DNA of 64,000 nucleotides from Paralichthys olivaceus (Eukaryota > Chordata > Actinopteri > Pleuronectiformes > Paralichthyidae). The stretch covers positions 10,738,501 through 10,802,500 of the forward strand of contig NC_091113.1 of assembly GCF_024713975.1 (NCBI RefSeq), read 5' to 3'. Of the stretch, positions 1-64,000 are shown piece by piece. The notes under the pieces were generated by a model. The model was given only the letters and a program-made list of their open reading frames with translations, was not told where the DNA came from and made no database searches. Within the stretch, counting starts at the first letter, position 1, and each line of letters starts with the position of its first letter. The position numbers were made by a program, and so were the translations under genes.

Positions 1-1520
1 TGGCAATCTCAGAATTGAATCTGTGACAATATATCAGTCACAGGGGCCATTTGTACAATGCTGACAATACCTCTGCGCTAAGACTTAAACATGGTAATAA
101 TTCTCCATTACAGTAGACAATCTCTGACGTGGAGAATTTAACACAATCAGATTTAAACATCTTGTTTTTTAAACAATCACTTTCCTTTAATTTGGAATAT
201 TTTAACCAACACTCACCATCTTATCAAACATATAACACCTCCTCGTTTCATTGGTTTGCCTTGTGTTCTTTCACTCCTCTCATTAACGTGACCTTGTGCT
301 ACGACATGGTCTTCAACACTCGGTTTGTCGAGCTTCTTCGTCACAGCATTAATTTGCTGCGGTTGTCATGGAGGCAGCTGCAGCGTCCCACACATTCTTC
401 TCAGTGCTGTTTGCCTTACGTCAAACTCGCATTCTGGTAGTTTTGATGTTGTTCTCTGCAATGGTTGAAGTGTCGCACATGAAAGTCACCACAGACTGTG
501 ACACTCAAACTCTCAGGCTCATCATAACTCCTTTTTATCAGGTTGAACATCACAGGCGTTCATGCAAATACACATGTGCAACAGTTACTGGAATATCTGT
601 GTCCGTGTTACTTTATCTATAACTGGGACGTGTCTGGTGTTGTCATCTTATTAGGCTGACTTCATGTTGTAATGTTGTTTTGCAGAGATTGTTTTTCAAC
701 TTGATGTCACAATACTCACTACTTCATCCAGAACCTTGGGGGAATCAGCTCATTCTTAACCAAACCAAGGATGTGAAACCCACAAACACTATTAAAGCAG
801 CACTGAGTCTTAACTGTGTCACGGCCGCAAGGGTCTTCAGCGTGTGCACAGCTTTAATCGTTCCGCTGCCACAGAGAGAGAGAGAGGCAGATTTCTATTG
901 TGTTCGGTGAGGTAGACATTTTCTCCCGGAGCTCAACCGCCGACCTCTTTCTCACAAGCTCGGTCGTTTATTCTTTGGAAGTCGCACACGTCCGCAGAGG
1001 CAAAAACAATTCAGCGGAAGCACTCTGCGAAAACACATCCTGCTCTTCGCACACCGCCCGGCCCGCTCATGCACCCAGAGCCGCTGAGTGATCCTCTCTG
1101 GTGCAGTTGGGTTGCATCAGCGGTCTGACCCAGAGGAATTTCCCAGTTTCATTTTATAAGAGGAAGACAGCCACAAAGTTCCTCATGTGTCCCGCTGCAG
1201 GTCACAGCTGCAGTAACTGATTCCAGCTGGATGTCTCCCTGCAAGTCAACAGATTGTGGTTTATTGTATTTAAGCATTTTATTTTATTGCAGTCTAAGGG
1301 GATTGTGGTTGTTCTCTAAAACATTTGCATCAAATGTCGTGTCCAAATATTACCCCAGATCATAATATTTCATTTGCTTAAGACAGTGTTAAGTATTGCA
1401 TGAATAAGGAAAAATGGAAGAACTCATAAACCCTCTCGGGCCAAGCATTGTTTCCCTGTGAAAGTATTATTGGTTATAAAGTGTCACAATTGTTTATGTC
1501 TGATGTGTGTGTGTGTGCAG
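1..1520. other. 5' flank or first intron of tnfrsf12a
   Basis: No coding exon could be supported here. The next exon downstream (from 1521) needs a preceding exon that ends in phase 1 and carries a signal peptide. The open frame at 368-622 has a hydrophobic start but no phase-1 GT donor, so it was not accepted. The stretch around 890-1200 is richer in CpG than its surroundings and could hold a promoter or untranslated exon, but this is inference. Confidence 0.4.
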
Positions 1521-3140
1521 GTCTGTGTGGCAACTTAGAGTTTTGGAGCTCAGATGCGGACGGGTGTATGCCATGTGCGTCGTGCAAGCAGTACCCCAAG
1601 ACCCCGTCGTGCGACACATGTAAGAAACCTGCTCTGCCATGACTGATTCATACATTGGTTCACTTTCTGCCAGTGCTGCAGGTTAAGCTGTGTTTATTCT
1701 ATCCCCAGGTAAACCTGATGAGGACACACCGGATGTGTGGAAACTAGCGGCCATCACAAGTTTCTCAGTGCTCGCCGTCGTGCTGGTCGGTGCTGTCTTG
1801 ATTATCGGGGTCATGGTGCATCGACACAAGTCACACAAACGACCTCTACGTGGTGAGATGTGATGGAAATCATTGATAGAAAACGACACAATATTTCTTT
1901 AAATCCAAAACTAGTTCCCAAACTGCGATGCTGAAATCCACCACTGTTATAAAACTCTGTCAAGTTATAATTTCTTTGTTAATTTAAAGGTTAAAAATGA
2001 CAAATTAAAGGCAAACAACATAGGAAATTTGAAGATGAAACAGCAATAGAAAAAACAGTTGAGGAAAGAAAATTAAATATTGTAACATGATTAAAAATAG
2101 ACGGTACGATCAGAACTAGGACAAAGCACACCTGTAAGTGTCTTTATAAAAGTTGAAATGAATATAAGGCGTTTGCTAGATGGATCTCCTCAGGTGGATT
2201 GTTCCAAAGTGTCGGTGGCCTGACAGGAAAGACCAATAACATCTTAAAATCAATTCTATAATTCACTGGAAAGTGAAGAAAGTAAAGTCTCTTTCACAGC
2301 ATCAGGAAGTAACATATTGGTTAGTATTTAAGATCATTTTTGTGTTTTTCACACTTTCGTTTCTGTTTCCTGGAAAAGAAACTTTAAGATTTCAGTGTAA
2401 ATACAGGTATGTTGTCTGTGAAGACACAGAGTAAAAGATATGAAATATGATGCATCACATTAAACCCTAACATTATTAGTGACAAAGATTCCTTTGGGGT
2501 TAAGTTATCTAAAATCTTTAAAAATCGTTTTACATCCCTGCTGCAAAGCAAACATGAGCACGATATGTGTAGTTGCCTTTTCAAACAGATTGTATTAAAA
2601 ACTCAAATGCTGCTCCGTTAAGTAAATACCTCCACCAAGGCCCAAGGGATATTTATTTAGATCTGCACCCAATTGCACAGACTCTTAAACATTTGTCCCC
2701 TAAATACGAGTGATTATTTTTCATCATGATCAAATAGTGAAAAAGCTTTTTTTCACTATTAAAGACAGTGAAAAAACATTCCTGGATCTGCATTCTGATT
2801 TGGCTCAGCACCAAAATGTAAGGTCTTCTTCCCTGACTCATCATATTCCTCCACCCAAGATTGTGGAAATCCAGCAGTTCTTGTGTAATCCTGCTAAAGA
2901 CAGATGATAAGAAACTTAAGTCGCGTAAGTTGTTATGAAGTTAGTTTGTCTCTGTGTCACCAACGATCAGAAATTGCAGAGAAAATTAAACTTAAAACTT
3001 CTTGTGTTTCTATTCATGCTTAGAAACGAGTTGTATATTTAAAAACACAAAACATACTGGGAAAATGATCATGTGTTTCTTCTTTGTTTTGTATTACAGA
3101 ACCCATTGAAGAAACTGCGGGGCCACTTTATCAAGCTTAA
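1521..3140 (+). CDS. tnfrsf12a: TNF receptor superfamily member 12A (Fn14, TWEAK receptor), exons 2-4, 5' partial
   Basis: Receptor for the cytokine TWEAK; a small type I membrane protein that signals through TRAF adaptors. Three coding exons are visible: 1521-1619, 1709-1852 and 3100-3140, all joined in phase 1, with stop TAA at 3138-3140. Exon 2 encodes the single cysteine-rich domain with spacing C-x12-C-x2-C-x2-C-x8-C-x2-C, the same spacing I recall for mammalian Fn14. Exon 3 encodes a short acidic stalk and one transmembrane helix (hydrophobic run LAAITSFSVLAVVLVGAVLI) followed by a basic stop-transfer segment. Exon 4 encodes the cytoplasmic end with PIEET, the TRAF-binding motif of Fn14. 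The signal-peptide exon was not found and may lie left of the window. Confidence 0.88.
2625..2910. repeat. Dispersed teleost repeat remnant
   Basis: The text resembles a repeat I know from many teleost genomes: a start like 'acctccaccaaggcccaag', then a run about 'ctgcacccaattgcacaga', a stretch containing 'gaaaaaacattcctggatc', then 'cagcaccaaaatgtaaggtc' and an end near 'gtaatcctgctaaagacaga'. It appears related to the element at 23585-23930. It lies in the last intron of tnfrsf12a. The family name was not assigned; the match is from memory. Confidence 0.6.
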
Positions 3141-5345
3141 ACATTTCAGTAAGTATAATTTTCATTTTCACTTTAATTTGTCGCTCCTGAACATCTATGA
3201 GAGAGGACCAAAAAGTAAAGATTAAGTTAAAAATGAATAAAATCAATTTTACCTGACGACAGTTTGAGTACTAAGCTGTTGCCCATTATGTGAGAGTGAG
3301 TGATCAACAGCGTGCAGGATTTTTCCGGGTTCTTTTACAATTGATTTGGGATAAAAATGCTTTAACTGGCATGATCATTTCACTTGGCTGGTTCAGGACG
3401 CCACAGCGTAAACACAGAGCCACATGGAGCGCTGCTTTCAATTTCAGTCAAAAGTGACTCTTTGCTAAGTTTAAAAACAGAGATATGATTTTATTTTACA
3501 CATGAGTGAAAGTATGAGGATGGTGCTAGCGTTAAATTTAACACAATATCGTTCAGTTATATTGAGAAACAGAAAAAAAACATGTCATTAGCCCAGGGCT
3601 CCGAAGGGTTAATTGAATTGAGTACATTTATCAAAATAAATTAATTGAATTGAATAACCTTTATGAAATCAAACTTAATTAAAGTAAAATAAATTCAGAA
3701 ACAACTTGATATCAGATATCGTCCCACTTTGGTCAGATCTTAATTCTAACATACAGTTGATTATAAATGTGCCTGTAGCTTTAATTGTGTGATGTTGATA
3801 AAATGATGTGAATGCAAAGGGAACTCAATGGTTGTCATACGCTCCACAGCCTCATCTTCCTCTGGAAACAGATGTGACAGAACCGAGCAGCGACCGGCTC
3901 ACAGCCGGACGCAGAGACCTCTGGACCATGAAGTGTATGCTCTGAACACAGAGTATCTCCTGACCAGAATCGGACCAGTTTTATTTATTAGACTGTTCAG
4001 TGAAGGGATCACAGTCCCATAGCGACCACAGGACTTAACAACGAGCAACTCTCACAGCTTAACATTATATTAGAGTATCATTTTCAGACTTCGTGTGCCT
4101 CTATATTCCATATAAATGAGATTATGATCCAGAATATCCTTTGTGGGTTTATATAGATATTTGATTCAGCATCAGGATTAACCTACAACCCACACTCCTG
4201 TTTAGCGTTGTGCTGTTTTCCAGCAGGACTCCAATGAATGTAACACAGCTAGTGCCGTCTGGGGCTGCGGCCTGATCCCCTGCTATTCTGCAGGGTAACA
4301 AGGGGACTCTCTGCTGGTTATTTACCACAACAGCCTCTTCAAGATAAACCATGAGTGAGTCAAGACAAACGGTTTGGCACATTAAGGCCATTTGAATGTA
4401 GCTATTATTAGGTTGAAATGTATTCTAGCCATTGTCCCTGACTGCACCTCCATAGCTGTTCTTTGAGTTTGACAGAAAACTGCTCATGCACCGTGAGCCC
4501 GTCTCTTAAAACCAACAGACCCTCTACTACAGGTTATAACAATCTGGTTTTGTTCTGTTTTAATGTTTTTGTCTGACTTTTTTTTTATTTTTCTTATATT
4601 ACATCCCCAGAATTCATGTTACCGTCCCAGCGTTAGCGGCACAGGATGCTTGAAACACTAGAAACACACAATGCCAGCCTACTAACAAGAGCAGAGAATG
4701 TACTGTACTGGAGAGAATGACACCCACAGCGTGTTAGGCGAAGTTACACAATCACACCTAACTCTGACTTGATGAATGATGATGCTCAAAGAAAAAAGCG
4801 ATGCATCTATCAAGATGTCAGTAATTTTGTGGCCTTTGAAACCAGTGAAAAACATGGTGGGCAGGATTGTTGTTTTCCACTTTTTCTTATTGTACAAAAT
4901 GTTTTTGTCTTTTTTCCATCTTCCGACCATCTTGCAGTATGTGGTCACTGACAATGTTTCAGGTCTTTTTTTTGGATCTGTCTGCTTGTGGGTGAAATCC
5001 TCTGGCAGCGACATTAGGGAATCACTTAAAATACAGATACGTCCACATTTCTATTTTTTTGTTTAGATGTTTATATTATTTATTTGTAAGTATCTTGCAG
5101 TGTAGCATTGTTTCAAACTGCAAGGGACAAGCACATATGTAAAGGGACTCCAGTGAAGATTTCTTTTAATTTCTACTTGGCCAGCCTGCGATGTTACTGA
5201 GCAATAACTAACACTTCCTGCTTATTCCTCTTGCTTTCTGTCTAACTGTATATACTGTACATGCACTGGCTTCTTTTACCTAATGCAATCCTATAAACTG
5301 CTTTGTGTACCTAAAGTATTTTCACAATAAAACTGACAACTTAAT
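3141..5345 (+). other. tnfrsf12a: Probable 3' UTR of tnfrsf12a with polyadenylation signal
   Basis: AT-rich sequence after the stop codon with no supported coding frame. The first clear AATAAA on this strand in a likely context is at 5326-5331. If used, the 3' UTR is about 2.2 kb. Use of this signal is inference; an earlier cleavage site is possible. Confidence 0.45.
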
Positions 5346-5379
5346 AATCCAAGGTGTATTACTGACTTTCAGGGGGACA

Positions 5380-8057
5380 AATATGGACAAGAAACAAACA
5401 CAGTTTATTTTGCAAGTCTTTTAATTCATGTCATCTAATTTTATCAATAAATTTTGCTCATATTCTAAACTACAGTCTAACAAATAAGTAAAAATCTACG
5501 CTTCTGAGTGACAAAATAGTTATATAAATATGAATTAAATACTGAGCAGACATTTGCGAGCACTGAAAACGCAATAAATCAGAACATGTGGTATGTTTTT
5601 TTTTATTACACAATAGCTAATCTAGTAGTTTTCTCCCGCTGAACAAAATCTTGCATTGAATGTACAGAGATCCAGCCGACATTTTTGTTCTAATATTTAC
5701 AGAGAGCTCTGAGATTAACGCACACGCCACAAATACCAGGCTGTGATTGTGATCAATGACAGAGGAGTGAATGTGTTAAGTGCCACAGGGAATTAGAACG
5801 TGAACCTCATACAAAAATAAAGTCAGTTTACAGTTTTAACTGAAAAGTGTGTCCGTCGTTTTACATGTAGGCTACTATGGCATATGAAGATGTCAGTTAA
5901 TACAGATGAGCCTTTAAATAATGTAACAAAGATGGCTGATGGGAAGTTATGGTTTTTTTTCTCCAAGGCTTGTGTCAGAATATCAAACTCAGCCTGTGCA
6001 CTGAAACAATTTCAGTATATTGCTTAAATATTACGAGCCGCAAACTGAGCGGAGGCGAACTATCAAGTTGCCGACTCGTTTCCTGTCGACGCAGCAACCA
6101 ACGACAACATCTCATCAGCGTCATCTGCCTCCTGTCCTCCTTAGGCTAAAAATGTCTGAACTACACGTGTGCAAATTCAACTCAACAACGGGAGAAACAA
6201 CCACAGTAGGATTCTGCAAATGAAAAGTAAAACCTTAAAACTGATGCTTCATTCATTCCAAGTATTACAATGTGTAACTATCTGAGTTTGTATGGATACA
6301 GTGTATTCTCTACAATTACGCTGCGTGAGGCAGTAAGTAGCAGAACTACGTCGGCAGGGCATTCTATGAGGTATTTCTTACTTCTGACCAGTGCTAAACA
6401 AACAAACGCACACACGACATATCATGTTAATGGCATAAAGAAAATCTAATTTCAGATTGTTCTATAAAAAAAAGGCCATGTGTTCACTTAGGAACCACAT
6501 TCATCTCAGACAAATTGGCAAAAAGAATAAATTGCACATTTTTATGTTTTATGACAGTAAATCCACAAAGCTCTGGTATGTTGGCAGTGACTCTTGTGCT
6601 TAGCAGAAATTAGGCATCCCGGCCACATGTGTTTGAATTTTCATATGTAAAGTAATTCTATTTAATTCATATACAGCATTTGTGACAGAAAAAAAAAAGG
6701 ATGAAGATTGAGAGGAAAAGGAACCAGTTTCCCCTCAATGTTGCAAAGTGTTTTTGTTGTTAAATGTTTAAGACATTTTAAATGTTTTGTGGCAGAAAAG
6801 ATTCATAAATCATCAGGATAATTAAAGAAAATCAAATGTAGCAGACAAACAGAAATACATTGTTTATAGTATAACAAGTAGAGTGAGAGGTGGTTTCTCT
6901 ACATTTAACTGCTACAATCTGTTTATATTTTAGGCACTGGCTCTTCTACATAACTGACGTTTATGAAAATTCTAACATGGATAACTGTGCGCGCTTGCAT
7001 GTGCAGCTGCAACTACATGTTGGAGTGACTATGACAACCGTTAAACGAGATCAGATATAAACATGTTGAAATGGCACGAGAACAAAGAAAATGCTCGGTT
7101 GGCTTCAAACTGATTATCTACAAGGTTTTACACATCAGGTATGTTCCTTTTGAAGGTTTCCCCTGAGTGCTGCCAATAACACACCATCCTTGGCTCAATT
7201 CATTCCTGCCTGTTGTAACTGATGAGAGTTAATGAGTTAGAGATCCACTGGTGAAGTTCCTTACAGGCTACATGAGTTTCAGAAGACAGATTTCTTTTTA
7301 CAACATTCATAAAACGTTTTCCTAATAAAATATGGACATAAAATAACAGGAATAAATTAATAAATACATCAATTTTAGCATACAAGGTCACTCAACTTGA
7401 TTATTATTAGCAGTACAACTATTAATATGATTTCAGTAAATCACTTTGCCACTGACCTTTGGACACACCCAGAGGTATTTAACTTTATAATAACAGGCTT
7501 GCCCTATGTGAGCTCCCAGAGGAAAAGCGAGCAGTCCTCTGAGATTGACGGCAAAGCTAACAAAAGGATTCAAAGATAAATATAGTTTGTATATTTTGTT
7601 ATCTAAGGAACTTACAGAGGCACTGAACACATTTGTACATAGCAAGAGAGGAGAGATCACCAGTAGTCTTACAAAAAACATGGTATCTGTGTTAATATTC
7701 TTCCACGGACCTGGGCTGTTCACTTTGGTTGGTCATTGAGGAATGATTGGCGATCGTTTTTTTTTTTTAAAATCGCCCGCCCTGTATTCTGGGATCCTGT
7801 GTATTCACAGAAAAACATTCAGGCCGTATTAAAAGAGGAGCAATAAACTCTCTGGAGACTTTTCAGTGATGCTGCCATCTGTTGCCGAGGTAAGACTGGG
7901 TATCAGTAATGAAATGTGCATTTTCAAAAAGAAGCCTCTGTCCGGACCAAGGTGCACTTTCTGAAGAAAAAAAATACTGTGTTACAATTAATGATAGAGG
8001 GACGAATACAAGATCTATAAGAGGATCCTCTTCTCTTGTATACTCTGCACCACTACT
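5380..8057 (-). other. znf646: Probable 3' UTR of znf646
   Basis: AT-rich sequence beyond the znf646 stop codon, with no supported coding frame on either strand. On the minus strand, AATAAA signals read at 5602-5607 and 5404-5409. The second would place the transcript end about 40-60 bp from the predicted end of the oppositely directed tnfrsf12a transcript. The real end is not provable from sequence alone. Confidence 0.4.
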
Positions 8058-8946
8058 TTAAAGGAAAGACCCCATGTCCAGGTCCATAAACGTGTCAGCG
8101 TCCATGCTAAAAGAAGAGTCGTAGCTCTGCGTGTTCTGATGCATCTTCTGATGGTGCCGCAGGTTGGACTTGCTGGAAAAGCTCTTATCGCACAGCAGGC
8201 AGGCGAAGGGCTTCTCTTTGGTGTGGATCCTCCGGTGACATATGAGCTGAGTGGACACGCGGAACGCCTTTCCACAATCCAGGCACTGGTAGCGCTTGGG
8301 CTCCGTGTGGATGCGCCGGTGGTTCTTGAGGGCCATCAGGTTGGTGAACTCTTTCTGGCAGATGGAGCAAAAGAAGGAGCCCGTCTTGTGGCTGTTCTTG
8401 TGGTTGAGCAGGGAGCCGGCGTGGCGATAAGTGCGGCCACAGTGCTCACAGACGTGGCTCTTCTCCTCCGTGCCAGCAGTGTCGTTCTGTGAATCGGTGA
8501 TGCTTCCTGGAATGTGGGACAGGGGTGGTGGAACCTGCTTGTGCATGCCGTCAATACCCATAGTCGGATTTATTCCTGAGTCCCAGCCAAAGTTGTCCTC
8601 TATGGGTTCATCCTCAGCTTGTTGATATGGGCCCTGATCCCTGTGGTGCATGTCATGGTGCTGCTGGTAACTGTCTGTGGTGGGAAAGCTCTGCTGGCAG
8701 AGGTTGCAGACAACAGCCCGCTCCTTCGAGTGCACCTCCATGTGGTTCTGCAGGTGTGTGACCAGGCAGAAGGTCTTGCCACACTCGGGGCAGCAATGAC
8801 GCCTCATCTGAGAGTGAATCTGCAGAGTGAGAGAATCAGGAAATGTCTGGAGACACAAGGTACAATGGTGGAGGTTTTCGGAGTGTGTCTTTTTATGGTT
8901 GAGGAGGGAGCCAGCGTGACGGTAGGAGCGCCCACACAGGTCACAC
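8058..8946 (-). CDS. znf646: znf646 coding exon 3 (fingers 25-32, C terminus)
   Basis: Starts after 'ctgctgcag' and restores the frame THR-CDLCGRSYRHAGSL. Encodes eight fingers, the last three in regular tandem array, and a short acidic tail ending DMGSFL with stop TAA at 8058-8060. An earlier in-frame ATG at 8858 is not the true start because the splice joins upstream codons in phase. Confidence 0.85.
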
Positions 8947-11900
8947 CTGCAGCAGGGATATGTTTATGTTCAGTCCCTAATAACAAACTGTAATCCAGAT
9001 CATTTAAACCAAAAGCAAATTACTTCTAAAACAGCAAATTACTGATACTAATATTCCTTTACTATGATTAAACATTACTATACTGTTAAAAACTAAATTT
9101 GTAAGCCAATATTGCTAATTTTAAAGAAGCAGTAAATACATAAACATTTATCATAAGGAATCTGTACATATGTTTTTTCAGTGTTTAAATCAATATATGT
9201 ATTGAGCAGGAAATTTCTCAGCTGAACATTAAACTTGTCAGTACTTAGACAAAATAAATCAAGCTATCGGCTTAACTTATGCACTCATACAGTTACATCT
9301 GATAAAACTAATATTGGCCAATTTATCTAATCAGTCGGGTCAGGATAGTTTTGATAAACAAAGAGAAAATACGTGAGAATAAAACTCCAACACTCAGGTC
9401 GAAATAGAACTTTAACTCACGTGAAGCACTTGTCTCCTCTCTCTGACTGCTGGACTCCAGCTCTTATCGAGCTCCCCTGACCTCTGCGGCAGCGGTGTCT
9501 CTTCAAACCAGACCTGCCCTGGAAACTCTTCCCACACGCAGCACAGCTGAAGTGACTCGCCATGCGGTTGTGGACCCTCTGATGGTTGTGCAGGATGCTG
9601 GCGAGGCGGAAGGCCTTTCCGCACGTGAGACACACATACTTTTTCTTCTGTGTGTGGATGCGCGTGTGATTGCGCAGAGCCATGGGGTTAGTGAAGGGCT
9701 TAGAGCAGAAGGTGCAGCTGAAGTGTCCGGTCTTGTGGGTATTTTTGTGGTTGAGGAGTGAGCCTGCGTGGCGATAACTGCGATTACATATGTTGCATTT
9801 GAAAGGGCGCTCCTCTTTTCTTGGAAATATATTTGTTTGAGCATCACTGCTGCCTGAAGGTGTATCGCAGGTGTGGGCTGCCAGTTGGTCAACAGAGAGA
9901 AAGGCCTGTTTACATTCCTTACACTTAGTGGCTCTGGGTTTTAGGCCCCTCCTGCTTCTGGCCCCTTCGTTTCTGAGGGCCGCACAGACGTGAGCTGATA
10001 GCTGCTTCTTTCCTCTAAAGCCTTTCCCACAGTTTTGGCAAGAGTGCTTTTTAAAAGCAAAGTGGGTGCGCAAGTGGTTTTTCATTGCTAGTTGATTGGA
10101 GTAACTGTTGTTACACACAGAACAGTAATATTCACCAGTTTTATGGGAGTTTCGGTGGTTGACCAGACTTCCTGCATGGCGATACGTACGCCCACACTGA
10201 TCACAGGCGAAAGGTCGTGGGTCGCCCGTTTCCTCAGATTTTACTAAGGTCTCATGCTTTGTTTGAGCCGTTCCCCCTGCTGGTAGTCGCCTGGAGCGTC
10301 GAGTGGAGGTAGAGGCCTGATTGGAATTTGAAGTCAAGGGCTGCATTCCTCCGTCTGACCTGGTCCCATTCATCTGCATGAGGGCCTGGATCTGGTTGTT
10401 GAGTTCCTGGATTTTGGCCTGGTTCTCTTTGTGCCGTCGCTGGTGGTTCAATAGCTGCTTCTGAATTTTGAAGGCTTTCCCACACTCATTGCAAGTGTGT
10501 CTGTGGGAGGAGAGAAGAGGGAGTTAGTTAATGCTGAGTTTGAAATACAGGGAATAGCCTACACAAGGATGAGAGCCATGATGACAAACCACATTTGTAT
10601 CAGACTTTATATGCCAGTTTTACAGTTTTTCTTTACAAGCATTGGCAATTTGTAACATGAGTGAAAATTTGAATTTTTGTATACTTATTAATTATGTTAC
10701 CAACCTCTTGATGTCAAAGTGGGATCTCTGGTGGTTTTTTAAGGCCAACAGGTTGTAGAAGCGTTTCTGGCAGACAAGACATCTGAAAACACCTGTTTTG
10801 TGGGACTTTTTGTGGTTAAGGAGGGAGCCTGCGTGTCTGTATGACCGTCCACATTGATCACATTTGTACTGACGAGCCTCTGTGGCGCCTGTTTCTTTAA
10901 CGTGGCTTGTGTCCTCATACTGGGCAACATCATTCACTTTCATTTCCTCTTTACAATTGGCTGACGCATCTTCCCTCTGTGCTGTGCAGCTGTGGTTCTC
11001 AAGATGATGGTAGCTGGTGCAGAATATTCCACAGCTGCCGCAGATGATACTCTGTAGTTCTTCCGTGCCTCCGGACACATCGCAGTTGTTCATATGTAAA
11101 TGATTTACATCATCTACCTGTTCCTTGTTATGTACAAGCTGATGGGTAATCAGGTCCTGCCTGTTGGCAAAACTTTCCCCACATGTGCTACAGATCATCA
11201 TCTCTCCCAGCTCGTCTTTCACTTCTTCATGGGAGGACAAGGATGAAGGCCCTGAGCTTGCAGGAGTACCGTGAGACTGTGTGTGCCCTCGGAGGTGGCT
11301 CCTCAGAGCCCGCATGCTGGTGTAGCTGTTTCCACATATAGAGCACTGATAAAGATCTCCATCATCATCTTCCTCCTCCTCTTCAGCGTTTTCATCCTCT
11401 GCGTCACCATTCAGCTGATGACTGCTCATATTTTGATGGAAATTCTGATCGAAGTAACTTTGCTCGCCATGGCTACCATTTAGACCATGGAAGTCGACAT
11501 TACTCACTGGATTTCCGACAGAATAGTGACCATTACTGTCCTGGAAGTTAACATTACTCTCACTACTAGTTGTGTCATGTTGCTGTTGTAACAGCGGACA
11601 ACTGTGAGACTTAATCCCTGCGATATCTGCAAAAGTCTCACCACAGTCTGCACACATGTGCCTCTGCATCAGGTGTTCATTGTGAGGTAGATGCACTGTC
11701 ATATCCTGGGAAAAGTCCTGATTAAACTGCTCGTGGTACAACGATCCATTGTTGTGTTCAATTCCATTCTTCAGATCAATATCAAGCATGGGCTGGGTGT
11801 CGTCTTCCTCCTCTTGTGAGGAGAAGCAACCCTGTTGATTCTCCAGAGTCAGAGGCTCTGAGGAGAGCCAGTCTCCCTCGGCGTTGAGGCTAAAAGATGA

Positions 11901-13313
11901 CGGCTGAGCTTTGTGGAGACGAAGATGACTTTTGAGGGCAGCGAAGTGAGGATAACTCTTTCTGCATACTGAACACTGGTAAATCCCAACCTGATGTGAC
12001 CTTTTGTGGTTGATGAGGCTCCCAGAGTGCCGGTAGCTTTTACCACAGATTTGACACTTGAAGGGACGCTCATTAGAATCTACAGTGGAAGTCTCTTCGA
12101 ATTCAGTTGTATTGTCATTGTGTTGTGTGTGCGCCAGGACAGGATCAAGAATGCTTGCGTCTATGATTGGAGGTTCTCCCTGAGTGCTACTGGAAGATGG
12201 AGTTTGATTATTGGAGCAGTCTGAGTACACATGACCATTACTTGCTATTTGCTCCTGCGGTGGATCAAAACCTCCAAGATTATCTACTGATGATACTGAG
12301 GGAATATTATTTATAGGAGATGCATAAAAATTCGACTCAGGCGAAGCAATACTGTTGTCATATGATATATTGTGGTTCTCTGACATGGCATCTTGAAGGC
12401 CAAATGACATGGATGAAGAGTTATGCATTTGGATGTGTTCTTGGAACTCTTCATCACTGGGGAATAGTACCTGACACAAGTGGCAGAAATTTACTTGAGC
12501 GTCCTGGTTCTGAGGTGAAAACTGGGCGAGTGGTGTGCTGGTGAACGACCCACCCATGGAACCAGGGTCTGTCCCGCTTCTCGACTTGTGAGTTCTCTGG
12601 TGGCTGTAAAGAGCAGCCATGTTATTGAACAGTTTGAAACAGACCGTGCACTCAAACATTCCAACCTGGTGAGTCTTTTTATGGTTGGTCAGGCTTCGAT
12701 GATGAATATATGATTTGTCACACAAATCACATTTGAAAGGTCGATCTGCTGCATCATCAGAGGACTCTGCTTGTGCATTATAAATGTCCTCTGTCTTGTC
12801 CTCAAATGGGCTATTTTCTGTAGAAATTCCGACGCTAGCTAAATGCTCATTGGGATGATGTGGTCGATCATTTTCAATTGCATGACTATTTTCATGAGCA
12901 GGATATTCCGCATCCAACTTCCTGAATGACTGCTCTTTTACTCGCCTGGAGAGATGAACCTTCTCGTGTGTAGCCAGCTGTGATGCCAGACGAAAACCCT
13001 TCCCACACTGTACACAGGAGTACTTCTTCTGTGAAGTGTGGCTCCGGAGATGACTCTTCAAGGACAAGGCGTTGGAGTTTTCTTTGCCACATATGTTACA
13101 CTGAAAAGAGCCCACTTCATGAGTCTTTTTGTGATTAGCTAGGCTACCAGCATGCCTGTATCCACGTCCACATTCATCACATTTAAACTTGCGTTCTTCA
13201 TCTTCTTGAAGGTGAGCATCCATGTGTTCAAGCAGACTGGGCATATTGGGACATAACATGCCACATTGTTTGCAAGGAAATCCTGACGTCCTGCCAAGGT
13301 CTTGCGCTGCCAT
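8058..13313 (-). CDS. znf646: Zinc finger protein 646 (three coding exons, about 32 C2H2-type fingers)
   Basis: Putative nuclear DNA-binding protein of the C2H2 class. The coding exons are 13313-10705, 10500-9421 and 8946-8058, joined in phase 2 both times, giving 1,525 residues. Start: the ATG at 13313, reading MAAQDL. Human ZNF646 is of similar size (about 1,830 residues as I recall) and shows the same hallmark: fingers with the core YRHAGSLxNHK followed by a partner finger after a linker of type HKTGxFxC instead of TGEKP. I count eight such modules. About five fingers end in H-x-C rather than H-x3-H. No KRAB or SCAN domain is visible. It sits head to head with znf668, as in human 16p11.2, which supports the name. 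Direct targets are unknown to me. Confidence 0.83.
9421..10500 (-). CDS. znf646: znf646 coding exon 2 (fingers 16-24)
   Basis: Opens with an acceptor 'cccacag' and completes the Arg codon from exon 1. Encodes a finger, then a predicted helical segment (KIQELNNQIQALMQM, a possible short coiled coil), then two YRHAGSL modules and three atypical fingers ending H-x-C. Ends in phase 2 at GTGAGT. Confidence 0.85.
10705..13313 (-). CDS. znf646: znf646 coding exon 1 (fingers 1-15, acidic and Ser-rich spacers)
   Basis: Encodes residues 1-869. Fingers come in pairs separated by long acidic or serine/asparagine-rich spacers, including an EEEEEDDDGD stretch near 11370. Fingers 10 and 13 are degenerate: the last ligands read H-S-C. 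The exon ends inside an Arg codon after 'DIK' at the GTTGGT donor (10704 downward). Confidence 0.85.
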
Positions 13314-14786
13314 TACAAGCTATCAGTTGAATCACGTGTGCCAGACACAGGGTGTTGGAGTATGCAGGGAGGAAATGCATTAGATGCCTTTCTTGTCTGT
13401 TTATAGGGACTTTTCTTTGCAGTGAGGTCCAAGGAGTGTCCTGGGAGGAAAGAGTTTCTCCAGCAGTTGGGAACCAGTTCCAGACGATCAATAGTTGACT
13501 TTAGGAGAAGCAGGCAAATAAAGCTGTTGAGGACAAAAGACAAGACAATTAGAGTGGTGGTTAATACAGAAACAAAAATAGAATTCTGTGTTGTGCAGGT
13601 CACGTATACGCTCACAGTTTCTCTAAATTATTGTAGTTTTTCTCCAATAGTCCCTCTACAATACAAACTTATAATCCACATAATACACATGTAGTTGTTA
13701 AGGATCATCAATAATCTAAACACTTATTTTACTTATTACTGATCCATGATTCAAACATTTCAAAAGTAAAAATAACAAAATGTTGGTCTAACCAGCAGGT
13801 AACCAGAAGTAAAGGATTAATTAAGCTGAATGCACTTAGCTGGAAACTGAGGTGTTTCGTTACATCTCTGCACCAGCATGCTAACTGAACTACCGCTAGC
13901 TATGTCAATAAACCGGGAGACCAACGCCTCTCTCTTCGGATTCATTGCACCTACGAACATTCACAGTATCCGACATCACAAACAAAAGCGGAACGAACAC
14001 ACTCGTACACGTGAGGTTTGAAGAAACAGCCAACAAGTGAATCGCTGTTAAATTGATATCGCGGGGCAGTGAGCTAGCTAACGTTAGCGCGCCACCAGCT
14101 AGCACCACCATCGCGGCTAGCTAAACAAACATTGCACCAAAAAGCCTGGAAGTGGTTTCAAATGCGGAAACGCGACTTAAGCGAGCGCGGCGGATTGAAT
14201 ACCTGCAGCAGCGGCGATTCAACACGAACCTCCGAACATGTCCTTTCATTCATTACTATAAAATACATTATTTTATGCAAAGGGAACCCCCCTTCCCCCC
14301 CGATTGTCTTTTTTTCCGTCCATCCCCTGTTCCCACATTGCTCTTGTTGCTAGGAAACAGGAAATGTGCAGCAGTGAAATCCTTCCCTCTGAAGAGAAAC
14401 TCAGTAGGTGAGCTAAAAGTTGTCGTGAAACAAAATGCGGCGAGCTCAGCGATAAACCAACAACACAGCGAACACTTCACACAAATAAAAACACGTGTCC
14501 ATCTTATTATCACGCCTCGGCTTTCCGTATACATACCAAAATCACGTTGGCTCCCCGGGATTAGCCCTCGTAGCTAACTCCGCCATTGACTTGCAAGCCT
14601 GGGGAATGATCCTGGCTCCAGCTCAGATCGCATGTTTACACGGCAGCTAACGTGCTAACTCAATCAGAACTGTCGTGGTTTTACCCTGTGCTCCTAATGA
14701 TTGTGTGCTGAGTCTTACATTAGCACATTTTACCATCACACGCATTAAAATGCTGCACACTTGTCCGACCGAGGGCTTTCGTCATC
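13314..14786. promoter_or_regulatory. Shared divergent promoter region of znf646 and znf668
   Basis: The two zinc-finger genes point away from each other here. The part around 13900-15150 contains more CpG than its flanks, and repeated GCTAGC/TTAGC-type motifs. No TATA box in a convincing place was seen. A 5' untranslated exon of znf646 probably lies within 13314-13520. Exact start sites cannot be read from the sequence. Confidence 0.5.
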
Positions 14787-14905
14787 ATGGTCCTAGAGCC
14801 GGCCCCCATCCCGCAGCCAGTCACCGTGTCTCTGCGTAAATACACCCGAGCACCAGACATTTTTTCTCCAGGCATCACCCACCAGCCATTAATGTCCCGA
14901 TTCAG
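14787..14905 (+). other. znf668: Likely 5' UTR exon of znf668 with upstream ATG
   Basis: A consensus donor CAG|gtaag follows 14905, and the matching acceptor 'tcttggcag' precedes 15470. The exon begins somewhere upstream of 14787. From the ATG at 14787 a frame stays open through the donor. After splicing it continues out of frame over the main start and stops at 15540-15542. The stretch is therefore treated as leader with an upstream reading frame, not as coding for the zinc-finger protein. Confidence 0.55.
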
Positions 14906-15469
14906 GTAAGAAACGCCGCCGTGTCTATCACGCCCGCACGATGCTAAAAGCAGCTATTGTTAGCGAAATCCACCCCGGGTAACGATGATGACACTGTCGG
15001 TGCAAGCGGTCCTAAAGCCAGCCATTTTGAGTTAGTTAAAAAAAATGCGTAGCAGTCAAGCTAGCGGAGAGGTATACGTACAGATCGTGTCCGGTCGTTA
15101 GCACCATCGCAGGGTCTTGTGGTGTTCGAGCCTCGTCTCCGCTCGTCCTCATGTCCGTCATTCATACACACCGATCTGAGTCATTGCAACTTCCCCTGGC
15201 ATCAAAGCGGTTAGCTTATTGTCCCTGAGGTCCTAATGCCAGCCATTTTGTGATTGAATGCACACCCACATATTTCTGCTATTATGTGATCAGACACATT
15301 TCCTCCTTGTCCCTCTTCAGCCACAGTCACTGACTATTTGTCCAGATCATTCATGTCTTGTAGAGATTTGACCTGATGCCCGTGGAGCAAATCTACAATC
15401 TCATTCTGCTCAAATGATGTTTATTTACATGATTATTACAAAGTCTTTTTTTATGTCATCTCTTGGCAG
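14906..15469 (+). other. znf668: First intron of znf668
   Basis: Bounded by GTAAG at 14906 and AG at 15468-15469. It continues the CpG-richer promoter zone in its first 250 bases. No other feature was seen. Confidence 0.55.
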
Positions 15470-15477
15470 ATGTAAAG

Positions 15478-17454
15478 ATGGCCTCTCCTCAGCCTGGCAG
15501 CCCACCTCTTGCAGAGCAATACACTCCCCCTTCGCAGGATGAAGAGAGCCAGCCAGAGGAAGAGCTGCCGAGGGATCGGCCTGCGAAGAAACGTGGCAGA
15601 GGCAGGCCTCCAAAAGCCAAGGCTTCCTTCAAATGCTCCGCATGCACAGAGGCGTTCAGGAGTCTGTCAGCTCTGCGCAGCCACAAGCTTTCAGCGCACG
15701 TGAAGGATCGCCAGCAGCAGCCGCACACATGCTCTCAGTGCACCAAAACATTCTCGAGCAAGGCTCAGCTCTCAAAGCACGAGCGCACTCACTCGGCCCA
15801 GCGGCCCTTTCAGTGTCCTGACTGTCACAAAGCTTACAAGACCCCCACAGAGCTACGCAACCATAGCCGCTCTCACACCGGGGAGAAACCTTTCATATGC
15901 ACAGAGTGTGGTAAGGCCTTCATGCAGGCTATATGCCTGAGGATCCACATGACACAGCACAGCGGCGAGCGTCCCTACTCGTGCCGTCAGTGCTCTAAGA
16001 GCTACCCCACCCTGTCTAAACTGAAGGTGCACATGCGCTCTCACACAGGAGAAAAGCCATACTTCTGTGCCGAGTGCGGCAAAAGTTTTGCCGATCCCTC
16101 TGTTTTCCGAAAGCACAGGAGGAACCATCAGGGCCATCGGCCGTATGCCTGTAAAGAGTGTGGGAAAACATACACAGAGCTGAAGGACCTGAAAAACCAT
16201 GAGCGCTCCCACACTGGAGAAAAGCCGTATCTGTGCTCAGACTGTGGCAAAGCCTTCTCTCGCTCCTCCTCTCTGGCTTGCCATCAGCGCATTCACTCTC
16301 AGAATAAACCCTATCAGTGTGAGCAGTGTGGCAAAGGCTTCACCCAGCTGTCCTCCTACCAGTCTCACCTCCGCACTCACTCCGGTGAGAAGCCCTTCCT
16401 CTGTCCACAGTGCGGCAAGATGTTTTCCGACCCATCTAGTTTCCGTCGTCACCAGCGAGCCCACTTGGGTTTCAAGCCCTACCCCTGCGATAAGTGTTCC
16501 AAGAGGTTCAGGCAGCCAGCTGATCTGGCCGTGCACGAACGTGTCCACTCTGGAGAGCGACCTTACAAATGCCAGAGCTGTGACAAGGCCTTCGTGGCAT
16601 CCTGGGACCTGCGGCGTCACATGCTTGTCCACACAGGACTCAGGCCCTTTTCTTGCACAGAGTGTGACAAGTCATTCGCTGAGCGCTCCAGTCTCAACAA
16701 GCACCGGCGTGTGCACTCTGGAGAGAGGCCTTTCAAATGTGAGGAGTGTCTGAAGTCATTTGTTGTATCCTCAAGTCTTCGCAAACACGAGAGAACTCAC
16801 CTAGCTGAGCAGTCCGAACAGCAGCAGCAGCAGCAGCAGCAGGAGACGGAGGCAGGATCAGCTTCAGGCTTCACTCCCCACACGACTCTCCCTCAGTTCT
16901 CCTGTACACATTGTGATGCTACATTTGGAACCTGGGATGAAGTTCAGGCGCATGAAAATCTTCACTCCATCGACTCCGCTCCCCCGAATGTTACCAAAAT
17001 TGTGCCACTGGGCTCACACGTCTGTGAAACCTGCCAGGCAGAGTTTGCACAGCTGGCGGATTTACAGGAGCACGAGAAGCAGCATCCCAAGCCGAGGCCT
17101 CATGTCTGCAACAGCTGCGGCAAAGGCTTCCTCAACAAATCTGGACTGCGTAAACACCAGAAGATCCACTCCACCAACAAACCCCACAGCTGCCCCCACT
17201 GCGGCAAAGCCTTTCTGTTTGCCGCCTACCTTCGCAAGCACTTACGGACTCACGCAGACGCTGCCCCGGCCTCCCAACAGCTCACTGACTTGAACATTAT
17301 CCACACGGACCCACTCCCCTCTCCTCCTCCCCCCAGTGAGGTTACCCCCTCCACTGTCGAACCCGGCGCCATATCCCTGACGGTCCCAGTGACTGTACCT
17401 GTGACTGCTTTTCAGACTCTGCCCGAGTACTTGGTGAAAGAAGAGGGACTGTAA
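15478..17454 (+). CDS. znf668: Zinc finger protein 668 (18 C2H2 fingers, single coding exon)
   Basis: C2H2 zinc-finger nuclear protein; mammalian ZNF668 is a putative tumour suppressor linked to p53 stability and DNA repair. The chosen start is the ATG at 15478 ([10 protein letters not shown]), eight bases after the splice acceptor; a TTG-initiated longer frame was rejected. It has 658 residues against about 619 in human. Order: acidic/proline N terminus; an AT-hook-like basic motif ([12 protein letters not shown], residues about 40-51); fingers 1-14 in tandem, most with TGEKP-type linkers; a polyglutamine run of eight; fingers 15-18; a Pro/Val/Thr-rich tail. The gene is divergent from znf646. 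The name rests on finger architecture plus this neighbour; alternative: another long tandem C2H2 protein. Confidence 0.75.
16819..16842 (+). repeat. znf668: (CAG)8 polyglutamine-coding repeat in znf668
   Basis: Eight CAG codons in a row between finger 14 and finger 15. A pure CAG run is prone to length change, so the glutamine number may vary among individuals. Confidence 0.95.
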
Positions 17455-19096
17455 GCTTTTTTTCCCTGTTTCAGACTTTGGGTTCCACAAACATTTAGAC
17501 CCTTAATCTTTTGTGACGTTGGGTCTTATTTTGAAAAAAAAGAAAAAAGTATTGTTTTTCAAAATAACCTTTAAAAAAAAGTCAAAATAGGTTCTGCTAC
17601 ATTTCATTACACTGCTCTGTCACTGTTTTGTATTGCCATGATATTTGTTACATATGATGTTCATATTTTAAAATATACTCGCTACTATAATTAGCCGATA
17701 ATGTACCTGTCTTGTATGTTGTAATCTCATAAAAAAGTGTTGCGAACATACAGTAAATGCTGATTGCCATACAATGTTGTGATTTCTGGTAAACATCTTT
17801 TTATAATACATTTTAATTATAGCATCTCTGAAATTCTTAACATTCTGTATATTTACATCTTATTAACATAATTTCTTTCACTGTATAAGATATTTGTAAT
17901 CACTGTCATCTGATATTATATTAATTGTCAAGTAAAAAAAAGAAGAGTGGAATTCCTGAATATTAAATCAGTAGAATTCAATTTTTATACCAATAAAAAT
18001 GTGTCATGTGCAAAAACTAGTTATATTTATTGTTTCTTTACATGCAACTGTTGCCCATGAAATAAAGTGAGACTGGCTCAGCACATGTCTGGAGGGAAAG
18101 TGTAACACATATATTGATGACAATAACATTTCTTGCACCCAAAAGTACATAATGCAAAGTAAGTGTGGCATCTCTCCATTAGCCCGCTGCAACTTTTGAA
18201 GGTAAGTTCTCATCTCTCACACTTTATTCCCATTAATTTCAATCCATACACATGGTGTATCTGTATCTGTGCGAATGAGAACAAGTGCAGGTAAAGCTTT
18301 AGTGAGTGTGTGTGCTGCAACCTATTATTCAGACAAGAGAAAGGAAAAACGAATGTGACTGAAACAATATATTTTTCTCAGCTGAAATAAACTTTAAATT
18401 CAAAACTGAAATTTCTGCCACGAAGAAAATATCTATCATGGTATATAAACACAGCTGAAAGTGAAATGATTAGTCAAATATATGTAGAATGGTGGAAAAA
18501 GTATTTGGAAGTGAAATCACCAATATCACAAAATGAAAAAAAAAAAGCTAATAAAGGTCCTGCTAATCCTACTTCAGTAAAAGTATCAAAATGTTGCCAG
18601 GAAGACCAACTTAATATATTTAAGGTAAAATGCCTTCTGCAGAAAACTGTAATATTGTACACAAATACACAGCCATGGATTATGCATTAACGTGTAAACA
18701 GAATTTTGCTGCTGCAGCCTTTCGAGGTGGAGCTATTTTTAATTACTTTATACTGTAATGTAGTTGAATCCAGTTTAAAGGGTCATGAGATAAAATTAAT
18801 TATGAGATGATTAACAAAGCAGGAAAGAGTAAAATCTGTAGACTATAATATTATTTTTCTTACATATTTAAAAAATATATTTTCTTTTTTCTGAAACTGT
18901 CTGAAACTCAACTCCTGACAAGATGGAGAGTGGAAAGTGGAAAGTACAAGTACCTCAAAAATGTGATCAAGTACCATCCTTGAGCAAATTGCTTACATTA
19001 CACCACTGTATGAATAGGATCACAATTTAAGCAGAAGTGTTTTTCTTTGTTCCAACCTTTCCACTTTAAGATTACAAACAAGAGCCAGTGGTGACT
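17455..19096 (+). other. znf668 3' UTR and spacer to the connexin gene
   Basis: AT-rich, no coding frame. A polyadenylation signal AATAAA lies at 17992-17997, about 540 bases after the znf668 stop. An acceptor-like 'ccactttaag' just before 19072 suggests the connexin has an upstream untranslated exon, which could not be placed. Confidence 0.55.
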
Positions 19097-19807
19097 ATGG
19101 CAGCGTTAGTAACAGGCCTCATCCCCATCCTGCGGACAGCAGTGGACGCCACCACCACATACACGGGCCGCGCTGTGTGGTTCGGCTTCCTGTGCATCCG
19201 CGTGGTGATCCTCTTCCTGGCCGAGCTGCCCTTCCACAAACTGGACTTGGACTTTGCCTGCAACGGCACCGGGGAAAGCATCTGCATCAAAGCCTGCTTC
19301 AACAGACATTTCCACAAACCCATGATGGTGGCCTGGAACTTCATGTTTGTCCTGACCATCTTCTCCGTGATGCTCATGGAGCTGTTCACCTCTCACCTGC
19401 GCTCCCGGGCCCAGAAGAGGAGCTGCCAGGTGAAGGCAGACATGGAGCTGCAGGGCCAGGGAACAGAGGTGGCTCAGGTTGCGTCCAAAGACACCAAAGG
19501 GCAGATTGTGATTGATCTCCATAGAGACAGAGGCACAGTGGGCTTCTACCTGTTCAGCATCACTCTGCGTATTCTGATTGAATCCTGGTTCCTCTATGTT
19601 CTGTTGTTTTGGAACCTGCCGGCTCTGGATAATGGTCCATTCAATTGTTCCACAGACATTTGCTCTGATTTACGTGTTTGTGTTGTGAGGGCCGCACCAG
19701 AAAAACGCATGTCCATCTATGCTTTGGCTTCTATTTCAGGCATGATTGTTGTTTGTTCGTTATTATTTTGTGTCTATTCCATTGTTCACTATCTTTGCCA
19801 CTTTTAA
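19097..19807 (+). CDS. Divergent connexin (gap junction channel protein), intronless coding region
   Basis: Forms intercellular channels or hemichannels in the plasma membrane. It has 236 residues (about 27 kDa) from the ATG at 19097; upstream GTG codons were not used. Four membrane segments at about 24-44, 76-97, 148-172 and 208-230. Extracellular loop 1 has C55, C63, C67 (C-x7-C-x3-C); most connexins have C-x6-C-x3-C. Loop 2 has C184, C189, C195 (C-x4-C-x5-C, the usual spacing) and the PEK element before the fourth helix. The C-terminal tail is almost absent: the protein ends a few residues after the last helix. A single coding exon is usual for connexins. I cannot assign the orthologue. 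Confidence 0.8.
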   Translation: MAALVTGLIPILRTAVDATTTYTGRAVWFGFLCIRVVILFLAELPFHKLDLDFACNGTGESICIKACFNRHFHKPMMVAWNFMFVLTIFSVMLMELFTSHLRSRAQKRSCQVKADMELQGQGTEVAQVASKDTKGQIVIDLHRDRGTVGFYLFSITLRILIESWFLYVLLFWNLPALDNGPFNCSTDICSDLRVCVVRAAPEKRMSIYALASISGMIVVCSLLFCVYSIVHYLCHF

Positions 19808-21047
19808 ATACGGACGCAGCATTGTCCTCTGTAATATTATGATTTATACCAGGAGGGAAGGGGAGCTGCAGACATCAACAACAATTCTCTGTCTTCAATT
19901 TATTATTGACTAAGATTTCATCTCCCACATCAAGTCAACACCAGCCACAATATCCTAAATATAGCAAGAATCAATGGATACATATCTTATTAAGATCTTT
20001 AAAAACATACTTACACTTTCAATTAATTTCAGGGGGAAATACAACGTTAAACAAGTTCTCAGATTTCTGCTTTGGCTTCCAATGACTCAAAGAAATTGAC
20101 TTCCAAATATTCTTACTGGCTCCAGCCTCATCTTGACCCTTAAAGCATAAGCAGTACAGACGGTGGATGAATGTTCCTACTATTAATTAGTTAATGGTTT
20201 ATGGATGAAGGAAAACACTTGCTTCCACAAAATGAACCCTTCAGACCTCTCAGCTCATGTTCCTGTAGAATTAAAATAAAACATGATAATGCTGCGTTCA
20301 CTTGCAATGAAGAATGATGTTCCCCAAACAACTTATAGATTGTTTTGTTCACCTCAGCTTTTAATTGCTGGTATTCATTTCTCTCTGACTCTTAAGCTGA
20401 CTGTGACATTGTATGAATTTAAAGTTTTTTAAGGACCTCGCACTTCTTAGTCCTTTAGCTCTGTTCTTATGATGTGTTTTCATGTAAAGCACTTTGATGA
20501 ACCTCTGTGTCATGATATGTGCTTCATAAATAAACTTGCCTTGCCTCTTAATGATGCTCAGCTGCTCTTATGTTATCAAGTTCTGTTGCATGATCAAATT
20601 TGGTGGAAATAAATCACATTCATTACTACACAATTAAAATAATCATCACAATCAGTCGATCAGCACAACATATATCTTGGCTGTTGCGTTGGGGGTTGTG
20701 AGATGTATTTTGCTGAAACCAAAGGAACACGGTGTGAGCTGCATAATGTGTTTGTGAGTCAGGGTTTTTTTTTGACAACACAAAAGCTCAAACTGCCACT
20801 AGGAAGGTGTCAAATACACTGTGCACTGCCTCAGCACTTTGTGTGTGCAACTGGAACAGGAAATATAAGAAATCTTACACACAAATAAATGTATTGACAC
20901 AGATGAGCATGTTTTCAGCTGATATACAGTGATACATTTACAATATTTAAAGGATATTTATACAGCCAGATTAAGTCAAACAGCAGTTTTATTTATCCCT
21001 GTCACTCATGACCTAAGTTGCCTCCAACAAGATAAAAGGGGGAGTAA
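19808..21047. other. Connexin 3' region and spacer
   Basis: AT-rich, no supported gene. An AATAAA lies at 20529-20534 inside text that looks like the tail of a dispersed teleost repeat, so it may not be the genuine connexin signal. On the minus strand, AATAAA at 20988-20993 lies 55 bases beyond the stop of the Sec23/24-like gene and is its probable polyadenylation signal. Confidence 0.5.
20470..20560 (+). repeat. 3' tail of a dispersed teleost repeat
   Basis: The run 'catgtaaagcactttgatga' followed by 'ttcataaataaacttgcctt' matches a repeat tail that I know from many fish genomes (type 'gtaaagcactttga ... ataaataaacttgccttg'). The family name was not assigned. Confidence 0.55.
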
Positions 21048-23479
21048 CTATAGTTTAACTTTGTTCTTCAGTGAGATGGACTTCCTGTTGCTGTGCTTCA
21101 TGGTGTAGAGCAGCGCTGCTCCAGCGTCTGTTAGAGACTGCTGGCAGGAGAAGAATTGAACAAATATCAGAAAGAAGATTACGCAAAATGGGCAATGCAG
21201 TATTTTAGTACTACAGAGTGTAAGGACAGTAAATGGAAATAAGAACATTTTGTTACCTGTGAGTCAGAGATGACCGATTGTCTCTGGGGGGGGAAATAAG
21301 CATTTAATTTTGGTGGTTTTGATTAATGTGAGGTACTGAATCAAATAAATGTGCAGTAGAAACTCACCCGTGTGAAGTTATGAATGTTGTTGTATATTGG
21401 CTCCATGGTTTTAATCCATTCTTGGTAAGTCTGTTGGTCCTGGGCACTGTGATTATATTCACTGCAAACACAGACAGCACATGAGCTGCACAGCCTGGAA
21501 TACACTGTACATCTACTAAAAAATGACCTTCATTTCTTATATATTTATTAAATTGCATATTTTTTGTTATATAATAATTGCTTTTAAGTGAACATTATCT
21601 TTCTGCCCAGTCTTCTGTTTTGTTAGGCACCAAACCCCAAAGAAGATTCTTTGAATGTTGAAAACCTACTTGGTTCTGATTCTGATTTAAAAGGATGAAA
21701 AAAATCATATCTGCTTGAGGTTGTTTTCTGGAAACATTTGATGCAGGAAAAACTCATCACAGAATAAAGAATAACAATAGTGCTTCAGATGAATTTCTAC
21801 ATTTCTACTGTGCAACTACACCAACTGCTAAGTTTCATCTTCAAATGCAAGAATAATTATAGTTTTTCTCATGTTGTTTAATGAAAAGTGATTTTACACT
21901 CACCCCTTTTTAAACCTACTCAATAAGATTTTTCTGTTTATTTTTTTAACTCTTATATTTTAAATCTTTACGTGTCCATGGATATAGAATCAACCCTCAT
22001 TTAAATCCAGTTGTCAGATTTCACCATCATTTATCTGCTCGCACATTATCGCCCCTCTGTAACTCACATCGCTCTCTCTATCAGCTTCCTCTGCAGCTCC
22101 CCTTCCCTCCTGGCGTCCTGGAAGCGGCCTCTGACAGCCAGAGCGGCGCTGGCCTGTGATGAGTTGAGCTGAATGATGGCCAGAGACAGAGAGGACAGGG
22201 CCGCCGAGCTGAGAAGGACGGTCATACTTTCATCATGAGGGTGCATCTCAGCATTTACAGCTTGAGCCTTGAAATTGTATCACAGCACAAACACACACAT
22301 GGGGCTGCTTTGTAGCTGCGAGGACAATGATGCTTAGATTTTAATTCTGGATATGACGCAGGCAGACTGGGTTGAGAGGTTAAATTACTGTGGGACTCAA
22401 CATTAGAATTGATGAGGAATATGAATTACACATTTCTGCATGATGAGAAGGCCCCAGTATCTCAGCAACAGACACTCTCATTGGATTTTCCAAAGCTGTT
22501 TTGCCTAAAGGTTCTCTGAGATTGTCGTAAAATAATACATCTAATCAACTGCAGTCCCGAGGGAGGCTTGTTGATGGGAGGTATCAAAAGATAAAGACTT
22601 TAAACTCCCAACGCCTCAAGAATGCAGATAGCTGAGTGCAACAGTGGTGTGTGTTTGTAAGTGCGAGTGAGGGAAGCGCCGTGGTTATGGAAACAACATG
22701 ATCACCTGTCATCAGTGACATCTCGGTTTGCAGTTATCACCCTGAGCATCGTCTGTCCGTTCCTCTGTCGGTAATTGATCAGCAGCTGGATGGACACACA
22801 GCTTCCAGGGGCTGGAGCCGACGCTGAGCAGAAGCAAACAGAACACAGATATCAGTCCAGAGGGTTCAAAGTTTTTAGGACTCCATGCCTGAGAAAGCCA
22901 TTTGCTGGAGACGTGTTTTCTGTCTATCTTTCCGTCCCATCTTTTTGAACATTATAACTCAAGACCACATGGAGAGAAGTTCTATTTTTGCTGCAAGTGT
23001 TTGGTTCGACTCAAGGATGAATTCAATAGATTTTGGTTATCAAAGTTTAAAAGTCAGGGTCATTGATCTTCATTAATAGAATTTGTCTTTTTCTTTTTAG
23101 AGAAATAATAAGTTGTTACATGTGCATCCAAATTCCTCTCTGACCAGATTTCTTCTGTTATTCGTTATAGCAGCTTTTTTAGTTTTTGTTTGTCAGAGAC
23201 TCTGGCTCCCTTACAGTGTTGCAACAGCAATCAGCATTCTGCAAGACCTGGCAGCACAAACATCACAACACGACCTGTGACAATACTGAGCAAAGCACTA
23301 GATCTGCACTAAGAAAATAAATAAAAATACAGACAGTCAAGTGGTGACAGCATTTTTTTCTCTCACCTTCGGTGTCGAGTTCATTGACTCCAAACTGGAA
23401 GGTGATCTCTGTGTCCGGGGCCACATTCCCTACCTCTCTTGTCACTTTGTGTCCTGACTCCTTTTCTCCTCTCATTCGT
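21048..23479 (-). CDS. Sec23/24-like gene: exons 15-20, beta-sandwich and helical part, C terminus
   Basis: Exons 23479-23367, 22823-22706, 22226-22068, 21461-21368, 21283-21257 (27 nt) and 21140-21048. Beta-strand-like runs TEITFQFGVNEL and SIQLLINYRQRNGQTMLRVI are followed by helical sequence SSLSLAIIQLNSSQASAAL and a basic end SLKNKVKL. The acceptor of the 22226 exon has a poor pyrimidine tract and was chosen on phase and family continuity (DDS-MTVLLSS). The C-terminal gelsolin-like domain of Sec23 is missing. Confidence 0.7.
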
Positions 23480-26400
23480 CTGCAGAAAAGGAGAACATCC
23501 GTCAATCCTGCCAGACCCTGTTGATAATGTAATGTAAGTGCTTCCAAATTCTTTCATGTGCTTAATATTTAGATCAATTCCTGAGGCATTACTACCTCTG
23601 GCAAGGAGGTTCTGTTTTCACTTTTGTCAGGTTGTTTGTTTATTTGTGTGTCTGCAAACTACTTTATGACCACGGAACTTGGTGGAGGATTCAGAATGGG
23701 TCAGGAAATAACCCATTAAGTTCTGGTGAGGATACACTTACTTTAACATTGTGAAATAGGATGGGTTTTTTTTAATTTTCACTGATTTCTCAGTAAAGAA
23801 TTCATGGATCTTGATGAAAGAAAAATCAGGCCTATTTAGAGAACTTATATCTATGAGTGTAATTTGGTACAGCTTGTTTGAATTTAATGGAACCGGAGTA
23901 TGCACTCGACTGAGTGCATTTAGTTATATTGAAACACGTTGCAGCTCTTACAGTGATTTGGGCAGCAGTAATGTGACGGTACAGTGTGTAGCTGTGGTCC
24001 TGTTGTCAATGATCTGTTCAAACTCTGGGTGCAGCCTGTTTGGACTTGATACCACCACCTGGAGGAAAAGAGCCAAACACAAGGACATTAGAAATGCAAG
24101 ACTTGATCTGAAAAATACGACGATGAATCAGATGCGATGCAGGTTTACAATGTCTCTTACTTTGCCGCCAGTGCGGTCGGCGAGACGTCCCAGCTCATCC
24201 AGCCTGCAGTCTGTTCCCTCTATGGACAGCACAGACACCGTCACACTAATGGAAGAAGCATATTTCAGCATCATCTTCATCACAGTGAAGTTTAACCGGG
24301 CTGCATCTGTATATCCACTCACTGTGTAATGTGCTTGATCACACATTTCCAGTCTCGACATTAATTCAGAGATGTGTACAAACCCCTGCATAGCAGCGTA
24401 CTCCCCCAGCTCCTGGTAGAAGATGGTGGATGAAAGGAGAGTGTGAGCATCATTGTCCTCCACCTCCAGATTTCCTAACTCAGTGTTGGCCTTCCCATCT
24501 GTACAGACAATCACCTTCAAGATCAGGTGTGTATTGTTTTTAGAAAATAGAAAAATAAAACTTCAGCCCGACCTCCAAGATAATAGTGCCATACCTGTAT
24601 AATTCCATATATATATATAAACCATGTTTATATGTACATATAATAACATAAGATTGAAAAACCAAACCTACATTGGACCCTGGCTGTCTGGAGGCCATTG
24701 CAATTGCCAGGAGAGCAGCTGGACCCAGAGCTGTGGTCCCACTTTCAGATAATCTTTTTTGGAAAAAACAGAATCAAGATGATATGTTTGTTATTTGATC
24801 ATAAAACGGGTATCATCACATATAAATATATAGTTTCATACATCCATATACACACAGACACAGACACACATAAATATATATACCCCATAACTTGTTTCTG
24901 TAAGAACTCCTTGGTCTGCCAGAGCGGAGGTGGACTGGGGAAACTGGCTGCAGCCTCTTTCAGATAGTCGCTGTCAATCAACTCAGCTCCACTCAGGAAA
25001 TGTGAAGTGACATTCTCATGGCCGTGCATCATAACCTGGCAATACCACCATCAGGGCATAAAGAAAAGCAACAGCAATAAAACATATTATTCATAGTGTT
25101 TTTCAAGATTACAATGATGCTGCCTGGCAGAACTGAAGACGGACGACATTCGCTTAAATCAAATGAAAGACAAAAAGACACGGTGACTCAGGGAAAAACA
25201 GACACAGTACGAACAAGAAAAGGATTATTCAAATAGGAGACAAACCTGAAAGATTGAAGAACAACATAAGACATTAGACAACTAGTGCTATCAGAGGGAA
25301 GATTGTGTGTACCTGATGGTTGAAGGTGATGAGTCCCACCCTTATGTCTGGCTGCTGTTCACTTAGTCTCTGAACACACTGTATCACAGCTTCCTGGACA
25401 AACTGTTTTGAATACAATATTTTTTAATTCACCAGAAGCATCATGATTTTGTTTCTGGACAACTATTGTTGACATTATACTCGTAGAGCTCATAAAAGGA
25501 CATTTGAGCAATGTGAAAAACTCACCTGGAGACGGGATCTGTTGATAATCTGCTCTCCTAGTGACACCTTCAAATGAGAGTCTGATCAGTTGAAGACATC
25601 GCATGTTGTATTTGTGAATGTTGGACAAGCATGAACAGATCAGAGTCCACGACAGGTCCGCGTCTTTACCTGGGAGGTGCTGCTCATGGAGCCCGAGGTG
25701 TCGATGCAGAAGATCAGCAGAGCGTCAGCAGCACACAGGGGCTTTTCATCCGGGTTGAGGAGGAAGTTCATACTGGGAATTATACAGGGAGGGCTGGTCG
25801 ACTCGCAGGATCCACAGAAGTGACACTTATTAACCTGCAGTTCAGCATAAAGCGAGAACGTTACCACGAAACATTAACTGAAATCAAAACAGGCCCCCTT
25901 CAGTCCCAATTAATCCAGATTATTAATTATGGTATGATCAATAATGCTTATGCTCGTAGTGATTACAGGGAGATTTACAGTTGTTCTTCACATTTGAAAT
26001 CAATGACTCTTGGTCTTACCACATTGTAATAGCAGGAGTCCAGCACAGAGCCACACTGGGAGCAGGAGGTAGGCTCACCTACAATGGGCTGCACTGGAAA
26101 TATGCAATCATCATTGTCATCATTATATATAATAATACTGAAACTAAAACCAGAGGGCCACTCATGAAGGTTTTATGGCGATGATAAAAATTTACTGACC
26201 TCTTTCCTCTGAGAGTAATTTCCCTAAACTGACTAGGACAACGTTAGGATTACCGGGAAGTGGCTCCTTATCTGCTGATCCTGAGTGGGGAGCATTCAAA
26301 ATCAGTGTTATGTGTCATGGTAGACTATATTGGTCCTTTCACACCTTGACAGGTGCTGTTGTATTTACCAGCAGAGTGGGAAAGTGATGAAGTTGAGGAG

Positions 26401-27391
26401 GATTTCTGAGAGGATGAAGGAGCTGAGCGTGACGAGGGTATCAGCACCAGGTACTCTGGCATTGACTTCATGAATGAGGGTCTTGGTGGGAGGGCTGGAG
26501 CTTGAGATGAGAGCAGAGAACATTTTAATGACCTGTCTCTTCCCTAAATTAGTTAAATCTAGGTACAATTAGGAAAAACAAAGATGTCTGCTCACCTGGT
26601 GTCGGACCCGCCACATTGCTGGTATCGGCTGGCAGCTTCACCTCGCCCCCAGTGCCTTCTGGTGTACTGTATGAGTAGTTTGGATCCCAGGGCTGGGTGT
26701 TTAAATGTGGCTCAGTGTTTGGCAGATCATAGGCAAGTATCTGAGTGCTGTTGAGAGGCTGGCTGCCAGGAGGGGACTGGCTGTTTGCTGCAGGTTTCAT
26801 GTGCGGTGGAAGAAGAGCTGGGTGAAATAGACAGGAGCAGACTTGAGGAGTGGATCCATCAACCAATCTATGTATGTATCTATGCAACAATGTAACAATG
26901 TATAATTGTAGTAATGTATCATTCGATCAATGTATCTATGTAAGAATGAAACAGTGTCTCAAAGTAACAAATCAATTCTTCCACATTCACTGTACCTGTC
27001 CTTCGAGCAGATGTCGTCTGCTGGCCTGTTGTATTGACGGATAAAGCCGCCTCAGTTTTATTGTGACATCCTTCATTTTCATAGACGAGAGCAGGTTTGA
27101 CAACCTTTTTCAATATGCTCTTCTCCAACTGCTCAATGATCTTGGAGGTAGATGTGGGGAATTTTAGCGACTTGGGTTCTGTAGTGTTTGTTGGAGGAGG
27201 AGGGGGGGGCATCTGAGGACGAACTCGGTTACAAGGAGGTAGGAGAGCTAAGAGAAAAAGGAAATGTATACAACAGCTGTTAATGCTGAACAGTTTCCTG
27301 CAGGAGAAATGTGCATTGAAGACAAAATAACTTCCTCTGTGAGAAAATGTGACCTATACAATTCTGAGCAATACATCTGTAAGGAGTGTCT

Positions 27392-27435
<44 letters not shown>

Positions 27436-27964
27436 AGTCACAGGTTACATAACACATCACAGTACTTGACCAACCAGTCACTCAGGCAGTTTTGAAGAAG
27501 GAAGCAAGAAAATTCACCATACCATCAGTCTTTGAAATAGAATCTTTCTCTCAATTCATACTTTAGACAATGATCCTACATTTCCCAGATTGCCTTTTGG
27601 CATCTGTCAGAGAATGGAGCTGACAGCAGGTGAAATGAATCAGCGATAGACACAGCAGAGTAAGAGCTCTTTGCCTCTTAAATGGTTTCCTGCTCATGTT
27701 TTAGCTGAAATACTTTCTGGTGTCAAACTCCAGTGAGGCTAAGAAATATATCAAATACCAAATATTTTTGGCTCCTGCAACTAGGAGCCAAAAAATGCCA
27801 CGTGAGTGTGGTTAGACTAGTGTTAGTGTTAGAGGTTGTTATTTCTTTCTTTTATACGAGGAGAAATAAATCACACCTGAGCGTTTAATGACATGGCCAT
27901 TAGATCTTTGTACGTCCGTCTGACTCACTGGCGGCACATAGACAAAGCCACAAGCAAATTCCAT
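21048..27964 (-). CDS. Sec23/Sec24-like zinc-ribbon and vWA-domain protein (fish 'circularly permutated Ras protein 1-like')
   Basis: Twenty coding exons with matching phases give 768 residues. Start: the ATG at 27964 (MEFACGFVYVPP), preceded by an acceptor at 27978-27979. Order: disordered Pro/Ser-rich N terminus (1-258), zinc ribbon (about 270-293), a vWA/Sec23-trunk fold with MIDAS residues D328-S330-S332, T439/T440 and D466, then beta-sandwich and helical parts as in Sec23/Sec24. There is no gelsolin-like C-terminal domain and no P-loop GxxxxGK[ST], so no Ras domain, despite the name I recall for fish homologues. Sec23/24 build the COPII coat; a coat role here is only inference. A second gene copy or species-specific role cannot be judged. 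Stop TAG at 21048-21050. Confidence 0.75.
22880..23080. repeat. Degenerate dispersed teleost repeat in an intron
   Basis: Contains phrases such as 'aacattataactcaagacca', 'ttcgactcaaggatgaattc' and 'aaaagtcagggtcattgatc' that resemble a repeat widespread in fish ('...ggactcaaggatgaact... ggtcaaggtcactgtgac'). Recognised from memory. Confidence 0.5.
23585..23930. repeat. Dispersed teleost repeat in an intron
   Basis: Phrases 'cctctggcaaggaggttctg', 'acggaacttggtggaggatt', 'aacccattaagttctggtga', 'ttcatggatcttgatgaaag' and 'cgactgagtgcattta' match a repeat very common in percomorph fish. Its presence supports the taxonomic inference. Not assigned to a named family. Confidence 0.65.
23952..26093 (-). 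CDS. Sec23/24-like gene: exons 6-14, zinc ribbon and vWA trunk
   Basis: Exons 26093-26020, 25834-25670, 25567-25526, 25402-25313, 25035-24884, 24753-24672, 24514-24384, 24245-24161 and 24058-23952. The zinc ribbon is CSQC-x14-CHFC and is split by an intron. The trunk begins ALLIFCIDTSGSM and contains VGLITFNHQ, SGTTALGPAALLAIAMA and VIVCTDGKANTELG. The 24384/24245 junction was chosen although the intron is open, because only the spliced form restores the Sec23-like run QGVTVSVLSIEG. The 24884 donor (phase 2) was preferred to one at 24892 because it fits the next exon. Confidence 0.75.
26200..27964 (-). CDS. Sec23/24-like gene: exons 1-5, disordered N-terminal region
   Basis: Exons 27964-27877, 27247-26996, 26817-26596, 26500-26369 and 26280-26200, all in phase 1. 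They encode residues 1-258: a polyproline run (six Pro), many Pro/Ser/Thr, and then a more ordered segment PGNPNVVLVSLGKLL just before the zinc ribbon. A leader exon probably ends at 28246 (donor GTGAGT) and joins the acceptor at 27978-27979. Confidence 0.72.
27394..27433. repeat. (TG)n microsatellite
   Basis: About 20 TG units in intron 1 of the Sec23/24-like gene. Apparent reading frames of repeated Cys-Val or His-Thr across it are artefacts. Confidence 0.95.
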
Positions 27965-28246
27965 TGTGGATCTGTCTCTGTTTGAGAGAAAGGACATTAT
28001 TTAACACAAAACGACACCCGATAACAACTTTAACTCTTACCAGGTAATTATCCAATCCAAGCCATAGCAATCAAAGTAATCAAAGAAATAACAGAATACT
28101 TTCCTGTGGGGAGCATGTGGATATGAATATGCCTTTAAGAAGTAGTATCATTAAAGAAACATAATCTAAACAGTGCATCCAACGTCTTTATGCAATATAA
28201 AATTAACCAGCTCTCTGAAAGGAGGCATATATAATGTGTACTCACA

Positions 28247-29873
28247 CAGGCAGAGTCCTTTGAATGCTGAGGGTACAGTGCAACTATAAACAAGAAACTC
28301 TCCCAGGTCCCAGAAATGTTTCAACTCCCGCGTGACATCTTATTAACATTGTTTGAGGATCAGGGAATGTGGTCCAACATGTTTCTTAAAGGTACTGTAG
28401 AGTGGAGTGTGTGTGTGTGTGTGTGTGTGTGTGAGAGGTTGGGTGGTTAGTCACAGACTTATTGCGAGACATTAGTTAAACATTCATGAATGTAAATACA
28501 GTGGGTGGAAAAAAGGGCAGGAAGATGTCAAAGGTTTAACTCTTTCAAAGTAAAAAAAACGACCTATAGTGACGATCCTGTGAAATTCTTCTACATACAA
28601 AGATTAAAGGAGATAATCTGCCATTGCTACTATTGAAATATGGACGTATTTTAGTCACTTTGGATGAGAGGGCTTGTAATATAGTATCACTTGTTTGGGG
28701 AAGACCTCTGTATGCTGGACGATTTGAGGACAGAGGAGTTGCACTCTTAAATTAAACAATGTGTTTTAAGCCAAATGAAAATTCTTTTACAAAACCTATT
28801 TGTTCTTGTTTTTCATTTTCTTTCAGTATTTGTGCTTAGCAGATGTTTGATTCATGCAACTACTGTATACCAATCCTTATGTGCAGGGACTTGATGAGTC
28901 ATGATATATCGTATCCCGTCTCTACGCAACATAAAAACCACTTCACAGATTTTAGAGAATAATTTAAGTGATAGATTGTATCTATACAGAGTTGAAAAGC
29001 CATGCTAACATTTCTGTAATGTCTGATGAAAATGTCTTGGCCATAAACCAAAGGGTTGATATCAAAAGCTCATCCTGCTGGGAACATAAATTGACCAAAT
29101 TTCAGATTAACCAGAGATATAAACCTCATGGTGGCACTAGAGGAAAAGCCAGTGCATCATTAAGGTCACTGTCGTTCTTGTGGGACCAAGTATCTGAATT
29201 TCCCGACAATCCATTTCATATTTGCTTAGATATTTCAATCCAAAGCAAAGAGGTGGATTGTCCAGCCAACATCACCATCCATAAAACCACACTGCTCGCA
29301 TTGCAAGAAAAAAAACATTGTGTCAATAAGATGGATCACAGGCAAAACAAATACACTTTTATTGTGAAAATCCATTCTTCTCCATCAAACATCTGTGTGC
29401 TTTGGCTTATACATCATACGTGTTAAGTAAACATTAACCTTGTGTGCACACATGACCGTAAACCTGTGCCTGGGTAAACCTCATGTATAATTATCAGTTA
29501 TCTTCATTACAGTGACCTAATGACTCAGACATGATAGCAGTAAATAAATATCCTCTCTTTTGTTTCATTTGAATGTGCACATGTGCATGGAAACACACAA
29601 ACACACACACTCACACACACTCACACACACACACAACTCAAACATTACATACTAGTCATTCATAAGTTAATTCATGTTGAAGAAGTACTCAAACCAACTA
29701 GGTTAGAATATTAAGGCCTTAAAACTTGATGGTTCAAAAAGAGCTGGGGACAGATTACATCTGACTTAACTCAGAGTCACAAACAACTTAGATATTAAAT
29801 GATACATTCTTTTTTTTTAGAAGATTCTTTGTGAGAAATATCTTTAGGACAGAAACGTTTGGACAGTGTGATT
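28247..29873. other. Spacer between the Sec23/24-like gene and the PACSIN3-like gene
   Basis: No supported coding exon. It holds a (TG)n tract at 28407-28433 and an imperfect (CA)n tract at 29591-29635. On the minus strand an AATAAA at 29358-29363 lies about 510 bases after the PACSIN stop and is its best polyadenylation candidate. The frame at 28968-29426 shows no family features. Confidence 0.5.
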
Positions 29874-33654
<3,781 letters not shown>

Positions 33655-33919
33655 TTTTAGGGAACGTGTCTGTCTCGGAAAGCAAACGATAGCTGTTTGT
33701 GTGATACAAGAGAGTTGCCAGACAGGTTAAGATGCATAACGAGCAGGGAAATAGAGAGTTTTTATTGGCAGGCAAGTGACACTGATTATCATGGAACAGG
33801 TTGGACGTCTACACTGTGTAATGTGCAGATACAGCAGGCCTCATCTTAAACAGAGCTGTTCACCATGTACAGCAGGCGTGCGTCTATGACAAGAAATGAT
33901 TGTCAGCTGAGGGTTTGCG

Positions 33920-33955
<36 letters not shown>

Positions 33956-36900
33956 ACGTTGCCGAGCTTATTGCCATAACAACTTAGATGATTCTGACGA
34001 GGTGTTATTTACACTGAAGAGTACTCGGGAACATCCGAACCCACTGCGTGAGTAAGGGGAGTGTCGCTGCAGTGGCAGACTGGAATTCACAGGGGTGGGA
34101 TCTGCCAGCAGGAATAGAACAGCTGCTCTGGCATTCTTCCTGTTGCCTTCCCAAAATAAACAGCATAGAAAGGTCATCTTTCCCTTTGCTCTGGCTAATA
34201 AAGGCCTATTAGAACCAACTGTCTCCCACTCTGACTCGATTCGATTCAGAGATCATGAGCGCAGCAGGGGTAGATTTACCGATCTGGCAAACCAAATGGA
34301 ATGTCGGATTTGAAAGGAATAACTTGTCCAGATAGCACATTTTTTTGCGCAGCATGTAAATTGAAGCACATGTGGCAAATATGTTGGCGGGTGAGAGGCA
34401 TATCAAACAAAAGCAAGGAAATGCATGCACAGACACGCAATAGGACACAATCACATTTGGGCCTATTTCTGTCTGGGCACACACACACACACACACATTG
34501 CTGGCTGAGTAATATGAAAGTGACTAACCACACCTCATCACAAGACTGAGCTTGACGGAGACTCAGGCTCATGTAGGACCGTCTTTCCCTCAGCTAACTG
34601 TTCTTCACATTGTCTTTTCACAGGAAATGTGGCACAAAACTCCACTTTTTAAAAACTATTCTGTCTCTGTAGTTGTCCGTGCACAGGGGAGGGAGAGGTT
34701 TGAGATAGAACCCAACAGCTCAGCCTGCATCACCACAGCAAAGTATTTCAATGCCAAAAAAAACCCTCTATCCTTAAGCCAAGAAGAAGCAAAAGGCAGC
34801 AGAGCAGTCAAGCCTGTGAGCAACCGGCACTTACATGTCTCTCTGAATCACCAGTGATTACTCAAGTGACCACTTGTTACTGTAGTTCAAGGGCTACAGA
34901 GGATTTCCCTTCATTTCTCTGTCCGTCTCCCCCTCTCCCAGTGCGTCTCTCCTCCTCTAACGCAGGCTGTTCTCCCCCTCTCCCCTCTCACTGACCCAAT
35001 TTTCCCTTGGCACTTAAAGTTACACACACGTTGTTGATCTGAAAGTGGGCGTGAGACACAATGACAATTCAAAAAAATTAATTTTCATGGTTATCGCTCT
35101 CCTGCTTATTGGCTTCAAGAGGAGGAAACTTACCTTTCTTGCCCTGCTCTCACGTCAGCTGTGATACTCTAGCTCTCAATCATTCCAGGATGAACTCTTC
35201 TTCCTCTTTCCCCTCTCTTCCCTCACTTCAATCTCATCCTTTGCTTTTTAACTCATTGGCTTCCTCGTGTCAGGCTGTTCGAGTCTCCCTCCTATCTTTG
35301 ACAATCGCCCCTCTCACTTTCTCCACTGTGGTATTATAAAAAAAACAGCTGGAAGAGTCCCCCTCCTTCTCTCCACCCTGCCCGTCCCTCTTTCTGTCTC
35401 TCTAAATATGGTGCTAATGAGATGCTGGAACTTCATTTTGACTATCCGCTGGTCACAGTATCATGTCAGTGTGGCACACAGTCATGTGAGCTTATTAGTG
35501 AGTGTGTGTGACAGCAGAGGCGAGGGTGGGAGTAGGGGGTGTCCCATGAACTGGCAGATTAACCCTGTGCTCCTTTGTGACCTGCCATTCTTTCTCTGGT
35601 CAGGCCTAGAAAGAGAGGCCATCAAAGAGGGTACACTGTGCAGCATGTTCTCTCGTGCACACGCACTGTTTACTTCTACTGCATCTGCGCTCTTCTGGAT
35701 ATTTGCCAGTGTCATCCAGAGTTACACTTTGTTTACCGCTGACGGTATCTGGTCTAGATTTCTGAGTCTATTTGCAATAAATACTGTTTAAAAGGAGACT
35801 CCTCAAAAATCCACTAATCTCAACAGCTTGTCCACAACTGACAAGATAAAATGTTTTGTTTTGTTCTTGTGTTTGCTGAGCATCCTCTATGTGTATAGCT
35901 CCTTTTTCATCCTGAGATATTTGTACATTTGCATCTGTCATGTGTTTAGAAACATCAACATGTCCACTCATTGGCTGTGAAATTTTCCTTTTGTAGTCTC
36001 GCGTGGGCTCCCTCAGGACATTTTTCTAACATTTTAATCAGTGGCTGTACGGCAGGAATAGTGTACCGAGCAACTAACTTGAACATCTGTGTTCTCAACA
36101 AGAGCCCCTCTGTAAATTTCCAGAAAAATGTCTTGACTTCACTGTATGTCTGAAAACAGCGTGAGACATCTGATGAATTCTACTTTAACTTGTTAAGGTT
36201 GTCTGTAGCTTCTAGCAAAGAAATTATCTCAATGAAAACAGTATGGAGCGACCTGGTGACTGAACATAAATGAGTCAGATCACATAAAAAAGGAAAATAA
36301 AAAAATCTAATCAAACCCACAAGAGTAGTGGAAGTTTTTATCCTCCTGTTATACTGTGAGAAGGAAAGAGTAACCCCAGATATCTAAACTTTTACTACCT
36401 ATGAGCAAACCCCATCTACAGAAACACAAGGATGCAGTTAATAGTATTTACAGTTTTCAACCATGAACTGGCCACAGCTCTAGAAAACAATATCACAGTC
36501 TTCCAAGTTGTTTGTCATCCTTCTCCATGCCTTACAGGCGCTCTCGGTTTGCTGCATGAGCGCAGCCGCTGCTCGCTTTAAATTAAGCCGTCTCATCTTC
36601 CCCCTCCCCGTGAGCTCCCCTCTTTTGTGCCTTTTACCTCACCGAGCATGATGGGAAAATAATCGAGAAACCTGAAAACAATGTTTTGCTGAACGACCGT
36701 GGGGCTAAAACGAGCTGCTGCCAAATGACTCAGTTCAAACACAGCACTTTAAATTGGATCATTATGTGAATCTGTAAGAAGAGGGAATCCAAGGAGAAAT
36801 GAGAATCATTGCAGGGTCATAGTTTATCTTAGCATTTATTTCAACACCTTAGTTGTACCTCTATCAACTTTTATACTGTTTTAGTTAAAACAAAACTTTA

Positions 36901-39118
36901 TATATATAATTTATATATATACCTTTTATCTCTGCATACTTACACTCATACTGCATGAAGTCATACTCATAATGCATTTTGCTAGACCTAAAATACTCTT
37001 TAATTCCTAGTATGTTATGCTTTCTACACTACTGCTCAGTCCTTTCACTTCTCTGGAATAGCATCCATCGTGTAAAAGCATCGAGGCAACTCAGCATGAG
37101 AACAGAGTCGTTATTTTGACACTCACATAGAGAGAATATACATTAAATAACGTGTCAGCTTCACTGGAGAGCAGTAGAGAAAGCATCGACTGAAAACCCC
37201 AAATTAAAACATAAACCAAACAAAGCTTTAAAGAATTTGTCCACACTATCTGGAAGACAGAGATTCTTAAAAAGGATTACATACTTAATAATATTATCTT
37301 TATTATACTATATTTTGTATCATTGTCATCATCATCATTACATATAGATCTATAAATGATGTGTTGAATTCTCTGCAAGGAATGGCTAAACTGGCATGTA
37401 AAAGAAAAAATGGAGGGTGTTCATGTATTAAACATATACAGTATTGAATTTGGAAAAAAAAAATCTTTTTTAAAAGTGGGTCAGAGTGTTTTCTTTTTGA
37501 AGGGTTATGTGCGGAACAGGGAAACACTGGGATTGTCATCTGGTGAGAAAAGTCATGTATTCCGACCGTTATAAATATGTTTTGGAAAAGGCATTATAAA
37601 TCGAAAGGTGTAGGTCAGGGGAAGCATTTAGCCACCGACGCAGGCCGACGAACACGCACGCACAAAATCAGACACACACGGACTCACAGGGGCTGAAGGT
37701 TGAGGAAGTCAGGCAGACAGAGTAGCCGTAAAAAGCCCTTTTTGATCACCTGCTGTGTGAGAGAGAGCGCTCAACATTATGGCATCAGAGAGGATGGATC
37801 CATCCCTTGACCTGTGCTATGGCCGTGAACACCTGTTAAGTCTAAAGAGCAATTTGCAGCTTGAAGTGACATGCAAACTTGTTTCAGTTGCTCTCAAATA
37901 TTTTCTCTCCTTTCTGTAGAACGATTAGGAAAATAATAGCAGCTCATTTCCTAACAACATTGTCTCAACATCTGTATGCCCTCATTATTCATACCTTCAA
38001 TTCAACAGTTTAAAATACCCTGACCTGTTTGAAATGAATGATTGCGATCAGCACTTAGTACAAAACAAATGGTTCTACTAATAGTGAATCCAGTTTAACA
38101 TGTAAGATATATTTAGTGCTCGCAAAGTACATACATACAAAGCTTACTGGGGGAATCCTTTGGGGGAATATGGCAATATATAAAAAGAATACTATTGTCT
38201 ATCATTTTCCTCTAGCATCATTTACAAACGAAACCCTTTATCTCATACTCTGACTTTGGCTGCGGAACTCACACCCATATACTTAAAGCTACAAAACTGA
38301 TGTCATGATGTGGCTCTAATGTTTCTCTTTTCACCAGAAAACAACATATTATAAGGGTTCACCCTTTAAGATGCAACTTTCCAACTTTTCTTTGAACACA
38401 GACCAAAGTTTTCTCAGCGCTGCTGAGCTGCAGACGGCGTGAGAATCCATCTGTCACTGGATGTGAGCGTATGTGTCTTTACAGCACAAAACGGTGTGTT
38501 AATTAAATGCCTGTCCATCAAAAGTTTTAAAGTATCTTTCAGTTGGAGAGTGTTGTTTTCGTGTACTCTTCATTTCTTCATACCCTTTCTTGCCCAGAAA
38601 CCCACAAATTTCATAACAATAGTCTTTACATGTGAAGCTAATTTGAAACAGCCCCCCCCACATGTCCGGCCGTCTTAATTCAACCTGGTGATGTCCACTG
38701 TTCTTGTCTTGCACATCCTCCGTTATTGTCCATCTTTTGCAATTTGTTTCTCTCCCTTTCTGTCACCATTGACTCTCCCCTTCACTCTCTCAGTCTGTGT
38801 CTTGGGGAGAAGTAGTGAGATGCAAAGGAGAGGAGAGCCACCTGGGAAGAGAGGGAGGGCAAATCAAAGAATAAGAATGGGAAGAAATGAAATAAAAATG
38901 AACTTAATAGGGTTGATAAAACAGATTAATAGAGAGAGAGAGAGAAAGGGATGGAGGGAAGATGGAATAACTTATCAAGTTATATGCATCGAATGAACAA
39001 AGGGGAAGGTCCAGCTAACTTGTATGGAAGGAATGAGACACTTTGACTTTCCTTCACCTTCCTTTTTGACCTTTTGATCCCGTTGCCTCTATGTGTTCCA
39101 GAGTCTAGTGGTCCTCCC
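33655..39118. other. Spacer between the PACSIN3-like gene and shank1, including the shank1 3' UTR
   Basis: No supported coding exon on either strand. It should hold the PACSIN promoter and the shank1 3' UTR. Minus-strand AATAAA signals at 37299-37304 and 36835-36840 are candidates for the shank1 end. (TG)n/(CA)n tracts lie at 33923-33954 and 34479-34497, and an AT-repeat palindrome near 36898-36922. The long frame at 35267-35791 has no recognisable domain. Confidence 0.5.
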
Positions 39119-40019
39119 TCACCTGTCAGTGAGTTTCTTCAGTGCCCTCTCGATGTTCATTCGGTGTCCCACGCGTGTCACTCCCAGGTCCAAGAAGTCG
39201 TCCTTGGTGAGCGAAGGCAGGTGCGATCCATCAATCTCATTGTCTATAAAACGCTCTCTGTGTTCACCCAGGTTTAGATAAGCCAGCCAGTCTGCAACAT
39301 CGTACTTGGTCCAGAAGGGCAGGGGTTTGACGGCAAAGGGTTTGGCTGGTGGAGGAGGGGTGAGATGGGGATAGTTGAGACAAGATGGGCTGAGGGGCAA
39401 ATGCATTGGGGAGGAGGCTCCAGAGAGAAAGTGGGTAGGGGAGAGAGAGCGGGAGACAAGTAGGGGATTTGGGCTTGGAACACCAGATGGGGAGTACAAG
39501 GGAGGCGTTGAAGCCTGGTAGGCATCTCCTAGAGGGATGCCAGGAGAAGGAGGAGTGAGGGGCCCGGGAAAGTCAAAAGGGTTGTTGTAGACTGGTGTAG
39601 TGGGAAGTATGGGGAGCGAGGAGGGCCTAGGTGGGGTGGGGTTTGGTTGTTCAGTGTTATAGATGAGAGGGCTTGGAGCACGGCGCCGAGAGACTGAGGA
39701 CCGCATCTCTTTAGTCGGACTACACTGGAAATCAAAAGTTTGTCTACGAAACTTGGACCGATGCTTCGGCGATGTTGGGTATGGGCAGTAGGTCGGAGAA
39801 TGGGGAGGGTGGGAATGTACTGGAGATGTAGGCATCTGTGGGGAAGGGGATCGGGTCCAGTTGCGCTGAACTGGTGCTTGAGGAGTAGGGGACATAGAAG
39901 GGGTGGCCGAAAGGTTAGGTGTCAGGATCTGACGGTGCTGTGGGGAGTAGGTGGGTAATGGTGAGGTTGAGCGGCCAGTGGGGGGGCTGTGAAACGCATC
40001 AGTAAAATCTGCTGAATAC
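39119..40019 (-). CDS. shank1: shank1: last exon with SAM domain
   Basis: Encodes a Pro/Ser-rich stretch (RPSSLPILPTTPVYNNPFDF) and the terminal SAM domain beginning FWTKYDVADWLAYLNLGEHR and ending RVGHRMNIERALKKLTDR, stop TGA at 39119-39121. The SAM domain of Shanks polymerises and targets the protein to the postsynaptic density. Confidence 0.9.
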
Positions 40020-43000
40020 CTGAAAGACACAAAAATGCACCTGTGAATATTAAATTCTAACAACAGCTTAAAACTGATATTAAAAACTTTTATTTTATGG
40101 ACAACAAACAAACCTATGCATGGTGGGTGATTTTGGAGTGTGGCTCCAGTCATCCATGCTCTTCATGCTACTCATCTGTTGCAGCTTGGAGCTTAGTTCA
40201 GTGATGATGCTGGCCTTCACACCAGAAAGAGGTGAGTGGAGCCTGCGGCCCTCAAAGACCATACCACCTCTTTGGACCTCTCCACCTTGCTCATGCTCCT
40301 CAACCTCAACCCAGCCCACCGACCGGGTCTCCATAGGTCTCTCTAAGCAGGCGGCCAGAGCTGTGCTAAAGCCATCTTCCATTTTGGATCGACTCTGCTT
40401 ACGCTTCCTCTCATCTACGAGAGCTCCATCTAACCTGGCGTCCTCTAGGTTGCTTTGTCTGTGCAACTGCAGTGGAGCCGGGTTGGTGCTGTTCTGCCTG
40501 CGTAGTGCTACAGACTGGCCCCTCCCTCCTCCCTCTTTGTAATGAGTCATCTTTGGAAACACAGGGTTTGCCAGTTTGGCACTGTGCACCTCAAATGTTT
40601 GCCCACCTGAGTAGGTTGTACAAGGATCCTGATGTTCGCTACTTTTCTCTATCTCTCCTCCTTGTCCGTCTCCTCCAACCCCTCCCCTCTCTCCTCTCAG
40701 ACCACTTAGTCCCAGCATTTCTAAATGGTGGTCGCTGCTGCTGTGACTGTCCAGCTCCTCAATCCCAGAATCCACCACACCATCTTGCCAGTCTCCGCTC
40801 TTGGGTATAATAGTGGTGTGATGAGTGTGGTCTGGAGTTTTCCCCCCTGTGGTGAGACCAGCTTTGGGCCCAGCCATGCAGATGCTGTAGTCAGAGGATG
40901 AAGGTGAGGTTGTGGTGGTGGCGGCAACAGTGGCTGTCATGGTTGTGGTAGCATATGTCATGGTGGTGGTGAGGGCAGCTGTACCTCTGTCCTGGGCAAG
41001 AGTGTGGCCACCTACTGAGGGGTCATTAATGCTGCTGTAATAGGCCTGAGAATGGGACATGGGCTGAGGTCTGTGTAGTGAAGGAGGCAGAGCAGCAATA
41101 GAGGTGGTGGTAGAAGTGGAGGAAGGGGGGAATATCTGAGGGGATGGATAAGATGGAGAGAGAGCTGACTGTGTGAGGTTAGCTACCTCGCTGTCATAGG
41201 AGGTAAGGCTGGAGGCAGCAGAGTCACCACCCTGTGAGGAGGATTGGGTAACGTTTGAGGGCTTCGGAGATGGAAGAGGTGGTGGGGGAGGTGGAGCAAC
41301 AGCAGCAGAGTGTTGATTTGGGTGTTGATGGCGCTGAGCAAACTCTTGGCCTCTCTCTTTTTTACCATTAGCAAACTGTAAAGGAGGGGGCAATGGATCT
41401 GCAAAAACAAACTCATCGTCTGCGTCTATTGATGGAGCTGGCGGGGGGAGAACCATCAGTCCTAGACCTCCACCTGACCCTCCTCTTACATCTCCCATAG
41501 CTTGATCTGTCTGTACTGGGGCTGTGGGGACAGTGTACTGAGGAATGTAGCTGGTGTTGGAGGTGCTGTCCATCTGCAAAAAGGAAGGTCTGCGGGGTGC
41601 AGGTTGAGCTGGAGGTGGAGGAGGCTGAGTGGATGAAGCAGGTCTGCTGTCGTACAACTCCTTTTCCCTTTCTCTCTCCCTGGGACTCTGTGGGTAATAC
41701 TGGGTTGAATATTGATTGGTTCTGTCCTCTGAAAAGCGAACTCGAAGACCCTCTCTGGGCCCTCCTTCCTTTTCTCTTTCCATCCTATCCCCACCTCCTC
41801 CTCCCAAACGTAATATCCTTGGTGACTGGGGCCGGCTCAGAGATGCAGGCGAGGTGGTGGTGGAGCTTAGGTGGAGTGACACTGGGGAAGTGTAGGTCGA
41901 TTGTGTCGGGGTTGCAAATAGGGAAGGAGCTGGGGTCTGAACAGGGGTGGGGAATGCTCCCACAGTGGACATCTGCCGACCAAAGTGTCTGTCCTCTCGG
42001 CGCGTCCGGCGGTCATCTTTTAAGGCTCTTTCTCTTGCAGCTAGGGCCAGGCCAAGCGGTGATGAAGGGTCGAGAACTTTTCCTGTAAGCGGATGGATGA
42101 AAGTAGTAGCTGGCTGGGTGCCGTACACTGAGGGAGCAGACTTGGGCTGTCCATCCTGACCAAGGATAGGGGAGGAATACTCAGGCAGGCCAAAGGCTGG
42201 GGGCATGCTGCTGGAATAGTTGACGTAGTTGTCTCCAGAAAACATGCCCTCATCTATAGACTTGGAGGGCCGGAGTCGAGGTGTGGGTACATCCACTTGT
42301 GAGCCCTGCAGAGGCTGAATTCTTACCGCTAGTGCTCCTCCTCCATCTCCTGCTCCTCCTCCTGCCTCTCCTTGAATATCCTCCTCAGATGATAGGAAGA
42401 AAGAAGCACTCTTTCTTCTCATATCTCGAAAACGTTCTCTTTCTCTACGTGCTCCTCCTCCTCCTCCAAAGGCTGTACCAAAAATTGAAGTGTAATCCAT
42501 GTTTTCCAGGTTTTGCTGTGAGGAAACAGAGGGGGCGACGGTTGAAGAGGGCAAGGAAGAGGATGTCGGGGGCTGAGGTGGTGAGGAGGTGAGTGGCGAT
42601 GGTAGATTGGTGTTGGGAATGTCTGCGGTTGCATCAGCTGAGGTGTGGTCTACCACCTCCTGGGAGGTCTCAGCTTCCATGCTGCTTCCCTGGCTGCTAC
42701 GGCCACTGCTGCTTGTTGAGGGTGCTTTGACAATGATGGTAGGAATGGGGATCGAGCTCTTCTCTTTGGCTGCACCTCCTTTACCTCTTTGCTGTCGCAG
42801 CCCATCTTCCACTTTTGACTGCTTCATCAGAGCTCCTCGACCACCCCTCCTGGCTGCCCCCCTGCCAACTCCTCCACCCTGCTCCCGGTTGGCCATGTGC
42901 ACTTGATGTTGCGGTGCCTGTTGGGCCTTAGGTTTAGCACTTGTTGGTGGCGTAGCGCTGCTATAGCCTCTTCGTAACCCTCCCATCTTGCCACCACCTC

Positions 43001-46000
43001 TCCTGGATGCTTCCAGTCCCTCAGATTGTCTCCTGAGAGTAGGGACCATGACCTGCTGATTCATCCCACCATTGCCTCCCCTCTCCCAGCCAGCTTGAGT
43101 AGAATGCCCTGGCTGGGAATGGACCTGGTAGTGGGCTTGAGATACAGGGGGTATGGGCATAGCAGGCCCTCTCACAGGATGAGGGCCTGCAGATAAAGGT
43201 GGATCTGGAGCGGATGTGTTAGGGGGTGGGGGGATTTCCTCCGGTCCCGGCACTGACAGGCTGCGAGCCAGCTTCATAGCAGGGGGGTGTAGGTACTGCC
43301 TCTCCTCCTCGGTTACACCTGAGCACACAGACACAGACAGTTACAAACATGTATATACTAAGCAGGCAGAAATCTTTCCAGAATAATTGTCGTTACCAAT
43401 AGATTTTTGACGCATCATGACTGCATGCTGAGGACCGTGGCCTGGTTGAAAATGAGCTTGGTTGTAGCCAAAACCTGGTCCTTGCTGGACCATGCTCATG
43501 GATGACTGCTGCTCATAAGGTTGCTTCAGGCACCGAAACAAGGGGGCAAAAGAGAATTGCAAAGGAAGAAGAGGAAACATTAACTCAGATATAATCACAT
43601 AAAAATGATGCTGGCTGTTGAGCTGATATTGATTTCATATACAGTAAAATTCAATGCAGCATAACCAGTATTAGTGTATCAGGCAACAGAGCATAGATGA
43701 ATGGACACAGCCTTAGTCACAGATAAACAAACATTTTGATGTGGGTGGTCCATTGTCAATCAATTGTCTCTAGGGCAGGACAACACTCAGGGCTAAAAGC
43801 AAGCTAAAGACCAAGCTGATTTATACATAGGAATCTCTTTTTTTGATAACATTAGTCACTTCCATGACTAAATATGTGCAGCATCCTGAGCAGTGTTGTT
43901 TATCAGAATCTGATACTGCTGGACTAGGAGAGAGGTGTTCAGTATTTGATAATATTTTGCAAGTAATAGTGAAATAGGGTCTAAGATACAGGGAAGATTT
44001 TATGGTATAATGATCCTAAATAGGACAATTTCCTTCCAATTCCCAACAATACCTCATTGGAGACATTCGGAACAATGCTCTTGCTCCGGTCCCTCTTGCC
44101 TCCATGACCTCTCTGGCCCTGGTTGTCTGATGTAATAGTGTGTTGGGCAGCAGCCAAGATTTCATCCAGTTTATCTAAAACAAAGACAGAGCCAGGCCAG
44201 AGGAGAAGGGAAGAGAGTTAGTGAGAAGGAGCGTAAAGGGAGAAACATGAAGGATTTCAGTGAGCCCCCTCCCGTCCCCTCAAGGTATAAAAACACCGTG
44301 CTACAGTATGACAAGAGCGGAAAGAGTGATTCCTTACTTAGTGCCATCTGATAGACTGTCCTCTTCTTATCAGGACCCTGAGAGGACTCGTAATCTGAAA
44401 AAAAGAGGAGGAGAAGGTAGCATCAAACAGGCTGACTTTTAATTAAAGCTCAGGGGCTGATGGGGGCAGCGATAAAGGCTGATACTCACCTGCTTTCTTT
44501 TTCCATGGAGAGGCCGCTGTAGCATGCATAATTTGGGAAACAGAAATTAGGTGTGACTAGAATTACTCTGCATGTGTATAAAGCAGATGAAAGGATGAAA
44601 TACATACTCAGACACATGTGATGGTGTGAACGCTGATGTGATGAGAGGGAAGGTGATGAGGACAGAAATGATAATAAGAGCACACAAATCTATGATTCTC
44701 CCACCTTTGTCCACTGTATGCAGCACATGTGGTTCAGAGGGGGGAAAAGCAAAGCAATTGGTGATTGATGGCATCAGGCAAGTGGCATTTAACAACGTGT
44801 AATTGCTTTTATATTTCGTAACTTTATTGTTTAATTATCACCAGGTATTATTAATAGTGCCATTGAATCAAATGACTACTTCCTCATCAAACTACTGCTA
44901 ATGAAAAAATGAAAATGCACCCACACATCATTCTCTTGGCTTTCTGCATCAACTCTGTAAATATTTAATGCTGTGTTTCCCTAATAGTGCCATAGTACTG
45001 TCATCCTGCAGAGAAGCAACTAACCAACCAAAAACAAGCTTTTTTACTGTGCCCCCCTTCACAAAAAAGAAAAAGTATAAAACTGAGGGGGACATAAATT
45101 TGATCTCTTTCTCATATGTTCTTTCCTGTTTTATGCTCCTTTTTATATGTTGCTTTCTGTCTTCACTCTCCTATGTCATCTTACCCATGTCTTCCAGCTC
45201 TGATGTCATCGACTTGGAGCGCAGGGCAATGGCAGGAGGAGTCAGTCTCTTCGTCTGCTGTGGAGCTGCCAAGGGAAGCCAGCCAAATGCAAACTTAATG
45301 TTTAGAATTCTTGTGTAAACATGCGGTCAAAGACAACCTCACAGCAAAAGGCTTTTAGGGTGAAGTAAACATGGTATCAGCTTTATCGTCATATCAGAAA
45401 CATATGACATCATATGAGGAAAGTCTGACCCCCCCTACCCCTCTTCCGGTTGGTATCCTCCAGCTCAGGGTTCCGAGCGACCATCACAACTTTGACCATG
45501 AGGCTGTTGCCGCCCTGTCGGATCATGTTGACCACCTGCCGGTGGCCAACCTTCACCACATTTTGGCCGTTGACCTGACAGAAACAGAGACACAGAACGA
45601 CTGAAGGTTGCAGAATGAGCTGGTGTATTTCTTTCATTTCCATTTAAATTAAAAATCTTGTTATAAGGGGTGGACAAAATAACAGAGACACTACATGTCA
45701 TGTCATTAAGGGTCAACTTGTGACCAGTGGTTCATATTTGGCATAAACTCATGAAATTTACAACTTAGTTTAGCTTTGGACGGGTGCACCAGCAATTCAG
45801 ACAGTGTCTACATTACAAAGGCTCGGGCAGCTACATAAGTGAGTCATATTTGGTTGAATACCAATTAGCTGTATGTGTCAGATTTAATAGAGGTTTCACC
45901 ATTGCCATTTTTAGAACCGACTTTTCAAGGCAACGTGCGGGGACTTTTACAGGTACAAAAGGGTCGAAAGTTGCTGCGTCAACTGCTGTTGCTTTGTCAG

Positions 46001-49000
46001 AGAGGAAAAGCAATAAGAAATATAGCAGTTCCTCACAAACTCAACTGAAATACACTACATAAAGGATATGTTTTTATATTTTGAAACAGGATAAAACCTA
46101 CAGTCTGAAAAAATACCACCAAAATCACTCCAACCAATAAACTGGTATTAACTATAGGGGTATAGAAACACACCCACCATGAAGATTTCAATATTTAATT
46201 ATTCGACTCTGCAATCTTTGGTTCAGTGCATCCTAAAAGGGTTAGTGTTGTTAACACAGTTTTTTTCATGTGCCCACTTTTGACCCTCTTAAAGGAACAT
46301 AGCTGCATAACATAACATGTTACATTCAGAACGCGTCAGTGGAGAAAGCACGGGTGATATGATTTTTTAATATGTGTCCTGAACATCACACTCTAAATGT
46401 GGTATGGTGCATACTGTAGCTTGTTGCATAATCACCCATCAAAGCTCTGTGAGTTGGAAAATGTGTAGGCCAGCTTTTGCTTCACCATACAACTCTTCCT
46501 GTATGATTTGTGAATTATCCTGAAGGTGCAGCAGTAACATTTTTAAAAAAAGTTAGTGTTAGTGTTGTTACTAAAACTCAAACCATCAGAAAAAGTTCTA
46601 AGTGGGTTTCAGTCCAAAATGCATCCTGTTGTTACCTCGATGAGGAAATCCCCCATCCTCAGGCCCGCCCTCCACGCCACACCCCCTTCATCGACTGACT
46701 CCAGGTACTGCAGCGCGGGAAACGCCGGTGTTGGAGTGAACTCCTCTATGGGAGTCTGAGCTGGGGAGGATAAGACAAAAATGATGAGAATGAGTGGACA
46801 CAGATAACGAGAACATGAGTTTGAAAATGAGAGAGGCATCGAGAGATTACAGAGGAAGAAATCGAGCAGGTGAGAGTGAGAAATCTTTAAAGGCAGAGGA
46901 ATGCGGTGAATGTTGATAAAGAAGCTCACCTTTGGCTCCTCTAAGCACAAAGCCAAAGCCCTCATTGTCTTTCTTCTGTAGGAGCACTGTCTTTTCCTTA
47001 ATGATGTAGTCACTTAGAGGGAGGAAAGAGGGAGGAGAAGAGAGGGGGTACAACATGTAGTGAGACAGGGAGAAAAGGAGAGAGAATTGGAGAGGAAGAG
47101 AGCTATATGACTTCTATAGCAAATGAAAAACTGTATCGTCATGCAAATAAAGCATTTATTCAACAGCTATACTGCATAACATGAAATCATACTGCAGCAA
47201 ATATAGGTTGGCTTGAGAATGTCACAAAAAGCGCTGGTGCACAAAAATGGTCAATGGCAGGGATACAGTTATTGTCACAATGGGCGGAAGTGTACATGAG
47301 ATGATGTTCCATACAATGGACTAATCCAGCTACAGCTGACGAGCACTGGGCCACAGCACATTAGAAAAATGTGCACATACACATCACTGATAATGGAAAC
47401 TTCCAAATTCACCTAAATCGCCGCATTAGCTCTAACCGCCCCTGGCAGCTTTTGCAAGGATACTGCTTTACTGACTCCAGCGCATCAATACCAGTCCTAC
47501 ATGACACGTCAATTTATGTACAAGAACAAGTGGGACAGGGCTCTATTCTCCCGCCACAAACAGCTCCTCTCGCTCAAAGTCTGAAAACTGAGAGCAGGCC
47601 AGAAACGGCGATCACTGACATTTGTGATGCAATCTTGTTACGAGACAGTTGGAGTAGTGTATCGCCTGGCCCTGCAAACTCCTTCATTATTCTAATACCA
47701 TGACTGTGACTTTTGGCCAAGCTGCTTTACAACCCTTCCTCTAATACAGGACTGTTTAAATGGACTCCGCACACAGCCACCTCTCATGACTCATTTCTGG
47801 ACTCGACTTTCTAACAATGTCAATTCAACCTGGTTCTGTTGGAGAGCCGGGGGCTTGAGCAGAGCTGTATGATTTAACAGGAATTTCAGATATTTATTTT
47901 CCTGGGCAGCTCATTTCTGTGTTAGCTTGTGCTCATCAGCGTAACTCGAATTGACACTCCAACTGAAATCAAATCAGAGGATTTGATTTCCTAGAAGGGC
48001 TGAACGAGTGAACAGGACAAGTGGCCTGGTCAAAGAGTTGCCTTTATATGCAGTGAAAGCTTGACTGGCAAAACAGTGCAGCAAAAAACCCAGGATATAC
48101 TCAAGGACGTAATTTCCAATGGACAGTCTGTTTTTATCCCTTCCTCTTATAAATAAGAAGTTGGAATCAAAACAACACTGTGCAACTTTTTAAATGTAAA
48201 ATAGCAGAAATTATTTTTGATGACTTGTAAAGGGGAGAATGGAGCCAATTTCATTCCTGCTCCTCATGTCCGTTCTTGCTCTATGTAACTTTGGTGAGCA
48301 GATAGGATCTCCTGTGAGAAGTGCGGAACTGACTGATAGTCAAAGTGCCAAAGTGAAGATCAGATAAAAACACTCAGAAGTCACGTAACACCAGGGTCTA
48401 TCTCCAATACACAACGATAAAACTTTCAAACTATGAAGGGATTCTAAACAGAGATTGACGTATTTGTTACAAGAGCAGCTCTTCTAGGGATCATGGGTAA
48501 TATCCACTGTTCAGTTGTGTTTCAGTTCAGTGAGTTGTACTACGCAGAGCTCCAGGCAAAACACTGACAGGATTTTTTCAACAGGAAAACCACTTCTTGC
48601 TCAGACACGGAGGCCAACAGAATTAACCACCACATGTGCCTGCAGGGGGAGCTGTTGCTCAATTACATAGCATTGCTTGAAATGTGTCAGGCATCGCTCT
48701 TACTCCTTGAGTCCACACACACAAATTCCGCCTCCTCTGTTTGAGTCAGCTGATCCGAAAACCAAAACTGTGGCACTAAATTGAACCTTAATGTTTCTAA
48801 ACCCAATGTAAACACAATGATTTGATTTGCAGCCTGGCAGCCTCTCGTCAGGGTAACTCGGCCATGAAACCACTTAGTAAAACATAAATCAAAGTATCGT
48901 TTAAAATTACCAATGTGTTGTTTCGTTTTGGGGTTTCTGGCAGCATACACCATCACTCCAACTTCATTTTGCCTCACCACTTCTGAAACTTGACCAACGC

Positions 49001-49959
49001 ATATACTGATGCTAAAATAACATAATAACAGTGAAAAATTATTCTGCACTGTCTCTTACAGTACAGCAGCAGTGAGTTCTTGAGTATTTAATGCAACAGA
49101 ACATCAATAAACAAAGTTTGGTTGTGGAGTCACCGAGCTACAGCGGAGTCACGAGCCTTGGCCTACAGGCCTGAACATCCAGACTTCGACACCAAGCCGC
49201 AACTTTAGCACTGAACAGATGATCGCTAGTTTCCCCTACTGAGGTCCATCCCTTGTGTGTTCTCCATCAATGTTACTGTTTCGCCAACGCACAGCCGCCT
49301 TCCAGCCATCTGCTCCTCACACCTCATTCCTTTTTCTCTCACCCTGTCCTCCATCATGCTTTCCCTTTCTGAGGATCAAAGTAACATCGAGTGGGTGGAC
49401 GGATCCATCCACTTCTATAAGGGGGAAACATGGCAGGTGGTTCCAAGTTGCTGGTTTGCAGTAATTCACCTGGGTTACTTAGTATACATGAAAGTGCTCC
49501 TCTGTCACCACATTAATCACTGTGGCCAATTAGAAACATAAAAAAGCACAAACGTGCCTGTTTAATCTCTGTTGGCTGGTAGGAGCCGCTCGCTCTGAGC
49601 TGGCTGCAATGGAGCTGTAAGCCTACTAGAGAACAGAGTTATTATGTACCCTACTGAGTCATCCTCTCTTCTAGCTACAATTACTGAGAAAAAAGGCAAC
49701 TTTTTAACCATTCACCTGCTGAACGCACATGAAGAGAGACTGGTTATGTGGGGACAATACCCAGACACCTCAAGTGACAGATGTTAGTGTGGATGGAGAG
49801 ACAGATGAAGGGCGCATACACACACATACTGTACGTACAGGAGACATACTCCCACAGCAATCAAGCACTATGACGTATACACTGGAAAACCAGATATAGA
49901 TGTTATTCACTGCATACAATCCCATGCACACACAAATGTAATTGCAAATGCATGCGGAC

Positions 49960-49996
<37 letters not shown>

Positions 49997-51127
49997 CACA
50001 GAAATGACAGGTACCTCAAAAGGAACTGACAAACTGCACTCTTACCACTTGATTCATTCACATACATCCTTCTGTACAGTCAAAATACCTCACATTTTTA
50101 ATGACACACATATATGAAAAAATATGGGATGTGACAGCAGCATTTTTAAAGCAACAGCGATAAATGGGAAGTCCTGGTGAATGAAAAATATCTGCTTAAA
50201 GAAATCATGACTCAAAGAGAATGAAATACACCCACACTGTCTGACTGAAATGCATCAATATGTGCTCTCTTTCACGCACTGACACACACACACACACACT
50301 CAGAAACACACCGGAGGAAGACACAGAAATAAACATGCTGCAGAGTCTCCATTCAATAGCCACTTCCGTCCCTCAGATATTCACACGCACAAGGAAAAAA
50401 TACAGAATTAAGACAGACACTCAAGAGACACACGCACGCACAGAATAGATAGCTTATTAGTCTGTCTTTGAAAAGGCACGGCCTCTCAATAGCATCATCT
50501 ACCTCTCCCCTCTCTCCATTGTCCTCTCCTCACATCCATAGCCAGCCAATGAATGAGGAAACAGCCGCTACCTGTAAATGAACCACACGCTCCTGTTTCT
50601 GGGGCCCAGTGACGGCCACGAAGAAGAGAGGGAGAGAGAGAAATCTCTCTCTCCGCATCCCCCCATTGCCATGTCCCCCCCTCCTCTATCTCGCGCGCTC
50701 TCCACCACCTCCCTCCTCTCTCCTCCCAGCCTCCCTCCTCCTCACGGTCTTCCAGCGAGAGCTCAGCTGAAGAGAGCCGCGAGAGTGGAGGAGAGAGGTG
50801 GGGAACGAGAGAGGATGGAGAGAATGTGCTGCTGTGCACCCTGCATGCATCAGACAAGGGGAAGACAATGCTAAAGGAGAAGAGAGTGCAAGAGAGAGAC
50901 AGGGAAGACCAGCGGTTATCACAACAGGGGGGACATGTACTGTGTAGTGTGTGTGTGATGGTGGACGACAGGGAGAAGGTTTGGTTGCAACATTGGGGAG
51001 ATAGGGAGATGAATTTGAGGGGTGGGGATGCGGGGGATGGGTATAGATGTAAGGCGAGAGAGAGAGAGAGCACATCCACTGACTGGTGTATCAGATATAC
51101 TAACAGCTGATTTCCACCCAGGATTTA

Positions 51128-51159
<32 letters not shown>

Positions 51160-54100
51160 GAGACACACACACTGGCTAACTTTCATCTCGCCCCCTCCTC
51201 TTCTCTAAAGCAGATCTGTCATCACCACACAGGCTAACAAACACTCTGCCGCTCTCTGTCTCTCTCTGAAATAGTAATTGACATTCTCCCAAATGCCGAG
51301 CTGCAGCGAGGGAACATGCACCAGATCACCTTGCTCTTAATTGAGCACCACTTCACCACAGTGCTGCAATTACGCTCTGCCAACTTAACACAGGTAATAC
51401 AACCCCAGTGGCCACTATTTCCATTTAGAAGGCAAGCGCAGCTGCATTAAGGCAAATTCCTTTTCTGAATGACAGTGAGAGCTGCTCAGCTCAAGGGTAA
51501 TGCCAGTGACAGCATGTGAGAGGCTGAAAAACCCTCGGGTGGCAACTGCAAAGTCCTTCTCAGTAGCCATGGGATATAACCAGTGCCTGCTGCTTCAGCC
51601 TCCACATGACTCATCAGGAGAGTGATGTATGTACATGAAAAGATGCATGCACATTAACACTCGGACAAGCATGCATAATATGCAACAGCACCTGCCCTGG
51701 GCTGGGCTGAGCTGCGGCTTTCGACGGATGTCATTGAGGAGAGAACCCCATCCCAACCTTTCATTAAGCCATTATTGTGCTCAGTGTAAACAAGCGACAT
51801 GACAAGAGAGGAGAGGAGAGGGAGGAAAATGAATGGAAGTGACAAGTGTGTTTGTCTGGTGGAGCCAAAAGGGGGGGAAGAGCCGCAAATGACATGGCTG
51901 CTGTCTGTTAATGCTTTCTGCAGCGACATGCTCACAAAGCAAAACAATAGAGAACGGGCGCTTTTCATGATCAGCTCAAATCAGATGCATAGAGCGCAGA
52001 GGAAGACATGAAAGCAAGTGAAACGAGTGTCCACACATGAACACACATGAACACACAACACACACATACACACAGCTCCTCATACCCACAAAACAACTGT
52101 GTGTCATCTACTTCAATCACCTTGAGGCCTCACAATCTTAGCTCACAGCTCAGTTGCTGCCCACACTAACAATCTACATCAGTGGCTGCAGCCAATCAGG
52201 TTTATCCTGTTTTTTTATTATGATATTTGTCTAAACTCTCAACTGATGTGGCTGTCAAATCATTCTCTGGTTTCTCCGGCCATCTCCCACAGTCCAAAGA
52301 CATGCAGATTGCTGTTAGGTTAACTGGAGACTTTACATTTGTGTGGATGTGAGCGTGAATGGTTGTTTGTCTCTTTACGTCAACCGTGCAAAGCACTGGT
52401 GATCTGTACACGTTGTACCCCACCTTTCGCCCAATGTCAGCTATAGGACTGGCTCCACCCCTCCCAGGGACCCAAGGATGAGCGATATAGGTAATAGAAG
52501 GATGGAAGGATGTATGGATGGATGGATGGATGGATGTAACGGTTCAGGGTTTTGGCTGTCACAAAATACATTGGATCACATTGTGGACAATTCTAAACAC
52601 AACAGAGGAGACAAACACAATCACCTCCACATTTACACTTTACTAGCACTTTTTCAAGATTTTCTTCCTTGTCCCCTACACCAGGTTGAAAGCCTCGTAT
52701 CAAAACTGTCCTTACCTGGGGCCGTCAGTGCCGTCGTAAGCTCCAACAGTGACGTTTCGGAAAAGCTTCCTCTTGGCTTTCTCACTACGCGTCTCTGCAA
52801 GACACACGGAGGCAAAGCATATGCTGGATTCAAACTTTACCTTCCGTTATGACACGTCTCCATCTTTTTATAGGAGTGCCGTGTTTTCAGCACAGGCCTC
52901 AAGTGAATCCAATGTATTTACACCTTGTTTTTGTGTCTGTAAACGTTGTGACATATGGTTTTCTTGCTGCGTGAAGGATACAGCTGTGACAATATGAGAA
53001 AATGGAATGCCTGAGCTGTACATGTGCCACTGTCTGCTGTGATAAAATGCCTGCTGGTAAACATGAGTGTGACATGCTGGGTGTTACAGTGACTTAAAGG
53101 ATAATGCCAGCCTGAGGGAGTATGTAACCCATTTTCCTGTGCGTCCCTTCACCAATCTATGAGCTATTTAAACAAATACTATACATCTTAACCCATCTCT
53201 TGATATCGTAAACAATATGAGAGCAATCACAAATATGTCACTAAATGATTTCTTTTATTTAATAAACAAGACTCAAACTGTTGGTCAGCTACAGCTTATC
53301 TCAGAATATTACCACAAAACAGAAAGGATTTTATAAAACCGCTCATACATTTGCCATGAAGAGATTCATATTTTAGAATAACATCATGACATGACGCTCC
53401 CACTGGATCCATCTTACCTGATCGATTGTCTCTGGTGAGAGCCGCCACCTCTTCCACACAGTCTGAGGGAAACCAGCCAGTGCGACCTTTCACTGTTCCC
53501 TCCCAGTATCCCCCCTCTCCCACACTTAATACTGAGGCAGATACACAGACAGATAAACAGATAAAGGACAAAGTTAGATGAATAGAATATAATCTGGGAA
53601 GTACATCCTGTGTCTCTTACTCTCTCACTGTTATACGTCTTTCTTCCAACTCTCCTAGTTTGTCTTTATTAACCTGTTTTATAATAACGTTGTACGATCC
53701 ACTGAGAGGCCCCGGAACACGTATTGCTTTGTGATGACTGGATGCTGGTTCTTCTCATTTCTCTTGTTTGCTATCCTCTCTTCCCTCATGTACGTCTTCT
53801 CCTGGTTGATGTTTTACAGAGTTTATCAATCTGCACTGCAGCTGCACTTTTGTAAAATTTCACCAAATTAGGAAACGTTTAGTAAGTAAAATAGACAACT
53901 CTTGCATGGTTGTGTGAACTGTCGTGACTGATAAAAAGCTTAAAGAGATACTGTACACTTAAATTTATTACATTTATTGCCACATTTATAAAAACAAATC
54001 TGCATTTATGGGCTGAACATGAATCACAACATAGTGTTTCAAACCATCTTGGACCTTGCAGGCCCAGTGATTATGCAGAGTCAATCGTTTGACCTCGCTA

Positions 54101-57100
54101 CGTCTTAAAATTTATATGTATTTGAAAAAGTAAACACCCTTTAATCAAATATTGGCAGCCCCCAGTTACCAGCGACTGCTCGTGAGTGGGAATCTAGAAA
54201 ACTGAGCTTTGCTGAAACTAAACCCTGAAAACCACCATAGTGTCCGTCTTTCAGAGACGTCCCTCATCCTCTCCTGTCTCTTGCCTGTCTCGCACACACT
54301 CTTTAAAATTGTGGCTGAGGTATGCCAGTAGTTCGAACAGCTTGAGACAGCCTTGGTCTTAGCCGTCGGGGAACAGTAGGGGCAAGAAGATATCTACTTC
54401 ACGAAAGTGTGTGTGCTGCTACTGGAGTCGTATTTCATAACCAGAGAACCTAAATAACTTTGATTTATCAAGCTTATTGGTATGTTGTTTGTGTGTGTGT
54501 GTGTGTGTGTCTGTGTGTGTGTCTGTGTGTGTGTGTCTGTGTGTGTGTGTGTGTGTGTCTGTGTGTCTGTGTGTGTGTGTGTGTGTTGAGAGGATAAAGT
54601 TTTATGATGATTTAAAACATAATGCATTTATTATCTCTATGTCATAGTCTGTCCATAATTTGTTGCATCCGTCACTTCCAATAACTTTTCCTGAAAGACT
54701 TTAAACAACTGTGTTGAATGAATACAATCAAAAACTGTTTACTTCTCTACGTGAGCAGCACCAGTGGTTACTGGCAATAACTTAGATTTCCTCTGGCCAG
54801 CCTCGGCCTCCAACATATGGGGTATATGTCGGAGGCCAAGGCTGCTCAGGAGGAATATACACTGAAAAGTAAAAATCAAATATATGGCTCCTACAATAAC
54901 AATATGATCACAATTCTGTTTACATCTTGTGGAGATGAGTTCCCTCATATTTCACCATTTGTTGATTTGGCTCCATCTCACCTTTAACTTTATCCCCTTT
55001 GCTGAGTGAGAGCTCCCTGTCTCCACCAGCAGAGTGGGCACGTGTGGCCACATACATCCGCCCTGGCACCGCACTGTACATACGCTTTATGTGACCTCCC
55101 CCGCTGCCCGCTGAGGTCGCTCTATGGAGGGAGAACAAGAGAGAAAACTGTCAGATTAGACCTTGTCACACACTGTGGAAAACACAAGCAAGACAAAGAG
55201 GGATGACATGCAGCTTGTCAAGCATGTTGAGTCTTACTCATCAGTCTCAGCAACAGGGAGCGAGCATGCTGCAGTCGTGTATTTACTGAGAGTCTGGCAT
55301 TTGGTGCATATCAGGTATGTAGAAAGTACCAACATTATGCTTTGTGCTGCAAGTACAGACTCAGGTCTTTTTTTTCAGGCGGATGTATATCTCTACATTT
55401 CTGTTGCCTCACAGAACAACAACGTCCACTGACACCACACCTAAAATATGTAACTAGCAGTTAAAAATAGTGCATAACCATGCAGCTGAGACACAAATAG
55501 TAATTTCTCTGCATACAGCTGAGGGTAACTGGAAATTAGCGACGCCCTGTTAGTGGATGTCCTCATAAGACCTGGTTGAGAAAGATCCCACCATGTTCCC
55601 TCTCTTTATGTTGACAAAACATTAAATGGTCGGTATTTATACAGCACTTTTCTAGTTTTGATGACCACTCAAAGTGCTTTACTGTACAGTTCACACTTTC
55701 ATTCAGTGCAATTATGTGCAGCACTTTCTCCATCACACTCTGCCGGCCCAGACATCAGGGGTAAGTTGGGGTGTAATATCTTGCCCAACGACACTTGGCA
55801 AGCGGAAAGGAGGAGACTGGGATGAAACTGCCGACCCTCTAGTTAGTGGAGGATCCGCTCTATCTCTTGAGCCATTAGCTGCTTTCCTGCCAGCTCTCTA
55901 GTTAAAAAGTCTGGAGAATGTCCCAATGTGAGAAAACAGCAGGAGATCTTCCGGAGGATTCATTGCGAGCGAGTGGGCGTGTTGAGAACATTTCTATCAC
56001 ACAACAGATCTCCACCTGCTGCACCACCTCTCACCTGAATGCTCTGGACATTTCTGTATGGTTGTGAAAGTGTCTGACCGGAGAATCTCCTGCTGAATTG
56101 GTCATGTGTGAAAGGCAAACTCTGGAGAAAGTCCAGACCCCATTGTGTGGAGTTCCTGTCTGAAAACGACCTGTCCTCTCCCCACGGCTTACTTACCCTT
56201 GTCTACCTCGCGGCTGCCGGTGCCTCTCCTCCGTGTCACTTTGGCCTCCTCTCCCTCTGGATGGGGAGCGGGTACGAGTTCTAGGGCTGCTGGAGCTTCT
56301 CATGCCTATGGAGGCCCTGCGCTGGCCCTGCAGAAACACACCCATAAATGACAGAGTGTCAAAAGCTGATCTATCGTTACTGTAAGAGCCTGAGAAGCGA
56401 TGCATTGTCAGTAATCATATCTAAGAGCAATCAGTGGGTGACCATGAATCTAATGGTCTTCAGTACCTGTCCCGGGTTGGGATTGGTTGCAGCCTTGTTG
56501 GGGAGGGCCAGAGGGTCAGACTGGGTCATGGTGTTATCACTGTTAGCACGCAGTAGGTGGTGGGAATGGAGCGAGGGGAGTGGTAGTGTGTGGGCGCTGT
56601 CTTTTCTTTTGGGAACATACTTTGGCGATTCCAAAAAGGGCACTGGACATGGAGGTGTGACGGTGAGGTTTACAGTGAGGGGTCAGAGGTGAGGAAGGGG
56701 AGCAGGGAGGATGTGACAGGATGAAATGGAGGGAGAAACAAGGTAGATCATTAAGGGGAAAAAGGAGATCATAAAGGGGGGGGGGAGGCAAGTGCTGGGA
56801 TTTTTAAAGATTTCAATATTTAATAGCTCCTTCAGAAGAGGAATTCTGGCTTGAATTCTTACCTACGTCAGTATCTTTGTGGTTTTTGATGATTTCCCCG
56901 AGTTCAAAGTGACCAGACATTACAGCTAGCTGCAAACAGAGAAAACTAAATAAAGTATATAGTTAACGTGGCCTCTCTCTACAACAGGAGAGTTGGTCAA
57001 AAGCACTTAAATTAAAACATCAGTTTGCCAATTTGATTAAAATTCCAAACTGTATTCTCAGTAATAATAATAATAATCGTGAAAACATTTACCTGAAAGG

Positions 57101-58719
57101 GGGTCTGACCATGTTTGTTCTTTGCCTCCCTGTTTGCTCCCCGGTACAGAAGAACGCGGACACAGCTCTCCTGATAATTCACAGAGGGAAAGTGATTGGT
57201 TAGCACACTTAGAAGAAACAGCAGTAATTATTATGGTAATGATAGTTTAATATAAGGGATCTATTTCTATACTCGCCTTGTTGTACAGGGCAGAAATGTG
57301 AAGTGCAGTGTTCCCTGAGGCATTTTGAGAAGTGGTGTCTGCCCCATAAAACAGCAGATGCTCCAAGTGCTGGGCAAAGCCATTCTGGCAGGCCTGTAAT
57401 GTCAAGGGTGTGATAGAAATATCCACAAATTATCATTGTTATTAAGTATGGAAGGAGGAAGGTGGGTGGGGGTTACATAGGGCAGTATAGTCCAAGAGAA
57501 TTAGGGAGATAAAGAGAGGAAAAGAAAAAAAAAGATTTTGTAAAGGAGATAAGAGAAAGACAAGGACATATTGTCTCTTGCATCCACATTTAGATCCATA
57601 ATTACTCTTACAGGAAAAACAGGTCAGAGCCACTTACCATGGAGGAAAAGAAAGGAAACAAAAAACATTCAAACAACAGAAACTAGCGATCAGCAGCCTG
57701 AGAGGTTTCCTCATATCCCTCTGCAGGGACTAAAATATCACATCATACGTACAAAGTAAAGAAAGAAAACCAAAATAAAATACCATGACAACCGGCTCTC
57801 AGCAGAAACGCAAATTTACCATAATGTCACAGAGACATGGTGGAGGCAATGCACCCATATCTACAGTAAGAAAGAGATAATAATACAATGCTCTTTCTGA
57901 ACTGGACTCAGCTCAAGATAAGAAAGATTTGAACAGTTAGGGAAACTATGTGGTCATCTCATCCACGACTGTTTAGTGACATTTTTTAATCATATCATGA
58001 ATCTCAGTGAGAGGCTGATATGGATGGAGAGATGGTGGGATGAAGGGTACCTTATGTATTTCTTCCATTCCAAACTCCTCTTCATCCCTGTGCTATGGAC
58101 AGAGAGAGGGAGGGGAGGAGACAGAGGGAATGGAGAGACGGGTGAGGAAGGCCAAGAGGATAGGGGTGTGAGAAAATGCTGAGAAAGAAACTGAGGGTGG
58201 CACGACGTGAACGACAGCGATAAGAAACATTGGTGCATTGCTCAAGTTTACATGAAGAAACACAAAGACCAAAGATGTTTAATGTGACAATACAAGGACA
58301 GACAGGACGGTGGAGAGATGGTAGAGGGGATATATATATAATATAGATAAAATATATAAAATATGGAGAGAGACAGAGAGATAGAGGGACATAGAGTAAG
58401 CAAGATAGAGATAAAGAGAGAGATAGAGAGAGATAAAGATGATGAGTGAGACAGACAGAGACAAAAAGACAGATAGATAGATAGACACAGACAGACAGAT
58501 AGATATGTCCATTACCTGATGGGACTCGTCCCAGCCATTCTCATCCCTTGTCCCCAGCCTCGCTCTGTAGTAGAGCAAGGTCTCACAGCAGGACGTGTCG
58601 CCCCCTGTCAGCACAGTGTGGTACAGCGGGGTCAGGCCACAGCGGTCTTTGTAGTCAGGAGACGCTCCTAGGGACAAGAGAGCCTGGCAAGAGGAGGAGA
58701 GAGAACTTATAACTTTGTT

Positions 58720-58796
<77 letters not shown>

Positions 58797-61605
58797 TGTT
58801 CTTTCTGTAATGGGACACAGTAGGAAATGAAAAGATGATTGCTGTATATAGTGGGGTCTTATTCTAGTCCTCATGATGATGCTGACCAACACAATCACAA
58901 AGTTTTACTGATATATACGTCAGTTGAATATATATTAAATAGCTTGAAATCAGTCCTTACCAGCAGCCCAGCGTGATTTTGAGCCCTCGCAGCTTTATGC
59001 ACTGGTGTCAAGCCGTCTCTGCTTCTAAAGTCCAAATGAGCACCGCCCTGAACCAGCACCTTGATGCCCTCCACTGGCAGACCAGACTGCACCGCCACCG
59101 ACAGCGGGGTCTCTGACCAATGGAGGAGTGATAGGGGTTAAGGAGGGATGGCAGGTAGAAAGGTGAAAAACCATCCTGGGATATTCTCATGGTATTCGAA
59201 ATCACTCAATATCACAACCTAATTCATTTGAAAGCAAAGAATAAATCTTTCTATTATGAATCCATAGTGAGATGTTGTACAAAACGTTATGTGACAAACT
59301 CACCTCCGGTGTCAGGGTCATGAAAATTTGGATCAAGACCTTTTTCAAGGACTTTTGCTATTTTCTCCGTTGCCCCAGTCTGAATATAATCCAGGAACTT
59401 CTTCAGACTGGCCTGGGAGTTGTGCAGAGGAAGGAGATGGATGCCAGTTAGAGGAAATGAAAGGTTTACAGCAGTAATGTCTCATAGAGAAAAGAAGAAA
59501 TACCTTTGTGCTGAGCTTTCCAAGAGCCTTTTCATCCAGGTTGGTCTGTTTATAAACTCTGGTTTTGTACCTAAACTGAGGAGTAGAAAAAGATCTGTGT
59601 GGAAACTGTGAATAATCCATCTGCAACACAGTTTATCAGTGAAGGTGTAAAAAGAGGAAAATAAGAGAAGAGATCATTGTGCTGTAACTCTGTGGTTCAG
59701 ATGGTGTTAAAGAATATAAACATTGTCTTTTCTTAAAAGAACAGAAGTCAGGCTGGGGATTAGTTTTAGAGCAAATAATTCTCAACTTTTCATTTTAAAA
59801 AATGCGTCTTTAAAACAAATAGCATTGTTTCTCTTGTTAATTGCGGCTGTACTCTAAACTGTTTCCCGAAATGTCGATATAAAAATATAAATTGGGTGCA
59901 TGGAAGCAAAAAAGACCAACACAGTAAAAGAGAGTTAATGTTGATCATTCATTCGAATAATGATTAAATACTTTTTTACAAACTAGCACCTAGAGCAGTT
60001 CTCTTTTAATAACAGCAAATATCAAACTGCATAGTATTAAAATATAATCACTACAGGCATATGGTGTATTTGTTTCAATATTTGATTTTTTTGCTGATTG
60101 TTTCATTTACAGGCAGCAGAGTGTTTTCATATATGTGGTGTTACATCAGTGGCTATCTAAAAGTTTTAGATTCAGATGACCCTGAGAATAACGGTGTCAG
60201 AGACAATATAGAGACAAAGGGATAGCGATTTGGAAAAAACAAAACAAATCAATGACTTGTACATGTCGCAATTCTTCCTGTGTTGCTGTCAATTGATCTC
60301 AATGCAACGGATGTTGTTACTTAGTCACAATCTCTAATAACATATTTTCTTATTTGCAGTTTTAATTTTTAGTAACAATCATGGATCAAATATGCTGTTT
60401 TTAAATTCTAGCTGTCATCTTAAGACCCCTTCTCCATATCTGGTGACCACCCACTTAAAACACTGGCCTAAACAACTGTCTAGAGAACCATACTTCAACT
60501 GAGGTCAGGTGAGTTTACCTTCTCCTCCTTTCTAAATACTAGGTGTCAATGAAAACCACCTATCTGCATGTGGGATCTCCACATCTTTACTGCAGTGTGA
60601 TGACAAACCAGTAAACTGCAGAGGAGCTGGGAGGTGAGAGGAGAGAACTAAGTTACTGCTGAACTGAAGCACACACTGCACCTCAGAGCGGCAGCGTTTT
60701 TGCAGCATCAGCTCTGTCAGGATAAAGGAAATAAACGTGTGTATCGGAATGAAATAAGTTTAACGTGTTCATTGGTATGTTGTGGTACACACTAAGAACT
60801 AACAGTGTGGAGAAACCACTCGCCCAGTGAATGTGCACTGAGCTGGCTTTATAAAAACGGCATTACTGGTGTTATAAATACATCCACTCCTTGCGCTGCG
60901 AGATACATTCTGCTGTGGAGTGGAATCCAGTTACGAGGCCTCATCAGAACACACACATGTCCTCATCTGGAACCTTGTCAAGAATGCAAACACTGTGGTT
61001 TGATGCCAAACCCTGAGAGCAAGGATATACGGTTTCAGCCCCACCCAGCAGCACTCAACATTTACAGCAGCTGGACCAGCAGGGGGCGCTGTGAGATAAT
61101 CAAATCACAGCATGAAACGTCTCACTGATCCCTCCAACAACCCACATCCCAAACAGTGAAGAAAAATAATATCAGTGTTACATAACGAATGTTATCAAAT
61201 CAACAAGCGTATTATTTTTTGTTTTTAGATGATGCACAGTAGTAAACAATACACTGAATATTTTATAGAATGATTTTTTTGAGTTGGTTATATTTGGTTT
61301 AAATGTGACAAACTTTAGACCCCCACTAATATTTCATATTAGGAAATAAAATATCTTAAGTATATAATTTAACAACTTTCCCACCCGTTCCATCCCCATA
61401 CCTCCAGGTAAGGCACGCCTTTCTCAAAGGACTGGGAGTAGTCTCGCAGGGCCCGCTCCTCCTCCAGGAACTTGGCATCCCGTCCGTCTCCAGCTGGCTG
61501 GAAGAGGCCATAGTTGTAGACGTCCCACAGCGACTCGCTGAGAGATAAGACGATCTGCTGCTTGGCGCTCCACACCGTGCAGTCCTGGTCAAACTGGAGA
61601 CACCT
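39119..61605 (-). CDS. shank1: SH3 and multiple ankyrin repeat domains protein 1 (SHANK1), 5' partial
   Basis: Master scaffold of the postsynaptic density at excitatory synapses. Twenty-three coding exons in the window, all phase-consistent, encode 2,156 residues; human SHANK1 is about 2,160. Order: SPN domain, ankyrin repeats, SH3, PDZ, long proline/serine-rich region with a Homer-binding PPxxF motif, and a C-terminal SAM domain that in Shanks forms zinc-dependent sheets. Assignment to SHANK1 rather than SHANK2/3 rests on total length and on runs such as FEKGVPYLEFRYKTRVYKQT, VGHRQVVNMIRQGG, YLHPPAMKLARSLSVPG, HPLTGKVLDPSSPLGLALAA and KPLPFWTKYDVADWL. The first coding exon (the part before RCLQF) was not found and probably lies to the right of the window. 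Details follow in block entries. Confidence 0.85.
40114..43318 (-). CDS. shank1: shank1: giant proline/serine-rich exon with Homer-binding motif
   Basis: A single 3,205-nt exon for about 1,068 residues. Conserved islands lie in otherwise low-complexity sequence: YLHPPAMKLARSLSVPG, SSIPIPTIIVKAPSTSSSG, RPSKSIDEGMFSGD, HPLTGKVLDPSSPLGLALAA, DDEFVFADPLPPPLQFANG (the Homer EVH1 ligand PPLQF, 41373-41387), SLTSYDSEVA, DSGIEELDSHSSSDH and VKASIITELSSKLQQ. There are runs of glycine and proline. Antisense frames across this exon are shadows. Confidence 0.88.
43397..45265 (-). CDS. shank1: shank1: post-PDZ small exons, with a 27-nt microexon
   Basis: Exons 45265-45185, 44516-44490 (27 nt), 44394-44338, 44174-44053 and 43523-43397. 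They encode ALRSKSMTSELEDM, the microexon peptide ASPWKKKA, KKRTVYQMALNKLDEILAAA and HAVMMRQKSIG. All fit SHANK1 order. Confidence 0.85.
45439..47012 (-). CDS. shank1: shank1: PDZ-domain exons
   Basis: Exons 47012-46930, 46760-46636 and 45574-45439. The class I PDZ domain has the carboxylate-binding loop GFGF and continues through TPAFPALQYLESVDEGGVAW and VKVGHRQVVNMIRQGGN. Its main partner in mammals is GKAP/SAPAP. The last donor was placed in phase 1 (AGGG|GTAGGG) to fit the following exon. Confidence 0.9.
50480..51260. promoter_or_regulatory. shank1: GA/CT-rich zone, candidate internal shank1 promoter
   Basis: A long purine/pyrimidine-biased region with (GA)n and (CT)n runs and a CpG cluster near 50690-50700 (tcgcgcgctc). 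It lies directly upstream (in the minus direction) of the candidate alternative first exon. It could also be simple low-complexity DNA. Confidence 0.35.
50572..50672 (-). CDS. shank1: Candidate alternative first coding exon of shank1 (short isoform)
   Basis: Within the 5.7-kb intron before the PDZ exon, the minus strand has an ATG at 50672 in good context (G at -3, G at +4), followed by 33 stop-free codons and a donor CAG|GTAGCG at 50572/50571. It ends in phase 2, exactly as needed by the PDZ exon at 47012, giving ...WFIYS-DYIIKEK. The predicted protein would be 1,654 residues without SPN, ankyrin and SH3. The short Shank2/ProSAP1 form starts in the same position, with ...LYSDCIIEEK, as I recall it. 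Transcription from here is inferred, not shown. Confidence 0.5.
52255..52537 (+). mobile_element. 3' end of a non-LTR retroelement-type teleost repeat with (GATG)n tail
   Basis: Phrases 'ctcccacagtccaaagacat', 'aggttaactggagactttac', 'gtgaatggttgtttgtctct' and 'ccacctttcgcccaatgtca' followed by (GGAT)n match the 3' portion of a LINE-like element abundant in fish genomes. The tetranucleotide tail at 52501-52537 is typical of its 3' end. Truncated and non-coding. Confidence 0.7.
52716..55121 (-). CDS. shank1: shank1: SH3-domain exons
   Basis: Exons 55121-54982, 53531-53418 and 52794-52716. The SH3 domain reads from MYSAVPGRMYVATRAHSAGG through GGYWEGTVKGRTGWFPSDC. The third exon encodes the SH3-PDZ connector, ETRSEKAKRKLFRNVTVG, and ends in phase 2. 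Confidence 0.85.
54490..54587. repeat. Interrupted (TG)n microsatellite with CTG breaks
   Basis: About 98 bases of TG repeat interrupted by several C-T-G units, in the shank1 intron between the two SH3 exons. Confidence 0.95.
54787..54855. repeat. Imperfect inverted repeat (hairpin)
   Basis: Left arm about 54787-54818 and right arm about 54824-54855 around a five-base loop. The inner 20-base arms (54799-54818 and 54824-54843) pair at 18 of 20 positions. It lies in a shank1 intron. Confidence 0.75.
55631..55886. mobile_element. Dispersed percomorph repeat (SINE- or MITE-like)
   Basis: Starts near 'atacagcacttttctagttt', contains 'gaccactcaaagtgctttac', 'atatcttgcccaacgacact' and ends near 'tcttgagccattagctgc'. 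This matches a short repeat that is very common in percomorph genomes, typically '...cttgcccaaggacacttcg... gaccttccgattagtgga... gagccacagc'. Located in a shank1 intron. Confidence 0.7.
55905..56160. mobile_element. Possible MITE-like teleost repeat
   Basis: Begins 'gtctggagaatgtccc' and ends '...ggagaaagtccagacc', so the ends form an imperfect inverted repeat. The interior (aacagcaggagat, tccggagga, gaatgctctggacat) resembles a short non-autonomous element I recall from fish. Less certain than its neighbour. Confidence 0.45.
56197..56642 (-). CDS. shank1: shank1: linker exons between ankyrin repeats and SH3
   Basis: Exons 56642-56467 and 56327-56197. They encode VPFLESPKY and a Ser/Arg-rich low-complexity stretch (RSSSSPRTRTRSPSRGRGG), a feature also present in human SHANK1 as I recall it. 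Confidence 0.8.
56863..59412 (-). CDS. shank1: shank1: ankyrin-repeat exons
   Basis: Exons 59412-59304, 59112-58961, 58683-58516, 57393-57277, 57170-57093 and 56929-56863. Ankyrin signatures include GAHLDFRSRDGLTPVHKAA, GASPDYKDRCGLTPLYHTV, ASGNTALHISALYNK and GANREAKNKHGQTPFQ. In SHANK proteins these repeats contact the SPN domain and bind partners such as alpha-fodrin and sharpin. The intron after 57277 begins with GC instead of GT. Confidence 0.87.
58320..58510. repeat. AT, GAGA and GATA/GACA low-complexity block
   Basis: Successive (TA)n, purine-rich (GAGA)n and interspersed GATA/GACA tetranucleotides in the shank1 intron next to exon 58683-58516. Frames reading long Ser/Leu/Ile runs across it are artefacts. 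Confidence 0.85.
58722..58799. repeat. (TG)n microsatellite, long and nearly pure
   Basis: About 39 units with a single A interruption. On the shank1 coding strand it is a CA tract that ends about 38 bases before the acceptor of exon 58683-58516. Confidence 0.97.
59504..61605 (-). CDS. shank1: shank1: SPN-domain exons
   Basis: Exons 61605-61402 and 59575-59504, phase 0. They encode the ubiquitin-like Shank/ProSAP N-terminal (SPN) domain, which binds Rap1/R-Ras in Shank3. Typical runs are NYGLFQPAGDGRDAKFLEEE and FEKGVPYLE. The acceptor 'cttctgtcag' is just upstream of 61605, so an earlier exon must exist. The 1.8-kb intron between them holds no visible gene. Confidence 0.85.
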
Positions 61606-64000
61606 CTGACAGAAGCCAGAAATTTTAATGGTTTAGAAGAATTATAGCTTTCTGGAGGCCACGCAGGAAATCTAAATGATTGATTCCTCTGAGGAAGAAA
61701 ACAAAAGCAGAAAAAGGTGGTTCTATAGTGCAGAGGCAGGGAGGTGCAAGATGAATTCAATTGCATATTTCAGCAATAATTGATACAACAGATGTAATAG
61801 TAACAGTTATATAAAACCATCCAAGTGCAATAATATCTCTTTTGATTTTCCTCGAGGTGATAATGACAGATTAGCAGCAGCACCATTTGCAGCAGGTTTA
61901 AAGAACCATGGGAAACGCTGCCACATGACTGCTTGCAGGTGATTAGTTCTTCAGGGATACTGACGTCATCATGACATAATTTATTCCAAACAATGATGCA
62001 TGATTGGTTGATGTAAATGAGCTTTAGATCATGAGCCTTGTTGGTTGCAATAGTTAATGCATTACTTTACTACATGACGTCATAATCTGACATCATGAAG
62101 ACGTCATTCCTACCATATGATCATTTATTTAGATTTATAACCTTTAGGTCATGTCTGTAGTCTTTTTCTGACTTCTTCAAGATGTGACTTATTACATAAT
62201 ATCATCTGTGGAGAATAATTCAACCTAATTCTCAGATTGTCTCTGGATTCTTATTATTTGCAGAGATGTATGTTTTTTTTCGAGCTGCTACTTTTATTGA
62301 AGTAACAGGTCTGAATACTTGCTAGCTTACTAGCAGAGGTGCCAGGCTTCATCAGCCTCCCTCTGTCTTGTTTTGATCTCTTTCTCCCTCTCTGATCTCA
62401 GAAAGAAAATCAGACTGTTTCTGTCTCCAACAGCAGAAGTTTTTATCATTACGACAACAGCTTTTTTTAATGGCCAAGTTTGTCTGTGTAAACATGTGCA
62501 TGTATATATTTATGTGCCTCAATAAGTAATATGTTGTTGCACTTTATTATTATGGATTAATAATGTAGAATGACGGTTTTAACATCAGCTGGTGAGTGAT
62601 GAATGCATGAGAGTGTGCTGTGTGCAGAATATGAATGCATTACTTGTTAATAATTGATCACCTGCCACATCAGTGGAGAGATGACTTATATGCTTTCCTT
62701 ATAGTCTGTGCCGACACTGGGGTCTAACTCTGACTTATTTACACACCATCATTTCTCTTTTACCCTGAATGAAGAACGATTCTATACTGGGATAAATATT
62801 GTATGTCACTGTTTGGAGAGAAAACCCTCTTTGCCTCGTACTGTTGTTTGTGTGTGTGTGTGTGTGTGTGTGAGAAAAAATGCCATGGCTGTATTATGTG
62901 CATGCCTAACCAGATTTCACGGTGATTTGTGCGCTGCCCATTCACTCATATTATTCCATTTCCACAGGAAGACAATCTTTTTCCTTTTCTTATTAGAGTC
63001 TGGAGCTGCAGGACAGAGCTGGAGTGGGTCTTAACAACGGGGCTGAGGAGTCTCTATGAGATGTACACATCAATGCTAAGGTTCCATTTCAGAGCACTGT
63101 AAGTAAAATTGCACAGCTCAGCACACTTCCATGTCCCTCTGCTCCCCTCGAGCCCCCGCCCCCCTCAATAGTTTGCACAGTTTGATAGTGTAGCCAACTC
63201 TATTGGCATGGCAACCGGTTCATTAGTGGAGGCAGGCACCCGTTGCCGTAGCAATGTCTTGGTGGTCCCTGGGAGGTAAACCACATGACCATATATAACT
63301 GAGTTGTAAAGAACGTGTGTGTCTGTGTGTGTGTGTGTGTAAGACAGAGAGTGCCTAATCCCTGAGAGAGATGTCTAATGTAATATATGCTGTGTATTAC
63401 AGTGAAACTCCTCTAGCCATCATTCTCTTTTATACAATTAAGGGTTTCCTGAGATCTTTCTGCCAACACTTCTTATAACGTTTTGTATTAACGTGCACTG
63501 TAAATCTCCCACTTTGTTAATTTGCTCCCAACTTGCTCTTCCTAGCATCTGTCTCCACTCTCACCCTCTTTAACTCTCTCCCAACATGTCCTTCCCTCTT
63601 GACGTTTCCCTTTAATTTGACTCAATAATATTTCCGGTCCACAGAATGAGGTGCTGAATGTTTGTCAGCGGTGTGCTGAGCTGAACCCCGACGCCTGCGG
63701 CTGACGGAGCCCAATGAGCAACACAGATGCCTTCCATATATTCCAGAGCAACTCACTCTCCCCAAACTCATTAAAAACCTATTAGATAATTAGCAATTAC
63801 TGTTACATTGAGGGCAGATTAGCTGACATGTAGAGCAGTCAGCATGGTCAGGGAGTTGAAAATGCAGAAGGGAAGATTCTGCGGGGGGGGGGTTTGAAGT
63901 TGGGTACCCATTCTCACCTGGATGTGTGGGCTGGCCAATTCTCACCTGCCGCCACCGCTCAGCTGAAAGCAGCTGTAAGTGTGAATTGATGCCAACTTCA
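61606..64000. other. shank1: shank1 5' intron or upstream region
   Basis: No coding exon could be supported. Two perfect CRE sites TGACGTCA (61961-61968 and 62075-62082) and a near match (62099-62106) cluster here. (TG)n tracts lie at 62847-62872 and near 63311-63340, and a G run near 63882-63892. Two copies of a donor-like CAGGTGAGAAT on the minus strand at about 63915-63955 do not fit the phase of the next shank1 exon. Confidence 0.5.

Follow-up and report, generated by a model that had tools for sequence, protein, structure and literature searches.

An alternative first coding exon of shank1 is very probably present in the intron that precedes the PDZ exons of the gene, on the minus strand of the 64,000-nucleotide stretch of DNA analysed here (the window, C21:10738501-10802500). 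Judged from its sequence, the exon would be transcribed from an internal TATA-less, CpG-enriched promoter, would provide the ATG at 50672, and would be spliced to PDZ exon 1, thereby specifying a protein without the SPN, ankyrin and SH3 domains. The sequence-only reading had already interpreted it as an alternative first exon of shank1, an interpretation now supported by its conservation, with substitutions of a coding type, in a paralogue located on a second contig (C5) of the same genome. The comparisons from which the model was built cover the DNA sequence of two gene copies in one genome.

Position, frame and signals of the candidate exon

The identity of the host gene as shank1 was established from its full-length PDZ, which was near-identical to solved Shank1 PDZ chains, with 1q3o as the best match. 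Along the gene, the two SH3 pieces are followed by the exon coding for the N-terminal extension, the candidate exon, and then PDZ, an order that places the candidate between SH3 and PDZ (Table 1).

Table 1. Positions of the candidate exon, its associated signals and the neighbouring exons (window coordinates unless a contig is given)
Feature	Position	Strand	Basis or remark
Candidate alternative first coding exon of shank1	50572..50672	minus	ATG, 33 codons, C5 conservation
Splice donor GTAGCG	50566..50571	minus	counterpart in C5: GTACCT
Conserved block 5' of the exon, presumed to hold the 5' UTR and internal promoter core	50673..50823	minus	blastn, alignment, CpG
In-frame TGA, 72 nt 5' of ATG	50742..50744	minus	limits frame in window copy
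PDZ exon 1, accepting exon (T GAC TAC, acceptor TAAG)	46930..47012	minus	
N-terminal extension (betaN hairpin) exon, replaced	52716..52794	minus	donor CAG/GTAAGG, same phase; acceptor by eye
SH3 second part, skipped	53443..53562	minus	tblastn match limits; first residues look intronic
SH3 first part, skipped	54983..55084	minus	tblastn match limits
Last coding exon with SAM, retained	39122..40019	minus	
C5 counterpart of candidate exon	C5:6039677-6039783	minus	tblastn, alignment

On the minus strand the ATG at 50672, located in a good start context with G at both -3 and +4, opens 33 codons in all (MAMGGCGERDFSLSLSSSWPSLGPRNRSVWFIY), after which come an AG and the donor GTAGCG, this final AG forming part of a split Ser codon in phase 2. 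The minus-strand ATG in good context, the 33 codons and the phase-2 donor CAG/GTAGCG were thus found in the sequence exactly as originally claimed, and the proposed join to the PDZ exon at 47012 (T GAC TAC), which reads ...SVWFIYS-DYIIKEKTV, was reproduced in frame from the exon sequences. The distance between the candidate exon and PDZ exon 1 is 3.6 kb in the window gene (C21) and about 7 kb in the C5 gene, where the corresponding junction would join 6039677 to 6032651. When scored over the donor and the last three exon bases, matches to U1 amounted to 6/9 in the window copy and 7/9 in the C5 copy; the candidate donor is off consensus at +4 to +6, and two of the three PDZ-exon donors of the window shank1 gene (U1 scores of 8, 6 and 5) score no better. 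The N-terminal half of the candidate peptide is partly low-complexity Ser/Leu.

Conservation as coding sequence in a second shank1 gene

Searches of the genome (588 Mb in 25 contigs) with the PDZ gave strong matches on five contigs (C21, C5, C1, C7 and C23); a further three, located elsewhere, were weak, with E-values of 0.18 or more. From their PDZ residues and from family sequences, we take the C1 gene to be shank2, and those on C7 and C23 to be shank3. The C5 gene proved nearest to the window gene, the PDZ exons sharing 26 of 28 residues and the last exons being 68% identical over residues 11-299 of 299; with C7 and C23 only the C-terminal half or third of the last exon matched (49% and 53%), and C1 was not among the matches listed. 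We accordingly interpret the C5 gene as a second shank1. The location of the two copies on different contigs, the 68% identity of their last exons and their unalignable introns together suggest that they may be ohnologues; a check of synteny indicated that one ORF neighbouring the window shank1 had no counterpart on C5. The presence of two shank1-type genes in this fish (C21 and C5) is unlike the situation reported for zebrafish, to which a passage of PMC5879542 assigns one SHANK1 homologue.

With the candidate peptide as query, tblastn located a match in the corresponding intron of the C5 gene, which separates PDZ from the N-extension exon (MAMGACGEEDLSLSLSLSSSWPSLGPVNRSVWFIY compared with MAMGGCGERDFSLSLSSSWPSLGPRNRSVWFIY; 60 bits, E = 1.6e-15), 29 of the 33 aligned residues being identical, and the remaining matches in the regions searched had E-values of 3.9 or more. 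A peptide search of the whole genome returned two places only, both within shank1 genes (E = 7.3e-12 for the second gene), while a search with the DNA block returned the same two places plus a 24-base opposite-strand match within the query region (E = 3). A repeat-derived exon was ruled out on the basis of these two places genome-wide among the best-scoring candidates, a result that very weak copies could escape. The start codon, the G at -3 and at +4, the frame, the CAG/GTA donor and phase 2 are common to both copies, and hence frame and donor, when tested on the paralogues of this genome, were both kept on C5. As expected, an exact-pattern search with the conserved exon end gave 0 matches in prokaryotic and viral contig collections.

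Comparison of the two introns (5.7 kb in C21 versus 12.7 kb in C5) by blastn revealed one strong DNA block of 262 columns (72%, E = 2e-32), which spans the exon and reaches about 150 nt 5' of it. Apart from this block the comparison gave 12 rows of 14-39 nt, the top ones (with E-values of 7e-8 and 2e-7) coinciding with simple sequence of GT type on the window side.

Within the exon, 81 of 99 aligned bases agree between C21 and C5, and the only indel is an in-frame one of 6 nt, aligned here to where the Ser/Leu run begins, one of several possible placements. The two copies differ in 14 codons, 10 of them synonymous and four non-synonymous, with 3, 3 and 12 differences at codon positions 1, 2 and 3 respectively; the adjacent PDZ exon exhibited a similar pattern of divergence (1, 1 and 9). 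When the same substitutions were placed at random on like bases, none of 20,000 randomisations altered as few as four residues. A six-frame comparison gave the fewest changes (4/33) in sense frame 0, which is stop-free in both copies; antisense frame 0 had 6/33 residues changed and a stop in both copies, and the other four frames had 12-14. In a tblastx comparison of the introns conducted with the low-complexity filter on, the block was matched in all three sense frames, with weaker rows elsewhere: the match in the coding frame extended over 12 residues with the highest identity (92%, E = 0.003), whereas those in the other two sense frames were longer, less identical stretches, one of which had a lower E-value. 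Taken as sequence evidence, these data show the exon to be conserved as coding sequence in the two shank1 paralogues.

The window intron was also scanned for ORFs that begin with ATG, extend for at least 15 codons and end at a phase-2 AG/GTR donor. One such ORF of at least 31 codons was present in the real intron, together with two further donors carrying ORFs of 17 and 19 codons. When the same intron was shuffled 300 times with dinucleotides preserved, 52% of the shuffles also contained an ORF of at least 31 codons with a donor of this type, and the ORF-plus-donor pattern therefore proves nothing by itself; it is conservation on C5 that lifts the candidate above chance. Although the shuffles are what an accidental ORF and donor would predict, the second shank1 gene keeps the exon at the E-values given above and with coding-type substitutions, and an accident is consequently hardly credible. 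A chance origin was dropped because the paralogue contradicts it, and the unalignable introns argue against an artefact of assembly or of recent copying.

Possible promoter or splice acceptor upstream of the exon

The conserved block upstream of the exon includes two stretches common to both copies, CTCTCGCGGCTC and TCTCGCTGGAAGAC. In each copy the 200-bp segments richest in CpG across the whole intron sit at the candidate exon, the peak segment containing 11 CpG in C21 (GC 0.63, observed/expected 0.63) and 13 in C5 (GC 0.61, observed/expected 0.73); the ratio is higher (0.74) in a distant segment of the C21 intron, which contains 9 CpG. No TATAWA motif was found within about 330 nt upstream of the exon in either copy. 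The coincidence of the CpG peak with the exon in both copies fits the proposed promoter, and an internal promoter upstream of the exon is considered likely from these sequence features.

The same CpG-rich block, reaching about 150 nt 5' of the ATG, might alternatively represent a conserved regulatory element, either an enhancer or an unspliced promoter, in which the open frame is incidental. However, the differences between the copies cluster at third codon positions, the sole indel in the exon is 6 nt in length and the donor is kept, and we regard this explanation as very improbable.

Acceptor-like sites also occur upstream of the exon, 198 and 94 nt before the ATG in the window copy and 244 nt before it in C5, and these lend some weight to the proposal that it is spliced into the full-length mRNA as a conserved internal cassette, which might act as a regulated poison exon and reduce the output of full-length shank1. 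The C5 copy is free of in-frame stops for 486 nt upstream, and use of the 244-nt site would generate an in-frame internal exon of 351 nt, a reading that remains open throughout. In the window copy, by way of contrast, splicing from the preceding exon to the 198-nt site would give a 299-nt exon with a frameshift into PDZ, and to the 94-nt site a 195-nt exon leading to an immediate stop; furthermore, no acceptor-like sites were found at positions common to the C21 and C5 copies. A poison exon, moreover, would need neither coding constraint after the ATG nor a kept ATG context. The cassette was therefore rejected as the main reading and is judged to be an unlikely, if somewhat less improbable, alternative to the regulatory element. 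Because the window copy has an in-frame stop upstream of the ATG and no acceptor is common to both copies, a first exon is favoured over a cassette, with the C5 sequence when taken singly permitting either.

Predicted short product and its relation to known SHANK isoforms

If the candidate is a first exon, transcription would begin at the internal, TATA-less, CpG-enriched promoter at about 50673-50823 and translation at the ATG at 50672, and removal of about 3.6 kb of intron would then join the exon to PDZ exon 1. The resultant short protein is predicted to retain PDZ, the proline-rich region and SAM without SPN, ankyrin repeats or SH3, and the betaN hairpin exon would be swapped for a new N-terminus ending RNRSVWFIYS. 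Such a scaffold should still multimerise and bind PDZ ligands without the functions of SPN, ankyrin and SH3, and its extended SAPAP/GKAP site would be changed, probably to a weaker one. The exon set deduced here from DNA gives a predicted open product of 1,645 residues with SAM at the end, as against the 1,654 residues proposed earlier. A possible 9-nt micro-exon, TGGACAAAG, was observed with AG/GT borders at window position 44713 on the minus strand and could explain part of the difference between the two figures; at this site the Shank2 protein presumably reads VDKAS.

A search with the C5 version showed that the Shank3 N-PDZ chain 5izu contains the stretch homologous to that coded by the replaced exon. 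In a passage of PMC6337207 reporting Zeng et al. 2016, the Shank3 betaN hairpin is described as contacting the extended SAPAP ligand, and alteration of the ligand residues that touch the hairpin as making binding about five-fold weaker. Because the replaced exon thus forms the extended site in Shank3, short SHANK forms can be tested for a difference in SAPAP/GKAP binding. The hairpin exon of the window gene has itself diverged (KLFRNVTVGAYDGTDGPS versus RLFRHYTVGSYDSFDAPS in C5), LFRHYTVGSYD being retained in all four of the remaining shank genes, and this divergence fits, without proving, a shift of role between the duplicates. The conserved SVWFIYS at the new N-terminus is strand-prone. A more speculative proposal, which we advance tentatively and consider doubtful at present, is that the exon serves as a dedicated alternative cap for PDZ, RNRSVWFIYS replacing the betaN hairpin and so switching the SHANK1 PDZ between its high-affinity extended SAPAP site and one that is different or of lower affinity; the window copy might then lean on the short form, with labour divided between the shank1 duplicates.

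Equivalent scans of the matching introns of the shank3-like genes on C7 and C23 detected no ATG ORF of at least 15 codons with a phase-2 AG/GTR donor, and the three such ORFs in the C1 intron, which use two donors, do not resemble the candidate. The shank2-like gene has, at C1:30934296-30934382 on the plus strand, an ATG in a frame that is open immediately 5' of the PDZ exon and contiguous with it (MNLHSGRASVAMLRMMGCANGRSARHLLHSDCVV), the candidate shank2 start being a 5' extension of that exon (MNLHSGRASVAMLRMMGCANGRSARHLLHSDC). By eye this start resembles that of the mammalian Shank2 short form, which we take to read ...NGRCPRNSLYSDCIIEEK, and the resemblance is offered as a lead only: with the Shank2 short peptide as an approximate query, C1 was not among the tblastn matches listed at E < 10, and a search of the five regions with that peptide gave no match better than E = 0.9. 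If the likeness holds, the shank2 short form would arise by extension of an exon and that of shank1 from a separate exon. The analogy with the Shank2 short form drawn in the sequence-only reading consequently stands in kind and fails in anatomy, since the C1 start, as judged by eye, is contiguous with the PDZ exon and the fish shank1 exon is separate, spliced and 3.6 kb upstream.

SHANK2C corresponds to the ProSAP1-CortBP1 short form, and the Shank3 isoforms produced from intragenic promoters start elsewhere. Short SHANK forms from internal promoters are already known in mammals. Human SHANK1 is described in PMC6697638 as having two promoters, which give a long SHANK1A and a short SHANK1B, the short transcript being preceded by an intragenic CpG island, and a passage of PMC9579136 similarly credits Shank1 with two isoforms from different promoters. 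By these descriptions SHANK1B comes from the same gene as the fish candidate, and its internal promoter, preceding CpG island and shorter protein would be matched by the promoter, CpG peak and short product proposed for the fish exon (PMC6697638, PMC9579136). PMC9579136 also refers to SHANK2C as an alternative-promoter short form without ANK and SH3, as the fish product would be, and to several Shank3 isoforms from intragenic promoters, whereas the fish shank3-like introns on C7 and C23 have no comparable ORF. Among the literature matches listed, as titles, abstract openings and passages, there was no description of the fish exon, its peptide or its retention in two copies.

If transcribed, the exon would enable fish shank1 to yield a PDZ-SAM scaffold from a promoter of its own, with an N-terminus kept in both duplicates. 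According to PMC6175061, most Shank3 models disrupt some isoforms only. Were the present model true, knockouts at the ankyrin or SH3 exons would likewise spare the short form, and mutants should target PDZ or later exons.

Elsewhere in the window, a connexin-like ORF was recorded at 19070-19804 on the plus strand (Pfam PF00029, E = 3e-24), and C2H2 zinc-finger ORFs, as judged by eye from their translations, are clustered at 8061-17451, with members on each strand.
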